A DNA stretch of 56,003 bases from Clostridia bacterium. GTDB taxonomy: Bacteria > Bacillota > Clostridia > Christensenellales > Borkfalkiaceae. Below, in pieces: positions 1 through 56,003 of this stretch (position 1 is the stretch's first letter; each line of letters begins with the position of its first letter). The stretch is taken from positions 1 through 56,003 of the forward strand of contig JAQYLE010000027.1 of the NCBI GenBank assembly GCA_028720205.1, in the 5' to 3' direction. The notes beneath the pieces are model-generated. The model had not been told where the DNA came from. It did not search any database and saw only the letters and a program-made list of their open reading frames with translations. A program made the translations under genes and the position numbers.

Positions 1-183
1 GGAGGGAGTTAAAAGACCCGCGGCAAGGGAAAGCAGCGTGGTTTTTCCGCAGCCGGAAGGTCCTACCACGGCTAAAAATTCCCCTTCGTTTACGCAGAAG
101 GACAAATCTTTTATCGCCACCGTTTCGCTTTGTTTGGTGTGGTAGCGCATTTCCACGTTTTTAAATCGCAATACTTCTTTCAT
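1..183 (-). CDS. ABC transporter ATP-binding protein (partial, N-terminal 61 residues)
   Basis: The start of a cytoplasmic ABC ATPase, cut by the window edge. The ATG lies at 183-181 and the frame is open to base 1. The visible part shows the usual N-terminal beta strands and a perfect Walker [10 protein letters not shown], near residues 42-50. The wording around it ([19 protein letters not shown]) is typical of the nitrate/sulfonate/taurine/thiamine-precursor (SsuB/TauB/ThiZ) group. It lies 78 bases downstream of the NMT1-type binding protein on the same strand, so the two probably form one transport operon, with a permease expected beyond the window. The substrate cannot be read from this fragment. 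Confidence 0.9.
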
Positions 184-261
184 CGGTGTTCCTTTCGTGT
201 AAATGTAACGGTACGTCGCGGCAAATGGGGCTAAGCCGCGGCGTGCCGCAAAATCGTGCGT

Positions 262-1269
262 TTATTCGCCGAACACTTCCTTGTATACTTCTTCGGCAAA
301 ATCGTTTTTGGTAAGTTCTTCGAGGCTTACGCGGCGCGGAAGTTCTCCCGCTCCCTCTATAATGTCTTGCAGCCTGGTTAAAGCCTCTTTTGTCATCGCG
401 GGGTTTTTCACCCAGGCGTCTATGCGTTTGTAACTTTTTACCGAAGCGGAAAGAGACGCGGCGGAAGTGCCGTCGAAATAAGATTTCAACGCTTCGGCAA
501 CGGCGGTTTCTTCCGCCTCGTCCACGTATTTCACCGCCTTAGCAACCGCGCGCAGAATGCCTTTTGCCGTAGCGGCGTTTGCTTTCAGCCACGATTCTTT
601 CGCCATAAAGCATGTGTAGGGCACTTCGCCCGAAGCCTCGCCTACCGAGGCTACGATATAGCCTTTTCCGGCAGCCTGATATTCCGAAGCGGTGGGTTCG
701 AACATCGTGCAATAATCCGCCGTGCCCGCTTCGAAGGCGCCCGTCATCAGATTGAACGCGACGTCGTAATTGAGCGTTACGTTTTCTCCGTTTTTCAGTC
801 CCGCGTTTTTAAGTACGTATTCGAAGGTCATTGCCGGAACGCCGCCTTTTCTTCCCGCGAGGATTTCTTTGCCGGCAAGATCGCTCCATTTAAAATGCGG
901 TTCGTCTTTGCGCGAAACTAAAAACGAACCGTCGCGCTTGGTTAATTGTCCGAATACCTTAGGCGCGTCGGTAGAGCCGCCCGCCAGCACGTACAGCGCC
1001 GCTTCGGGGCCGCAGAATCCTACGTGAACGCCGCCGGAAAGCACGGCTGACATCACGTTATCCGCGCCGCCGCCGTTGGTAAGTTCGATTTCTATGTTTT
1101 CTTCGGCGAAGTAGCCCAGCGCGTCGGCGAGGTAGAGCGGAGCGTAGAACACCGAATGCGTCACTTCGCTTATTTTCACTTTCGTCTTGCCGCCTTCTTC
1201 CTTTTTACAGGCGGAAAGGGGCAGGACGGAAAAGAAAAACGTCATTAAAGTTACAATAAGTTTTTTCAC
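262..1269 (-). CDS. ABC transporter substrate-binding lipoprotein, NMT1/THI5-like (SsuA/ThiY fold)
   Basis: A 335-residue secreted binding protein. It has a short lysine-started signal peptide and a lipobox ending LSAC at Cys21, so it should be lipid-anchored outside the membrane. The start of the mature protein (VFYAPLYLADALGYFAEENI) and the later GGGADNVMSAVLSGGVHVGF stretch are characteristic of the NMT1/SsuA-like family, which binds sulfonates, pyrimidine thiamine precursors, riboflavin or similar small molecules. The start codon is GTG, with a GGAG box about 12 bases upstream. An ABC ATPase follows on the same strand. Family assignment is secure; ligand is unknown. Confidence 0.9.
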   Translation of the reverse strand: MKKLIVTLMTFFFSVLPLSACKKEEGGKTKVKISEVTHSVFYAPLYLADALGYFAEENIEIELTNGGGADNVMSAVLSGGVHVGFCGPEAALYVLAGGSTDAPKVFGQLTKRDGSFLVSRKDEPHFKWSDLAGKEILAGRKGGVPAMTFEYVLKNAGLKNGENVTLNYDVAFNLMTGAFEAGTADYCTMFEPTASEYQAAGKGYIVASVGEASGEVPYTCFMAKESWLKANAATAKGILRAVAKAVKYVDEAEETAVAEALKSYFDGTSAASLSASVKSYKRIDAWVKNPAMTKEALTRLQDIIEGAGELPRRVSLEELTKNDFAEEVYKEVFGE

Positions 1270-1309
1270 GATAAAAATGTACTCCTGCTAAAAAATTTCG
1301 GAATAATAT

Positions 1310-1338
1310 ATTATATGTGCTTGCATTAATAATTGACA
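1310..1338 (-). promoter_or_regulatory. Possible promoter for the binding-protein gene, overlapping the valS promoter
   Basis: On the minus strand TATAAT occupies 1315-1310. At 17-base spacing the -35 box would be TGTCAA (1338-1333), which is the reverse complement of the valS -35 box. The -10 is perfect but the -35 matches only about half the consensus, so this is a tentative call. If real, the two divergent genes compete for one -35 region. Confidence 0.4.
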
Positions 1339-1361
1339 TCGTAAAAAAAAAGCGGTATAAT
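1333..1361 (+). promoter_or_regulatory. Sigma-A promoter upstream of valS
   Basis: A consensus promoter: TTGACA at 1333-1338, a 17-base spacer, TATAAT at 1356-1361. Transcription should start near 1368, giving a leader of about 110 bases. The leader holds no T-box consensus and is too short for a usual T-box. It does contain a 20-codon open frame (ATG at 1382) rich in Lys and Arg, with no clear ribosome site. Confidence 0.85.
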
Positions 1362-1478
1362 ACTTAAACAGTGTAATTAAAATGGATAAACCACGCAAAA
1401 GGCGGAAAATCGCCGCGCCCGGGGGAAAGGTGCGCCCGATTTGAAAACGGAGCGGGCAAAAAGGAGTGTAAAGCGGTT

Positions 1479-4127
1479 ATGGACATGCAAAAGACGTACG
1501 ATCCGAAAAGTTTTGAGGACAGAATTTACGATTATTGGGAAAAATCCGGCTTTTTCCGCGCGGAAATCGACGAGAACAAGGTACCGTTTACCATTATGAT
1601 GCCTCCGCCCAACATCACGGGGCAACTGCATATGGGGCACGCGATGGACGCCGCCATGCAGGATACGCTTATCCGTTTTAAGCGTATGCAGGGTTATGCC
1701 GCGCTGTGGCTTCCCGGTTGCGACCACGCTTCCATCGCCACGGAAGTGAAAATCGTGGAGCAGATGAAAAAAGAAGAGGGGCTTACGAAAGAGGACGTGG
1801 GCAGAGACGGCTTTTTGAAACGCGCGTGGGCGTGGAAAGAAAAGTACGGCAACCGCATTATGGAGCAACAGCGTAAACTCGGCACGTCGTGCGATTGGTC
1901 GCGCCAGGCGTTCACCATGGACGAGCGCTGTTCCAAAGCCGTGCGCGAAGTGTTCGTAAACCTGTACGAAAAAGGGCTGATCTATCAGGGCAACCGCATT
2001 ATCAACTGGTGTCCCTGCTGTAAAACCGCGCTTTCCGACGCGGAGGTGGAATATGCGGAAGAGCCGGGATATTTCTGGCGCATACGCTACCCCTCGGCGG
2101 ACGGCGGCACGGACGTAATCGTGGCGACGACGCGCCCCGAAACGATGTTCGGCGATACCGCCGTGGCGGTGCACCCCGACGATTCGCGCTATACCGCTCT
2201 TGTGGGGAAAACGCTGAAACTGCCGCTGACAAACAGAGAAATTCCCGTGGTGGCGGACGAGTACGTCGATCCCGAATTCGGCACGGGTTGCGTGAAGATT
2301 ACGCCCGCGCACGATCCCAACGATTTCGAAGTGGGTAAACGCCACAATCTGGAAGTGATCCGCGTGATGAACGACGACGGCACGATGAACGAAAAGGCGG
2401 GGGAAAAATATAACGGGTTAGACAGATACGAAGCGCGTAAACGCGTTGTGGAAGATTTAAAGGCGGGCGGATATCTTGTGGATATTCAGCCGCATACGCA
2501 TAACGTGGGGCATTGTTACCGCTGCCATAATATCGTGGAGCCCATCGTTTCCAAACAGTGGTTTGTTAAAATGGAGCCGCTTGCCAAACCCGCTATTGCG
2601 GCGGTGATGAAAAACCGCGTGCGTTTCGTTCCCGAACGCTTTTCTAAAATCTATTATAACTGGATGGAAAATGTGCGCGACTGGTGTATTTCCCGTCAAC
2701 TCTGGTGGGGGCACCGCATTCCCGTGTGGTATTGCGGGGATTGCGGCAAAGTCATCTGCGCCAAAGAAGACCCCGATACGTGCCCCGATTGCGGCGGTAA
2801 AAACCTTAAACAGGACGAGGACGTGCTGGATACCTGGTTTTCTTCGGCGTTATGGCCGTTTTCCACGCTCGGCTTCCCCGATAAAACGGAAGATTATAAA
2901 TATTTTTACCCTACCGACGTTTTGGTTACGGGCTACGACATCATCTTTTTCTGGGTGGCGCGCATGATTTTTTCCGGCATCGAGCATACCGGCAAAGCGC
3001 CGTTCCGCGACGTGCTGATACACGGTATCGTGCGCGACGAACAGGGCAGAAAAATGAGTAAATCGCTGGGCAACGGCATCGATCCGTTGGAAGTAATCGA
3101 TAAATACGGCGCGGATTCGTTGCGGCTTTCGCTTCTTACGGGTATCGCGCCGGGAAACGACACGCGTTATTCCGATACCAAAGTAGAGGCTTCGCGCAAC
3201 TTTATAAACAAACTGTGGAACGCTTCGCGCTTTGTGTTGATGAACGCCGAGGGGAAGAAGATTCCGCCCGTCGAAACGGTGAAATTTACCCCTGCGGATA
3301 AATGGATCATCTCTAAATTGCAGAACTGTATCCGCGAAGTAACGGCAAATCTGAACAAATACGAACTGGGCGTGGCAAGCGATCTGGCAACGAACTTCGT
3401 GTGGGACGATTTCTGCGATTGGTATATCGAACTCACCAAACCCGCGCTGTACGGCGAGGACGAGGAAAAGAAGAAGAGCGCGCTTTCCGTGCTTTGTTTC
3501 GTTCTGGAAAACGCCTTGAAATTACTGCACTCGTTTATTCCGTTCGTCACGGAAGAGATTTATTCCAATCTGCCGCTTACGTCGGGCAAGAAAAAGCGCG
3601 GCAGTATAATGGTGGCGGAATTTCCTCGCTACAATTCTCGCATGGCGTACAAAAAAGAGGCGCGCGCGTTCGAGGGCGTTATGGACGTCATCAAGGCGGT
3701 GCGCAACGTAAAGACGTCTACGCAGTGTCCGCCTTCCAGAAAAGTGGAAGTATATCTGATTACCGAAAGCAAACGGATTTTAAAAATGAACGAAGATTGC
3801 ATTTTGCGCCTTGCGGGCGCTTCGGCGTTGCATTTTATCGACGCGCCGGACGCCGTTGGCGAAAAGACCGTTTCCGTCGTGACGGAAATCGCGCAGATTT
3901 ACGTGCCGCTGGGAGAACTTGTGGATCTTGAAAAGGAAAAAGCGCGCCTTGCCGCGGAAGCGGAACGCATCAAGGGCGAAATCGCGCGTGCGGAAGGGAA
4001 ACTTTCCAACGCGAATTTCGTGAACAAGGCCCCCGCGAAACTTGTGGAGGACGAAAGAGAAAAAGTGAAAAAATACCGCGACATGCTGGAAAAATGCGAG
4101 GCGCAACTCGCCGATATTTCCGTTTAA
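1479..4127 (+). CDS. valS: Valine--tRNA ligase
   Basis: A full-length class I aminoacyl-tRNA synthetase (882 residues, the usual size) that charges tRNA-Val in the cytoplasm. The HIGH motif appears as HMGH at residues 51-54, after PPPNITGQL, and the KMSKS loop at 525-529. A zinc-ribbon pair lies in the insert (CGDCGKVICA and CPDCGG, about 423-440). The C-terminal 70 residues form the coiled-coil arm typical of ValRS (LEKEKARLAAEAERIKGEI). The ATG at 1479 has AAGGAG 12 bases upstream; a second ATG two codons later would suit the ribosome site slightly better. It is transcribed alone from its own promoter and ends at a strong terminator. Confidence 0.98.
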   Translation: MDMQKTYDPKSFEDRIYDYWEKSGFFRAEIDENKVPFTIMMPPPNITGQLHMGHAMDAAMQDTLIRFKRMQGYAALWLPGCDHASIATEVKIVEQMKKEEGLTKEDVGRDGFLKRAWAWKEKYGNRIMEQQRKLGTSCDWSRQAFTMDERCSKAVREVFVNLYEKGLIYQGNRIINWCPCCKTALSDAEVEYAEEPGYFWRIRYPSADGGTDVIVATTRPETMFGDTAVAVHPDDSRYTALVGKTLKLPLTNREIPVVADEYVDPEFGTGCVKITPAHDPNDFEVGKRHNLEVIRVMNDDGTMNEKAGEKYNGLDRYEARKRVVEDLKAGGYLVDIQPHTHNVGHCYRCHNIVEPIVSKQWFVKMEPLAKPAIAAVMKNRVRFVPERFSKIYYNWMENVRDWCISRQLWWGHRIPVWYCGDCGKVICAKEDPDTCPDCGGKNLKQDEDVLDTWFSSALWPFSTLGFPDKTEDYKYFYPTDVLVTGYDIIFFWVARMIFSGIEHTGKAPFRDVLIHGIVRDEQGRKMSKSLGNGIDPLEVIDKYGADSLRLSLLTGIAPGNDTRYSDTKVEASRNFINKLWNASRFVLMNAEGKKIPPVETVKFTPADKWIISKLQNCIREVTANLNKYELGVASDLATNFVWDDFCDWYIELTKPALYGEDEEKKKSALSVLCFVLENALKLLHSFIPFVTEEIYSNLPLTSGKKKRGSIMVAEFPRYNSRMAYKKEARAFEGVMDVIKAVRNVKTSTQCPPSRKVEVYLITESKRILKMNEDCILRLAGASALHFIDAPDAVGEKTVSVVTEIAQIYVPLGELVDLEKEKARLAAEAERIKGEIARAEGKLSNANFVNKAPAKLVEDEREKVKKYRDMLEKCEAQLADISV

Positions 4128-4152
4128 AAAGCAATTAAAAAATATAAAATCA

Positions 4153-4194
4153 AAAACGCCTGCGCGGCAAGAAAGAGCATAGCGCAGGCGTTTT
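4153..4194 (+). terminator. Hairpin terminator after valS
   Basis: The arms AAAACGCCTGCGC (4153-4165) and GCGCAGGCGTTTT (4182-4194) are perfect inverted repeats around a 16-base loop. The A tract on one side and T tract on the other would let it work in both directions. Confidence 0.85.
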
Positions 4195-4300
4195 AAACGA
4201 CTTGCATCGGGGTATAATTAAAGAAGAAAGCGCTTGTCGGGCAAAAATATCGCATACGTCCGCAAGATAAAAAAGGATAAAAACAAAAGGAGCAACGAGT

Positions 4301-4894
4301 ATGAGCGACTATAAAAAAATCTTTGAAAAACTTAAATGGGAAAAACTCGTTACCGCTTTGCTTGCCGTTATACTCGGCATTGTGTTCGTCGTCAATCCTC
4401 ACGGTTCGGCGGATTTTGTATGCAAGGCGGCGGGCGTGGCGATGATTATCGTTTCGGCGGCGTGCCTCATCAAATATTTTGCGACGGCGGCGCTTTTTCC
4501 GGGAAATCTGATAAGCGCGGCGGTGTTGTTGCTCGTCGGCATATTTTTCCTTGCCAAGACGGGCGTCGTTCTTTCGGTGGTGTGCCTGTTTTTCGGTATT
4601 TTTCTGGTGCTTGACGGCATGAGTAAAATTCACGAGGGTATCGACGCGAAAAAAGCGAAAACGCAGGGCTGGTGGGCGTTTTTTCTGATAGCCGCGGTTT
4701 CCGTCGTGCTGGGAATACTGGTAATGTTCGGCGATTCCGCTATGGTTCTTCTGGGTATATCTTTAATTCTCGACGGCATAGCCGATATGTTTACCACGCT
4801 GTGGCTGGGTTCGGGAATCCGCAAAGCGAAAAAACGGATATCGAACGCGGAAAAAGACGAAAAAGACCTCGGGGAAATGGACGAAATCAAATAA
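4301..4894 (+). CDS. DUF308 (HdeD-like) integral membrane protein
   Basis: A 197-residue membrane protein of the DUF308/HdeD-like family. It has about six hydrophobic helices in two repeated groups of three (roughly residues 15-35, 42-62, 68-90, then 124-190), with a short charged N-terminus and a charged, probably cytoplasmic tail (KKRISNAEKDEKDLGEMDEIK). Repeated small helices with motifs such as LVGIFFLAKTG and LGILVMFGD are typical of the family. Its role is poorly known; HdeD in E. coli is linked to acid stress, but I would not transfer that. AAAGGAG precedes the ATG at good spacing. A TATAAT at 4213-4218 could be its -10, with no convincing -35. It stands between two terminators. Confidence 0.85.
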   Translation: MSDYKKIFEKLKWEKLVTALLAVILGIVFVVNPHGSADFVCKAAGVAMIIVSAACLIKYFATAALFPGNLISAAVLLLVGIFFLAKTGVVLSVVCLFFGIFLVLDGMSKIHEGIDAKKAKTQGWWAFFLIAAVSVVLGILVMFGDSAMVLLGISLILDGIADMFTTLWLGSGIRKAKKRISNAEKDEKDLGEMDEIK

Positions 4895-4911
4895 TACAAA
4901 AGAACCGCAGG

Positions 4912-4970
4912 AAAACGGCGGGGGCAGACGTGAACGGTTTCGGCGCGTATGCCGCCCCGTTTTTTGTTTT
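4912..4970 (+). terminator. Terminator after the DUF308 gene
   Basis: An imperfect stem: AAAACGGCGGGGGCA pairs with TGCCGCCCCGTTTT with one bulge and one mismatch. It is followed by TTTTTTGTTTT. Confidence 0.65.
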
Positions 4971-5014
4971 ACGGCGGTCAGAATGATAAGTAAACGGAGG
5001 CAAAGAGGCGGAAA

Positions 5015-5218
5015 ATGGCGACGCATCACGATAAAGCGCTCTACGGAAAGTTGGCGCGTATGCAGAGCGAACTCAGCGAAGAAGAAATAGAAAGCGCCGT
5101 GGCGCAGTTAAACGAAAAAAATACAAAACGCCGCACGGGAGAAAAAAAGTCGGGAATAAACTGCGGCGAGATAAAAAAATCGGGCGGAAAAAAGAAAAAA
5201 ACGGAGTATGAAAATTGA
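5015..5218 (+). CDS. Small lysine-rich hypothetical protein
   Basis: A 67-residue protein that I do not recognise. Residues 1-35 look like a small helical unit (MATHHDKALYGKLARM, then SELSEEEIESAVAQLNE). The rest is a very basic tail rich in Lys, Gly and Ser (KKSGG, KKKKTEYEN) with one Cys. A purine-rich AGAGGCGGAA lies 4-14 bases before the ATG and works as a ribosome site. It sits between the terminator of the DUF308 gene and the promoter of the next lipoprotein gene. Composition matches its neighbours. It is probably real, but small lysine-rich frames can arise by chance. Confidence 0.55.
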   Translation: MATHHDKALYGKLARMQSELSEEEIESAVAQLNEKNTKRRTGEKKSGINCGEIKKSGGKKKKTEYEN

Positions 5219-5226
5219 AAAAAGTA

Positions 5227-5255
5227 TTGCATTCGCTTTCCGCTTGTGATATAAT
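5227..5255 (+). promoter_or_regulatory. Sigma-A promoter for the InlB-repeat lipoprotein
   Basis: TTGCAT (5227-5232), a 17-base spacer and TATAAT (5250-5255), with TGTGA just before the -10 giving an extended -10 character. The gene starts 53 bases downstream behind a GGAGGG box. Confidence 0.8.
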
Positions 5256-5307
5256 ATTAAGAAAAGCGGAATAACGGAATCGTCGTTATTGAAAAGCGGA
5301 GGGAAAT

Positions 5308-6279
5308 ATGATAAAACGAATGATGAGTCTGCTGCTCTCGGCGGCGGCGCTGGGCGCTGCGTTTGCAGCCTGCGCCAAAAACGATGTGACGTTGCCCGAC
5401 CTTTGCACGGTAACGTTTATCATGCCGGACGGCACGGAACGAAAGGTGAAAGTGGAAAAGGGCGGCAGTCTTTATTCTCATCAGATACCCGTTCTTGAAA
5501 TCGAAGGGTATACGGGTGCGAAATGGAGCAGAACGCAATTCGATAAAATCGAATCAGATACTGTCGTTACGGTTGACGAAACGAATATGAAACCGAACGA
5601 ATACAGCGTAACGTACACCGTGGGGGACGGGGTAACGTTGCCCGAAGGCGCAAGCGCCGCGGAAACGGTTACATACGACGCGCCGTATACGTTGGTTACG
5701 CCCGACGTGCCCGCGGGGTATTATTTCTGGTATTGGTATTCCGTTGCGGATGACGCTTTGAACCCTTTCGGTATTTCCGGCACGTGGAAAACGGCGCAGA
5801 GCGTTACGCTTTACGCGCGTTGCGAAGAACGCCCCGAGGGGAAAGTCGCGGTAAGATTCGAAAAGGAAAACGGGGAAGATCCGGTAATCGAATGGGTGGA
5901 GGAAGGGCAGTCGTTCGAAAACGCGTTGCCCGAATTGCCTGAAATTCCGGGGTATATCGTCGCTTCCTGGAACAAAACAAAGGAAGAACTTGTTAATCTT
6001 ACCGAGGACGTAGTTGTTTATCCCGTAAAAACGCCTGAAAAATACACGTTGACGCTGGATTTAGGTTTATCGGGCGCCACGATTGAAAAAACAAGCGTAG
6101 AAGTAACGTTCAACGAAATACCTGTAATTCCAATCCCGGTTCCGCCTTCATCGAACTATGAATTCGAGGGCTGGAAAATAAAGGACACGGACAAAAAATT
6201 CAACCCGAATTTGCCGTATACGTATACCGAAGGAAAAACGCTTGTGGCGCAATGGGGAGAATATACGGCATTTTATTGA
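5308..6279 (+). CDS. Surface lipoprotein with InlB B-type repeats
   Basis: A 323-residue exported lipoprotein. The signal peptide is followed by a lipobox ending FAAC (Cys22). The mature part consists of three or four beta-rich modules of about 70 residues resembling the Listeria-Bacteroides (InlB B / Flg_new) repeat. Marks include CTVTFIMPDGTERKVKVEKG, the aromatic WYWY/W.Y stretches, and the closing EGWKIKDTDKKF with KTLVAQWG. Such repeats are common on the surface of gut Firmicutes, usually as spacers or binding modules; no enzyme domain is seen. Ribosome site GGAGGG precedes the ATG, and it has its own promoter. The ligand is unknown. Confidence 0.85.
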   Translation: MIKRMMSLLLSAAALGAAFAACAKNDVTLPDLCTVTFIMPDGTERKVKVEKGGSLYSHQIPVLEIEGYTGAKWSRTQFDKIESDTVVTVDETNMKPNEYSVTYTVGDGVTLPEGASAAETVTYDAPYTLVTPDVPAGYYFWYWYSVADDALNPFGISGTWKTAQSVTLYARCEERPEGKVAVRFEKENGEDPVIEWVEEGQSFENALPELPEIPGYIVASWNKTKEELVNLTEDVVVYPVKTPEKYTLTLDLGLSGATIEKTSVEVTFNEIPVIPIPVPPSSNYEFEGWKIKDTDKKFNPNLPYTYTEGKTLVAQWGEYTAFY

Positions 6280-6380
6280 TTCTGTTTTTTCGCTGTCAGC
6301 GGTTAAAAACGTGAATCGCGGCGTTACATTGAAAGTACAGATTATTAAAACTATTGCGCAGAAGATAAGGAGCGGTAAAG

Positions 6381-7235
6381 ATGTACCCCTACGAAATTGT
6401 TTTCGGTTTAACGTTATACGATATTCTTATCGGCGTAGGAATGGTTGCGGCGCTGATTTTGTTTTCGCGCCTTGCCGATAAACGCGGTTTGAAACGGAAA
6501 TTACAGAATCTGGTATTTCTCAGCGCCGTGCTGGCGATTTGCGGGGGGTGGTTTTTCGCGTTGCTCACGCAGAGCGTTTACAATTATATAGAAACGGGCG
6601 TTTTCGAATGGCGCGGCATGACCTTTTACGGCGGCTTCGTCGGCGGCGCGGCGATATTTCTGGCGGTGTATTTTATCGGCGGAAAAATCGCGTTTAAAAA
6701 GACGGATACGCCCGATTATTATCTCCGCGAATTTTTTACGGTGGCGGATATCGCGGTATGCTGCGTAGCGGCGGCGCATGCTTTGGGCAGAATCGGGTGT
6801 CTCACCGCAGGGTGCTGTCACGGCAAAGTATACGACGAAAAGCACGCGTTCACGGTGCCTCTTTTAACGCTTTCGCAAAGCGGCGCTCTGTTAAAAACGC
6901 AATATACCGTTCCCGTGCAGTTGTACGAGTCGCTCTTTCTGTTTGCGCTTTGCGCGTTTTTATACGTGCGGGCGGTAAAAAAACAGCCGTACGGCTTGCC
7001 GCTGTATCTCGCATTGTACGGCGTGTGGCGGTTTTTCATCGAATACGCCCGCGCGGACGACAGAGGGCAGACCATAGTTTCGTTTCTATCGCCTTCGCAA
7101 CTCATCGCCGTGGTGCTTGTGCTTGCCTCCGTCGCCGTTTTCTTTATCGAGCGCCGCGTACGTCGCGTATTTAAACAAAAAAGCGAAATAAGCGGCGGAG
7201 CGGAAAGCGCGAAAGAGGAGAAGGGCGAACGATGA
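6381..7235 (+). CDS. lgt: Prolipoprotein diacylglyceryl transferase (Lgt family)
   Basis: An integral membrane enzyme (284 residues, about seven helices) that moves diacylglycerol from phosphatidylglycerol to the lipobox cysteine of prolipoproteins. Family marks are the aromatic-glycine segment GMTFYGGFVGG (about 74-84), the core GRIGCLTAGCCHG (about 136-148), and PVQLYE (about 177-182). The core differs from the textbook GRxGNFxNGE in carrying several Cys; similar cysteine-rich versions occur in clostridial Lgt proteins, as far as I recall. AAGGAGCGG lies a few bases before the ATG. Its stop overlaps the next start (ATGA), so the two genes are translationally coupled. The many lipoproteins in this window would be its substrates. 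Confidence 0.85.
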   Translation: MYPYEIVFGLTLYDILIGVGMVAALILFSRLADKRGLKRKLQNLVFLSAVLAICGGWFFALLTQSVYNYIETGVFEWRGMTFYGGFVGGAAIFLAVYFIGGKIAFKKTDTPDYYLREFFTVADIAVCCVAAAHALGRIGCLTAGCCHGKVYDEKHAFTVPLLTLSQSGALLKTQYTVPVQLYESLFLFALCAFLYVRAVKKQPYGLPLYLALYGVWRFFIEYARADDRGQTIVSFLSPSQLIAVVLVLASVAVFFIERRVRRVFKQKSEISGGAESAKEEKGER

Positions 7236-8167
7236 ACACGCAAAATAACAAAAACGACGTCGGCGCTCAGAATAACCGGAATCAGAACGATAACGCGCAA
7301 AACGAAGCCGAAAAAAGCGCCTCCCGAAAACAAAGCGAGAGCAAAAGCGAAAACAAGCGTCGTACGGCGTACCTGTGCGTTATCGGCGCCGTTGTGTTAA
7401 TGTTGGCGGCGTACGAATTTTTTATCGGCGGCAGGGGTAAAAACGCAGTCGTTTCGTCAGGCGTCGACGCGATAATCACGCGGATTCTCGGCAGCGTGGC
7501 GGCGGCGCTTCTGGTGCGGTATCTCGGCTATCGCGTTACGGGAAAAGTGCCGCTTCGCGGGCTTATTACGGCGTTGCCGTGTTTTATCGTTGCGCTTTGC
7601 AATCCGCCGATACTCAGTTTAATCGTAAAAAAATCTTCGCTCGACGTTGCGGGATTGCCGCTGGCGGGGTATATTATATTATTTGCCGCCGAGTGCTTTT
7701 TCGTGGCGCTGTTCGAGGAATTACTTTTTCGCGGCGCGGTATTTTTAACCCTTCTTGAAAACAGGCGCGCAAACGGAAAACAAATTTTCGTCGCGGTAAT
7801 TTTGTCTTCCGCGATTTTCGGTCTTACGCATCTGTTGAATTTGTTTTCGGGCTTTTCGGGCGCGGTGTTTTTGCAGGTGGGGTATTCGTTTTTGCTGGGC
7901 GGAATATGCGCCTTTACTCTGCTGTGCACGAAAAATATCTTCTGCGCAACGGCGGTGCACGCCGTATTCAATTTTTGCGGACAACTCGTCGAACGATTCG
8001 GTCACGGCGAATGGGCGACGATAGGCATTATGGCGTTTACCGTGTGTCTGGGCGTATGTACGGCGGCGTTTGTCATCTTTAAATTTCTGCGCTTTTCCAA
8101 AGCGGATACGGAGAATTTTTACGTGCTATCCGCCGCCGAAACGCCCCGCCGTAACGCAGGGAAATAA
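7232..8167 (+). CDS. CPBP-family intramembrane metalloprotease (CAAX protease / Abi)
   Basis: A 311-residue polytopic membrane protein. The first 45 residues are hydrophilic and very rich in Asn, Gln, Lys and Ser, probably a disordered cytoplasmic tail. They are followed by about eight helices. The CPBP catalytic motifs are all present: EELLFRG (E162, E163), FGLTH (His near 200) and HAVFN near the end. Family members process prenylated or peptide substrates and often serve bacteriocin immunity; the substrate here is unknown. The ATG overlaps the lgt stop as ATGA. Confidence 0.85.
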   Translation: MNTQNNKNDVGAQNNRNQNDNAQNEAEKSASRKQSESKSENKRRTAYLCVIGAVVLMLAAYEFFIGGRGKNAVVSSGVDAIITRILGSVAAALLVRYLGYRVTGKVPLRGLITALPCFIVALCNPPILSLIVKKSSLDVAGLPLAGYIILFAAECFFVALFEELLFRGAVFLTLLENRRANGKQIFVAVILSSAIFGLTHLLNLFSGFSGAVFLQVGYSFLLGGICAFTLLCTKNIFCATAVHAVFNFCGQLVERFGHGEWATIGIMAFTVCLGVCTAAFVIFKFLRFSKADTENFYVLSAAETPRRNAGK

Positions 8168-8222
8168 ACGCGGAAAAGCGCGGAAAAAAACGGAAAAAGG
8201 CGGCAAATTTCCGGCGTTTCCC

Positions 8223-8251
8223 TTGACAGGCGGCAGACAATATGGTATACT
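8223..8251 (+). promoter_or_regulatory. Sigma-A promoter for glyA
   Basis: TTGACA at 8223-8228, a 17-base spacer and TATACT at 8246-8251. The leader to the glyA start is about 45 bases, too short for a glycine or tetrahydrofolate riboswitch. Confidence 0.85.
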
Positions 8252-8303
8252 GTTTAAAATAATAATAACATAGCGGAAATACAAGAGAAAAGGAGAAAAG
8301 GCG

Positions 8304-9539
8304 ATGAACTTTTTTGAAGCGCTTTCCGAATACGATGCGGAGGTTGCGGCGGCTTGCGGCGAAGAACTCGAACGGCAGAGGAACAATATCGAGTTGATTG
8401 CCTCGGAAAATATCGTTTCGAAAGCGGTGCTTCTGGCGGCGGGGGGGATTCTCACCAACAAATACGCGGAAGGTTACCCCGGCAAGCGTTATTACGGCGG
8501 TTGCGCGTATGTGGATAAAGTGGAAGATCTTGCCCGCGAACGCGCGAAAAAACTGTTCGGCGCGGAGCACGCCAACGTGCAGCCGCATTGCGGCGCAAAC
8601 GCCAATCTGGCGGCGTTCTTCGCTTTTTTACAGCCCGGCGATACGGTAATGGGCATGAATTTACAGCAGGGCGGTCACCTTTCCCACGGCTCGCCCGTGA
8701 ATATTTCGGGCAAGTATTTTAACGTTGTGCCTTACGGAGTCAACCCCGAAACGGAGCGTATCGATTACGACGAAATGCGCAAAATCGCTCTGGAATGCCG
8801 CCCGAAACTGATTGTGGCAGGCGCCAGCGCGTATTCCCGCATTATCGATTTCAAGCGTTGCCGCGAGATTGCGGACGAAGTCGGCGCGTATTTAATGGTG
8901 GACATGGCGCATATCGCGGGACTTGTTGCGGCAGGACTTCATCCTTCGCCGGTACCGTATGCCGACGTGGTAACCACCACCACGCACAAGACGCTGCGCG
9001 GACCGCGCGGCGGCATGATTTTATGTAAGGAAAAATACGCGAAGCAGATAGATAAAGCGGTTTTTCCGGGTACGCAGGGCGGACCTTTAATGCACATCAT
9101 CGCGGCGAAAGCGGTGGCTTTGGGCGAGGCGCTTACGCCCGAATTCAAAGAGTATCAGAAACAAATCGTTAAAAACGCGGCGCGCCTTGCCGATAAGTTG
9201 CAACGTTACGGCGTGGATCTGGTTTCGGGCGGCACGGATAACCATTTAATGCTGTTGCGCCTTACTAAATACGGCGTAACGGGCAAGGAACTTGAAAAGC
9301 GGCTCGACGAAGTACATATCACGGCAAATAAAAACACCGTACCCAACGAAACGCTTTCGCCGTTTATCACAAGCGGCTTGCGTATCGGTACGCCCGCCGT
9401 CACTTCGCGCGGATTCAAAGAGGCGGAAATGGACCTCATCGCAAAGTGGATTTACGAGGGAATCACCGATTTCGAAAGCAAGAAAAAAGAAATATCCGAA
9501 GGCGTAAGCGAACTGTGCGCCCGTTTTCCCGTTTATTGA
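8304..9539 (+). CDS. glyA: Serine hydroxymethyltransferase
   Basis: A PLP enzyme of 411 residues (normal length) that interconverts serine plus tetrahydrofolate with glycine plus 5,10-methylene-THF in the cytoplasm, feeding one-carbon units to purine and thymidylate synthesis. Visible marks are [37 protein letters not shown], and the PLP-lysine site [15 protein letters not shown] (Lys near 229). GGAGAAAAGGCG precedes the ATG. It has its own promoter, and guaB, also linked to purine synthesis, follows 115 bases later. Confidence 0.98.
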
Positions 9540-9545
9540 TCGGTG

Positions 9546-9573
9546 ATCGATTATCGCAGATCGGTTATCGCAG
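9546..9573 (+). repeat. 14-bp tandem duplication just after the glyA stop
   Basis: ATCGATTATCGCAG (9546-9559) is followed directly by ATCGGTTATCGCAG (9560-9573), 13 of 14 bases identical; a partial unit overlaps the stop codon. A small hairpin (CCGGCG/CGCCGG, 9597-9613) without a T tract follows. Confidence 0.7.
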
Positions 9574-9654
9574 AACTTTTTATAACCAACGTCGCACCGG
9601 CGGTTTGCGCCGGATAAAAATACACTGTATAAAACGAAAAAAGGAGAAACGCTT

Positions 9655-11160
9655 ATGGCGCAATACATCAACGAACCGTCGCATACTTTTAACGAATACC
9701 TTCTGATCCCCGGCTATTCTTCCGCGGAAGCGATTCCCGCAAACGTGTCTTTAAAAACGCCGCTGGTAAAATTCAAAAAAGGCGAACAACCAAAAATTAC
9801 AATGAATATTCCCATGGTTTCGGCAATCATGCAGTCGGTTTCGGGCGATAAAATGGCGATTGCTCTGGCTACGGAAGGCGGCGTGTCGTTTATATACGGT
9901 TCGCAGTCGGTAGAGGACGAAGCGGCGATGGTGGCGCGCGCCAAAAATTACAAAGCGGGCTTCGTCACCAGCGATTCCAACGTTTCGCCCGAAGATACGC
10001 TGGAAGATATTATTAAATTAAAAGAAAAAACAGGGCATTCCACGGTGGCGGTAACCGAGGACGGCACGGCGGAAGGCAAACTGGTGGGAATAGTAACCAG
10101 CCGCGATTATCGCGTAAGCCGTATGGATAAAACCACGAAAGTGAAGGAATTCATGACGCCGTTTTCCCGCCTGGTAACGGCGCCCGAAGGCGTTTCGTTA
10201 AAAGAGGCCAACGACATCATCTGGGATAATAAACTCAATTCTTTGCCCATTATAAAAAAAGACGGCAGACTCTGCTGTTTTGTATTCCGCAAAGATTACG
10301 ATTCGCATAAACAAAACCCCGACGAACTGTTAGACGAGCAGAAGCGCTACGTGGTGGGCGCGGGCATCAACACGCGCGATTACGCCGAACGCGTTCCCGC
10401 CCTGATCGACGCGGGCGCGGACGTACTCTGCATCGATTCGTCCGAAGGTTTTTCCGAATGGCAGAAGCGCACGCTTTCCTGGATACGCGAACGCTACGGC
10501 GACAGCGTGAAAGTGGGCGCGGGCAACGTGGTGGACGCGGACGGATTCCGTTTTCTTGCCGACTGCGGCGCCGACTTTATAAAAGTGGGTATCGGCGGCG
10601 GCTCGATCTGTATCACGCGCGAAACCAAGGGAATCGGCAGAGGACAAGCCACCGCCCTGATCGAAGTGTGCAAAGAACGCGATAAGTATTTTCAGGAGAC
10701 GGGCGTGTATATTCCCGTGTGTTCCGACGGCGGTATCGTGTACGATCACCATATTACGCTGGCGCTTGCCATGGGCGCGGACTTTGTAATGCTGGGCAGA
10801 TATTTCGCGCGGTTCGACGAAAGCCCCACCAACAAAATCATGATGGGCGGCAACTATTTCAAGGAATATTGGGGCGAAGGTTCCGCCCGTGCGAGAAACT
10901 GGCAGAGATACGATCTGGGCGGCGATAAAAAACTCTCGTTCGAAGAGGGCGTCGATTCGTACGTGCCGTATGCGGGCAAACTCAAAGACAACGTGGCGAT
11001 TTCGCTTTCCAAAGTGAAATCCACCATGTGCAACTGCGGCGCGCTCACCATCAAGGAGTTGCAGCAGAAAGCCAAACTCACGCTGGTTTCGGAAACGAGT
11101 ATCGTGGAGGGCGGCGCGCACGACGTTATTCCCAAAGAAAAAACGCAATCGGTTAAGTAG
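9655..11160 (+). CDS. guaB: IMP dehydrogenase
   Basis: Oxidises IMP to XMP with NAD, the committed step of GMP synthesis. It has 501 residues: a TIM barrel with an inserted pair of CBS modules (about residues 95-220, seen in [12 protein letters not shown] and [16 protein letters not shown]). The catalytic loop is [10 protein letters not shown] with Cys319, followed by KGIGRGQ; the flap region is [13 protein letters not shown]. The GGGSIC and [12 protein letters not shown] wording differs from the classical GPGSICTTR and marks the longer clostridial-type subfamily. A C-terminal [14 protein letters not shown] segment binds the monovalent cation region. AAGGAG lies before the ATG. A terminator follows. 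Confidence 0.95.
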
Positions 11161-11206
11161 CGCGTTTTAAAAACAAGATAAAGCGCTATGTCAGGCAGAG
11201 TACATA

Positions 11207-11252
11207 AAATACGGTAAATAAATACGGTAAAAAAATACGGTAAAAAAACGGT
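11207..11252 (+). repeat. Imperfect tandem repeat of AATACGGTAA units
   Basis: Four consecutive copies of a roughly 13-base A-rich unit with core AATACGGTAA (the last reduced to AAACGGT) lie between guaB and its terminator. Confidence 0.7.
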
Positions 11253-11254
11253 TG

Positions 11255-11281
11255 AAAAAGGGCGGAATTCCGCCTTTTTTT
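11255..11281 (+). terminator. Terminator after guaB
   Basis: The perfect palindrome GGCGGAATTCCGCC (11261-11274) is flanked by an A-rich left side and a seven-T tract on the right. The A/T flanks extend the stem to about 12 pairs. Confidence 0.85.
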
Positions 11282-11323
11282 CTATTCGGAAAACAGTTTT
11301 TTTCGTTATCCCCGTCAGTTATC

Positions 11324-11352
11324 TTGACAAACGCAGCGAAATATACTATAAT
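11324..11352 (+). promoter_or_regulatory. Sigma-A promoter for the CNNM/CBS gene
   Basis: TTGACA (11324-11329), a 17-base spacer and TATAAT (11347-11352), directly after the guaB terminator and 50 bases before the CDS. It shows that the in-frame ATG at 11252 is not the real start. Confidence 0.9.
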
Positions 11353-11401
11353 AAACAATCGGAAAGGCGGCAAACTTCAAAACCTTTCCACGGAGGACAC
11401 A

Positions 11402-12697
11402 ATGGTACCCCTAACTATTTCGGTCGTCGTACTGATAATTTTTTCGGGACTTTTTTCCGCTACGGAAACGGCGTATTCCTGCGCCAACCGCATAAAATTA
11501 AAAAGTATGGCGGCGCTTGGCAAGAAACACGCCGATCGGGTATGCAAATTCGCGGAAGAAAAATACGATAAACTCATTACGACGATTCTGATCGGCAACA
11601 ATATCGTAAATCTGACGGCTTCGGCGCTTGCCACCGTGCTTTTTTCCCGCCTGCTTGTAAATTCCTCGCTGGATTCCACTACGATTTCCACGATTGTAAT
11701 GACGACGGCGGTCTTGATTTTCGGCGAAATAACGCCCAAATATTTTGCGGCGGTGTATCCCGAAAAATTTGCCTTCTGGCTGTATCCGTTCGTGCAGGTG
11801 TGCTACTGGCTTTTCCTGCCGCTGGGCTATGTGTTCAACGGCTATAAAAAACTGCTGGCGCGCATTTTCCGCTTAAAGCCCAACGATACGATCACCGACG
11901 AGGAACTCATATCGCTCGTCAACGAGGCGGAAGAGGACGGAACGTTGAAAGAGGACGAATCGGAACTGGTGCGTTCCGCCCTGGAATTCGACGATCTGAA
12001 AGTAGAGGATATTCTCGTTCCGCGCGTAGACGTGGTGGCGGTGAACATAAACGCGAGTATGGACGAGATTTTCGCGTTGTTTAAAGAAAATTGCTATTCG
12101 CGTCTGCCCGTATATAAAGACACCATCGATAACGTGATAGGGCTGATTCACGAGCGCGATTTTTACACCGCGTATCTTGGCGGCGACAAAGAGATTGCTC
12201 ACGTAGTGCAGGAAATTGCTTTCACAACCGAATACACGCGTATTTCCGCGCTGTTAAAGCAATTGCAGAAGCAGAAAATACACATGGCTGCCGTATCGGA
12301 CGAATACGGCGGACTGGTGGGCATCGTTACGCTGGAAGACATTCTGGAAGAACTCGTCGGCGAAATCTGGGACGAACACGACGAAGAAGAAGTGCTGTAC
12401 GGCAGAATCTCCGAAGGCGAATACTGGGTGGACGGCAAGTGCGATTTAGAAACGTTTTTCGGTTTGTACGATATCGGCGAAGAGGACGAGAACTTCGAGG
12501 CGAATACCGTAGGCGGCTGGGTGATGGAAAAATACGGCGGCATACCGCCCGTAGGCGAAGTGCTCCGCTATAAATTTCTGGAAATAAAAGTAGTTAAAAC
12601 CACAAAGCAGAAAGTGCTGAAAATCCGTTCCCGCCGCGCGGACGAAGACGTCGGGGACGAAAAAGCGGAAGAAAAACGCAGAAAAAGCGACGAATAA
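11402..12697 (+). CDS. CNNM-domain / CBS-pair / CorC-HlyC membrane protein (hemolysin-family, TlyC/YrkA type)
   Basis: A 431-residue membrane protein. The order is: DUF21/CNNM transmembrane domain (residues 1-180, three or four helices with the ATETAYSCANRIKLK motif), a CBS pair (about 205-330, seen in VEDILVPRVDVVAVN, RLPVYKDTIDNVIGL, AAVSDEYGGLVGIVTLEDILEE), then a C-terminal CorC_HlyC domain (about 340-425). Related proteins act in magnesium or cobalt efflux and homeostasis; the hemolysin name is historic. The start was placed at 11402 because CGGAGG sits seven bases upstream and the promoter and guaB terminator lie inside the longer frame. The very acidic and basic tail (DEKAEEKRRKSDE) is cytoplasmic. 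Confidence 0.93.
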   Translation: MVPLTISVVVLIIFSGLFSATETAYSCANRIKLKSMAALGKKHADRVCKFAEEKYDKLITTILIGNNIVNLTASALATVLFSRLLVNSSLDSTTISTIVMTTAVLIFGEITPKYFAAVYPEKFAFWLYPFVQVCYWLFLPLGYVFNGYKKLLARIFRLKPNDTITDEELISLVNEAEEDGTLKEDESELVRSALEFDDLKVEDILVPRVDVVAVNINASMDEIFALFKENCYSRLPVYKDTIDNVIGLIHERDFYTAYLGGDKEIAHVVQEIAFTTEYTRISALLKQLQKQKIHMAAVSDEYGGLVGIVTLEDILEELVGEIWDEHDEEEVLYGRISEGEYWVDGKCDLETFFGLYDIGEEDENFEANTVGGWVMEKYGGIPPVGEVLRYKFLEIKVVKTTKQKVLKIRSRRADEDVGDEKAEEKRRKSDE

Positions 12698-12778
12698 GGC
12701 CGCAGACTTCCGCGATGATATTTTAACTTTTAACTTATACGCGTTTTTTCGAAAAATTATCAGTAAGAGGTAAAAAAC

Positions 12779-13792
12779 ATGCAGACGATTCTGGTTACGG
12801 GCGGATCGGGATATATCGGTTCGCACACGGTTCTTGAACTTTTAAACAAAGGGTACGAAGCGGTGGTGACGGATAATCTTTGCAATTCCAGCAAAGAAAG
12901 CCTTCGCCGCGTGGAAGAACTCACGGGCAAAAAAGTGGCTTTTTACGAAACGGATATCCGCGACAAAGAGGGGCTGGATAAAATTTTCAAGGCGCACAAA
13001 ATCGACGCGGTCATTCATTTCGCGGGGTTGAAAGCGGTGGGCGAAAGTTGCCGCATTCCTTTGAAGTATTACGATAATAACATAGGCGGCACGGTGGCGC
13101 TTTTAGAAGTAATGCAGAATAACAACGTAAAGAAGATAATTTTCTCTTCCTCCGCCACGGTGTACGGCACGCCCGAACGTCTGCCGCTGGACGAAAACTG
13201 CCGCCTTTCCACCACAAATCCGTACGGCAGCACCAAACTGATGCTTGAAACGGTATTGCAGGACGTGTATAAAGCGGATAACGAATGGAACGTGATACTG
13301 CTTCGTTATTTCAATCCCGTAGGCGCGCACGAAAGCGGCAGAATCGGCGAGGATCCCAAAGGGATTCCCAACAATTTAATGCCGTACGTGGCGCAGGTGG
13401 CCAGCGGAAAATTAAAATGTATCCGCGTGTTCGGCAACGATTACGATACGCCGGACGGCACGGGCGTGCGCGATTATATTCACGTGGTTGATCTGGCGCT
13501 GGGGCATATCGCGGCGATAGAGCATTGCGCGGAAGCGGGCGTGCATATCTACAACCTCGGCACGGGGCGCGGATACAGCGTTATGGATATGATTCACGCG
13601 TTTGAAAAGGCGTGCGGAAAAAAACTGCCTTACGAAATCTGCCCGCGCCGCAGCGGCGACATCGCGGCGTGCTACGCCTGCCCGGACAAAGCGGAAAAAG
13701 AACTGCATTGGAAGGCAAAGTACGGCATAGAAGAAATGTGCGCTTCGCAGTGGAAGTGGCAGAGCAATAACCCTAACGGGTACGAGCGATAA
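12779..13792 (+). CDS. galE: UDP-glucose 4-epimerase
   Basis: An extended short-chain dehydrogenase of 337 residues, the usual GalE size. It interconverts UDP-glucose and UDP-galactose using tightly bound NAD, supplying precursors for cell-surface glycans or galactose use. Marks: the Rossmann motif [12 protein letters not shown] near the N-terminus, [11 protein letters not shown], the SSSATVYG segment with the catalytic Ser, and YxxxK at Tyr149 and Lys153 (NPYGSTK). The ribosome site AGAGG is ten bases upstream. The next gene begins seven bases after the stop and has no clear ribosome site, so it is probably coupled. Confidence 0.96.
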
Positions 13793-13798
13793 TTTTCC

Positions 13799-14515
13799 GT
13801 GAAACATACGGAAACCGGCACGGTTTTTTCCGCGTTGCCGTTTACATACGAAACGGTGTTTTCCCGCCGCAAAACGCTGTCGGTCGGCGTGGATTGTACG
13901 GGGAAAGTAACGGTGCGCGCGCCCGCGCGTTGTTCGCCGCAAAGAATTTTAAATTTTCTGCGCGAAAAAAGCGGCTGGGTGCAAAAGCAGGTAAACCACG
14001 CGCTGTCCGCGTTGCCCGCGCAAGGCGTGCCGCATGCGGCGGAAAACGGCGTTTCGTTTCCGCTGTTCGGCAAAACCGTTAGCATAGCGTTGTATTCGCA
14101 GGGCGGAGAGGAAAAAGCAAAGCCGGCGCGGCTTTGCGGCGACGTGTTGTACCTTTCCGCAGATGAACCGGAAACGCGGCTCGTCCGTTTTTTAAAAAAG
14201 ACGGCGAAAGAATTTTTCACGCGCGAAACGCAGGCGGTTGCGGCGCGTATGGGCGCTGAATACGCCTCGGTTTCGGTGAACGGCGCGAAAACGCGTTGGG
14301 GTTCGTGTTCGTACGATAATAAATTGCATTTTTCGTATCGCCTGATTTACGCGGAAGAAGAAATCGCGCGGTACGTCGTCGTCCACGAACTTGCGCATAC
14401 CTTCGAAAAGAACCATTCCGCGCGGTTCTGGTCGATTGTGGAACGATACGAGCCGCAGTATAAAAAAAAGCGCGCGTTTTTAAAAGAGCACGCCTATTAT
14501 ATGGAGATTTTTTAA
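13799..14515 (+). CDS. YgjP-like (DUF45) M48-type metallopeptidase
   Basis: A 238-residue protein of the YgjP/SprT-like group. The zinc-peptidase motif HELAH occurs late (near residue 198), followed by the family's NHSARFW, which supplies the third ligand region. KTRWGSCSYDNKLHFSYRLI just upstream is the diagnostic YgjP stretch. Its substrate is not known; a homologue often sits next to type I restriction genes, but nothing of that kind is here. The start is a GTG at 13799, seven bases after galE, without a strong ribosome site, which suggests coupling to galE. An in-frame start further in cannot be excluded. Confidence 0.88.
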   Translation: MKHTETGTVFSALPFTYETVFSRRKTLSVGVDCTGKVTVRAPARCSPQRILNFLREKSGWVQKQVNHALSALPAQGVPHAAENGVSFPLFGKTVSIALYSQGGEEKAKPARLCGDVLYLSADEPETRLVRFLKKTAKEFFTRETQAVAARMGAEYASVSVNGAKTRWGSCSYDNKLHFSYRLIYAEEEIARYVVVHELAHTFEKNHSARFWSIVERYEPQYKKKRAFLKEHAYYMEIF

Positions 14516-14581
14516 ATTTTCGGCGTTATTGCAAGCGGCGCTAAGAAAAAATCCGTTTGAAACGTCGGCGTGCGGGGCATA

Positions 14582-14608
14582 ATGCTTACGCGGTACGCCG
14601 TAAAGCAT
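14582..14608 (+). other. Hairpin upstream of sufC
   Basis: ATGCTTACG (14582-14590) and CGTAAAGCAT (14599-14608) pair with one bulged base. There is no T tract. It lies in the 138-base gap before sufC and could be a weak terminator for the peptidase gene or a leader structure. Confidence 0.4.
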
Positions 14609-14653
14609 GAGGCAAAACGCAGGGCGGAAAAAAACGGAGCGGAGTAATAACAA

Positions 14654-15418
14654 ATGATTGAATTACGCAACATTACCTATCACGTAAAAGACGAAGCCGG
14701 CGAAAAGGACGTGCTCGACGACGTATCTTTAACGCTCGGCGGGCGTTTCGTTGCGCTGACGGGGCCGAACGGCGGCGGAAAATCAACGCTTGCCAAAGTG
14801 ATAGCGGGCATAATCCGCCCCACGAGCGGAAAAGTATTCTGGAACGGCGAGGATATAACCGATCTTTCCGTAACGGAGCGGGCGAAAAAGGGTATTTCGT
14901 ACGCCTTTCAGCAACCCGTGCGCTTTAAAGGACTAACGGTAAAAGATCTGCTTTCGATAGCGGCGGGCAAAAACGCCACGGTGGCTTCGGCGTGCGAATA
15001 TCTTTCGGAAGTAGGACTTTGCGCGCGGGATTATCTGGACAGAGAAGTAAACGCCTCGCTTTCGGGCGGGGAACTCAAACGCATCGAAATCGCCACGATT
15101 TTAGCGCGCGGCACAAAACTTTCTTTGTTCGACGAGCCCGAAGCGGGCATCGATTTATGGAGTTTTTCCAATCTGATTAGCGTATTCGAAACGATGCGGG
15201 AAAAAACGCGCGGCGATATCGTAATCATTTCGCATCAGGAGCGCATTTTAAGCGTAGCGGACGAGATTATCGTTCTTTCGGGCGGCAAAGTGCAAAAACA
15301 GGGCGCAAGAGCGGAGATACTGCCGGCAATTTTAAATTCGGGCGCAACGTGCAAAACGCTGGAAAGCAAGTTAGAAAAGGCGGCGCAATCGGGCGCCGCA
15401 CGTCGCGACAGAGCGTAG
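14654..15418 (+). CDS. sufC: Fe-S cluster assembly ATPase SufC (SmsC-like)
   Basis: A 254-residue cytoplasmic ABC-type ATPase of Fe-S cluster assembly. Walker A is GPNGGGKST (about 37-45). The signature SGGELKRIEIA (about 136-146) is diagnostic of SufC rather than of a transporter ATPase, and it is followed by Walker B LSLFDEPEAGID and the switch histidine (IIISHQERI). The next gene, 15 bases on, encodes a SufB-family scaffold protein. No sufS, sufU or separate sufD is nearby. This two-gene layout fits the minimal SUF-like system (SmsCB) described as ancestral in anaerobic bacteria and archaea. Confidence 0.95.
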   Translation: MIELRNITYHVKDEAGEKDVLDDVSLTLGGRFVALTGPNGGGKSTLAKVIAGIIRPTSGKVFWNGEDITDLSVTERAKKGISYAFQQPVRFKGLTVKDLLSIAAGKNATVASACEYLSEVGLCARDYLDREVNASLSGGELKRIEIATILARGTKLSLFDEPEAGIDLWSFSNLISVFETMREKTRGDIVIISHQERILSVADEIIVLSGGKVQKQGARAEILPAILNSGATCKTLESKLEKAAQSGAARRDRA

Positions 15419-15433
15419 GGGAGGCGAACGACA

Positions 15434-16354
15434 ATGGACGCGTTGGAACGTGATTTACTTTTAAAAATCGCCGATCTGCACGGCGTGCCCGAGGGGGCGT
15501 ATAACCTTCGCGAAAACGGGAAGTCCGCCGGCAGGCGCTCTACCGAAAATATCGTGATTTCGCCGCGGAAAGACGGTAAATCGGGCATAGATATCTTTAT
15601 TAAACCGAATACGAAAAACGAAAGCGTGCATATTCCCGTAATCATCAGCGAGGCGGGGTACGGCGAAACGGTGTACAACGACTTTTACGTAGGCGAGGGC
15701 AGCGACGTGCTGATTATCGCGGGGTGCGGTATACACAGTTGCGGCAAAGCCTCTTCCCGCCACGACGGCGTGCATACGTTTCACGTGGAACAAAACGCGA
15801 AAGTGAAATACGTGGAGCGGCATTACGGCGAAGGAGACGGCGAAGCGAAGCGCGTAATGAATCCCGAAACGGTTGTTTATCTTGCCGACGGCGCATACAT
15901 GGAGATGGAAACCACGCAGATTAAAGGCGTAGACGACACGCACCGCGTTACGCGCGCCACGCTGGGCGAAAAATCTCATATTACCATACGCGAAAAGATT
16001 TACACCAACGGCACGCAACGGGCGAGCACCGATTTTTCGGTGGATCTGAACGGCAAGGATTCGGGCGCGGACGTGGTTTCGCGGTCGGTGGCGGCGGAAC
16101 AATCGAAACAGAGTTTCCGTTCGGCGATGAACGGTAACGCGGCATGTCGCGGGCATACGGAGTGCGACGCCATCATCATGGACGAAGCGTCGGTTACGGC
16201 GGCGCCCTGTTTATCGGCAAACGACGTAAACGCGGAACTCGTGCACGAGGCGGCGATAGGCAAAATCGCGGGCGAGCAACTGATAAAACTGATGACGCTG
16301 GGGTTAAGCGAAAAAGAAGCGGAAGAACAGATTATAAAAGGCTTTTTGCATTGA
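15434..16354 (+). CDS. sufB: SufB/SufD-family Fe-S scaffold protein (SmsB-like)
   Basis: A 306-residue scaffold partner of SufC, clearly shorter than classical SufB (about 470). The core beta-helix domain is recognised by IIAGCGIHSCGKASSRHDG (about 95-113), by SFRSAMNGNAACRGHTECDAI, and by the C-terminal helical SufC-binding part with VHEAAIGKIAGEQLIKLMTLGLSEKEAEEQIIKGF. In SUF complexes this protein receives sulfur and iron and assembles the cluster. Since no separate SufD is present, it probably acts as a homodimer with SufC, as proposed for SmsCB. A weak GGGGAGGCG precedes the ATG. It is in one operon with sufC. The many Fe-S proteins encoded at 32-41 kb would be major clients. Confidence 0.93.
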   Translation: MDALERDLLLKIADLHGVPEGAYNLRENGKSAGRRSTENIVISPRKDGKSGIDIFIKPNTKNESVHIPVIISEAGYGETVYNDFYVGEGSDVLIIAGCGIHSCGKASSRHDGVHTFHVEQNAKVKYVERHYGEGDGEAKRVMNPETVVYLADGAYMEMETTQIKGVDDTHRVTRATLGEKSHITIREKIYTNGTQRASTDFSVDLNGKDSGADVVSRSVAAEQSKQSFRSAMNGNAACRGHTECDAIIMDEASVTAAPCLSANDVNAELVHEAAIGKIAGEQLIKLMTLGLSEKEAEEQIIKGFLH

Positions 16355-16431
16355 CGTAACGATAAAAAGCAAAACTTTGCGATAAAATTACCGGAAATAT
16401 TTAAAAACTCATACGGGAGGTACGAAAGAAA

Positions 16432-17808
16432 ATGAGCAAACTGGCATATAAAAGAACGAACGTATACGAAACGGCGGACGAAAAGACGATGAAAAATATC
16501 TTCGCCTATGCGGAGAGGTATAAAGAGTTCATCGACAAGGCTAAAACGGAACGCGAAGCGTGCGCGTACGTTGCGGCGGAAGCGGAAAAACAGGGTTATA
16601 AACCCTATGAGTTCGGTGCGAAGTTAAAACCGGGCGATAAAGTATATTACAACAACCGCGGTAAAAATATCTATCTCATCCGCGTGGGTACGGGCGACGT
16701 TAAAAAAGACGGGATACGTATCGTGGCGTCGCATATCGATAGTCCGCGCCTCGATTTAAAGCAGGTGCCGCTGTACGAATCCGACGGCGTGGCGCTTGCC
16801 AAAACGCATTATTACGGCGGCATTAAAAAATATCAGTGGACGACTATTCCGCTTGCTTTGCACGGCGCGGTGATTCTGGGCGACGGCAGTAAAAAAGAAG
16901 TCGTTATCGGCGAGGACGAAAACGACCCCGTATTCTATATCAGCGATCTGTTGCCGCACCTTTCGCAGAAACAGAACACCAAAACGCTTGCCGAGGCGTT
17001 TTCGGGCGAAGATCTGAATATCTGGCTGGGCAACGTTCCGTACACGGCGGCGAAAGAGGACGGCGACAAAACGGTAAAAGAAAATCTGCTCCATATTCTC
17101 TATGCAAAATACGGCATAAAGGAAGAGGATTTTCTTTCCGCGGAACTTTCGCTCGTTCCCGCATACAAAGCGCGCGACATCGGGTTCGACAGGGCGCTGA
17201 TCGGCGCGTACGGGCACGACGACCGCGTTTGTTCCTTCCCCGCGTATACCGCCTTGTTAGACGGTGAATCGCAGGATAAAACGGTGATGGTGGTGCTGGC
17301 GGATAAAGAGGAAATCGGCAGCGAAGGCAATACGGGTATGCAGTGCGCCGTGTTTACCGATCTTATCGACGTCATCGCCGATTCGTTCGGCACAACGTCG
17401 GCGGCGATCCGCGCGCGTTCGAAGTGCCTTTCGGCGGACGTAAACGCCGCGTACGACCCTAATTTCAAAGACGTGAACGAGCCGATGAATTCCACCTATC
17501 TTTCCTGCGGAGCGGGGCTTACCAAGTTTACGGGCGCGCGCGGTAAGAGCGGTTCGAACGACGCTTCCGCGGAATTTATGGCGGAAGTCCGCAAAATCTT
17601 TAACGACGAAGGCGTGATCTGGCAGACGGGCGAACTCGGCAAAGTAGATCAGGGCGGCGGCGGCACGGTGGCGAAATATATCGCCAACAGAAATATCGAC
17701 ACCGTAGATATCGGCGTGGCGGTTATTTCTATGCACTCGCCGTACGAAGTGATCTCCAAGGCGGACGTGTACGAAATGTACCTTGCCTGCAAGGCGTTTA
17801 TCAAATAA
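16432..17808 (+). CDS. M18-family aminopeptidase
   Basis: A 458-residue cytoplasmic zinc aminopeptidase of the M18 family (aspartyl/aminopeptidase I type), which forms tetrahedral dodecamers and trims N-terminal residues from peptides. Family marks are RIVASHIDSPRLDLKQVPLYE with the first metal histidine, the HYYGGIKKYQW segment, HDDRVCSFPAYTALLD, DKEEIGSEGNTGMQ with catalytic Glu and metal Glu, and the C-terminal VISMHSPYEVISKADVY with the last metal histidine. CGGGAGG lies 14 bases before the ATG. A terminator follows, so it is probably monocistronic. Confidence 0.93.
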   Translation: MSKLAYKRTNVYETADEKTMKNIFAYAERYKEFIDKAKTEREACAYVAAEAEKQGYKPYEFGAKLKPGDKVYYNNRGKNIYLIRVGTGDVKKDGIRIVASHIDSPRLDLKQVPLYESDGVALAKTHYYGGIKKYQWTTIPLALHGAVILGDGSKKEVVIGEDENDPVFYISDLLPHLSQKQNTKTLAEAFSGEDLNIWLGNVPYTAAKEDGDKTVKENLLHILYAKYGIKEEDFLSAELSLVPAYKARDIGFDRALIGAYGHDDRVCSFPAYTALLDGESQDKTVMVVLADKEEIGSEGNTGMQCAVFTDLIDVIADSFGTTSAAIRARSKCLSADVNAAYDPNFKDVNEPMNSTYLSCGAGLTKFTGARGKSGSNDASAEFMAEVRKIFNDEGVIWQTGELGKVDQGGGGTVAKYIANRNIDTVDIGVAVISMHSPYEVISKADVYEMYLACKAFIK

Positions 17809-17828
17809 GGTTTCCGAACCGTTTTTTC

Positions 17829-17883
17829 AAACGCGTTCTTTCCGTTTTTCGCCGCAGCAGGGTAAGCGGAAGGGCGCGTTTTT
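17829..17883 (+). terminator. Terminator after the M18 aminopeptidase gene
   Basis: AAACGCG plus TTCCG on the left pair with CGGAA plus CGCGTTT on the right across a short internal mismatch, followed by a T run. Confidence 0.6.
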
Positions 17884-17922
17884 GCATTTTTCAATCGCCG
17901 CGTACATAAGAAGGGGGAAACT

Positions 17923-19140
17923 ATGGCAGACAGAGTAATTTTATATTCCGATCTGAATAATTTTTTCGCTTCGGTGGAAACGGCGCTGCACCCGGAATAT
18001 AAAGGCAAGCCGCTGATTGTATGCGGCGATGAGAAAAAACGGCTGGGCGTAGTGTTTGCCAAGAACGAGGAGGCGAAAAAATACGGTATCCGCACGGCGG
18101 AAACGGTATACTCCGCGCTGAAAAAATGTCCGCACGTATTACGCGTACCCACGCATTTTTCGCAGTATAACCGCTATTCAAACGCGGTGCGCGATATTTA
18201 CGCGCGGTATACCGACGTAATAGAACCGCTTTCCATCGACGAATGCGCGATGGACGTTACGGCGAGTCTGCGGCTTTTCGGCGGCGGAGAAAAAATTGCC
18301 GAAGAAATACGCTATGCGGTAAAAGAGGAACTGGGCGTTACCGTATCCGTCGGGGTGTCGTTCAATAAAATTTACGCGAAACTCGCTTCGGAGATGAAAA
18401 AGCCGGACGCGGTAACGGCAATCACGCGCGAAAACTATAAACAAAAAGTATATCCTCAGCCCGTTTCGGCGCTTTTGTACGTGGGGGAGAACACGGCGAA
18501 AACGCTGATCGCGCGCGGGATACGCACCATCGGCGATCTGGCGGACGCCGACCCGGCGCTGATGCAACGCCTGTTTGGCAAGCGCGGCGCTATTCTTGTG
18601 AAAAACGCGCGCGGAGAAGACGACGAACCGGTAAAAAGTCAGGCGAACGAAATCAGGTCGATCGGCAATTCTATGACTTTGCCGCAGGATATCGGCGATA
18701 TGCAACAGATAAAAGGGGTATTTTACGCGCTTGCGGAAAGCGTTGCGTCAAGGCTTCGCGCGGCAGACGTGGGCAAGTGCTCCACCGTGCATATCACGGT
18801 GAAAGACGAACGTTTCAACGAGGCGACGCGGCAGAAAAAAATAACGCCGACCGCGCTGTGCGAAGATATTGCCCGCGCGGCGTGCGAACTTTATGCGCAG
18901 GAATTTCCCGCGGGGCATAAAGCGCATATGCTGGGCGTAACCGTTTCGGGGTTCGATTTTCATCAGGAGCAACTATCGTTTCTGGACGAAGAGACGAAGA
19001 AAAATTACGAAAAACGCCTCCGCGCGGAAGAGGCGGTGGCGGAAATACGCAAAAAATACGGCTACGAAAAAATGAGGCGCGGCGTAGTTATGCAGGATAA
19101 TTCGTTAAGCGGCGCCGATATCGAACACCGTAAAGACTAA
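17923..19140 (+). CDS. dinB: DNA polymerase IV (Y-family, DinB)
   Basis: A 405-residue translesion polymerase. Palm and finger motifs are ILYSDLNNFFASVE (metal Asp near 10) and PLSIDECAMDVT (catalytic Asp-Glu near 106-107). The thumb helix-hairpin-helix is TAKTLIARGIRTIGDLADADP, and a little-finger domain follows with RSIGNSMTLPQDI. A likely beta-clamp-binding motif, QLSFLD, lies near residue 349. It copies past damaged bases at low fidelity. GAAGGGGG precedes the ATG. I see no LexA-type operator in the short upstream gap. A strong terminator follows. Confidence 0.96.
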   Translation: MADRVILYSDLNNFFASVETALHPEYKGKPLIVCGDEKKRLGVVFAKNEEAKKYGIRTAETVYSALKKCPHVLRVPTHFSQYNRYSNAVRDIYARYTDVIEPLSIDECAMDVTASLRLFGGGEKIAEEIRYAVKEELGVTVSVGVSFNKIYAKLASEMKKPDAVTAITRENYKQKVYPQPVSALLYVGENTAKTLIARGIRTIGDLADADPALMQRLFGKRGAILVKNARGEDDEPVKSQANEIRSIGNSMTLPQDIGDMQQIKGVFYALAESVASRLRAADVGKCSTVHITVKDERFNEATRQKKITPTALCEDIARAACELYAQEFPAGHKAHMLGVTVSGFDFHQEQLSFLDEETKKNYEKRLRAEEAVAEIRKKYGYEKMRRGVVMQDNSLSGADIEHRKD

Positions 19141-19160
19141 AAGAAAGACGAAACTTTTCG

Positions 19161-19197
19161 CGTGCGGAACAATACGCTTTATCCGCACGTTTTTTTT
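19161..19197 (+). terminator. Terminator after dinB
   Basis: Perfect stem CGTGCGGA (19161-19168) and TCCGCACG (19182-19189) with eight Ts directly after it. Confidence 0.9.
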
Positions 19198-19296
19198 GCC
19201 TTTTGGCGATAAAAACAGAGCGGCTAAGAAGAGTGCGGTAAAGAAAAAGCGCGGAAATATCGCATAAACGGGCGGCGAAAAACGTATGTATAAACG

Positions 19297-20412
19297 ATGA
19301 AGTTTTTTAAATTCCGCCTGAAAAATCTGATAAAAAACGCATTGTGGTGGAGCGCGCTCTGCGCCGTGCTTCTCCTATCCGTTTTTTATGCTTTTCCCTC
19401 GCTTTCTTCCCGCGGCGCGGCGGAAGAAAAGAATCAATCGGAACGCCCCGTCGTTCTTTCGCTGTGGCATATCGATACTTTCGAAGGGGGAAAGGGTTCG
19501 CGCGCCTCGTTTTTAAAAAACGTCGCTCTTTCTTATTGTAAACAGAATAAAAAAATCATAATCATGGTTTCCTCGTACTCCGCGGCGGGTGCGGAAGCGG
19601 CGTTTGAAAGCGGAAATTATCCGGATATGCTTTCGTTCGGCATAGGGTTGAACGCAGATCCCGCTATGTTTTCCGCGCTGAAAATATCCGGATTGCTTTC
19701 CGCGGAAAGCGAAAAACAGGCGGGAAAGCGCGAGGCGGCGTATGCGGGCGCAACCGGACAAAACGGCGGCGAAGCGGCGGCGATCGCCTGGTGTTGCGGC
19801 TGTTACGCGCTATATTCCCGAACGGACGATTTTTCGCGGGTCGGCGCGGATACGACGCTGATCTCTTCGGGCGGAGGAAATCTCGCAACGGTGGCGGCGG
19901 CGCTCAGGCTGGGAAAGGGAAACGACGAAAACGTTAAAAAAAGCGTTGCGGCATACGCGGCGTTTTTAAACGGAGACGCCGAATATCTTCTGGGCACGCA
20001 GCGCGACGCGTACCGGTTCTGTTCGCGCGGCGCGGAAGTTCGCGCATGCGCCGTTTCGGACTACAACGATTTATACCAGTACATAGGCGTTACGCACAGA
20101 AGCAACGCAAACGCCGCGCAGAAACAAGCGGGGGAAGAATGCGCCGCGTTTTTGAAATACCTGCTTTCGCACGAGGTACAGAGCGCGTTGTATAAAATCG
20201 GCATGTTTTCGCCTTACTTTAAAATTTACGCGCCGATTGCGGCGGAAAGCGCGGAAACGGCGTTATCGGCGCAACTGGAAAGCGGTTGGTTCGATACGGG
20301 GATAAAACGTACGATCGGCGTGTTTCTCTCCGACGCGGCGTATGCAAAAGCGGACGGATACGCGCGCAACGGCAATGTGACGGAGTTGAAAAAAATTCTT
20401 AAAACCCTGTGA
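19297..20412 (+). CDS. Membrane-anchored extracellular protein resembling a solute-binding protein
   Basis: A 371-residue protein with a basic N-terminus and one strong hydrophobic helix (about residues 17-35) but no lipobox, so it is either secreted or held by its N-terminal helix. The outer part begins VVLSLWHIDTFEGGKGSRASFLKNVALSYCKQN and goes on with SGNYPDMLSFGIGL. This is how family 1 sugar-binding proteins begin (LWH, then E.G.YPD.). The middle also fits (AIAWCCGCYALYSRTDDF, where a binding protein would have its ligand loop). No ABC permease genes are adjacent. It may be a sensor-like or diverged binding protein. The start has a poor ribosome site. Function is unassigned. Confidence 0.75.
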   Translation: MKFFKFRLKNLIKNALWWSALCAVLLLSVFYAFPSLSSRGAAEEKNQSERPVVLSLWHIDTFEGGKGSRASFLKNVALSYCKQNKKIIIMVSSYSAAGAEAAFESGNYPDMLSFGIGLNADPAMFSALKISGLLSAESEKQAGKREAAYAGATGQNGGEAAAIAWCCGCYALYSRTDDFSRVGADTTLISSGGGNLATVAAALRLGKGNDENVKKSVAAYAAFLNGDAEYLLGTQRDAYRFCSRGAEVRACAVSDYNDLYQYIGVTHRSNANAAQKQAGEECAAFLKYLLSHEVQSALYKIGMFSPYFKIYAPIAAESAETALSAQLESGWFDTGIKRTIGVFLSDAAYAKADGYARNGNVTELKKILKTL

Positions 20413-20475
20413 AACACACCCCGAAACACTTTTAAATTAGAAAAAAATATGCTACAATAAAGGAGAAAAAAAAGG

Positions 20476-21510
20476 GTGCGCGATTTCAGCGGAAAAGATA
20501 ACGGCGAAGATAGAAAAAAAACGGATACAAACGCATTTGCCGGTTGCAACGGCGGCGAAAACGCCGATTTAACTACGCGGTTTATGCGTTCGTGTGCAAA
20601 CCTTGCCGCCCGCGGCGTTTTTATCGGCCGTCGGCAGAACCTCGATTTATCCAAGGTATCTTCGATAGGCGTAGGCGGCACGATTTTGTTGGCGTTTTAT
20701 CCCGATACGCTGGCGGGGCTGACGGAACTTATCGACGAGTTGAAAAAAGCCGATCTCCGCTTCGCGCTTCTGGGTACGGCGTCGAACGTGCTGTTTCCCG
20801 ATGACGGCGAGGAGTTAAAGGGCGCGGCGATTTTTACAAAACATCTGCGTTCTCTGGCGATAGACGGCGAAAACGTCTTTGCATTCTGCGGCGTTACCGG
20901 CGCGGAATTTTTGCAAAAAACGCTTGCCGCGGGGTTGACGGGCGCGGAATTTTTAGAGGGGATTCCGTGCAGTATCGGCGGCGCGACGTATATGAACGCC
21001 GGCGCGAACGGCAGGCATATTTCCGATATTTTAGAATCCGTCCTTGCTTACGGCAACGGGGAAATGCACGTGTATACGCAGCGCGAATGCCGTTTTTCGT
21101 ACAAAGACAGCGCGTTTATGCACAGCGGAGAAACGATTTTAGGCGTTACCCTCCGTTTAAAAAAGGCAACGAGCGAAACGGTGGCGGAAAATCTTCGCCT
21201 CTTGCGGGAAAGGCGTGCGGAACTCCCCAAGGGAAAAAGTCTCGGTTGTATTTTTAAAAATCCTCTTTCGCCCGATAACGGCGAGCGCCGCGTTTCGGCG
21301 GGGCGACTTATCGAACAATCGGGCATGAAAGGCGTTAAGGCGGGCGGGGCGCGCGTTTCCGAACGGCACGCGAATTTTATCATCAACGAAGGCGGCGCAA
21401 CGTATCGCGACGTGTGCGAATTGATAGAAACCGTGCGCGGGAAAGTGTACGAAACGCAGGGCGTAAAACTGGAAGAGGAAATCCGCTATTTAAAAGACAT
21501 GTGGCAATAA
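20476..21510 (+). CDS. murB: UDP-N-acetylenolpyruvoylglucosamine reductase
   Basis: A FAD enzyme that uses NADPH to make UDP-MurNAc for peptidoglycan. It has 344 residues including a hydrophilic N-terminal extension of about 35. Marks: SSIGVGGT, LLGTASNVLF, the FAD-binding EFLEGIPCSIGGATYMNAGANG, and the C-terminal RLIEQSGMKGVKAGGARVSERHANFIIN. The general acid/base position, Ser in E. coli (GSFFKNP), is Cys258 here (GCIFKNP). The start is GTG at 20476 with AAAGGAG 11 bases before it; TACAAT at 20453-20458 may be a -10. The gene order murB, PHP protein, whiA is typical of Clostridia. Confidence 0.94.
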   Translation: MRDFSGKDNGEDRKKTDTNAFAGCNGGENADLTTRFMRSCANLAARGVFIGRRQNLDLSKVSSIGVGGTILLAFYPDTLAGLTELIDELKKADLRFALLGTASNVLFPDDGEELKGAAIFTKHLRSLAIDGENVFAFCGVTGAEFLQKTLAAGLTGAEFLEGIPCSIGGATYMNAGANGRHISDILESVLAYGNGEMHVYTQRECRFSYKDSAFMHSGETILGVTLRLKKATSETVAENLRLLRERRAELPKGKSLGCIFKNPLSPDNGERRVSAGRLIEQSGMKGVKAGGARVSERHANFIINEGGATYRDVCELIETVRGKVYETQGVKLEEEIRYLKDMWQ

Positions 21511-21570
21511 CCGCATGTAGCAATAACCGCGCGGCAATACCATAAGCATAACCGCAAGCATAACCGCGCG
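21505..21570 (+). repeat. Degenerate tandem repeat over the murB stop codon
   Basis: Five copies or part-copies of a 12-15 base unit with core GCAATAACCGC or GCATAACCGC run from the end of murB (the first copy contains the TAA stop) to about 21570. Confidence 0.7.
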
Positions 21571-21601
21571 AGAGTTTTTCGCGGAAACAAAAGGAAACGA
21601 A

Positions 21602-22381
21602 ATGATACTTACGGCAGATTACCATACGCATACTCCGTATTCGCACGGCAAAAACACCGTGCTCGAAAACGCGCTGGCGGCAAAGGAGAAAGGGCTGAAA
21701 GCGATAGGAATAACCGATCACGGCTATTCGCATATTTTTTTCGGCTTACGGCGCAAAAAAGTGCCGTTTTTGCAGGCGGAATGCCGCGCCGCGCAGGAAA
21801 AAACGGGCGTAAAAGTGCTGGTCGGCATGGAGGCGAATATCCGCGGCGAAAGCGGACTTACCGATATCACCGATAAAGATTACGACGACTTCGACTTGTT
21901 CGTCGCCGGAAAACACGTGTGCGTAACGTATGCTACGCCGGGCGATTTCAGGCGTTATTTTTGGGGTAACCTTATACAGGACAAGTTTAAAAAGGGGAAA
22001 AATCCGCCGGAAAAACTTGTGGAATACAATACGCGCGCCTATATTAACGCCATAAAAAACAATCCCGTGGATATTATATCTCACCTCGGCTATAAGTGTC
22101 CGTGTAACGTTGCGGAAGTGGCGAAATGCGCGCGCGATTACGGCACGTATATCGAACTCAATTCCAAAAAACGGCATTTAACCGACGAGGAACTTGCCGC
22201 CGTATGCGATACGGGCGTGCGTTTCGTGCTCGATTCCGACGCGCATTCCGCATCGCGCGTGGGCGATTTCGCTCCGGCGGAAGAACAGATTCAACGCGTG
22301 GGGGTGCCGCTCGATCGGATAGACAATATAAACGGCAGAGAACCTGCGTTCAGGTTCGCCGCCTTCAAAAACGGCAGATAG
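21602..22381 (+). CDS. PHP-domain metal-dependent phosphatase
   Basis: A 259-residue cytoplasmic protein made of a single PHP domain, the trinuclear-metal phosphoesterase fold of histidinol phosphatase and YcdX. The metal ligands are visible: DYHTH (His8, His10), ITDHGYSH, GMEANI (Glu), ISHLGY (His) and DSDAHS (Asp and His). The substrate is unknown. In Clostridia a protein of this type regularly follows murB, as here. The unusual insert RRYFWGNLIQDKFKKGKNPPEKLVEYN near the middle is predicted to lie at the active-site rim. The start ATG follows a purine-rich AAAAGGAAACGA. Confidence 0.9.
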   Translation: MILTADYHTHTPYSHGKNTVLENALAAKEKGLKAIGITDHGYSHIFFGLRRKKVPFLQAECRAAQEKTGVKVLVGMEANIRGESGLTDITDKDYDDFDLFVAGKHVCVTYATPGDFRRYFWGNLIQDKFKKGKNPPEKLVEYNTRAYINAIKNNPVDIISHLGYKCPCNVAEVAKCARDYGTYIELNSKKRHLTDEELAAVCDTGVRFVLDSDAHSASRVGDFAPAEEQIQRVGVPLDRIDNINGREPAFRFAAFKNGR

Positions 22382-22462
22382 GCGCGGCGGTCTGCGAACC
22401 GAAAGAAGGGTGATCACGCCTCCGGCGCTTTTTAAACGCGATAAAAAACGGGTAGGGAAAAA

Positions 22463-23503
22463 ATGAATTTTACGTCGGACATAAAAAAAGAACTGATGAA
22501 AAAGCCGTGCGATAACGCGGAGGCGAAAGCGGCGCTTTCCGCGTATTTTTCGGTGTGCGGCGTGTTTGCGGAAGAAAAGCAAAGCGCGGCGAACACGTCG
22601 CGCCCGTATAACCCGGTCGGCGAAAGTCAACCCCCGCAAAAAGAACCGAAGTTTTTTTTGGTTTCCGAAACGGAACGGGTGGCGGAATATTTTACCGATT
22701 TGTTTTACAACGTATTTTGCGAAAGGCTTTCGGTTTCCCGCGCGGTGAAGGACAGGCTGCGCGGCAGAAGCCGCCTGATTCTGGAATATCAAAAAAGCGC
22801 GGACGCGGTTCTTGAAACGTTGGGACTGTTCGATAAACGCAAAGGGCTTTTAAACGGCGTGCCGAAAGCGTTTTTTAAAACGGAAAAACTGCGTCGGGCG
22901 TATCTTTCGGGCGCGTTTCTGGGCGGGGGAAGCGTAACGTTGCCGCTCGGCGATACCAAGACGGGGTATCACCTCGAATTCGCGTTTCCGTACGGCGCTT
23001 ACGGGGAGGGCGACGAGGAAAAAACGGCGAAGGAATTCTGCGCCATGGCGGAAAAAAGCGATCTGCTGTTTAAATGCGTGCGTCGCGGCAGCGAAACGGT
23101 GGCGTATATGAAAAGCAAAGAGGCGATTTCCGATTTTCTTTCCGTGCTCGGCACGGAAAACGCTTTGAAAAAATTTACGGAATTCTGCAAACGGCGCGAG
23201 TTGAACAACCGATTGAACCGCGCCGCCAACTGTTCTTCGTCCAACGCGGATAAAACGGCTACGGCGGCGGTGAAACAGGTGCTGGCGATAGAAAAGATTA
23301 CGGCGGCAGGCGCCGACAAGCAGTTGTCCGCGGAACTGAAAGAAACGATTAAGTTCCGCGTTTCTCATCCCGAAATGTCGCTGAAAGAGATGGCGGATCG
23401 GATGAACGTTTCGAAAAGTTGTTTGAATCACCGCATACGTAAACTCATGGACGTCGCGGATAAATTGCCCGGAAGCCGCGCGGAAAAGACGGATAACGGG
23501 TAA
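22463..23503 (+). CDS. whiA: WhiA-family DNA-binding regulator
   Basis: A 346-residue protein of the WhiA family, which in Firmicutes influences cell division and chromosome segregation. It has an N-terminal helical part (FTSDIKKELM), a degenerate LAGLIDADG-type endonuclease fold (about 75-200, seen in RRAYLSGAFLGGGSVTLP and YHLEFAFPYG), and a C-terminal helix-turn-helix (LKEMADRMNVSKSCLNHRIRKL, about 308-330). It is about 30 residues longer than usual because of a hydrophilic insert near residues 35-65. Neighbours rapZ and yvcK, which often sit between the PHP gene and whiA, are absent. The ribosome site (GGGTAGGG) is weak. Confidence 0.93.
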   Translation: MNFTSDIKKELMKKPCDNAEAKAALSAYFSVCGVFAEEKQSAANTSRPYNPVGESQPPQKEPKFFLVSETERVAEYFTDLFYNVFCERLSVSRAVKDRLRGRSRLILEYQKSADAVLETLGLFDKRKGLLNGVPKAFFKTEKLRRAYLSGAFLGGGSVTLPLGDTKTGYHLEFAFPYGAYGEGDEEKTAKEFCAMAEKSDLLFKCVRRGSETVAYMKSKEAISDFLSVLGTENALKKFTEFCKRRELNNRLNRAANCSSSNADKTATAAVKQVLAIEKITAAGADKQLSAELKETIKFRVSHPEMSLKEMADRMNVSKSCLNHRIRKLMDVADKLPGSRAEKTDNG

Positions 23504-23554
23504 AAAAAACGGGTACATAACAAAAAAAGCAAAAAACAATCTAAGGATAAAAAC

Positions 23555-26500
23555 ATGACGGATTTTGTGCATCTGCATCTGCATACGGAATATTCCCTTT
23601 TAGACGGCATGGCGAAAGTGGAAGATCTTGTGGAACATATGGTGAAAAACGGGATAGACGCCTGCGCGGTGACCGATCACGGCAATATGTACGCCACGTT
23701 GTATTTTGCCGAGGAGTGCGTAAAGCGCGGCTTGAAGTACATTATCGGTTGCGAATTGTACGTTACCGACGATATGTACGATCACCGTTTCGGCACGAAA
23801 ACCGAACACATCGTGTTGCTCGCCAAAAACAAAACGGGGTATAAAAATATAGTAAAACTCGATTCCATGTCGTATATCGACGGGTTTTACGGCAAACCGC
23901 GCACCGATTACAAATCGATTAAAGAGCATCACGAAGGGGTGATCTGCCTTTCCGCCTGCCTGGCGGGGCGGATTCCGCGCCTGATTATGGAAGGCGATTA
24001 CGAGGGCGCAAAAGCGTTCGCTAAGGAAATGCAGGACGTGTTCGGCGAAGATTTTTACATTGAATTGCAGGATCACGACTTGCCCGAGGACAGGGAAGTG
24101 CTGCCGCAACTCATACGTCTTGCGCGCGAACTCAACATTCAGATGGTGGCGACGAACGACGTGCACTATATCAACAAAGAGGACTGGGAAGCGCAGGACA
24201 TTCTGCTTTGCATTCAGACGAAAAAGACGCTTGCCGACCCTAAGCGCATGAAATTCGGCTCGCACGAATTTTATATGAAATCGGGCGACGAAATGGCGGA
24301 ACTTTTCAGGGAAGTGCCCGAGGCGATTACCAACACCCGTGCGATAGCGAATAAAATAGAGGAGCCGGTGTTCGACCTCGATAAAAAGGGAAATCCCATT
24401 CGCGATACGTCGTTAATTCCGTTGTACACGCCCGACGACGGCTCAACGCCGCCCGAATATTTAACCCGTCTTACGTGGGAAGGCCTGCCCAGACGCTATA
24501 AAGAGATTACGCCCGAAATTAAAAGCCGCGCGGAATACGAACTCGGCATCATCATTAAAATGGGGTTTGCCGATTACTTTTTAATCGTGTGGGATTACAT
24601 CAACTGGTCGCGTCTGCACGGTATTCCCGTAGGGCCCGGGCGGGGCAGCGGCGTGGGCAGTATCGTGGCGTATTCGATAGGCATTACCGACGTAGACCCG
24701 TTGCGCTACGATCTGATTTTCGAACGTTTTTTAAACCCCGATCGCGTTTCCATGCCCGATTTCGACGTGGACTTCTGCACAAAACGCCGCTACGAAACGA
24801 TAGAGTACGTGCGGCAGAAATACAAGCCTACGAACGTTGCGCAGATCGTAACGTTCGGAACGCTTGCTTCGCGCGCCGTCATCAAAGACGTAGGGCGCGT
24901 GATGGGCGTGCCGTATTCCGAAACGGATAAAGTGGCGAAACTGATGGACGGCAAATCCAGCATTAAAGAACTGCTCGGACTGAAAATCGCGGGGATAGAA
25001 AAGAAACTGCAAAACCCCGATCTTTCGGCGGAAGACAGAAAAGATCTGGAAAAAAAACTTGCCGATCAGAAAGCGAAAAAGAACGCGGAGTTTATCGAAG
25101 TATACGAGACCAACGAAGAACTGCACCGCGTAATCGATATGGGGCTGAAACTGGAAGGCACGCCGAAGAACACTTCGGAACACGCGGCGGGCGTGGTTAT
25201 CTGCCGCAAGGTGCTTGCCGATAACGTGCCGCTTGCCCGAAACGGCGACGATATCGTAACGCAGTTCGACATGAAAGAAGTGGAAGCCGTGGGTATGCTG
25301 AAAATGGACTTTCTCGCTCTCACCACGCTCACCGATATGCAGAACACGCTGCAATACATCAAAGAAAATTACGGCATAGATATAAATTTCGACGAAATCG
25401 GTTACGACGTGCCCGAGGCGTATCAACTCATATCTTCCGGCGATACCGACGCGGTGTTCCAACTTGAACAGGGCGGCATGAAAAAATTCATGAAGGAGTT
25501 GCAACCCAACTGCCTTGAAGATTTAATCGCCGGTATTTCTCTCTACCGTCCGGGCCCGATGGATTTTATTCCCACGTATATCCGCAACAAACACCACCCC
25601 GAAGGCATCGTATACGACACGCCGTTTTTAGAGCCTATTTTAAAAAATTCGTACGGCGTCATCGTGTATCAGGAACAGGTAATGCAGATTTTTCAGCAAC
25701 TTGCCGGATATTCGCTGGGGCAGGCCGACCTCGTGCGCCGCGCCATGGCGAAAAAACATCTCGACGAGTTGATGGCGCAGAAAGATAAATTTATCTACGG
25801 AGATATCGATAAAGGCGGCAACATCACGGGCTGCGTTTCCAAGGGGATTCCGGCGGAAGTGGCGGCGAAGATCTTTTCGGATATGGAAAGTTTCGCCTCT
25901 TACGCGTTCAATAAATCGCACGCGGCGGCATACGCCGTGGTGGCGTACCGCACGGCGTATTTAAAATATTTTTATCCCAAAGAATTTCTGGCGGGTATTT
26001 TAAACGACCGTCTGGATAAAATTGAAGAAGTTTCCAAATATATCGCGTACATGAAGGAACGCGGCATAGCCGTGCTTCCGCCCGATATCAACCGTTCGCG
26101 CACGATCTTCGCCGTGGAAGGCGACGGCTTGCGCATCGGGTTGGGCGCCCTGCGCGGCATAGGAATCGAAGCGATCGATTCGGTGATTCGGGAGCGCAAC
26201 GAGCACGGCGCTTTCGCCGATTTCGCCGATTTTGTCGTGCGTTGCGCCAAGTATATCAACAAACGCATAGTGGAAAGCCTGATTTACGCGGGCGCGTTCG
26301 ATTGTTTCCATCATCCGCGCGCGGCGTTCGCGGCGGTATACGAGGACGTACTATCGCGCGTTTCCGCTATGGAAAAACAAAAATCGGGCGCGCAGATTTC
26401 CCTTTTCGGCAGCATTATCGAAGAGGAGAAAATCGTCATCGATTATCCGGATATTCCCGAATACGATCAGGCGGAAAAACTTTCGCTGGAAAAATCCGTT

Positions 26501-27196
26501 CTGGGCGTGTACGTCAGCGGACATCCGTTCGAAAAATACGCGCCGTACTTTAAAGAGAAAACGTTCAACTGTTCTATGCTGGAATACGAAGAGGACGAGG
26601 AAACGGGCGAGAAAAAATACGCCGAAATTACTTCGGGGCAGCAGGTGAGCATGGGCGGCATGATCGCAGCGTATAAAAAATTGCAGACGAAGAGCGGCTC
26701 GTACATGGCGTTCGTTACGGTGGAAGATCTGTACGGCACGGTGGAGTGCGTATGTTTCCCCAAAGTATACGATAAAATAAAGAACTTTCTCGCGGCGGAT
26801 TGCGTGGTATCGCTCACGGGGAAAATCGATATTTCCGAAGAAAAAGCGCCCGTCGTCATCGTGGATAAAATGACGGAGTTCGTCCCGCCCGAAAACGCGG
26901 GAAAGGCAGACGAAAAAACGGTGGAAAAACCTGCCGTCGGCGCGGCGGGAAGTTACGCGATCGAAGCGGACGAAAGCAAAAAAACGCTCTGGCTGAATAT
27001 CACGGGGCTGGACGAGCGCGACGTAGACGAACTGACGGATACGCTTTCGTATTACGCGGGCGAAACCGAGGTGATTTTCGTGGATAAAGCAAAGAAACCC
27101 CAAAAGTACAAGTGTTCGCAGAAAGTGAATCTTTCGCGCGCGCTGTATGCGGAACTTTCCACCTGCCTTACGGAGGATAAAATAAAACTGCTGTGA
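23555..27196 (+). CDS. dnaE: DNA polymerase III subunit alpha
   Basis: The 1213-residue replicative DnaE-type polymerase. The order is: PHP domain (1-~290, beginning FVHLHLHTEYSLLDG), polymerase core with the catalytic aspartates in PDFDVDF (401-407) and the GPGRGSGVGS nucleotide loop just before, the fingers (SYGVIVYQEQVMQIFQQLAGY, FNKSHAAAYAVVAYRTAYLK), helix-hairpin-helix (ALRGIGIEAI), then an OB fold (about 1035-1110, VSMGGMIAAYKKLQTKSGSYMAFVTVEDLYG) and a small C-terminal domain. This is the DnaE1 type with the usual length. It sits in the conserved order whiA - dnaE - pfkA. AAGGAT precedes the ATG. Confidence 0.98.
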   Translation: MTDFVHLHLHTEYSLLDGMAKVEDLVEHMVKNGIDACAVTDHGNMYATLYFAEECVKRGLKYIIGCELYVTDDMYDHRFGTKTEHIVLLAKNKTGYKNIVKLDSMSYIDGFYGKPRTDYKSIKEHHEGVICLSACLAGRIPRLIMEGDYEGAKAFAKEMQDVFGEDFYIELQDHDLPEDREVLPQLIRLARELNIQMVATNDVHYINKEDWEAQDILLCIQTKKTLADPKRMKFGSHEFYMKSGDEMAELFREVPEAITNTRAIANKIEEPVFDLDKKGNPIRDTSLIPLYTPDDGSTPPEYLTRLTWEGLPRRYKEITPEIKSRAEYELGIIIKMGFADYFLIVWDYINWSRLHGIPVGPGRGSGVGSIVAYSIGITDVDPLRYDLIFERFLNPDRVSMPDFDVDFCTKRRYETIEYVRQKYKPTNVAQIVTFGTLASRAVIKDVGRVMGVPYSETDKVAKLMDGKSSIKELLGLKIAGIEKKLQNPDLSAEDRKDLEKKLADQKAKKNAEFIEVYETNEELHRVIDMGLKLEGTPKNTSEHAAGVVICRKVLADNVPLARNGDDIVTQFDMKEVEAVGMLKMDFLALTTLTDMQNTLQYIKENYGIDINFDEIGYDVPEAYQLISSGDTDAVFQLEQGGMKKFMKELQPNCLEDLIAGISLYRPGPMDFIPTYIRNKHHPEGIVYDTPFLEPILKNSYGVIVYQEQVMQIFQQLAGYSLGQADLVRRAMAKKHLDELMAQKDKFIYGDIDKGGNITGCVSKGIPAEVAAKIFSDMESFASYAFNKSHAAAYAVVAYRTAYLKYFYPKEFLAGILNDRLDKIEEVSKYIAYMKERGIAVLPPDINRSRTIFAVEGDGLRIGLGALRGIGIEAIDSVIRERNEHGAFADFADFVVRCAKYINKRIVESLIYAGAFDCFHHPRAAFAAVYEDVLSRVSAMEKQKSGAQISLFGSIIEEEKIVIDYPDIPEYDQAEKLSLEKSVLGVYVSGHPFEKYAPYFKEKTFNCSMLEYEEDEETGEKKYAEITSGQQVSMGGMIAAYKKLQTKSGSYMAFVTVEDLYGTVECVCFPKVYDKIKNFLAADCVVSLTGKIDISEEKAPVVIVDKMTEFVPPENAGKADEKTVEKPAVGAAGSYAIEADESKKTLWLNITGLDERDVDELTDTLSYYAGETEVIFVDKAKKPQKYKCSQKVNLSRALYAELSTCLTEDKIKLL

Positions 27197-27324
27197 TAAA
27201 ACCGCTTTAAACGCGCGAATCGGCGATAAACGCGGCGGATAAGCAGGCGAAAATGTTAGTTTTAATAAAAAAAAGATAAAAGCGAAAAAAAGCGGGCGAT
27301 TCAAAGATTTTTGCGCAAAAGAGT

Positions 27325-27352
27325 TTGTTTTTTTCGTCGCATCTGATATAAT
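27325..27352 (+). promoter_or_regulatory. Promoter for pfkA
   Basis: TATAAT at 27347-27352 preceded by TGA, an extended -10. A weak -35 (TTGTTT, 27325-27330) is 16 bases upstream. The leader to the ATG is about 90 bases with no obvious riboswitch. Confidence 0.6.
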
Positions 27353-27447
27353 ATTCACAGACGTGTGGCAGACTATTAACAGGGCTGAAAAAATTTTTTA
27401 CATTTTCGCAAAAAGTTAAGACGCAAAAGAAGGGAGGCAGGTCAGTT

Positions 27448-28410
27448 ATGAAACGGATAGGTTTATTAACGAGCGGAGGTGACGCGCCCGGCATGAACGC
27501 GGCGATTCGCTCGGTGGTGCGTACGGCGATTTATTTCGGCATGGAAGTATACGGTATCGAACGGGGCTATGCGGGGTTGATCGACGACGAATTCGTTCCC
27601 CTCGAAATGCGCAGCGTTTCCGATATCGTGCAACGCGGCGGCACAAAACTCCGTACGGCGCGTTGTTTGGAAATGCTCACCAAAGAGGGGCAGAAACAGG
27701 CCGTGGCAACGCTGGATAAGCACAAAATCGACGGATTGGTGGTAATCGGCGGCGACGGTTCGTTCCGCGGCGCCAAGGTGCTCAGCGAGGAGTACGGCGT
27801 GCCTACCATAGGGATTCCCGGTACCATCGATAACGATCTGCAATACACCGATTACACGCTTGGTTTCGATACGGCGGTGAACACCTGCCTCGATATCATC
27901 AACAAACTGCGCGACACGATGACCTCGCACGAAAGAATTTCCGTGGTGGAAGTAATGGGGCGTCATTGCGGCGATATCGCCTTATACAGCGGCATCGCTT
28001 CGGGCGCGGAAATCATCATCGTGCCGGAAATCAATTTCGACATGGAAGACGTGGTGATGAAAATCAACCGTTCCCGCGCCAGCGGAAAACATTCCAACAT
28101 CATCGTGGTGGCGGAAGGCGTTATGTCGGCGGATCAGTTTGCCAAGCAGTTGCAGGAAGTAACGGAATATACCGTTCGCCCTACGTGTATCGGGCACGTG
28201 CAACGCGGCGGTTCGCCTTCCATGGCGGACAGAATGCTGGCGGCGCAATTCGGCAATAAAGCGGTACGTCTGCTTTGCGAAGGCATCGGCAACCGCGTGG
28301 TGGGTATTCATAAAAACGAAATCATCGATATGGATATCATCGAAGCGGTATCCATGAAAAAGCAGTTTAATTACGAGTTATACGAAACATTGCAAATGAT
28401 TTCGATGTAA
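27448..28410 (+). CDS. pfkA: ATP-dependent 6-phosphofructokinase
   Basis: Phosphorylates fructose 6-phosphate to fructose 1,6-bisphosphate, the committed step of glycolysis. It has 320 residues, the bacterial standard. The glycine-rich start LLTSGGDAPGMNAAIR binds ATP. GGDGS at 101-105 (Gly104) and PGTIDND at 124-130 mark an ATP-dependent rather than pyrophosphate-dependent enzyme. CIGHVQRGGSPSMADR is the signature of the active and allosteric region. The ribosome site AGGGAGG stands 14 bases before the ATG. It has its own promoter and terminator. Confidence 0.98.
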   Translation: MKRIGLLTSGGDAPGMNAAIRSVVRTAIYFGMEVYGIERGYAGLIDDEFVPLEMRSVSDIVQRGGTKLRTARCLEMLTKEGQKQAVATLDKHKIDGLVVIGGDGSFRGAKVLSEEYGVPTIGIPGTIDNDLQYTDYTLGFDTAVNTCLDIINKLRDTMTSHERISVVEVMGRHCGDIALYSGIASGAEIIIVPEINFDMEDVVMKINRSRASGKHSNIIVVAEGVMSADQFAKQLQEVTEYTVRPTCIGHVQRGGSPSMADRMLAAQFGNKAVRLLCEGIGNRVVGIHKNEIIDMDIIEAVSMKKQFNYELYETLQMISM

Positions 28411-28421
28411 CAAAGAACAAT

Positions 28422-28461
28422 CCGTTCGTGTTCCGTATATAGCGGAAAACGGCGGTTTTTT
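28422..28461 (+). terminator. Terminator after pfkA
   Basis: CCGTT...TTCCG pairs with CGGAAAACGG (28443-28452) with a small bulge. It is followed by CGGTTTTTT. Confidence 0.7.
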
Positions 28462-28547
28462 CTTTATGTTTTACGGCGATCCGGCATACGTTTTACGTTG
28501 CGTTTATGCGCCGTGCGGCGTAAAGATTATCGCAAAGGAGAAAACCG

Positions 28548-29471
28548 ATGATTCTTACGGTGGGAATGAGTCCGTGCGTGGATATTACCGCAAAAATGAA
28601 AAAATTCACGCTTGGCAAAACCAATACGGCAGGCGAAAAAAGCGTAACGTACGCGGGTAAGGCGAACAACGTGGCGACGGGCATTACGCGCCTGGGCGGC
28701 AAAGCGTTCGTTACCGGTTTTATGTATAACGAAAACGGATCGCTGTTTGAACAAGCGTTGGATAAAGAAGGCATTCCGTTCAGTTTCATCTGGAATCCGG
28801 GGCGGGTGCGCGAAAATTACAAATTTATCGACGCAAACGGCACGCTTACCGAAGTGAACGAGGAGGGGAAAGCGGTAACGAAAGAAAAATTGCGCGAACT
28901 TCTCGATTTCGTGCGGATACATTCTCCCCGCTACGAAGCGGCGGTGATTTCGGGCGGAGCGCCAAAAGGAACGCCCGCCTCGTACTATAAAGAACTCGTG
29001 CAGGCGGCGAAAGGAGCGCCGCTTATCGTTGCGGATACGTACGGGGAACGGTTAAAAGCCGCTTTGGAAGCGGGCGTGGATTTAATCAAACCCAATCTCG
29101 ACGAACTTACCGAAACGTTCGGCAGGGAATTTTCTTCGCGGGAAGAATTGCTCGTCGCCGTGCGGGAATTGATTAAAGCGGGAGCGAAAAACGTGTTGTT
29201 GTCGCTGGGAAGCGAAGGCGCGATGCTCGTAAACGAAAACGAAGCGTATTACTGCAAGGCGGAAAGCGTTACGGTGGAATCATCCGTAGGCGCGGGCGAC
29301 GCGATGGTTGCGGCGGCGACGATGGCGCTTACGCAGGGGCTGCCTTCAAGCGAAGTGTTGCGCCGCGCGGTGGCGGCGGGAACGGCGTCGGTTACCGAAC
29401 GGCTCGGCAATTCGTTTAAAAAAGAGACGTACGACGTTCTGTACGAAAAAACGCATGCGGAGGCGTTATAG
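28548..29471 (+). CDS. PfkB-family sugar kinase, 1-phosphofructokinase / tagatose-6-phosphate kinase type
   Basis: A 307-residue ribokinase-fold enzyme. It begins MILTVGMSPCVDITAKM, the pattern of 1-phosphofructokinase (FruK) and tagatose-6-phosphate kinase, and has KPNLDELTE in the middle and the PfkB signature VESSVGAGDAMVAA (about 241-254) with the catalytic Asp. It probably phosphorylates a ketohexose phosphate, giving a 1,6-bisphosphate. There is no fruA or lac/tag gene next to it, so the substrate stays open. It follows pfkA but is separated by a terminator. CAAAGGAG precedes the ATG. Confidence 0.88.
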   Translation: MILTVGMSPCVDITAKMKKFTLGKTNTAGEKSVTYAGKANNVATGITRLGGKAFVTGFMYNENGSLFEQALDKEGIPFSFIWNPGRVRENYKFIDANGTLTEVNEEGKAVTKEKLRELLDFVRIHSPRYEAAVISGGAPKGTPASYYKELVQAAKGAPLIVADTYGERLKAALEAGVDLIKPNLDELTETFGREFSSREELLVAVRELIKAGAKNVLLSLGSEGAMLVNENEAYYCKAESVTVESSVGAGDAMVAAATMALTQGLPSSEVLRRAVAAGTASVTERLGNSFKKETYDVLYEKTHAEAL

Positions 29472-29580
29472 GCGGTTAACGCCAAAAAAAAATATCAGGA
29501 AAAAGGGCGCCTGAACAGGCTGATTATCGCCGACTTTCCTTGTTTTTCCGAAAAAACCTTTTTTTCGCAATAAAAAACGC

Positions 29581-29609
29581 TTGAATCTGCGTTTTTCTTT
29601 TCGTATAAT
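29581..29609 (+). promoter_or_regulatory. Sigma-A promoter for the small cysteine protein
   Basis: TTGAAT (29581-29586), a 17-base spacer and TATAAT (29604-29609), 40 bases before the ATG at 29651. Confidence 0.85.
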
Positions 29610-29650
29610 AGAATAGAAAGAAAAAATCTTTTTAAAAGGAGAGAGAAATT

Positions 29651-29851
29651 ATGTATAGTTACAAAAACGAACAGAAAAAATTGGACGAGTTAAAGTGGAA
29701 AGAAAGTTTCGAAGCGGGCGAAGATAAATGCGGTACTTACGAATACTGCGCCGTATGCGTTAAAGAGGAAGAATACCCTTGCGCCCGGGCAAAACGCCGC
29801 GCGGCGAATAAAACGAGCGGAAAAACGCGCGTCGCGGTTCTGAAACCGTAA
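29651..29851 (+). CDS. Small four-cysteine protein of unknown function
   Basis: A 66-residue protein that I do not recognise. The N-terminal third is charged and helical (NEQKKLDELKWKESFEAGED). The middle holds four cysteines in the order C-x5-C-x2-C-x7-C (CGTYEYCAVC, then PC), which could bind zinc or an Fe-S cluster. The end is basic. The gene has an excellent promoter, a strong ribosome site (AAAAGGAG) and its own terminator, which makes it a convincing independent gene despite its size. It lies between the sugar-kinase gene and the dehydrogenase-fumarase-Hdr block. Confidence 0.75.
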   Translation: MYSYKNEQKKLDELKWKESFEAGEDKCGTYEYCAVCVKEEEYPCARAKRRAANKTSGKTRVAVLKP

Positions 29852-30097
29852 TGTTTTGTTAATCGACGAAATATCTGTATTTTTTGCCGTCTTGCTAAGC
29901 AGGCTTGCAAGAGAGAACAAAAAATCAGGCGGCGCTTTGCGCCCGTAAAACGTCTTTTTTCCCGGAGGGAAAAGGGCGTTTTTCTACGAAAAACATGTGA
30001 AAATTTTTTTCTGTAAATGTTTTATTTTATCGAAAAATTGTGAAAAAAAGAGGAAAGGTAACAGCGAGCGAAAACTTTTGCAAACCTTTACGAAAAC
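29852..30097 (+). other. Non-coding stretch before the dehydrogenase gene
   Basis: The gap between the small cysteine gene and the dehydrogenase is 420 bases. It holds a small hairpin (CTTGCTAAGC with GCTTGCAAG, about 29891-29910), the terminator at 29947-29983, then an A/T-rich run up to the promoter at 30098. I see no RNA gene and no protein frame with a ribosome site. Single TTGTGAA or TGTGAAA half-sites near 29998-30045 recall the redox regulator Rex but do not form a palindrome. Confidence 0.6.
29947..29983 (+). terminator. Terminator after the small cysteine gene
   Basis: AAAACG...TTTTTTCCC pairs with GGGAAAA...CGTTTTT around GGA, with G-U pairs in the middle. Confidence 0.75.
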
Positions 30098-30126
30098 TTG
30101 CGTTGAATTTTGGCTTGTGGTATAAT
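30098..30126 (+). promoter_or_regulatory. Promoter for the dehydrogenase-fumarase genes
   Basis: TTGCGT (30098-30103), a 17-base spacer and TATAAT (30121-30126) with TG at the extended -10 position. The leader to 30272 is about 140 bases. No other strong promoter was found between here and 43.3 kb, so the transcript may run through the Hdr-Frd genes. Confidence 0.75.
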
Positions 30127-30271
30127 ATATACGTCGAAAAACGGCGGGCGGCGAGGGTTATTTGCAAAAAACGCGGAAAATCGCCATAGGAAAAGTGCCG
30201 TCGGGCGTAAAAAACCAAAAAACGCGAAACAACGTAAAATAACGCGAAATCATCAAAGGAAGAGGTATCCT

Positions 30272-31222
30272 ATGAACAACAAAGTTACAATTATCGGCGT
30301 CGGATCGGTGGGCGCAACCATCGCCTACACTCTGGTGGCAAGCAGTTCGGTCTCTCAGATCGTTTTAATCGACGTTAATTCGGAAAAAGCGGAATCCGAA
30401 GCGATGGATATCAAACAGGCGACGCCGTTTTTATCGCCCGCCAACGTATACGAAGGAGATTATTCCGACGCGGCGGGTTCGGATATCGTAATCATTACGT
30501 CCGGCGTGGGCAGAAAGCCGGGGCAATCGCGCATCGACCTGGCGCAGACAAACGTGAACATCATAACGCAGATCGCGCCGGAAATCGTGAAATACGCGCC
30601 GGACGCCATTTATCTTATGGTGGCGAATCCGGTGGACGTGCTTACGTACGTATTCGAAAAAGTTTCGGGCTTGCCCAAGGGGCAGGTGATCGGCTCGGGA
30701 ACCATTTTAGATACGATCCGTCTTCGCACCCGCCTTTCCGAACTCTATTCCATCAATCAGAAGCAGGTGCACGCGTACGTTCTGGGCGAGCACGGCGACA
30801 GTTCGTTCGTGGCGTGGTCTACGGCGAATATCGCGGGAATTCCATTGAAAGAGTACAGCGACGCCATGGTGGATACCAAAGTACTGCCCATCACGCCGTA
30901 TTCGCGCGAGGAAGTGGAAGAATACGTAAGAAAATCGGGCGGTAAAATCATAGCGGGTAAGGGCGCCACCTTTTACGGCATTGCCGCTTCGGTTGCCAAT
31001 ATCGTAAATTCGCTGTATTCGGGCGTGGATTCCGTGCTTGCGCTCTCTTCGATGTTGCAGGGCGAATACGGCATTTCCGACGTTTGTTTAAGTATACCGT
31101 GCGTGCTGGGCAGGAAGGGCATTATTACCACGCTTACGCCCACGCTTTCGCCCGAAGAACTTTCTAAACTGCAATCGAGCGCGGAAATGTTAAAATCCGT
31201 TCTGGCTAAGGTACAATACTGA
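30272..31222 (+). CDS. LDH/MDH-family 2-hydroxyacid dehydrogenase; probable malate dehydrogenase in an LDH scaffold
   Basis: A 316-residue NAD-dependent dehydrogenase. [13 protein letters not shown] binds [15 protein letters not shown] holds the catalytic His174. The overall wording, including [19 protein letters not shown], is that of L-lactate dehydrogenase. However, the residue that decides substrate (Gln102 in LDH numbering, in NQKPGETR) is Arg81 here (GRKPGQSR), as in malate dehydrogenases, where Gln102Arg is known to switch LDH to oxaloacetate. Fumarase follows, and a fumarate reductase lies further on, so malate formation makes sense. Lactate activity cannot be excluded. The start at 30272 was chosen for AAAGGAAGAGG just upstream; the frame is open earlier but there it covers the promoter. 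Confidence 0.85.
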
Positions 31223-31246
31223 AACTTACGGTACTGAAACTTACGG
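31217..31246 (+). repeat. 15-bp perfect tandem duplication over the stop codon of the dehydrogenase gene
   Basis: TACTGAAACTTACGG occurs at 31217-31231 and again at 31232-31246. The TGA stop codon (31220-31222) lies inside the first copy. Confidence 0.9.
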
Positions 31247-31299
31247 CGTTTTGTAAAAAATTGTGCGTTGAATCGAAGAAAAAGGAGCGTGAAACAAAC

Positions 31300-32676
31300 A
31301 TGGAATACCGCATTGAAAAAGACACGATGGGCGAAATGCGCGTACCGGCGGATAAATATTGGGGCGCGCAGACGGAAAGAAGCCACGAAAACTTTTTAAT
31401 CGGCGGCGAGGTAATGCCGCGCGAAATTACAAGAGCGTTCGGATATTTAAAAAAAGCGGCGGCAAACGCCAACTGCCGCCTCGGGGTTATATCGGAAGAA
31501 AAGCGCGCGGCGATCGCCGCGGCGTGCGATAAAGTGATTTCCGGAGAACTCAACGAACATTTTCCGCTTGTGGTGTGGCAGACGGGCAGCGGCACGCAAT
31601 CCAACATGAACGCCAACGAAGTCATCGCCAACTACGCCAACGAAAAGGCAGGCAAAAAACTGCTGCACCCCAACGACGACGTTAATAAATCGCAGAGTTC
31701 CAACGACACGTTTCCCACGGCGATGCACGTTGCCGCCGTGCTTGCCATAGACGAAAAACTTCTGCCTGCCATGGATACGCTGATCGCCACGTTCAAGCGG
31801 CTGGAAAAAGAAAACGAAGGCATTGTAAAAAGCGGCAGAACGCATTTGCAGGACGCCGTTCCCATCGCTTTTTCGCAGGAAATCAGCGGCTGGCGCAATA
31901 TGATAGAAAAAACGCGCGCGCAGATCTGCTTTACGATAGGCGGTCTTTCGGAACTTGCGCTCGGCGGCACGGCGGTAGGCACGGGGCTCAACGCGCCCGC
32001 AGGCTTTGCGGAAGCGGTAGCGGAGGAGATGTCCGCTTTAACGGGTAAAAAATTCGTTACGGCGGAAAACAAATTTCACGCGCTTACGGCGAAGGACGAT
32101 ATTACCTTTGCCCACGGCGCGCTGAAAGCGCTTGCCGCGGATCTGATGAAAATCGCCAACGACGTGCGCTGGCTTGCTTCAGGGCCGCGCGACGGGCTCG
32201 GCGAGATTTTCATTCCCGAAAACGAGCCGGGTTCTTCGATTATGCCGGGCAAGGTGAATCCCACGCAGTGCGAGGCGGTAACGATGGTGGCGGTGCAGGT
32301 AATGGGCAACGACGCGGCGATCGGCTTTGCCGCGTCGCAGGGGAATTTCGAACTCAACGTATTTATGCCGGTTATCGCGTATAACTTTCTGCAATCGGTA
32401 AATCTGCTTGCCGACTGCATCGTCTCGTTCGAAAAGAACTGCGTGCGCGGCATAAAGGCGAATAGGGAAAAAATGCGGCATAACCTGTATAATTCGCTGA
32501 TGCTGGTTACCGCGCTGAACCCGTATATCGGTTATGAGAACGCGGCGAAAACGGCGAAAAAGGCGTATAAAGAAAACATTTCGCTTAAAGAGGCGTGCGT
32601 TGCGCTCGGCTTTCTGACGGCGGAAAAATTCGACGAGGTGTTCCGCCCCGAAGATATGGCTTGCATCAAAAAATAA
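31300..32676 (+). CDS. fumC: Fumarate hydratase, class II
   Basis: Interconverts malate and fumarate without an Fe-S cluster. It has 458 residues, the standard FumC length. Family marks are [37 protein letters not shown] (the combination specific to fumarase rather than aspartase), and the signature [13 protein letters not shown] (about 311-323) with the catalytic serine. The start was placed at 31300 (ATGGAATAC), with AAGGAG 12 bases before it; 13 further codons upstream are open but have no ribosome site. It follows the dehydrogenase by 77 bases and precedes hdrB. Running towards fumarate it would feed the fumarate reductase encoded at 39.4-41.7 kb. Confidence 0.96.
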
Positions 32677-32687
32677 GTTGATCGAAT

Positions 32688-32706
32688 CGCGGAAAAATTT
32701 TCCGCG
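32688..32706 (+). promoter_or_regulatory. 19-bp palindrome between fumC and hdrB
   Basis: CGCGGAAAA-A-TTTTCCGCG is a perfect inverted repeat with one central base. It has no T tract and its loop is too small for a typical terminator, so a regulator-binding site is plausible. No -35/-10 pair is seen near it. Confidence 0.5.
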
Positions 32707-32771
32707 GCAATACGTAAAACAACCCTTACGGCAGAAAAAACGCGAAAGAAACACTTACGGAAAAAATCGTT

Positions 32772-33593
32772 ATGGAAATTTGTTACTATCCCGGGTGCAC
32801 GCTGAAAACGCAGGCGAAGGAACTGGATAAAACCGCCCGCAGAGCCATGGCGGCGCTCGGCGTTACGATGAAAGAAATAGAAAATTGGCAATGTTGCGGC
32901 GCGGTGTATCCCTCGGCGAAGAGGGAAATTGCTTCGCGCCTTTCCGCCGTGCGCGCGTTACGGTACGCGGAAGAACACGGCGGGAAATTGCTTACGCTTT
33001 GTTCCGCCTGCCACAACGTAATCAAGCGGACGAACGAAGATATTAAAACGGACGAAAATTTTTCGCGCGCGGCAAACGCTTACCTTGGCTTCGAAACGCC
33101 GTATACGGGCGAAACGAAAGTAATTCATTATCTTGAATTTCTGCGCGACGAAATCGGTTTTGCCGCGATAAAAAGCAAGGTGAAAAAGCCGTTGAACAGA
33201 AAAATCGCGGCGTATTACGGGTGTCTTTTGTTGCGCCCTTCCAAAGTCATGGCGTTCGATAACCCCGAAAATCCTTCGATTTTCGAGGACTATATCCGCG
33301 CCCTCGGCGGCACGCCGGTAATTTATCCGTTCCGCAACGAGTGCTGCGGCGCGTACGTATCGGTGAAAAACCCCGGACTCACCGCGCAGAAGAGCAAAAA
33401 AATACTTCTTTCCGCGGCGGAGGCGGGCGCGTGCGAAATACTCACGGGGTGCCCGCTGTGCTATTACAATTTAAAAACGTACGGCGGCGACGTTATTCCC
33501 GTCACCGATTTTCCCGCGCTTTTGTGCGAGGCGCTGGGCGCGGCGGACGAAGAAAACGCAAATACCGCAGATAACGAAGGAGGCAGAGCATGA
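32772..33593 (+). CDS. hdrB: Heterodisulfide reductase subunit B-like protein (HdrB)
   Basis: A 273-residue protein with two complete CCG domains, the hallmark of HdrB: Cys9, Cys41-Cys42, Cys77 and Cys80 in the first (YYPGC, QCCG, CSACH), and Cys151, Cys191-Cys192, Cys227 and Cys230 in the second (YYGC, ECCG, GCPLC). In methanogen HdrB these bind two noncubane [4Fe-4S] clusters that split the CoM-S-S-CoB disulfide. In bacteria the natural acceptor is usually unknown. The C-terminal 20 residues are a loose acidic tail. Its stop overlaps the hdrC start (ATGA). First gene of the Hdr-Flx-Frd cluster. Confidence 0.93.
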   Translation: MEICYYPGCTLKTQAKELDKTARRAMAALGVTMKEIENWQCCGAVYPSAKREIASRLSAVRALRYAEEHGGKLLTLCSACHNVIKRTNEDIKTDENFSRAANAYLGFETPYTGETKVIHYLEFLRDEIGFAAIKSKVKKPLNRKIAAYYGCLLLRPSKVMAFDNPENPSIFEDYIRALGGTPVIYPFRNECCGAYVSVKNPGLTAQKSKKILLSAAEAGACEILTGCPLCYYNLKTYGGDVIPVTDFPALLCEALGAADEENANTADNEGGRA

Positions 33594-33964
33594 CGCGTGA
33601 AGAACGGCTGGAAAATCTGCGCGAATTAAGCGGTACAAACGTTTACGCGTGCATGAAGTGCGGCAAATGTTCGGGGCGTTGCCCCGCAAACGTGCAGCCG
33701 CACCGCTTTGTATCGTTGCTATCGCGCGGCAAGTTGGAAGAACTTTTAAACAGCGAAACGGCGTGGGATTGTCTTACCTGCTATGCGTGCGCGGAACGTT
33801 GCCCGCGCGGCGTTTCGCCCGTATCCGTGGTGGAAGCGGTTAGAAAAACGCAGGTGTGCATGAAGGAAAACAACAAAATTTCCGCAGAAGAAATTCCGCC
33901 TGCGATAGGCGAACATACGCCGCAGCAACTTCTTATGTCCGTTTTCAGAAAGTGCAACGGGTAA
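33590..33964 (+). CDS. hdrC: Heterodisulfide reductase subunit C-like protein (HdrC)
   Basis: A 124-residue two-cluster ferredoxin-like protein. The motifs CMKCGKCSGRCP (Cys21, 24, 27, 31) and CLTCYACAERCP (Cys61, 64, 67, 71) bind two [4Fe-4S] clusters. Size, spacing and the flanking helices (RGKLEELLNSETAWD) match HdrC, which passes electrons from HdrA to HdrB. It begins in an ATGA overlap with hdrB behind GGAGGCAGAG, and hdrA follows after 66 bases. It is soluble; no membrane helix is present, as expected for the cytoplasmic HdrABC type rather than HdrDE. Confidence 0.94.
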   Translation: MTREERLENLRELSGTNVYACMKCGKCSGRCPANVQPHRFVSLLSRGKLEELLNSETAWDCLTCYACAERCPRGVSPVSVVEAVRKTQVCMKENNKISAEEIPPAIGEHTPQQLLMSVFRKCNG

Positions 33965-34030
33965 CGATACGATTGGTAGCGGAAACAGAATAATCAAAGC
34001 GCAAAATAAACGAAAGAACGGGTAGAAAAA

Positions 34031-36022
34031 ATGCAAAGAATAGGAGTATTTATCTGTCATTGCGGAACGAATATCGCCGCGACGGTGGACGTGAAAAAAG
34101 TGGTGGAAACCGTCCGCGCGGAAGAGGGCGTGGTATATGCCGCCGATTATCCGTATATGTGTTCGGAAAACGGCCAGCAGATGATTCAATCGGCGATAAA
34201 AGAGCAGAATCTTACGGGAATCGTCATCGGTTCGTGCTCGCCGCGCATGCACGAAGCCACGTTTAAAAAAGCGGCGGCTCAGGCGGGGCTGAACGCGTAC
34301 ATGGTAGAAGTGGCGAACATTCGCGAACACTGTTCGTGGATTCATAAAGATATCGGAGAAGCCACAAAAAAAGCGGTGATTTTAGTGCGCGCGGCAATAG
34401 CCAAAGTAAAACTCAACGCGCCGCTTCAACAGGGCACCAGCCCCGTAACCAAGCGCGCGCTCGTCATCGGCGGCGGTATCGCGGGCATTCAGGCGGCGCT
34501 CGATATTGCCGAAGCGGGCTTCCCCGTAGATATCGTGGAAAAAAATCCCACGATAGGCGGGCGCATGGCGCAACTCGATAAAACCTTTCCCACGCTGGAT
34601 TGTTCCGCGTGTATTTTAACGCCGAAAATGGTGGATTGCGCCCAGAGCGACAAGATAGAGATTTTATCGTATTCCGAAGTAGAGGCGGTGAAAGGCTTCG
34701 TGGGCAACTTCACCGTAAAAATCAGAAGAAAGGCGCGCTACGTAGACGAAACGAAATGCACGGGTTGCAAAGCGTGTATGGAAAAATGTCCCTCTAAAAA
34801 AGGACTGAACGAATTCAACATGGGGCTGAACACGCGCACGGCGATTTATATTCCGTTTGCGCAGGCGATTCCCAACGTGGCGGTCATCGACCCCGCGCAG
34901 TGCATTAAATTAAAGACGGGCAAGTGCGGTATCTGTTCTGCGGTGTGCGGAGCGAAAGCCGTAGATTATACCATGCAGGATACGTTTATCGAACGGCAGT
35001 ACGGCGCCATCGTGGTGGCTACGGGCTTTAAGCCGATCGCCCTCGATAATTTCAACGAATATTCCTACGCTACCGAAAAGGACGTGATCACCTCGCTGGA
35101 ACTGGAACGGCTGATGAACGCCGCAGGACCTACGGGCGGCACGTTGCTTCGCCCTTCCGACGGCACGCACCCCAAGGTGATTACCTTTATTCAGTGCGTC
35201 GGCTCGCGCGATACTTCGGGTTGCGGAAAGCCGTACTGTTCTAAAATCTGCTGTATGTACACGGCGAAACACGCCATGCTTATCCGCGAAAAGTATCCGG
35301 ATACAGAGGTGCACGTTTTTTATATCGACGTAAGAACGCCGGGTAAGAATTACGACGAATTTTACCGCCGCGCGGTGGAAAGTTACGGCGTGGATTATAT
35401 CAAAGGCATGGTGGGCAAGGTATACGGCGAAAACGGCAAACTGATGGTGCAGGGCGAAAATCTCATCGACGGCGAACAGGTTACGATCGCTTCCGATCTG
35501 GTGGTGCTGGCAACGGCGATAGAACCCGAACCTTCGGTACGAAAAATCGCCACGTTGCTTACGGCAAGCATCGATACCAACAACTTCCTCACCGAATCGC
35601 ACGCAAAGTTGCGCCCCGTGGAAAGCCCTACGGCGGGCGTGTATCTGGCGGGCGTTTGTCAGGGGCCGAAAGATATTCCGGAAACGGTGTCGCAAGCCTC
35701 GGCATGCGCGGCGAAAGTGATAGGGCTGCTCGTTAAGAACGAACTGAAAACCAACCCGTGCGTGGCGGGCGCCAACGAAAGCATGTGTAACGGTTGCGGT
35801 CAGTGCGCCAACGTGTGCGCGTACGGAGCGATCACGTACGAAGAAAAGCAGTTCCGCCTCGGCGGCGGCAAAACGGAAACGCGGCGCGTGGCAAGCGTGA
35901 ACCCCGCGGTGTGTCAGGGTTGCGGAGCCTGCACGGTTACCTGCCCTTCGGGCGCGATGGATTTAAAAGGATTTTCAACGAAACAAATCATGTCGGAGGT
36001 GGAAAGCGTATGCAGAGCATAG
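34031..36022 (+). CDS. hdrA: Heterodisulfide reductase subunit A-like flavoprotein (HdrA), electron-bifurcating subunit
   Basis: A 663-residue soluble FAD/Fe-S protein of normal HdrA length. The N-terminal domain (about 1-135) starts RIGVFICHCGTN. The thioredoxin-reductase-like FAD domain starts at VIGGGIAGIQAALDIAEAGF, with IGGRMAQLDKTFPTLDCSACILTPKM carrying the HdrA-specific cluster. Inserted ferredoxin clusters are CTGCKACMEKCP and CGICSAVC. CVGSRDTSGCGKPYCSKICC is typical of the family. The C-terminal ferredoxin has CNGCGQCANVCAYG and CQGCGACTVTCPSG. In known HdrABC complexes its FAD splits electron pairs between ferredoxin and HdrB. The following mvhD-like gene overlaps its end by 13 bases. 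Confidence 0.95.
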   Translation: MQRIGVFICHCGTNIAATVDVKKVVETVRAEEGVVYAADYPYMCSENGQQMIQSAIKEQNLTGIVIGSCSPRMHEATFKKAAAQAGLNAYMVEVANIREHCSWIHKDIGEATKKAVILVRAAIAKVKLNAPLQQGTSPVTKRALVIGGGIAGIQAALDIAEAGFPVDIVEKNPTIGGRMAQLDKTFPTLDCSACILTPKMVDCAQSDKIEILSYSEVEAVKGFVGNFTVKIRRKARYVDETKCTGCKACMEKCPSKKGLNEFNMGLNTRTAIYIPFAQAIPNVAVIDPAQCIKLKTGKCGICSAVCGAKAVDYTMQDTFIERQYGAIVVATGFKPIALDNFNEYSYATEKDVITSLELERLMNAAGPTGGTLLRPSDGTHPKVITFIQCVGSRDTSGCGKPYCSKICCMYTAKHAMLIREKYPDTEVHVFYIDVRTPGKNYDEFYRRAVESYGVDYIKGMVGKVYGENGKLMVQGENLIDGEQVTIASDLVVLATAIEPEPSVRKIATLLTASIDTNNFLTESHAKLRPVESPTAGVYLAGVCQGPKDIPETVSQASACAAKVIGLLVKNELKTNPCVAGANESMCNGCGQCANVCAYGAITYEEKQFRLGGGKTETRRVASVNPAVCQGCGACTVTCPSGAMDLKGFSTKQIMSEVESVCRA

Positions 36023-36522
36023 AAAACGGCAATGCGTTAAACGGCGCAGGCACGCAGACGTTCGTGCCCAAAATCGTGGCGTTCTGCTGTAACTGGTGTT
36101 CGTATGCGGGCGCGGATCTGGCGGGTTCTTCGCGGCTTGCGTATCCCGCTTCGGTAAAGATTATCCGCGTGCCCTGTTCGTGCCGCGTGAACCCCACGTT
36201 TGTGTTAAAGGCGTTTCAGCAAGGGGCGGACGGCGTGATATTATGCGGTTGTCACCCCGGCGACTGTCATTACGTAACGGGCAATTATTATACCCGCCGC
36301 AGAATGGCGCTGTTATTTTCCTTCCTCGATTATCTGGGGATAGAGCGCGACAGAATGCGCGTGGAATGGGTGTCCGCCGCCGAAGGCGCGCGCTTTTCTC
36401 AGGTGATGAACGACTTCGTGAGTAAGGTGACGGCGCTCGGCGAAAACAGAAAAATCGCCGATATTCGTTGTAAAGGCGCGTCGGGCGGCGAGGACGTTGC
36501 GGGAGGAAATAACGATGACTGA
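36010..36522 (+). CDS. MvhD/FlxD-type [2Fe-2S] electron-transfer subunit
   Basis: A 170-residue protein of the MvhD (FrhD/FlpD) family, which passes electrons from an outside donor module to HdrA. The cysteine pattern is CCNWCSYAGAD (Cys26, 27, 30), then PCSCRV (56, 58), then LCGCHPGDCHY (79, 81, 86), all typical of the family. A 20-residue N-terminal piece without features precedes them. The start at 36010 was chosen because GGAGGTGG lies nine bases before the ATG. It overlaps hdrA by 13 bases and the next gene by 8, so the subunits are probably made in step. In Flx-Hdr systems this gene is flxD. Confidence 0.93.
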   Translation: MQSIENGNALNGAGTQTFVPKIVAFCCNWCSYAGADLAGSSRLAYPASVKIIRVPCSCRVNPTFVLKAFQQGADGVILCGCHPGDCHYVTGNYYTRRRMALLFSFLDYLGIERDRMRVEWVSAAEGARFSQVMNDFVSKVTALGENRKIADIRCKGASGGEDVAGGNNDD

Positions 36523-37471
36523 TTTATATAACGCTTGTTTATCCCGCGCGCAGGAACTTTTAAAAAGCGGCGAAGTTTCGCGCGTCGTCGGCTGGAAGAA
36601 AGGCGAATTCTGCTTTGACGTATCGCCCGCGTATTTCGAAAGCGCGGAAGAATTAAACGAATTTACTTACGATTATTTCTGCGGCGCAAATCTTTCGAAA
36701 TATCTGGTGCAGATTGCCAAAAAAGAGGGGAAGAGCGCGGTGTTTTTAAAGCCGTGCGATACCTATTCGTTTAACGAACTTGTAAAAGAGCACCGCGTTC
36801 CGCGCGAAAAAATTCACGTCATCGCCGTGGAATGCCGCGGCAAAGCGGATATAAAAAAAGCGGAGAGCGTTGCGGGCGAGGGAGTACTTGGCATTAACGA
36901 AACCGACGACGTAAACTTGCTGGAAATTAAAACGCGCTCGGGCAAAACGCAGACGGAACGGCGTAACATTCTGCTTACAAAATGTCTTTCGTGCAAAGGC
37001 AAAAAGCACGTTGCCGCCGATGAAAAAATCATTTTAAAGGAGCCGATCGAAACGGGAAGCGACCGATTTGCGGGCGTGGAGAAGTTGGAAGCGATGACGG
37101 CGGAACAGCGCTTTGCGTTCTGGAAAAGCGAACTTTCGCGCTGTATCCGTTGCAACGCCTGCCGCAACGTATGCCCCGCGTGCACTTGCGTGAAATGCGT
37201 GTTCGATAATCCCGAATCGGGCGTTGCGGCGAAAGCGAACGATACCTCGTTCGAAGAGCAACTTTTCCACGTCATCCGCGCGTTTCACGTAGCGGGCAGG
37301 TGCACCGATTGCGGCGAGTGTACGAGGGTGTGCCCGCAGGGCATTCCGCTGCATCTTTTAAACCGTAAATTTATTAAGGATATCGATACGAAATACGGCG
37401 AATTTCAGGCGGGAGAAGAAGCGGAAGGCAAAACGCCGCTCACATCGTTCAAGGAGGACGACGGGCAATGA
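36515..37471 (+). CDS. Flx-type Fe-S electron-transfer protein (FrhB/FdhB-like N-terminus, dicluster ferredoxin C-terminus)
   Basis: A 318-residue soluble Fe-S protein. The first 200 residues resemble the beta-subunit family of F420 hydrogenase and formate dehydrogenase (AVFLKPCDTYSFNELVKEH near 75-93, ILLTKCLSCKGKK near 152-164). Two ferredoxin clusters follow: CIRCNACRNVCP (Cys210, 213, 216, 220) and CTDCGECTRVCP (Cys263, 266, 269, 273). Extra cysteines 223, 225 and 228 lie between. In FlxABCD-HdrABC loci, Fe-S proteins of this kind (FlxB/FlxC) link the NADH-oxidising FlxA to FlxD. The ATG at 36515 stands behind GGGAGGAAA and overlaps the mvhD-like gene by 8 bases. Which Flx letter it corresponds to is not certain. 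Confidence 0.85.
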   Translation: MTDLYNACLSRAQELLKSGEVSRVVGWKKGEFCFDVSPAYFESAEELNEFTYDYFCGANLSKYLVQIAKKEGKSAVFLKPCDTYSFNELVKEHRVPREKIHVIAVECRGKADIKKAESVAGEGVLGINETDDVNLLEIKTRSGKTQTERRNILLTKCLSCKGKKHVAADEKIILKEPIETGSDRFAGVEKLEAMTAEQRFAFWKSELSRCIRCNACRNVCPACTCVKCVFDNPESGVAAKANDTSFEEQLFHVIRAFHVAGRCTDCGECTRVCPQGIPLHLLNRKFIKDIDTKYGEFQAGEEAEGKTPLTSFKEDDGQ

Positions 37472-38517
37472 AAAAGATAGATACGGAACATCTTGCGGCG
37501 CTGTATGCCGCAATCGGCGAAAAATATCCGCTGTATCTGCCCGTAAAGCAGGGCGCGGCGGTTAATTTTGCGCCGTACACGGCGGACGCGGAAGTTGATT
37601 TAACGCAGTTAAAAACGGTGAAATCGCCCAAAGATCTGTTCTTTCCGCAAAGCGAAGAGATGATGCGTTTTGAAAAAAAAGACGGCATGTGGCAGATATA
37701 CGATCTGGCGAAAGAGCAGAACCCGTTCGTGCTGTTCGGCGTGCGCGCCTGCGATTATAAGGCGTTCGAAGTGTTGGATAACGTGTTTTTGAGCGACCCG
37801 AAAGATACCTTTTACGCCCACCGCAGAGAGGCGGCGATAATAGTAACTCTGGCATGTTTTTCGCCGAAAGACACGTGTTTCTGCAACGTTTTTGCAATCG
37901 ACGCCGCCAATCCGCAGGGAGATATCGCGGCGTACCTTAGCGGAACCTGCCTGTATTTGCAGGCGCAAACGGAAAAGGGCAAGGCGCTTCTCGATTCGTT
38001 AGGAAATATAAACGGCGCGCTTTGCGAGGCGGACGATACCGACGAAACCGCGCTTGGCGGAATAAGGCAAAAAGCGAAAGCGGCGTTTGAACAACTCCCG
38101 TTCGCCTCGCTTGATTTAAGCGCTTTTCACGGCGATATGAAAGAGACGTTTGCCGATGAAAAATGGGAAAAACTTTCACAGGCGTGTCTGGGTTGCGGCG
38201 CGTGCACGTTCGTCTGCCCCACCTGTCAGTGTTTCGATATCCGCGATTTCAAGGCGAAAGACGGCGTAATACGTTTCCGTTGCTGGGATTCGTGCATGTA
38301 TTTCGATTTTACGCAGATGGCGGGCGGCAATCCGCGCACCACGCAAACGCAGCGGTTCCGTCAGCGGTTTATGCACAAACTCGTGTACTATCCCAAGCGT
38401 TACGGCGGCACGTACTCGTGCGTGGGGTGCGGCAGATGCGTGGAAAAGTGCCCGCAGCATTTAAATATCGTTAAAGTGATAAAAGAATTTTCGAAAGGCG
38501 GAAAGGAGGAAAAATAA
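37468..38517 (+). CDS. Flx-type Fe-S electron-transfer protein (AsrA/HydB-like, 4Fe-4S dicluster)
   Basis: A 349-residue soluble protein of the family containing anaerobic sulfite reductase subunit A, sulfhydrogenase beta subunit and FlxB-type proteins. The N-terminal domain contains FPQSEEMMRF and FVLFGVRACDYKAFEVLDNVF (about 90-111), typical of the family. The C-terminal ferredoxin part has CLGCGACTFVCPTCQC (from Cys240) and CVGCGRCVEKCP (from about Cys318). Between them lies RFRCWDSCMYFDFTQMAGG, also characteristic. It starts in an ATGA overlap with the previous gene, and the FlxA-like gene starts one base after its stop. No sulfite reductase catalytic subunit or hydrogenase gene is present, which leaves an electron-relay role. 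Confidence 0.88.
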   Translation: MKKIDTEHLAALYAAIGEKYPLYLPVKQGAAVNFAPYTADAEVDLTQLKTVKSPKDLFFPQSEEMMRFEKKDGMWQIYDLAKEQNPFVLFGVRACDYKAFEVLDNVFLSDPKDTFYAHRREAAIIVTLACFSPKDTCFCNVFAIDAANPQGDIAAYLSGTCLYLQAQTEKGKALLDSLGNINGALCEADDTDETALGGIRQKAKAAFEQLPFASLDLSAFHGDMKETFADEKWEKLSQACLGCGACTFVCPTCQCFDIRDFKAKDGVIRFRCWDSCMYFDFTQMAGGNPRTTQTQRFRQRFMHKLVYYPKRYGGTYSCVGCGRCVEKCPQHLNIVKVIKEFSKGGKEEK

Positions 38518-38518
38518 C

Positions 38519-39349
38519 ATGGCGCAGGAAAATCTCGTTCCCGTTGTGGGCATGGTAACGGATATCAGAACGGATACTCCGGACGTAAAAACTTTCCGCG
38601 TTGTTTCGCCGGACGGAAAAAAGCCGTTCGAACATCTGCCGGGGCAATGCGCTATGGTTTCTATTCCCGGCGCCGGGGAGTGTATGTTTTCCATAACGTC
38701 CTCGCCCACAAATAAAGAGTATATGGAGTTTTCCATTAAGCGTTGCGGTTGCGTAACGCAGGCGATTCACGATTTATCGGCGGGCGATACGATAACGGTG
38801 CGCGGACCGTACGGCAGACCGTTTCCCGTGGAAGGCGAAGATTTCAAAGGCAAAAATCTGCTGTTCATCGCGGGCGGCATAGGGCTTGCGCCGCTCCGCA
38901 GCGTAATCGATTACGTGCGGGCGAAACGTGAAAATTACGGCGAAGTTACCATTATATACGGCGCGCGCAGCGCGGACGATCTGGTAGATATACAGGAAAT
39001 AGAAAACGAGTGGAAGAAAGAAAAAGGCTTTCACGTATACCTTACCGTCGACAGGCCGCAGGAAGGCTGGACGGGGCACGTGGGGTTTGTGCCTGCGTAC
39101 GTAAAAGAACTTTCGGTGAACGCAAACGCTACGGCGGTGCTGTGCGGACCTCCTATCATGATTAAATTCACGCTTGCCGAACTTCTGGAAGAGGGATTTA
39201 AAAAAGACCGCGTTTACACCACGCTGGAAATGCGTATGAAATGCGGCATAGGAAAATGCGGCAGGTGCAACGTCGGCGATAAATACGTCTGCAAAGACGG
39301 CCCCGTGTTCCGCATGGACGAGTTGGACGAACTACCGGACGAGTATTAA
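38519..39349 (+). CDS. FlxA-like FAD/NAD(P)H oxidoreductase with [2Fe-2S] site
   Basis: A 276-residue reductase of the ferredoxin-NADP reductase superfamily, in the AsrB/HydG/PyrK branch. The FAD-binding beta barrel shows MFSITSSP (about 60-67). The nicotinamide half shows FIAGGIGLAPLRS (about 117-129) and CGPPIM (about 209-214). A C-terminal [2Fe-2S] site is formed by Cys242, 247, 250 and 258 (CGIGKCGRC, then C). It is the likely entry point for electrons from NADH or NADPH into the Hdr complex. GGAGGAAAAATAAC precedes the ATG. I cannot tell NADH from NADPH preference by eye. Confidence 0.9.
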   Translation: MAQENLVPVVGMVTDIRTDTPDVKTFRVVSPDGKKPFEHLPGQCAMVSIPGAGECMFSITSSPTNKEYMEFSIKRCGCVTQAIHDLSAGDTITVRGPYGRPFPVEGEDFKGKNLLFIAGGIGLAPLRSVIDYVRAKRENYGEVTIIYGARSADDLVDIQEIENEWKKEKGFHVYLTVDRPQEGWTGHVGFVPAYVKELSVNANATAVLCGPPIMIKFTLAELLEEGFKKDRVYTTLEMRMKCGIGKCGRCNVGDKYVCKDGPVFRMDELDELPDEY

Positions 39350-39402
39350 GCGATAAGTCGGCGCAACGTAAAGCGCAACGAACGAAAATGAGGTGAAACA
39401 CA

Positions 39403-40077
39403 ATGGAAAAAACGGTAAACGTGTGGTTATTCGGTAAGAAATACGCTGTACCCGAAAGCCTTACCATAATGAAAGCGATGGAATACGCGGGGTATCGTCT
39501 GGTGCGCGGGTGCGGTTGCAGAAACGGATTCTGCGGCGCGTGCGCGTGTTTCTATCGCATTGCGGGGAAGCAGGAATTAAAAACCTGCCTTGCCTGTCAG
39601 ACGCAGGTGGAAGAGGGCATGTTTGTGGCGACTCTGCCGTTCTTCCCGCTGGTAAAGCAAGTGTACGACATCGAAAAAATCAAACCCACGCAGCAGATCA
39701 TGATGCAGTTGTATCCCGAAATTTACGCCTGTATCGGCTGTAACGCCTGCACGAAGAGTTGCACGCAGGGCTTAAACGTAATGCAGTACATCGCGTACGC
39801 TCAGCGCGGCGAATACGAAAAATGCGCGGAAGAAAGTTTCGATTGCGTTATGTGCGGCGCGTGCTCTTCGCGTTGTCCCGCGGGGATTTCTCATCCGCAG
39901 GTGGCGCTTCTGGCGCGCAGGCTTACGGGAAAATATTTAACGCCGGAAAGCGAACATTTACTCCGCCGCGTAAAAGAGGTGGAAGAGGGGAAATTCGACG
40001 ACGCGATCGAGGCGTTAAAAGAAAAGAGCCTGGACGAACTGAAAAAACTTTACAACGAGCGCGTGATTGAAAAATAA
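39403..40077 (+). CDS. Fumarate reductase / succinate dehydrogenase iron-sulfur subunit, soluble TfrB/FrdB-like
   Basis: A 224-residue Fe-S protein. The N-terminal plant-type ferredoxin fold carries an SdhB/FrdB-like [2Fe-2S] site (Cys37, 39, 44, 47, 49 with Cys62, 65; GCGCRNGFCGAC). The C-terminal half has CIGCNACTKSC (110-120) and CVMCGACSSRCP (148-159). Classical FrdB has one [4Fe-4S] and one [3Fe-4S] site that also contacts quinone; here both motifs look like full [4Fe-4S] sites. TfrB of methanogen thiol:fumarate reductase has an added HdrB-like CCG domain, which is missing here, but a free HdrB is encoded in the same cluster. No membrane-anchor genes follow, so the enzyme should be cytoplasmic. 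Confidence 0.87.
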   Translation: MEKTVNVWLFGKKYAVPESLTIMKAMEYAGYRLVRGCGCRNGFCGACACFYRIAGKQELKTCLACQTQVEEGMFVATLPFFPLVKQVYDIEKIKPTQQIMMQLYPEIYACIGCNACTKSCTQGLNVMQYIAYAQRGEYEKCAEESFDCVMCGACSSRCPAGISHPQVALLARRLTGKYLTPESEHLLRRVKEVEEGKFDDAIEALKEKSLDELKKLYNERVIEK

Positions 40078-40106
40078 GGCGTAAGAGAAAAAAGGAGAAA
40101 GGAAGT

Positions 40107-41711
40107 ATGTACGCATACGACGAAGAACAAGTAAAATCTTTGCGCAAAGTGGAAGAAACGCGCGCGGAAAGAACGGGCAAGGAATTGCGTCGGCTTACCG
40201 CCGAGGAAAAGGACGCGCTTCTTTCTTCGTATCATCCCGATTATATCCGTTCCGCGTATACGAATTTACAGGTAGGCGCAAACGCCGGCGCGCCCGTATT
40301 GAAAGAACTTGCGTCGCTTTTGCAGGGCACGCCCCGCGTATTAAACGAGCGGGTGAATTTAGATAAAATCGATTACGACGTCGACGTTCTGGTCATCGGC
40401 GGCGGCGGAGCGGGCGCTTCGGCGGCGATAGAAGCAAAGCGCGCGGGCGCAGACGTGTTAATGGTTACCAAACTGCGCTTAGGCGACGCCAACACCACTA
40501 TGGCGGAAGGCGGAATTCAGGCTGCGGATAAAGAAAACGATTCCCCCGCGATACATTATCTGGACGCGCTTGGCGGCGGTCATTTCAAAAATAAAAAAGA
40601 ACTGCTTGAAAAACTGGTTACCGAGGCGCCCGAAGCGATTTTATGGCTCAATTCGCTGGGCGTGATGTTCGATAAAGATAAAAACGGCAATATGATTACC
40701 ACGCACGGCGGCGGCACTTCCCGTAAACGGATGCACGCCTGCCGCGATTATTCCGGCTCGGAAATCATGCGCGTTCTGCGCGACGAAACGTATAATCTCG
40801 GTATTCCCGTGGTGGACTTCACTTCCGCGATAGAACTTATCAAAGATACCGAGGGTAAAGTTGCGGGCGCCGTGCTTAAAAATATGGAGACGGGCGAAAT
40901 ATTAGTGGCGCGCGCAAAATGCGTGGTGCTCGCCACGGGCGGCGCGGGAAGATTGCATTATCAGGGCTTTCCCACGTCAAACCATTACGGCGCCACGGCG
41001 GACGGACTTGTGCTGGCGTATCGCGCGGGGGCGAAACTGCTCTATCCCGAAACGCTGCAATATCACCCCACGGGCGTAGCCGCTCCTACGCAGATTTACG
41101 GCGCGCTGGTCACCGAAAAGGTGCGCTCTCTGGGCGCGCAACTCGTCGGCAAAGACGGCGTGGCGTTCGTCAATCCGCTGGAAACGCGCGACGTAACCGC
41201 CTCCGCCATTATCCGCGAATGCAAGGAACGCAAAAACGGCTTGAAAACAGCCGACGGCGAGGGCGTGTGGCTGGATACGCCGATGATCGATATCATTCAC
41301 GGCGAGGGCACGATAGAAAAACGCATTCCAGCCATGCTCCGTATGTTCGGCAAGTACGGGCTGGATATAAGAAAAACGCCTATATTGGTATATCCTACGC
41401 TGCATTATCAGAACGGCGGCGTGGATATAAACGCCTCTGCGGAAAGCGGCGTGAAGAATCTGTTCGTGGCGGGCGAAGCGGCGGGCGGTATTCACGGCAC
41501 AAACCGCCTGATGGGCAATTCGCTGTTAGATATCATCGTGTTCGGCAGAACGGCGGGCAAGAACGCGGCGGCGCGCGCCAAAGAAACCGCGGTAAAACCG
41601 CTTACGCTGTCGTTTGTGGAACAATACGCAGAGGAAATGCAAAAGGCGGGGTGCGAATCGGGCGAACTTTCGCCCAGACTTCTTCCCGATTACAGAAGAA
41701 AAGATATGTAA
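40107..41711 (+). CDS. Fumarate reductase flavoprotein subunit (FrdA/TfrA/SdhA family)
   Basis: A 534-residue FAD protein of the succinate dehydrogenase/fumarate reductase family. An unusual hydrophilic N-terminal extension of about 90 residues precedes the FAD motif (VLVIGGGGAGASAA, about 94-107). Substrate-site residues are present: QYHPTG (His320), THGGGTSRKRMH, LHYQNGGV and GTNRLMGNSLLD with Arg467, the likely proton donor. The histidine that binds FAD covalently in FrdA/SdhA is Asn129 here (ANTTMAEGG), so FAD should be non-covalent, as in soluble fumarate reductases and NadB. L-aspartate oxidase was considered, but the adjacent Fe-S subunit and fumC favour fumarate reductase. GGAGAAAGGAAG precedes the ATG. 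Confidence 0.88.
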   Translation: MYAYDEEQVKSLRKVEETRAERTGKELRRLTAEEKDALLSSYHPDYIRSAYTNLQVGANAGAPVLKELASLLQGTPRVLNERVNLDKIDYDVDVLVIGGGGAGASAAIEAKRAGADVLMVTKLRLGDANTTMAEGGIQAADKENDSPAIHYLDALGGGHFKNKKELLEKLVTEAPEAILWLNSLGVMFDKDKNGNMITTHGGGTSRKRMHACRDYSGSEIMRVLRDETYNLGIPVVDFTSAIELIKDTEGKVAGAVLKNMETGEILVARAKCVVLATGGAGRLHYQGFPTSNHYGATADGLVLAYRAGAKLLYPETLQYHPTGVAAPTQIYGALVTEKVRSLGAQLVGKDGVAFVNPLETRDVTASAIIRECKERKNGLKTADGEGVWLDTPMIDIIHGEGTIEKRIPAMLRMFGKYGLDIRKTPILVYPTLHYQNGGVDINASAESGVKNLFVAGEAAGGIHGTNRLMGNSLLDIIVFGRTAGKNAAARAKETAVKPLTLSFVEQYAEEMQKAGCESGELSPRLLPDYRRKDM

Positions 41712-41722
41712 AATTAAAACGA

Positions 41723-41752
41723 CGCGGACGGAGCCTAAACGGCGCGTCCGCG
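41723..41752 (+). other. Hairpin between the flavoprotein gene and the PQ-loop-like gene
   Basis: Perfect 8-bp stem CGCGGACG (41723-41730) and CGTCCGCG (41745-41752) with a 14-base loop and no T tract. It could be an attenuator or an RNA-processing site that lowers expression of the last gene. Confidence 0.55.
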
Positions 41753-41781
41753 ACAAAAGAAAAAAAAGAGGTGAATGTAAA

Positions 41782-42117
41782 ATGGCGGAAATTTTTGAAA
41801 TAGGAATGGTGCTTTGTTTCGGCGCTTCGTGGCCGTTCAACGTTATCCGCGCGTATAAAGCGCGCACGGCGAAGGGAACGAGTCTTCTTTTCACGTTGCT
41901 GATTGAAATCGGCTATATCAGCGCGATTATCGGTAAATTTATATTGCTTGCACAGCAGGGCGGCGCGTATTGGACGCCTGCACGAGCGATTGCCTTTGCG
42001 TTTTATTGGATCAATCTTGCCATGGTTACGGCAGGGCTAGTCATATACTTCCGCAATAAAAAGTTAGACGCAAAAGCGGAAAAAGCAGAAAAAACCGCCG
42101 AAGAGCAAGCGGCGTAA
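41782..42117 (+). CDS. Small three-helix membrane protein, PQ-loop/SemiSWEET-like
   Basis: A 111-residue membrane protein with three helices (about 5-22, 36-58, 68-92) and a charged alanine-rich tail. The first helix and loop, ASWPFNVIRAYKARTAKGTSLLFT, follow the PQ-loop pattern (proline in helix one, basic loop, Ser-Leu entering helix two). However, the usual Gln after Pro is Phe, so the assignment is by resemblance only. SemiSWEET proteins of this size dimerise to carry sugars. A small transporter at the end of a fumarate-reductase cluster could also move an acid, but nothing in the sequence shows that. The start at 41782 was chosen for AAAGAGGTGAA nine bases upstream. Confidence 0.65.
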   Translation: MAEIFEIGMVLCFGASWPFNVIRAYKARTAKGTSLLFTLLIEIGYISAIIGKFILLAQQGGAYWTPARAIAFAFYWINLAMVTAGLVIYFRNKKLDAKAEKAEKTAEEQAA

Positions 42118-42135
42118 AAAAGATTTATTTCATAA

Positions 42136-42158
42136 GGCTCTGTGTCAAATGTTGGGGT
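42136..42158 (+). repeat. Left terminal inverted repeat of the ISL3 element
   Basis: Begins GGCTCTGTGTCAAATGTTGG and matches the opposite end at 18 of 23 positions. Confidence 0.8.
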
Positions 42159-42242
42159 GGGGATAAAAAGCAAAAGTTACAATAAATTCAAATATTTCAG
42201 TTTTAAGAGGCAAGCACAAATAAAATTTTCTTTTTGAATCGG

Positions 42243-43052
42243 TCAAAGCGTCAAAAATCTGTTTCGCTTGAAATACTTTCTCCACCAATCGGACAGCGTT
42301 TTTTGTACCTTTTTCCGCACTTTGTCTAACGCCCAATGAATCTGCCGTACCCAATGGTATCTGTCCGCTACGATTTTCGCGTTGGGGAACAGCCACGAAA
42401 GAGAACGGTAATCTTCCCACATATCCATTACAAGCACACGCACCTTTTCCCTTTCCGCGCGCGGAAAGCGCAGAAAATAAGAAATCAGGTAGGTTGTATA
42501 TCGGTTCGGCAGAATATCAATCACCTTTCTTTCCTTTATATTCGTTAAAATTGCCTGATATTTTTCTCCGTTCGTATTACCCTTGAATTCGTCTATTCCC
42601 AAAACGACGGGTAAACTTGCAGGCGGTGTTACGGCAACGTATTCGAAGATTCTGAATACCGAAGCGGATGATATGCCGAAACGTTTCCCTACGTCTTTAA
42701 AAGAGATCTTTTCTCTTAAAGCATTCAGAACGGAGGCATAAACTCTGCCTGTAAAATGTCGGTACCGTGGCAGAAAGTCGTACTTTTCAAAGAATCGTTT
42801 TCCGCAGGCTTTACAAATGTAACGGCGTTTATGTAACAGTAAAAAGGTTTCTTTCCCTTGAAAGGGTATATCCCGAATCTTTTGTATTCGGTAATCGTGG
42901 ACGTATTTTGTGGGTCGTCCGCAATAAGGACAAACTTGCTCTTTGGGGAGAGTGGATATATAAATTTGAATAAAAGAAGAATTATTTTCGATTTTATCCA
43001 CGAAAACGTTTGCAATTCCGAGTAAAGATGTGGTAAGATTTTGTTGAAACAT
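42243..43052 (-). pseudogene. ISL3-family transposase, C-terminally shortened
   Basis: 269 residues, while ISL3 transposases usually have about 400-430. The N-terminal zinc ribbon is present (CPYCG, then CKACGKRF; about 41-84), followed by a helix-turn-helix (ISFKDVGKRFGISSASVFRIFEY). The first DDE aspartate is in VVLGIDEFKG (near 153) and the second in VLVMDMWEDYRS (near 209), followed by ADRYHWVRQIHWALDKVRK. The frame stops soon after (KRNRFLTL), so the region with the third catalytic residue is missing. Only about 100 bases remain before the inverted repeat and they do not encode the missing part in any frame. The element therefore probably cannot move by itself. Confidence 0.85.
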
Positions 43053-43163
43053 AATAGGAAATCCTTTTGTATATTTGTGGTGAATTTATTATAACAGGTT
43101 TCTCCTTTTTATGTTTCTTTTTTTTATGCCTTTTTACGAAAAATTGTTGAGATATTTTCTCAT

Positions 43164-43186
43164 ACCCCAACATTTATTATAGAACC
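43164..43186 (-). repeat. Right terminal inverted repeat of the ISL3 element
   Basis: Read inward it begins GGTTCTATAATAAATGTTGG, the partner of the left end. Confidence 0.8.
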
Positions 43187-43345
43187 ATTATATATTCAAG
43201 TTCAAAAAAGCCGAAGGAAAAAAATAGCAGTTTTCAATATCGGATATCAAAAAAAGACGGCAAAAAATTAAGAAAAACAGCCGTTAATACTATTTTAAAA
43301 AAATGTTTTAAGCAGAAATGTATAAATATATGGCAAATTTAGTTA
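43187..43345 (+). other. A/T-rich non-coding junction between the IS and the sugar-transport locus
   Basis: The gap from the transposase start to the next CDS is 401 bases. Outside the IS end it contains only A/T-rich sequence leading to the promoter at 43346. I see no gene, repeat or attachment site. The first AGCT of the whole window appears just after it, at 43357. Confidence 0.6.
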
Positions 43346-43374
43346 TTGTAATTTACAGCTTTGCTTGGTATAAT
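43346..43374 (+). promoter_or_regulatory. Promoter for the sugar ABC transporter locus
   Basis: TTGTAA (43346-43351), a 17-base spacer and TATAAT (43369-43374) with TGG directly before the -10, an extended -10. The leader to the ATG at 43454 is about 75 bases. No clear LacI-type or CcpA (cre) palindrome is seen. Confidence 0.75.
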
Positions 43375-43453
43375 TTTTTTATCTGATTAAAGTTTTTAAC
43401 GTACTTTTTTTGCAAAATACGACGGAAAAGATATCAGTACGGAGGGCAATACG

Positions 43454-45175
43454 ATGAAAAAACCGATAAAAACGTTAAGCGCAGTTATCAGCCTTTTTGT
43501 GTTGGGTTCGTCTGTGGCGGGGTGCAGCAGAGGCGGAGACGAGGTGAAAATAAATCACGATATGTCGCAACTCTATGTAGGATTCGGCTTTTCAGACGAT
43601 TCTTTTCTTCCGCAATTGGCGAAAGAATTTGAGGAGGCATATAAAGACGTTGAATTCGAACCGGGGAAAAAGGGCGTACAGGTTTTTATCAATTCCAACG
43701 GTAAATTCTCCGAAACGGGCACAATATATTCTAATTTATCCTCTTATCAGGAGGAAATCGTTATCGCCGAGCAGTTGGAGTTAAACCGACTCGTCAAGCA
43801 GAATCTTGTTGCCGAAATTACCGACGCGGTAAAAACGCCGATTTCATCGAACGCCTATTCGGAGAAAGTCGACTTGGGCGAAACGCAGTCTATCGAGGAC
43901 AAAATGGCAGATGCGTATAAAGATTACTACGGCAAAGACGGGAAATATTATGCTGTTCCGTATACCGAAAGTACGATAGGGATCATTTACGACGTTGATC
44001 TGTTCGATAAAGAAGGCTTGTATTTTGCAAGAGCGGGAAAGGGAAATTCCGACGGCTTTGTTGAAGAAGAATACACCGTCGACGATTTATCGGCGGGGCC
44101 GGACGGAGAGTACGGCACTTACGACGACGGCTTGCCGGCAACGTACGACGATTATTTCAGACTCTGTAAATACATGCAGCTTGAATTTGCGATTACGCCC
44201 GTAATCTGGGGCGGAAAGGTACAGACGTATCCTGTAACGTTTATGACTTCGCTTTATGCCGATTACGAAGGCGAGCGGCAAATGCGTTTAAATTACGATT
44301 TTAACGGCACGGCGAACGATCTTGTGTGCGTGGAAAACGGGAAAGTGCAGTATAACGCGGACGGTACGCTTAAAACCTATTCTACGGCGATATCCGCTTC
44401 TAACGGCTACGAGCTTTATAAACAAAGCGGCAGATATTATGCGTTGTCGTTTTTAGAGCGCCTGGTTAATTCAGAATATTATAATTCCGGCGATTGTTTC
44501 GGGGGCACGGTGGATCATCTTACCGCGCAGGGTAAATTCCTGTTGAGTAAGGCGAAAAACGAACCGACGGCAATGCTTATCGACGGAACGTGGTGGCAGT
44601 CGGAAGCGAGAAAGAGCAACGTATTCAGCGATATGGCGGAAAAGTACGGAAGCCAATATGCGCTTGAAAACAGGAATTTTGCTTTTATGCCTTTGCCTAA
44701 GGCAACAAGCGACAAAGTAGGGGAAAAACAGACGACGATGATGTTCATCGATTCTATGGCGTTCGTCAACGGAAACGTCAAGGCGGAGAAAAAAGCGCTT
44801 TGCGAGCTGTTTCTGAAGTATATGCACACCAGGCAATCCCTGCTTCAATATATACAGGTTACGGGGCAGATGAAGCCGTTTGAAATCGAGCTTACACAGG
44901 AAGAGTACAACGGGCTGACAGGCTTCGGAAAATCGAGCTATAATATTCATAAATACACAAATCTTTTGCTTCCGTTATCCTACAACGACGTATTCTGTAC
45001 GGCCAAGTATCTGTTTTCACCCAACGGAATGCAGGTATGGCAGTCTGCGAACGGCGAGATTGTAACTTCGATGATCAAAAACGACGGGATCACCGCCGAG
45101 CAACATTTTCTCGATATTATAAATTATCGTTCGGCTGTAAAATGGGACGAATATTTCAAGGGAGTGTGCTATTGA
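43454..45175 (+). CDS. Carbohydrate ABC transporter substrate-binding lipoprotein (family 1)
   Basis: A 573-residue lipid-anchored binding protein. The signal peptide ends in a lipobox VAGC (Cys24). The mature protein follows the family 1 pattern: SFLPQLAKEFEEAYKDVEFEP near the start, YYAVPYTESTIGIIYDVDLFDKEGL (about 159-183) as the central hinge, MLIDGTWWQSEARK and FAFMPLPKAT later. It is longer than a typical maltose-type binding protein (about 420), as often seen for oligosaccharide binders of gut Clostridia. Two permeases follow directly. AGTACGGAGGGC precedes the ATG. The sugar bound is unknown. Confidence 0.92.
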   Translation: MKKPIKTLSAVISLFVLGSSVAGCSRGGDEVKINHDMSQLYVGFGFSDDSFLPQLAKEFEEAYKDVEFEPGKKGVQVFINSNGKFSETGTIYSNLSSYQEEIVIAEQLELNRLVKQNLVAEITDAVKTPISSNAYSEKVDLGETQSIEDKMADAYKDYYGKDGKYYAVPYTESTIGIIYDVDLFDKEGLYFARAGKGNSDGFVEEEYTVDDLSAGPDGEYGTYDDGLPATYDDYFRLCKYMQLEFAITPVIWGGKVQTYPVTFMTSLYADYEGERQMRLNYDFNGTANDLVCVENGKVQYNADGTLKTYSTAISASNGYELYKQSGRYYALSFLERLVNSEYYNSGDCFGGTVDHLTAQGKFLLSKAKNEPTAMLIDGTWWQSEARKSNVFSDMAEKYGSQYALENRNFAFMPLPKATSDKVGEKQTTMMFIDSMAFVNGNVKAEKKALCELFLKYMHTRQSLLQYIQVTGQMKPFEIELTQEEYNGLTGFGKSSYNIHKYTNLLLPLSYNDVFCTAKYLFSPNGMQVWQSANGEIVTSMIKNDGITAEQHFLDIINYRSAVKWDEYFKGVCY

Positions 45176-45176
45176 A

Positions 45177-46202
45177 ATGTTGCGGAAAGGACGAATGAAA
45201 AATAAAAACGGTGAGGGCAGACTATCGGAATGGATTTCTTCGTTGCGGTGGACGTTGTACGAATTGTTCCGAAAAATCGGCGCGCCGCACGGGAACAAGC
45301 CTAAAAAGCTGAAAAATAAAAAAAAGAAGGGCGCGCTGTTCTGCACCGCGATGCTTGCGCTTCCTCTTTTGCAATTTTTCCTGTTTTACATATGCGTCAA
45401 CTTCACTTCGGTTTTGCTCGCTTTTCAAAAATTAGACGTAAACGGCAACGCCGTATGGGTAGGACTTGAAAATTTTAAGACTCTGTTCCGTCAGTTTCAG
45501 ACGGAAAAAGTTTTTACGTACGCGTTGAAAAATTCCTTGTTGAGTTATCTCATCGGAACGATTTGTACAACGCCGTTAACTTTGATTTTCTCCTTTTATA
45601 TCTACAAAAAGATGTTCGGACATAATTTAATGAAAATTATGCTCTTTCTTCCTTCCGTGATTTCGTCTATCGTCATGGTTATGATTTATACGTACTTTGT
45701 CGATCTTGCCGTTCCCGTCTTCTTTGAAACTGTATTTCATATCGAAATTCAGGGGTTATACAGCAATGCCGAGATCAGATTCCGTACGATTTTATTTTAC
45801 AATATCTGGTTTGGGCTCGGCGGCGGCATACTCATGTATTTAAGCGCAATGAACAGTATTAACGAATCCGTCGTAGAAGCGGCGCAATTGGAGGGAGCGG
45901 GATACTGGCAGGAATTCGTTCACATTACGCTTCCGATGATTTATCCCACGTTTACCACTTTTTTCATTGTGGGAATAGCAGGTATTTTTACGAATCAGAT
46001 GAATTTGTATACGTTCGGAGGCTCTCTTGTAAATCTTAGAGATTATACGCTTGGTTATTATCTTTTCAAGCAGGCGCTGGACGGACAAATCAATTATCCC
46101 AGATTATCGGCGTTGGGGCTGTTAATGACGGCGATACTTGTGCCCTTGACTTTTCTTGTACGGTATTGCCTGGAAAAATTCGGGCCGAGTACGGAGGAAT
46201 AA
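45177..46202 (+). CDS. Sugar ABC transporter permease, MalF/UgpA type
   Basis: A 341-residue inner-membrane permease of the CUT1 family. A long basic N-terminus (about 55 residues, KKLKNKKKKG) precedes six helices. The EAA loop that docks the ATPase is seen in VVEAAQLEGAGYWQEFVHITLPMIYP (about 232-257). It begins one base after the binding-protein stop (ATG at 45177); a second in-frame ATG at 45195 has a better ribosome site (GGAAAGGACGA) and may be the true start. It pairs with the next permease. Confidence 0.92.
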   Translation: MLRKGRMKNKNGEGRLSEWISSLRWTLYELFRKIGAPHGNKPKKLKNKKKKGALFCTAMLALPLLQFFLFYICVNFTSVLLAFQKLDVNGNAVWVGLENFKTLFRQFQTEKVFTYALKNSLLSYLIGTICTTPLTLIFSFYIYKKMFGHNLMKIMLFLPSVISSIVMVMIYTYFVDLAVPVFFETVFHIEIQGLYSNAEIRFRTILFYNIWFGLGGGILMYLSAMNSINESVVEAAQLEGAGYWQEFVHITLPMIYPTFTTFFIVGIAGIFTNQMNLYTFGGSLVNLRDYTLGYYLFKQALDGQINYPRLSALGLLMTAILVPLTFLVRYCLEKFGPSTEE

Positions 46203-46205
46203 GCT

Positions 46206-47081
46206 ATGCGGAAAAATAAAACCACGGTTCTGTTCGGTATGGTATTCGGCGTTTTATGCTTGTACATTTTATTTCTGGTTGTACAGCTTATATGGGGCTT
46301 GGCTACTTCGTTTCGCGAAAATCTTGCTTTTTTAGAAAATCCGTTCGGCGTTTCGGGCAAATGGAAATTAGATAATTACGTTTTAGCGTTCGATAATATC
46401 AAAAAATCGGTGCCTGACGGACAGGGCGCATATAAAACGGTGTATATCGAAGACATGGTGTGGAATTCCCTTGTATATTCCGTTGGCTGTGCGTTTATTA
46501 ATACCTTTGTAACGTGTACGGTAGCCTACGTCGTTGCCAAGTACGATTTTAAAATCTGCAGAGTTATTTTCAATACCGTGATTGTTGTGATGATCCTGCC
46601 GATCGTCGGCAGTCTGCCTGCTGAAATCAGAATGACGAAGCTATTGAATATTTACGGCACTATGGGCGGAATGTTCATTATGCGAGCCTCCTTTTTAGGA
46701 ACGTATTTTTTCGTGTTTACTGCCATTTATAAAGGGGTTCCCAACGATTATATGGAAGCGGCTTACATCGACGGAGCGTCGGATTTTAACGTGTATATCA
46801 ACATCATGTTCCCCATGGTGAAGAATACTTTTTCAACGATTTTACTTCTGTCTTTTATAGCTTATTGGAACGATTATTCTATTCCGCTTATCTATTTGCC
46901 CGACCGCCCGCCTCTGGCGCTCGGTTTATATGAATTCAATATGTCTACGACAAATGCGGTGAGCACCGTTCCTGCAAAAATGGCAGGCTGTTTCTGTGTT
47001 TTTATTCCTATATTCGTCATATTTATTTTATTTCAGGATAAGCTCACGGGAAATCTGTACATGGGCGGATTAAAAGAATAG
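46206..47081 (+). CDS. Sugar ABC transporter permease, MalG/UgpE type
   Basis: A 291-residue CUT1-family permease with six helices. The EAA loop is MEAAYIDGASDFNVYINIMFPMVKN (about 182-206), a standard MalG-type loop. It starts three bases after the first permease, with GGAGGAATAAGCT before the ATG. No ATPase gene is found in the locus, so the transporter probably uses a shared MsmK-like ATPase encoded elsewhere, a common arrangement in Firmicutes. Confidence 0.93.
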   Translation: MRKNKTTVLFGMVFGVLCLYILFLVVQLIWGLATSFRENLAFLENPFGVSGKWKLDNYVLAFDNIKKSVPDGQGAYKTVYIEDMVWNSLVYSVGCAFINTFVTCTVAYVVAKYDFKICRVIFNTVIVVMILPIVGSLPAEIRMTKLLNIYGTMGGMFIMRASFLGTYFFVFTAIYKGVPNDYMEAAYIDGASDFNVYINIMFPMVKNTFSTILLLSFIAYWNDYSIPLIYLPDRPPLALGLYEFNMSTTNAVSTVPAKMAGCFCVFIPIFVIFILFQDKLTGNLYMGGLKE

Positions 47082-47092
47082 GGAGGGTTTTT

Positions 47093-50000
47093 ATGAGGAA
47101 GAGGATAGCGGCGATCGTGAGTTTCGCTTGCGGCATAATGCCGGGTATTGGCTTGCTTACCTGCGGCGGAACGTATACGAAAGCGGAAGACGTATCTTTG
47201 GCGGGCGGTGTTTTAGAGCAAAAGTATGTTGTAGGTACGAAACTTTCCGTTCCCGAAGGCAAGCTGGTTTACGACGGAAAAACCTACGATGCGGAAGCGG
47301 TATGGCATTTTCCTTCGGGTAACGCGTATAAGTCGGACGAAATCGAGTTAAACGAAGCGGGACGGTATACGCTTGAATACAGAGCGGTTATCAACGGAAA
47401 GCTCGTTTCTGAAACGGTTGCGTTTGAGGGTTGGAGTACGTTATGGTCGGTTACGTCGGAAAGATCGTCCGTTACGTTCGGAACGGCGGAAAAATATCCT
47501 GACGCGCCGGAAGGCATAGCGGTTTCTCTCGCGCGCGGAGACGAATTCAGGCTTGAAAAAACAATCGACCTGAACGAGCTGGATAAGACGGGGAGCGACG
47601 TTTTACAGATGTATCTTACGCCGCTTGCCGATCTGACGGCCGACGCGTTCAGTATGTATATTACTTTTACAGACGCTTATAATCCCGAAAACTACGTTTC
47701 CGTTTCGGTGAATTCGCAAAACTCCACGGCGTTTGACAGCTGGCCGACGTATTGCTCGTTTGTAACCGCCTGCGTTCCATATGCGAATCAAAACTATACC
47801 GGGTGTTTTTACGATTACGTAAATGGCAACAGAACGAGTACGATTTATAAAAATATGCGCACCTCCGGTTTTTGCAGCGACTTATCGTTTTACGGGAATA
47901 ACGTTAAAAGAGAGTATAACGGTTCCGGTTCCTACGACTTTGTAAAGAGCGGAAAGGTGGGAGATAATTTTTTAACGTTGCGTTGGGATTATGAGAAGAG
48001 GCAACTGCACGGCGATAAACCGATCGAAGAACTCGGCTCTTTAATTACCGATTTCGACGATCCGTCGTTTTACGCTAACCCTTGGGGCGGATTTACGACG
48101 GGCGAATGTTACGTTTCTATCAGGGCAACCGACTATAACCAGCCGTCGTTTAATTTCGTAGTAAATAAAATCGGGGATTGGGAGCTGCAGGCGGACAAGA
48201 CGGCGTTTAAAGATAACGGAGCGCCGGAAATCACCGTAGATTACGGCAATTATACGGCTGCTACGTTGCCCTCCGCTAAGGTGGGTTGCTCGTATCCCGT
48301 GCCGAAGGCAAGCGCGTTCGACGCTACGGACGGGAATCTTCCCGTTTCTGCACGGGCATATTACGAAGATAAGATTTACGAGGTTTCCTGCACGGACGCG
48401 TTTGTTCCCGATCAACCCGGGGATTTTACGATTGAATACACGGCAACGGACAGGGCGGGAAATACGGCGATAAAGCAGATTATCGTAAAAGCGGAACAAA
48501 CCGCGCCTTCCGTGTATCTTTCCGTAGCGCCGAACGCGCTTAAAACGGGAAAGAAAGGAAGTAGAATCGAGATAGCGGAAGCTTTTTACGAAGGCGGAGT
48601 AGGCGCGTTGTCGCTTACGGTTTCGGCAACGGAAAAGGAAAGTCAGCTTGTTTACGATTGCTCGGGCGGATCTTTCCGCCCTATGGCGGCAGGCGTTTAT
48701 AAAGTGGAGTATGTGCTTAAAGACGATATCGGACAAACGTTGACCTATGTTTACGAAATTACCGTAGACGACACAGCTGCGCCCGTTTTTCTCGAAGCTC
48801 CCGTTTTAACGAAATATTTTATCGTAGGGTACGATTATCAGCTTCCGCAGGCGCAAGCATACGATTTTTCGAACAATACATACGTGGAAGCTGAAATTTA
48901 CGCTGATACTTCGGGAGGAGAACAACTTTTAAACAACGGAATTTACTTTGCCGATGCGGAAGGAACGGTTAAGATCGTATACAAGGCAAGCGGCGCGGCG
49001 GGAACGGGCGAGCTGGAGTTTGATATTCCCGCCATTACGGTAAAAACCGGGGACAAATTCAATCTGACGAAATATTTTTCCCTCAGCGGAACAGAAACGG
49101 GTACGGTGAGCGATAACGATAAAATAAGTTTGTCGCTCAGCGGCGCTTCGGTGGGGCGTGCGGAATTTATCAATCCCGTACTTGCCCGGAATTTTTCGGC
49201 GGAATTTACGGTTGATCCGGAAAAGAACGAATTTACCGAATTGGCGCTGTATCTTACAGACAGCGTTAATGCGAGAGAAAAAATCAAGCTGTCGTGGAAG
49301 AACGCGGGTTCCGTAAATATTCTGTACGTAAACGACAAAGCTACGGAAGTTACGTCTGCGTTCGGCTTCGGCAATAACGTAAAAACGGATTTCTGCTATA
49401 CTGACGGTAAATTTACAGATAACTCCACGGCCACGACGACGGAAATTACGTCAACAATATACAATGAGGCGTTTAAAGGCTTTTCCTCGGGAAAGATATA
49501 CGTTGAATTTGAGATTTCGGGAACAAGCGGAAAAGCCGCATTGTTCCTGAGCAAGCTGGGCAATCAGCCGGTCAGAACGATGCGCGATACCATAGCGCCG
49601 CAATACGCTTTAGTCGGCGGGGATTACCCCACGCAGACGGACAGCAATACTATCCTGAAAATAAAAGACGTAATTTCGGCAGACGTTCTCAGCCCGAATA
49701 CTACGGCGACCGTTACTATGCGCGATCAACGGAACGTAGCGGTGAGTACCGTGGCGGGGCGAAAGCTTGAAAACGCAGTGTGGGCGGACGATGAAGTTCT
49801 TTTGGTAAGCGCAGGCAAATATACCATTGAATACGTAGTAAGCGACGGAACAAGGTCGGCAACGTTTACGGTTAATATCACGGTGCTTGAAAAGACTCCC
49901 CCCGTAATCGTGGTTGAGGAACCGATTGTGCAGTCGGCAAGGAAGGGAGATATAATAACGTTGCCGAAAGCAAGCGCTACGGACGCCAAGGACGGCGAGG

Positions 50001-50170
50001 TAAATTACTATGTTGTTATAAGCATGCCTACGGGCAGCAGCAAACGGCTTTCGGTGAATGAGGGCGGAACGTTTACGGCGGAGTATGCGGGAGTTTATTA
50101 TGCATATTATGTCGCGTACGACGGCAACGGTAATATGTCGTTGGTAAAATATGCGATAAACGTTTCGTAA
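47093..50170 (+). CDS. Large secreted protein with repeated Ig-like domains
   Basis: A 1025-residue exported protein. The N-terminal hydrophobic segment (about 5-25) ends near YTKAED, fitting a cleaved signal peptide; LLTC could be an atypical lipobox. The rest is beta-rich. At least five Ig-like (HYR/DUF5011-type) modules are marked by repeated phrases such as GRYTLEYRAVINGK, GDFTIEYTATDRAGN, GVYKVEYVLKDDIG, GKYTIEYVVSDGT and YVAYDGNGN. Two longer stretches (about 130-330 and 650-830; SMYITFTDAYNPENYVSVSVN, LYLTDSVNAREKIKLSW) resemble jelly-roll carbohydrate-binding folds. No LPXTG or S-layer anchor is seen. It probably binds polysaccharide for the transporter beside it; that is inference. 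Confidence 0.8.
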   Translation: MRKRIAAIVSFACGIMPGIGLLTCGGTYTKAEDVSLAGGVLEQKYVVGTKLSVPEGKLVYDGKTYDAEAVWHFPSGNAYKSDEIELNEAGRYTLEYRAVINGKLVSETVAFEGWSTLWSVTSERSSVTFGTAEKYPDAPEGIAVSLARGDEFRLEKTIDLNELDKTGSDVLQMYLTPLADLTADAFSMYITFTDAYNPENYVSVSVNSQNSTAFDSWPTYCSFVTACVPYANQNYTGCFYDYVNGNRTSTIYKNMRTSGFCSDLSFYGNNVKREYNGSGSYDFVKSGKVGDNFLTLRWDYEKRQLHGDKPIEELGSLITDFDDPSFYANPWGGFTTGECYVSIRATDYNQPSFNFVVNKIGDWELQADKTAFKDNGAPEITVDYGNYTAATLPSAKVGCSYPVPKASAFDATDGNLPVSARAYYEDKIYEVSCTDAFVPDQPGDFTIEYTATDRAGNTAIKQIIVKAEQTAPSVYLSVAPNALKTGKKGSRIEIAEAFYEGGVGALSLTVSATEKESQLVYDCSGGSFRPMAAGVYKVEYVLKDDIGQTLTYVYEITVDDTAAPVFLEAPVLTKYFIVGYDYQLPQAQAYDFSNNTYVEAEIYADTSGGEQLLNNGIYFADAEGTVKIVYKASGAAGTGELEFDIPAITVKTGDKFNLTKYFSLSGTETGTVSDNDKISLSLSGASVGRAEFINPVLARNFSAEFTVDPEKNEFTELALYLTDSVNAREKIKLSWKNAGSVNILYVNDKATEVTSAFGFGNNVKTDFCYTDGKFTDNSTATTTEITSTIYNEAFKGFSSGKIYVEFEISGTSGKAALFLSKLGNQPVRTMRDTIAPQYALVGGDYPTQTDSNTILKIKDVISADVLSPNTTATVTMRDQRNVAVSTVAGRKLENAVWADDEVLLVSAGKYTIEYVVSDGTRSATFTVNITVLEKTPPVIVVEEPIVQSARKGDIITLPKASATDAKDGEVNYYVVISMPTGSSKRLSVNEGGTFTAEYAGVYYAYYVAYDGNGNMSLVKYAINVS

Positions 50171-50210
50171 AAATGGGGCAGGAACAGATTTTTTGCAGGA
50201 GGGTAAAGCT

Positions 50211-52100
50211 ATGACGGCGAAACTGAAAAAAGCGGCGGGCATATTTGTTGCGGTTGTCTTGCTGTTTGGTATCGTTGGTTGCGGAGGAAAGGAACAATCC
50301 GGAACGGACGATCCCGATAATTCCGGAACTCATACGGGGGAAGACGATGTTCCCGTCGTTGAAGAAACGGACGCCTACTTTATTCAGAACGGAAAGACGG
50401 AGTATATTATCGTCTATCCCGAAAATATCGGAAACGTGGAAAACCGGGCGGTAAACGAACTTATCGATCTGTATTACGAAGCGACGGGAGAAGTTATCGG
50501 GAGCATAGACGATTCGGATATATCGGGCTTTAACGAGGAGATGAGATATTTGTCGCTCGGTTCCAACAAATTATCCGTAGCGGCAGGCATAGAGGCAGAT
50601 AAGGAAATCGTCGGTTCGAACGGGTACCGTATTCATACAAAGGGCAACAGCGTGTTCATGTTGGGCGGCGGACCGTGGGGGACGATATATGCGGTATACG
50701 AATTTCTTAATTTACAGCTCGGCTACGAATTTTATTGCGACGACGAAATCGTTTTCAACGAACAGAAAACGGATACGTGTAAGCTTATAGACGTAGATAT
50801 GAACGTTAAACCTTCCGTTGAATGGCGCATGTCCGGCATGGGAGAGGTTCTGGGCAGCATGAGTTACCGTATGCGCCTTAGGGAACAGGCGTTTTCAGAG
50901 GTATGGATGTCGAATGCGGAAATCGGGGTATGGCATAACTTTTTTAACTATGTGCCCGTAGAAAAATACCTTGCGTCGCATCCCGATTGGTACAACAGCA
51001 CGAGCAATCCTACCACTTTCTGTTTCTCGCGCGACGTCAACGGATTGAAAGCGGTTGTTGTAGAGCAGATGAAAAAGCTGATCGAGGATAATCCCTATCT
51101 TGAATATCTTACGTTTACGCAGCCCGACTTTAACGATTGGTGCGAATGTTCCGCCTGCAAAGCCGCGGTACGGAAATACGGCGCAGAATCGAGCACGCAG
51201 ATTCTGTTTATGAATAAAGTTGCGGAAGAAATCGGCGCGTGGCTGAAAAATACCTATCCCGAACGTTCGGTGTATCTTTATATGTTCGCCTATTTTAAAA
51301 CGCTGGAAGCACCCGTGCGTAAAAACGCGGCGGGCGAATGGGAAGCAACTGCGCCTGAAATGGTTCTGGCCGATAACTGCGGAGTATTCTATTGTACGCA
51401 GGGCGCGTCCGGGGCATACGATATAAACGATCCGATCAATGCAAAATACGCTACGCTGTACGATCAATGGCGTTCGCTTACAAAAAATCTTGCGGTTTGG
51501 GACTACGGGATAGACAGCAATAACTATTTCGCGCCGTTTTACCGCTTTAACGCCGAATACGGTTCTATCAAAAAGGTGATAAACAGCAACGGAAAACTCT
51601 ATTTCGATATGGCGGCTTACGGTTCGAAAACTTCGAATTGGTCGAGATTGTTCGCTTATTTCGAATCTCAGCTGATGTGGAATATCGATACGGACGCCAA
51701 TAAGCTTTTCGATAAATTTTTCGAAAATTATTTTAAAGAAGCGGCGCAACCTATGCGCGAATGGTTCGAAGCCTATTCCCTTTACGCTACCATTCACGAT
51801 AACAATGTGTCGTCTATGCCTCAGACGACGTTGGATTTCTTTTTACAGAAGGCAAACGAGGCGTATGAAAATATTTTAATATACAAATATTCTGACGAGG
51901 CGCTTTATCAGAAGCTGTACGACAGGATCACGCTTGAAACCATTTCTATCAGGTATTTGTATATCCGTGATTACAGTTATGCGGTGCAGGATCTTTCAAC
52001 GTATTGCGCGGCGATGAAATCCGATATTTATCGTTTGGAGCTTGAAAAATTCAGCGAATTTATAACTATAGAGCAATATATCGACAGTTTGCCCGCGTAA
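50211..52100 (+). CDS. DUF4838-domain lipoprotein, probable glycan-active protein
   Basis: A 629-residue lipoprotein (lipobox IVGC, Cys near 24). After an acidic Ser/Asp/Thr-rich linker comes a GH67/GH20-like N-terminal alpha/beta domain (about 60-175, RAVNELIDLYYEATGEVIG, GGGPWGTIYAVYEFLNLQLGYEFY). A DUF4838 barrel-like domain follows (about 190-470), with the typical FTQPDFNDWCECSACKAA segment and WDYGIDSNNYFAPFYRFN, then a C-terminal helical part. Members are linked to glycoside hydrolase loci and may be hydrolases of unknown specificity. The ATG at 50211 follows GGAGGGTAAAGCT; 18 bases further upstream are open but non-coding. It is cotranscribed with the transporter genes. Confidence 0.87.
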   Translation: MTAKLKKAAGIFVAVVLLFGIVGCGGKEQSGTDDPDNSGTHTGEDDVPVVEETDAYFIQNGKTEYIIVYPENIGNVENRAVNELIDLYYEATGEVIGSIDDSDISGFNEEMRYLSLGSNKLSVAAGIEADKEIVGSNGYRIHTKGNSVFMLGGGPWGTIYAVYEFLNLQLGYEFYCDDEIVFNEQKTDTCKLIDVDMNVKPSVEWRMSGMGEVLGSMSYRMRLREQAFSEVWMSNAEIGVWHNFFNYVPVEKYLASHPDWYNSTSNPTTFCFSRDVNGLKAVVVEQMKKLIEDNPYLEYLTFTQPDFNDWCECSACKAAVRKYGAESSTQILFMNKVAEEIGAWLKNTYPERSVYLYMFAYFKTLEAPVRKNAAGEWEATAPEMVLADNCGVFYCTQGASGAYDINDPINAKYATLYDQWRSLTKNLAVWDYGIDSNNYFAPFYRFNAEYGSIKKVINSNGKLYFDMAAYGSKTSNWSRLFAYFESQLMWNIDTDANKLFDKFFENYFKEAAQPMREWFEAYSLYATIHDNNVSSMPQTTLDFFLQKANEAYENILIYKYSDEALYQKLYDRITLETISIRYLYIRDYSYAVQDLSTYCAAMKSDIYRLELEKFSEFITIEQYIDSLPA

Positions 52101-52111
52101 TGGAGGAAACA

Positions 52112-52747
52112 ATGAAGAATTTTTCAAAAAAAGCGTTAATTGTATTTTTGCTTGCGTTGATCGGATGTTTTTGCTGCGCGTGCGGCGGCGATCCGTCGCC
52201 GCAACCTGAAAAGCCGCCTCCCGGCAACGCTTCGGGGAACGACGGGAACGTAAGGTTTTATATGGTGGAAAAACTTGAGATTAAAACGTACGATTGCGTT
52301 GCTATCGGCTACACCATTATCGGGAGCGACGAAGAAATCGTCTGGAGCAGTTCGGACGAAAACGTGGTTACGGTTGAGAACGGGAAGGTTACGGGGATAT
52401 CCGTTGGCGCAGCGGAAGTTTCCGCTGTTGTTGCGGGGCAAAAAGCTATTTGTAAAGTTACGGTAACGGAAAACGAAAGCTTTCCCTGCCTGAAGCTTAC
52501 GCAAACGGACGCAAAACCCCGTGTGGGCGGTAACGTGACGGTATTTGCAGAGGTATGGTTCAACGGAGAACGCACAGATTATTCCGAGTTTTCGTGGACG
52601 TGCGAAAACGAAAGTATCGCAACGGTTTCTGAGGGACGGATTACGGGCGTTTCGGCAGGGGTAACCACGGTATACGTATCTGCCGTTTATCACGGCGTGC
52701 TGTTGAGCGGTTCGGTAACGGTAACGGTGGTGGATACAAATAGTTAA
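52112..52747 (+). CDS. Lipoprotein with two BIG2-type Ig-like domains
   Basis: A 211-residue lipoprotein. The signal peptide ends with a lipobox CCAC (Cys near 26), followed by a Pro/Gly/Asn linker and two bacterial Ig-like (BIG2) domains. The first is marked by EEIVWSSSDENVVTVENGKVTGISVG, the second by FSWTCENESIATVSEGRITGVSAG. It probably displays or spaces something on the cell surface, or binds glycans. The ATG at 52112 lies six bases after GGAGG; another ATG at 52100 overlaps the previous stop but has no ribosome site. It lies between two larger surface proteins in what appears to be one operon. Confidence 0.85.
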   Translation: MKNFSKKALIVFLLALIGCFCCACGGDPSPQPEKPPPGNASGNDGNVRFYMVEKLEIKTYDCVAIGYTIIGSDEEIVWSSSDENVVTVENGKVTGISVGAAEVSAVVAGQKAICKVTVTENESFPCLKLTQTDAKPRVGGNVTVFAEVWFNGERTDYSEFSWTCENESIATVSEGRITGVSAGVTTVYVSAVYHGVLLSGSVTVTVVDTNS

Positions 52748-52811
52748 ACCCGTGTGTAAAAAAAACAGCTAAAATCAAAAAAATATATTTATCATTGGGA
52801 GGAAAAAAAGG

Positions 52812-55800
52812 ATGTTTAAAAGAAGAAAATTTGCAACGGCTGCGGCTTTAACCGTGGCGAGCATATCGCTGATGTTTGCCGCGGCCTGCGGAGGCGGGCA
52901 GGACGATTCGCAGATAACCATATCGCTCGACCGTAGTTCGATTACGATGATCGAAGGAAATACGGCTACGATTACGGCTACGGCAACGGGAACAACGGAA
53001 GCGATTGAATGGAATTCGAATAATACTTCCGTCGTTACCGTATCGGACGGCGTTTTAACGGCGATTGCGGAAGGCAGTACTACGGTGGTCGCTTCGGTAG
53101 CGAACGAATCTGCGTCCTGCACCGTTACCGTTGAGCCGAATACGGAAACGCTTACGTTGACGATGGATAAAACGACGGTAGCCATGCTGACAGAGGAAAG
53201 CGTCACGTTAAACGCCAACTTATCGTTAAAAGGCGAGCCTATCAATGCAGAGATTTTTTGGGAAGTGAACGACGGGAATATTGTAGAGCTGACGGAATCC
53301 GGCAAAAGCGCCTCGATTAAAGGCTTAAAAGCGGGTACCGCGAAAGTGGTGGCTTCTGCCGAGTATTACGGAAAAACCGTGAAAGCGGAATCGGAGATTA
53401 CCGTTACGGATAAATACAAATTGGAACTTTTAAGTTCGGATAACGTTGTGCTCAATTTGAAAAAATACGAAAATTCCGGCGTCGTTTCGCAGAAAATCGA
53501 GGCGAAATTTTCTGATAAAGACGGCGTGATTCCCGACGCGCAAATCACGTACGTTTCAAGCAAAACCGACGTTGCCGCGGTTGCCGCCGACGGTACGGTA
53601 ACCCCGGTTTCAAACGGTAAGGCGATCGTTGAAGTCAGGTGCGAATACGAACATAAAGAATATAAAGTAAACGTTTTTGTAACCGTACAAAAGCTGGAAG
53701 TCGAAACGGGTAAAACGCTGTATTACGGGGCGGATTCTTCCGATTGGCTGATTGATTTTTCTAAATTCAAACTTACGGCGGCGGAAGTTGAATCGGTATA
53801 TTATAACACCGAGGACGCGGAAGACTATGTTTTGACGGACGGAAGCGGAAATATTCAGCTTGAAGGGGGCAAGGCGAAAATCAATCCGGCGCTTATCGAT
53901 CCCGACGGAATGACGCAGGCGGACGAGGTAGTGCTTTCTACCGTTGATGGAGCATGGCTTCTTATCTTTAACGTTACGTACATTACGGAAAACAATCTTG
54001 AAATCCGCATACCCGAATATCCTCTTTCGGTGGGAGGCAGCAAGCAGGTGTGTTTAACCGTACACGGCAAGGAAATCGATAATTCTGAAGTTGTGTGGAG
54101 TTCCGGAAACGAAGAGGTCGTTCAGATAAACGACGAGGGCGTTATATATGCCGTTTCCAGCGGCTTTACCGATATTACGGGTAGAATTTTCGGCATTGCG
54201 CGCACGGTGGACGTAATTCTTTATGAAGAGCAGAATAATATCGAAATAAAATCCGTAGCGTTAGAAACTGCAACGGGTACGCTCACGGGCGGCTATTGCT
54301 ATTATCCCGATAGCTTTGCAGGGCAGTGGGTAAGTTTCAGCTTCTCTATCAGCGAGGATTATGAGGACGGAGGGTTGTTGCTGTACTGCGGCAAGTGGAG
54401 CGAAACGCAGGATAATCCCGTCGTTACGCAGAATTACGTGTTTGCAGGCATGCATAACGTAGTAAGTAAGGGGTACGATAACGACAGCTTTGTTCTGTTC
54501 GACCAAAACGGAAAGAGTATATTCGATTTTACTACTGAGTTGAATGGGCTTTCTGCGGGAACGTATACCGTTTTTGCAAAAAGGATCGTGAAGAATGATT
54601 ACATATATTTCACTTTTACCTCGGATAACGATTTCAATGCGTCTAATCTGGAAAATAAGGGTGTAACGGAGTTCATGAACCTGCGGGGCCCGCAGATTTC
54701 CGTAGCGGTTGATAACGGTAAAATCTACAAGTATGAAGGACCTGAAAAGAAAATTACCGTCGTAGATAAAACGTATACCTTCAGTTACGACGAGGCGGGC
54801 AAGGTAAACGTAGAGGAATTGGGGTATGGCACGGATGTTGTAGACGCATATCTTGCTGGCGACGAAAAGATCCCCCTGTTTGTAACCGACGAAAGCGGCA
54901 AACCCGTTGTGGAAGACGGAAAACTCAGCCTGGACGCGGATAATATTTATGTGTATCAGGGCACGAACGGAGTAAAAGATTTCTATATCGAATTCGCCGA
55001 CAGAGCCGTGGAACTGAAGATCAATATCGTGCAGGAAGATATGAAAATCGCTTCGGCGAAAACTTTGCCCGACGACGATCATATCTCGGTTTTACTGTTA
55101 ACGCAAGAGCAGGCGCAATCTGACTTTGCCGCGGGAAAACAGTATATGTCCTTTGATTTTTATATGTTAGAACAAGCCGGTACTGCTTCCGACGGCAACG
55201 CCAGGAGATATTTCCTCAACGTCTGCAATAAGCACGTATATATCGGTGCAAACGGATTCTATATAGCCAGCAATTGGCAGGCGGGATACGATTCGGTTCC
55301 CGGCGATTATCTTACCGTATACGATAAAGACGGGAATATCGTAAACAACAACGTTACGAATGTTGCCGGCAACCGTATCGGCGGCAGTATCGACGGCGCA
55401 TTGCAGGAAAAAACCTGGTATACTATCGTTATTAATCTTAACGGCAGATATGCGGAAGATTTTACGAGCGGCGTATCGGTGTCTTCCAGAAATGCGGCGA
55501 AAGCGCTTGTTTCAGATATTACGGCAGGAAAAGGCGACGGGAAAGACTACGTAATTACGGACTTCCGGTATTCGGTTACGAAAGAAACGCCGACGATCGA
55601 CGTTAAATCGTATATCGACGTTGCTACGGTAGCCTATGCCTATACCGTTACCGATAAGCGTAACGTTTTTATATCAGATAACGGTATCCCTGTTTTAACC
55701 GATGGCGAACTTACGGTGGATTATTCGCTTGAATTTGTTAAAAACGGTACGGAAAATTATATTCCCGTTGAAATTGCCGATGGAAATAACGTATTCTTAA

Positions 55801-56003
55801 TTTATATCCTCATCAACGCCGATTCCGAGCCGATCGAGGGCGCAACGCAGTACGCAATCGATACAACGGCGGTGGACGGGTTGGACGATATTAAAAAGTG
55901 GGAAGAAAATCCCGACGCGTATAACGCAGAGGGAATGAGCATTTCACTCGGTACGCTTACGGGAGAAAGCGATCTTTCGGGAATCGAATCCGTCACGTTC
56001 AAA
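52812..56003 (+). CDS. Very large surface lipoprotein with BIG2 Ig-like domains (partial, runs off the window)
   Basis: An open frame of 1064 codons with no stop before the window end. The N-terminus RRKFATAAALTVASIS leads to a lipobox FAAAC (Cys near 26). At least two BIG2 modules follow (ITISLDRSSITMIEGNTATIT, then VEWN-like EAIEWNSNNTSVVTVSDG; LTLTMDKTTVAMLTEESVTLN), and further Ig-like modules recur (KQVCLTVHGKEIDNSEVVWSSGNEEVVQIND, about 395-425). From about 480 onward come beta-rich regions without a family I recognise (AGQWVSFSFSISEDYEDGG; MSFDFYMLEQAG; EKTWYTIVINLNGRY), in the style of jelly-roll binding modules. GGGAGGAAAAAAAGG precedes the ATG. Confidence 0.85.
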   Translation, partial: MFKRRKFATAAALTVASISLMFAAACGGGQDDSQITISLDRSSITMIEGNTATITATATGTTEAIEWNSNNTSVVTVSDGVLTAIAEGSTTVVASVANESASCTVTVEPNTETLTLTMDKTTVAMLTEESVTLNANLSLKGEPINAEIFWEVNDGNIVELTESGKSASIKGLKAGTAKVVASAEYYGKTVKAESEITVTDKYKLELLSSDNVVLNLKKYENSGVVSQKIEAKFSDKDGVIPDAQITYVSSKTDVAAVAADGTVTPVSNGKAIVEVRCEYEHKEYKVNVFVTVQKLEVETGKTLYYGADSSDWLIDFSKFKLTAAEVESVYYNTEDAEDYVLTDGSGNIQLEGGKAKINPALIDPDGMTQADEVVLSTVDGAWLLIFNVTYITENNLEIRIPEYPLSVGGSKQVCLTVHGKEIDNSEVVWSSGNEEVVQINDEGVIYAVSSGFTDITGRIFGIARTVDVILYEEQNNIEIKSVALETATGTLTGGYCYYPDSFAGQWVSFSFSISEDYEDGGLLLYCGKWSETQDNPVVTQNYVFAGMHNVVSKGYDNDSFVLFDQNGKSIFDFTTELNGLSAGTYTVFAKRIVKNDYIYFTFTSDNDFNASNLENKGVTEFMNLRGPQISVAVDNGKIYKYEGPEKKITVVDKTYTFSYDEAGKVNVEELGYGTDVVDAYLAGDEKIPLFVTDESGKPVVEDGKLSLDADNIYVYQGTNGVKDFYIEFADRAVELKINIVQEDMKIASAKTLPDDDHISVLLLTQEQAQSDFAAGKQYMSFDFYMLEQAGTASDGNARRYFLNVCNKHVYIGANGFYIASNWQAGYDSVPGDYLTVYDKDGNIVNNNVTNVAGNRIGGSIDGALQEKTWYTIVINLNGRYAEDFTSGVSVSSRNAAKALVSDITAGKGDGKDYVITDFRYSVTKETPTIDVKSYIDVATVAYAYTVTDKRNVFISDNGIPVLTDGELTVDYSLEFVKNGTENYIPVEIADGNNVFLIYILINADSEPIEGATQYAIDTTAVDGLDDIKKWEENPDAYNAEGMSISLGTLTGESDLSGIESVTFK

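What the first reader, a model, noticed from the sequence alone, without database searches (positions are those of the whole stretch)
32772..41711. Flx-Hdr electron-bifurcating complex fused in one cluster with a soluble fumarate reductase
Nine consecutive genes, several overlapping by a few bases, encode HdrB, HdrC, HdrA, an MvhD/FlxD protein, two Fe-S relay proteins, a FlxA-like NAD(P)H reductase, a fumarate reductase Fe-S subunit and its flavoprotein. HdrABC with MvhD or Flx modules is known to split electron pairs at the HdrA flavin, sending one to ferredoxin and one to a disulfide. Here the high-potential acceptor module appears to be fumarate reductase itself. Fumarate (about +30 mV) is a much better acceptor than a heterodisulfide, so NADH-driven ferredoxin reduction coupled to succinate formation would be favourable. 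No hydrogenase, DsrC-like protein or membrane anchor is present. I am not aware of a characterised NADH:ferredoxin/fumarate bifurcating complex of this make-up, but novelty cannot be tested here.
Basis: partly seen in the sequence, partly recalled or inferred. Interest (0 to 1): 0.92.

Follow-up and report, generated by a model that had tools for sequence, protein, structure and literature searches.

The report
Bifurcating fumarate reductase operon, gut Clostridia
A nine-gene operon in an uncultured gut bacterium most likely builds an enzyme that uses NADH to turn fumarate into succinate while saving part of the released energy as reduced ferredoxin, an idea already in print but not yet tested by enzymology as far as I could find.

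Summary
In detail: nine intact, tightly packed genes at 32772-41711 (hdrBCA, flxDCBA, frdBA), with malate dehydrogenase and fumarase just upstream. The proposal is not new: a fumarase/Flx-Hdr/fumarate reductase 'succinate operon' in Pseudoclostridium thermosuccinogenes was described in 2020, citing a 2019 preprint on bifurcation; a related Hdr-Flx/Tfr model exists for tubeworm symbionts.

What I add. In the organism's order 38 of 297 genomes carry this FrdA, and all 32 relatives with uncut loci keep the nine-gene order. FlxC occurs in 36 genomes, all FrdA-positive. DsrC is absent from 38 of 38. Elsewhere in the phylum the same FrdBA core sits beside other electron-input modules. HdrB tracks FrdA there: the 27 best HdrB matches among 155 other genomes are all FrdA-positive, though 11 of 38 FrdA-positive genomes lack that HdrB. 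HdrA identity does not separate them. This fits HdrB handing electrons to FrdB.

Bifurcation is untested, and FrdBA also occurs with no Hdr nearby. Verdict: real, interpretation largely supported, new member of a known, proposed kind.

The parts
30272..31222 (+). Malate dehydrogenase (LDH/MDH family; Arg, R81, at the substrate-specificity place)
   Evidence: NCBIfam: above the cut-off of two L-lactate dehydrogenase models and of one malate dehydrogenase model; the Arg is kept in 26 of 26 aligned copies, window included; that Arg there marks MDH is recalled knowledge.
31300..32676 (+). Fumarase (class II type, by eye)
   Evidence: ORF; a 76-84% identical gene beside the cluster in most relatives of the order. 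No family scan of this protein was completed.
32772..33593 (+). HdrB, two CCG domains, ten cluster cysteines; FrdA-tracking subtype
   Evidence: (ten Cys in 33 of 33)
33590..33964 (+). HdrC, two [4Fe-4S] motifs
   Evidence: eight Cys in 36 of 36
34031..36022 (+). HdrA, FAD plus several [4Fe-4S]; presumed bifurcation site
   Evidence: E 1e-205 to 5odc_A; C389, C403, C407, C408 kept in 33 of 33
36010..36522 (+). FlxD (MvhD/FlpD family)
   Evidence: PF02662, 185.4 bits
36515..37471 (+). FlxC-like Fe-S relay (dicluster)
   Evidence: found in 36 of 297 genomes of the order at E 1e-20, all FrdA-positive
37468..38517 (+). FlxB-like Fe-S relay (Fer4_22; related to sulfhydrogenase beta and AsrA)
38519..39349 (+). 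FlxA, NAD(P)H-oxidising FAD/[2Fe-2S] subunit
39403..40077 (+). FrdB: [2Fe-2S] plus two [4Fe-4S] motifs; no CCG domain
   Evidence: ligand Cys kept in 149-150 of 150 copies; model pLDDT 89.6
40107..41711 (+). FrdA: fumarate reductase flavoprotein with a ~90-residue N-terminal extension, short C end, and no His at the covalent-FAD place
   Evidence: Foldseek best match E. coli FrdA 1kf6_A, E 1.2e-25, from a model of mean pLDDT 74.6
41782..42117 (+). Small membrane-protein-like ORF, PQ-loop-like by eye; possible counterpart of the 'hypothetical protein, potentially a succinic acid transporter' of the P. thermosuccinogenes operon
   Evidence: no Pfam family above its cut-off; homologues after frdA in part of the relatives

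Best explanation
The nine proteins form one soluble NAD(P)H-dependent, ferredoxin-reducing fumarate reductase. FlxA takes a hydride from NAD(P)H; FlxB, FlxC and FlxD carry the electrons to the HdrA FAD, which splits each pair. The low-potential electron leaves through HdrA Fe-S domains to ferredoxin. The high-potential electron runs HdrA -> HdrC -> HdrB -> FrdB -> FrdA and reduces fumarate. HdrB, a disulfide reductase elsewhere, here acts as a wire into FrdB, much as the related CCG protein SdhE in E-type complex II and the HdrB-like domain of TfrB are thought to do (recalled). Expected: 2 NADH + fumarate + oxidised ferredoxin (2 e-) -> 2 NAD+ + succinate + reduced ferredoxin. In this genome reduced ferredoxin would be re-oxidised by [FeFe] hydrogenase (no Rnf found), so succinate formation would let two NADH be disposed of per fumarate. 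Shown: gene content, site conservation, conserved linkage, no DsrC and Rnf match, HdrB-FrdA association. Inferred: complex formation, electron path, bifurcation, NADH rather than NADPH.
For: Gene order kept in 32 of 32 uncut relatives in the order and in 57 of 57 uncut loci among the best 80 of a second collection, one of them with hdrA in two pieces (the two sets share some contigs). FrdA in 38 and FlxC in 36 of 297 genomes, all 36 among the 38. DsrC 0 of 38. HdrB subtype: of 155 non-window phylum genomes with an HdrB match the 27 best are all FrdA-positive and none of 122 FrdA-negative ones reach that score; by family 10 of 13 against 0 of 45 (FrdA list). HdrA identity to the window is alike in both groups (about 50-58% against 54-60%). 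HdrC-HdrB-FrdB-FrdA loci without HdrA or Flx within the fetched stretch exist (L249, L251, L252, L263), pointing to an HdrB-FrdB contact; these four genomes also have a second, other-type HdrB beside Flx-HdrA. FrdA substrate-site residues kept in 156-157 of 157. Exergonic: -48.8 kJ/mol with -320/-420/+33 mV, -17.9 with -280/-500/+33 mV (-320 and +33 mV are quoted, the others recalled). The P. thermosuccinogenes operon rises about four-fold under CO2 limitation, not significantly for all its genes (PMC7282089, passages).
Against: I found no biochemistry for this enzyme. FrdBA of the same family also occurs without Hdr nearby: L246-L248 come from genomes with no FlxC (E 1e-10) or HdrB (E 1e-25) match, and L227 and L240 have multihaem cytochromes. 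11 of 38 FrdA-positive phylum genomes lack the FrdA-tracking HdrB: 6 have only another HdrB, 5 no HdrB match; two of the 11 (G550, G426) are cut by a contig end at the place in question. Of 12 FrdA-positive genomes whose frdBA lies apart from hdrB, 7 have the tracking HdrB and 5 do not. HdrB keeps all ten cysteines, so disulfide chemistry is not excluded. The own genome has no Rnf, so the gain from reduced ferredoxin is indirect. The FrdB model has no strong structural match to SdhB. The score limit was set on the ranking; the last FrdA-positive (178.8 bits) and the first negative (174.0) lie close.
Confidence: 0.7

Rival explanations
1. Non-bifurcating NADH:fumarate oxidoreductase: the Flx-Hdr-Frd proteins form a complex, but HdrA passes both electrons to fumarate, without net ferredoxin reduction.
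For: FrdBA takes several donors in other lineages; the own genome lacks Rnf to use reduced ferredoxin.
Against: HdrA is full length and aligns nearly end to end with HdrA of a bifurcating complex, with its cluster cysteines and the Lys aligned to K409 of 5odc_A (that the solved complex bifurcates and the role of that Lys are recalled). [FeFe] hydrogenases in 38 of 38 genomes give reduced ferredoxin a use.
Confidence: 0.14
2. Two enzymes in one operon: Flx-Hdr reduces an unknown disulfide or thiol carrier, and FrdAB is reduced by that carrier or by another donor (thiol:fumarate reductase-like).
For: HdrB keeps all ten CCG cysteines; Flx-Hdr interacts with DsrC in Desulfovibrio vulgaris (stated in PMC10504309, passage); in part of the FrdA-positive phylum genomes Flx-Hdr lies apart from frdBA, and 5 of 12 such genomes with an HdrB match have the other HdrB subtype.
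Against: DsrC 0 of 38; 7 of those 12 genomes carry the FrdA-tracking HdrB although frdBA lies elsewhere; HdrCB-FrdBA loci without HdrA exist; FrdB has no CCG domain.
Confidence: 0.11
3. The complex runs in reverse: reduced ferredoxin and succinate as donors drive NAD+ reduction (confurcation).
For: HdrABC reactions are in principle reversible (recalled).
Against: FrdA lacks the covalent-FAD His (N in 155 of 157, His in 2), which in E. coli FrdA is needed for succinate oxidation (recalled); malate dehydrogenase and fumarase, pyruvate carboxylase or malic enzyme neighbours (by eye) fit the reductive branch.
Confidence: 0.05

Closest known systems
'Succinate operon' of Pseudoclostridium thermosuccinogenes (CDQ83_RS03365-03315)
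   Same: Fumarase, seven Flx-Hdr genes by locus-tag steps, two fumarate reductase genes, then a hypothetical protein; [quoted passage not shown]
   Different: Its sequences could not be fetched, so orthology is inferred from the stated content and order. It has Rnf and Ech; the window's genome has no Rnf match.
FlxABCD-HdrABC of Desulfovibrio vulgaris
   Same: Same seven-subunit make-up (names from the papers seen; no sequence comparison).
   Different: Interacts with DsrC (PMC10504309, passage); here no DsrC, and frdBA in the operon. FrdA-negative Flx-Hdr in the phylum has another HdrB subtype.
Hdr-Flx/TfrAB/Kor clusters of tubeworm symbionts and Thioflavicoccus
   Same: Fumarate reductase interspersed with flx-hdr; direct electron transfer proposed (PMC6315080; PMC11636981; passages).
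   Different: TfrAB with korABCD and other rTCA genes; not compared by sequence here.
Thiol:fumarate reductase TfrAB of methanogens
   Same: TfrA is the best NCBIfam match of FrdA (341.9 bits).
   Different: Below the curated cut-off (718); FrdB has no CCG domain.
E-type SdhABE / 8-methylmenaquinol:fumarate reductase
   Same: A ten-cysteine CCG subunit with an SdhB whose pattern implies a second [4Fe-4S] (PMC2680327, passage); HdrB scores 136.1 bits to the SdhE model.
   Different: All models below cut-off; here the CCG protein is HdrB encoded with HdrA and Flx.
Five-subunit soluble NADH-fumarate reductase of Hydrogenobacter thermophilus (recalled)
   Same: Soluble and NADH-dependent (recalled).
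   Different: Genes scattered in the genome (recalled); not compared here.

Membership tests
Flx-Hdr (FlxABCD-HdrABC) | HdrA with FAD and Fe-S domains, HdrB with CCG motifs, HdrC dicluster, FlxD/MvhD, two Fe-S relays, FAD/NAD(P)H subunit, clustered | tested here: met
Flx-Hdr (FlxABCD-HdrABC) | DsrC-type partner in the genome (known for D. vulgaris) | tested here: not met
   PF04358 in 0 of 38 genomes; control rings in E. coli
P. thermosuccinogenes-type fumarate reductase/Flx-Hdr operon | fumarase, seven Flx-Hdr genes, two frd genes, small hypothetical protein, in that order | tested here: met
   window order against the order stated in PMC7282089; no sequence comparison was possible
P. thermosuccinogenes-type fumarate reductase/Flx-Hdr operon | NADH oxidation coupled to ferredoxin and fumarate reduction | not testable with these tools
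   needs enzymology; an assumption in the passages read
Thiol:fumarate reductase (TfrAB) | TfrB carries a CCG (HdrB-like) domain (recalled; the TfrB model also matches HdrB) | tested here: not met
   FrdB 224 aa, no PF02754 match
Thiol:fumarate reductase (TfrAB) | TfrA model score at or above cut-off | tested here: not met
   341.9 against 718 bits
8-methylmenaquinol:fumarate reductase (SdhABE) | model scores at or above cut-off | tested here: not met
   HdrB 136.1 against 500, FrdA 226.9 against 1100 bits
Fumarate reductase flavoprotein | His, Thr-Glu, Arg, His, Arg of the dicarboxylate site (roles recalled from E. coli FrdA) | tested here: met
   H320, T336, E337, R361, H433, R467 in 156-157 of 157
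Covalent-FAD SdhA/FrdA | His that binds FAD (place judged by eye from the motif) | tested here: not met
   N129 in 155, His in 2 of 157
Flavin-based electron bifurcation by HdrA | HdrA FAD domain and cluster cysteines present | tested here: met
   alignment with 5odc_A; Cys kept in 33 of 33
Flavin-based electron bifurcation by HdrA | coupled reduction of a low- and a high-potential acceptor | not testable with these tools
   needs enzymology

The most novel reading that the evidence does not exclude
Bacteria possess a distinct HdrB subfamily that has given up disulfide reduction and serves as a dedicated electron wire into a modular FrdBA core. The core is plugged into different electron-input modules (Flx-Hdr, a larger HdrA/Nfn-like assembly, HdrCB alone, NapC-type cytochromes). 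Where HdrA is present, fumarate is a general high-potential acceptor for flavin-based bifurcation in fermenting gut Clostridia.
Probability: 0.55. Interest if true: 0.68.

Novelty: new member of a known kind. Interest (0 to 1): 0.5.

Why it matters
Succinate is an important fermentation product in animal guts. If its formation is tied to ferredoxin reduction, energy and hydrogen budgets of succinate-forming Clostridia need revising: each fumarate would dispose of two NADH and yield reduced ferredoxin. Two of the 57 are records of isolates (Blautia glucerasea, Porcincola intestinalis), so the question can be tested in named strains. The HdrB-FrdA association gives a sequence marker that may separate fumarate-directed from other Flx-Hdr clusters.

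Tried and rejected
In-frame TGA in HdrA (probable selenocysteine at the C194 place) as a marker for FrdA-negative Flx-Hdr: found in 14 of 20 loci of one batch and 4 of 20 of another, and in none of 110 FrdA-linked loci (some of them the same contigs). But FrdA-negative L302 has none, and L285, L289 and L300 from FrdA-positive genomes have it, so it is no clean marker. The N-terminal extension of FrdA as a docking domain for Hdr: rejected, since it is present in all module types (HPD motif in 156 of 157 rows, the other truncated). L239 as an exception to the HdrB rule: its genome G577 has a second HdrB (40%) just beyond the fetched stretch, so it counts for the rule but against it. FrdB as a clear SdhB fold: Foldseek gave only weak matches, among them HdrC 8rvu_C; left open. 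Rnf as general ferredoxin user: RnfC above cut-off in 18 of 38, Rnf-Nqr membrane subunits in 20 of 38, neither in the own genome. Nitrogenase as ferredoxin user: no match in the own genome.

The first ortholog extraction overran some stop codons and was redone with trimming. The contingency (23 of 28 FrdA-positive against 0 of 16 FrdA-negative genomes) rests on loci that I picked; replace it. I first wrote that 6 of 6 genomes with frdBA apart from Flx-Hdr have the tracking HdrB; the recount is 7 of 12. In searches of the held library (open-licence PMC papers only) I saw no paper on an HdrB subtype tracking fumarate reductase; of most listed papers I saw only the listing.


Full report
WHAT IS THERE. 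The window holds nine intact co-directional genes at 32772-41711: hdrB, hdrC, hdrA, flxD, flxC, flxB, flxA, frdB, frdA. Four of the eight junctions overlap and the others are 1 to 66 bases wide. Family scans support each name. Upstream lie a malate dehydrogenase with Arg at the substrate-specificity place (kept in 26 of 26 aligned copies) and a fumarase; downstream a small membrane-protein-like ORF without a Pfam family above cut-off. The locus therefore encodes a route from oxaloacetate to succinate plus a Flx-Hdr complex.

CONSERVATION. A search of 297 genomes of the window's order found FrdA orthologues (65-76% identity over nearly the whole length) in 37 besides the own genome; 20 further genomes have only distant homologues at the limit used, and scores drop from 754 to 169 bits between the two. 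I fetched all 37 loci. In 32 the contig does not end inside the cluster, and all 32 have the nine genes in the same order; 5 are cut. FlxC, searched in the same 297 genomes at E 1e-20, was found in 36, all among the 38 FrdA-positive ones; so in this order I found no such FlxC without this fumarate reductase. Some contigs of the two sets are the same. Record titles of the second set name mostly Clostridia (among them Lachnospiraceae and Oscillospiraceae), a few Spirochaetaceae, Treponema and Planctomycetaceae; the three of the latter put into the HdrB and HdrA trees fall inside the clade of window-type loci, which suggests transfer as a unit, or mis-binned contigs.

SITES. In the order, HdrB has its ten cluster cysteines in 33 of 33, HdrC its eight in 36 of 36, and HdrA C389, C403, C407 and C408 in 33 of 33 copies. 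HdrA aligns nearly end to end with the solved HdrA 5odc_A, including the Lys aligned to K409 (its role near the flavin is recalled). Over all loci held, FrdA keeps the dicarboxylate-site residues in 156-157 of 157 rows and has Asn in 155 and His in 2 where covalent-FAD enzymes have His; FrdB keeps one [2Fe-2S] and two [4Fe-4S] motifs in 149-150 of 150 rows (residue roles recalled; rows from overlapping sets). FrdA's model (mean pLDDT 74.6, weak in the FAD loops) matches E. coli FrdA best. Its N-terminal extension of about 90 residues is present in all relatives that are not truncated, including those without Hdr. The FrdB model is good (pLDDT 89.6) but has only weak matches among solved structures.

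PARTNERS. DsrC is absent from 38 of 38 genomes. [FeFe] hydrogenase is present in 38 of 38, PFOR in the own genome. RnfC passes its cut-off in 18 of 38 and Rnf-Nqr membrane subunits in 20 of 38, neither in the own genome. The own genome has a single match of the SdhA/FrdA kind at E 1e-40.

A MODULAR FUMARATE REDUCTASE. In 398 genomes drawn across the phylum, 38 besides the own carry the same FrdA family at 50-64% identity, one of them twice. I fetched all 39 loci and compared their neighbourhoods with the window's genes. Four have frdBA followed by hdrBCA-flxDCBA, and L242 has hdrCBA-flxDCBA-frdBA. Eleven have hdrC, hdrB, hdrA, further HdrA-like matches, flxD and another Fe-S protein before frdBA (L234 and L237 are cut, L239 is arranged differently); in L228, the one read in detail, the HdrA-like matches are one 1070-residue protein with HdrA- and Nfn-like domains, and 2-oxoglutarate:ferredoxin oxidoreductase-like and succinyl-CoA synthetase-like genes follow (by eye). 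Four have hdrC-hdrB-frdB-frdA without hdrA or flx in the fetched stretch. In the other 19 no full Hdr set is near; four of these have under 3.2 kb upstream. Of those that I read, neighbours are pyruvate carboxylase (L246), malic enzyme and fumarase (L238, L253, L255), or cytochrome and membrane Fe-S proteins (L227, L240, L257) (mostly by eye; Pfam for L227 and L257). So FrdBA is a core that takes electrons from several modules.

HDRB TRACKS FRDA. Flx-Hdr clusters exist in the phylum without this FrdA. In the 16 FrdA-negative loci where I read an HdrB, HdrA is 54-60% identical to the window's but HdrB only 32-36%. Beside or alongside FrdA, HdrA is 50-58% and HdrB 41-51%, except L239 (33%) and the other-type HdrBs of genomes listed below. 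In a tree of 60 HdrBs, the 13 FrdA-negative ones together with L285 and L239 are split from the rest by a branch of 0.89 with full support. A search for HdrB in the 398 phylum genomes avoids my choice of loci: 155 non-window genomes match at E 1e-25; the 27 best are all FrdA-positive, in ten families; the other 128 hold 6 FrdA-positive and 122 FrdA-negative genomes. By family it is 10 of 13 against 0 of 45 (Fisher p 5e-9; not corrected for phylogeny, limit set on the ranking, last positive 178.8 and first negative 174.0 bits). Five further FrdA-positive genomes have no HdrB match, so 11 of 38 lack this HdrB; two of them are cut at the place in question. Of 12 FrdA-positive genomes whose frdBA lies apart from hdrB, 7 have it and 5 (G329, G335, G371, G376, G678) do not; in the latter frdBA has other neighbours, such as cytochromes (L227, L240) or an HdrC-like ORF (L243-L245). 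The four genomes with readable hdrCB-frdBA loci also carry a second, other-type HdrB in a Flx-Hdr cluster. Five columns separate the groups (45 against 14 rows, not all perfectly): T10, S78, V83, L154, E172 in window numbering; the first three lie close to cluster cysteines C9, C77 and C80. The simplest reading is that HdrB, more than HdrA, is the part adapted to fumarate reductase, that is, HdrB hands electrons to FrdB. HdrA was not searched in the same way, so that control rests on the loci read.

MECHANISM. I favour NAD(P)H -> FlxA -> FlxBCD -> HdrA, bifurcation to ferredoxin and to HdrC -> HdrB -> FrdB -> FrdA -> fumarate. This is exergonic at standard potentials (-48.8 kJ/mol) and at more cell-like ones (-17.9 kJ/mol). 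Content, conservation and association are shown; complex formation, path and bifurcation are inferred.

PRIOR ART. PMC7282089 (passages) describes a 'succinate operon' in P. thermosuccinogenes with fumarase, a Flx-Hdr complex, fumarate reductase and a hypothetical protein, assumes a link of fumarate reductase to ferredoxin reduction, and cites a 2019 preprint on it (reference seen, text not held). PMC6315080 (passages) and PMC11636981 (passages) propose transfer from Hdr-Flx to thiol:fumarate reductase in tubeworm symbionts. The concept is therefore known as a proposal. I saw no report of the purified activity in searches; most subscription papers and the preprint were out of reach.

VERDICT. 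The HdrB-FrdA association and the modularity of FrdBA are the parts that I have not seen in print in those searches.

Noticed in passing
42243-43052 (- strand): ISL3-family transposase gene (DDE_Tnp_ISL3 matched over 121 of 240 positions, so probably truncated) just downstream of the operon's small membrane ORF.
   Followed up: partly
L266-L278, L285, L289, L300, L301, L304 (HdrA): HdrA of these Flx-Hdr clusters outside the order has an in-frame TGA at the C194 place, probably selenocysteine; none of 110 FrdA-linked HdrAs has it.
   Followed up: partly
39511-39513 (FrdB C37): An extra cysteine two residues before the first [2Fe-2S] ligand is kept in 148 of 150 FrdBs; role unknown.
   Followed up: no
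L228:4174-8830: 2-oxoglutarate:ferredoxin oxidoreductase-like and succinyl-CoA synthetase-like genes (by eye) directly follow a FrdBA cluster with a large HdrA/Nfn-like protein, as if reduced ferredoxin were used for reductive carboxylation.
   Followed up: no
L227:6714-8016, L240:11835-12254: The same FrdBA family beside NapC/NrfH-type multihaem cytochromes (Pfam for L227, by eye for L240).
   Followed up: partly
43454-52747: Sugar-type ABC transporter genes (lipoprotein, two permeases) and large secreted or lipoprotein ORFs, named by eye.
   Followed up: no
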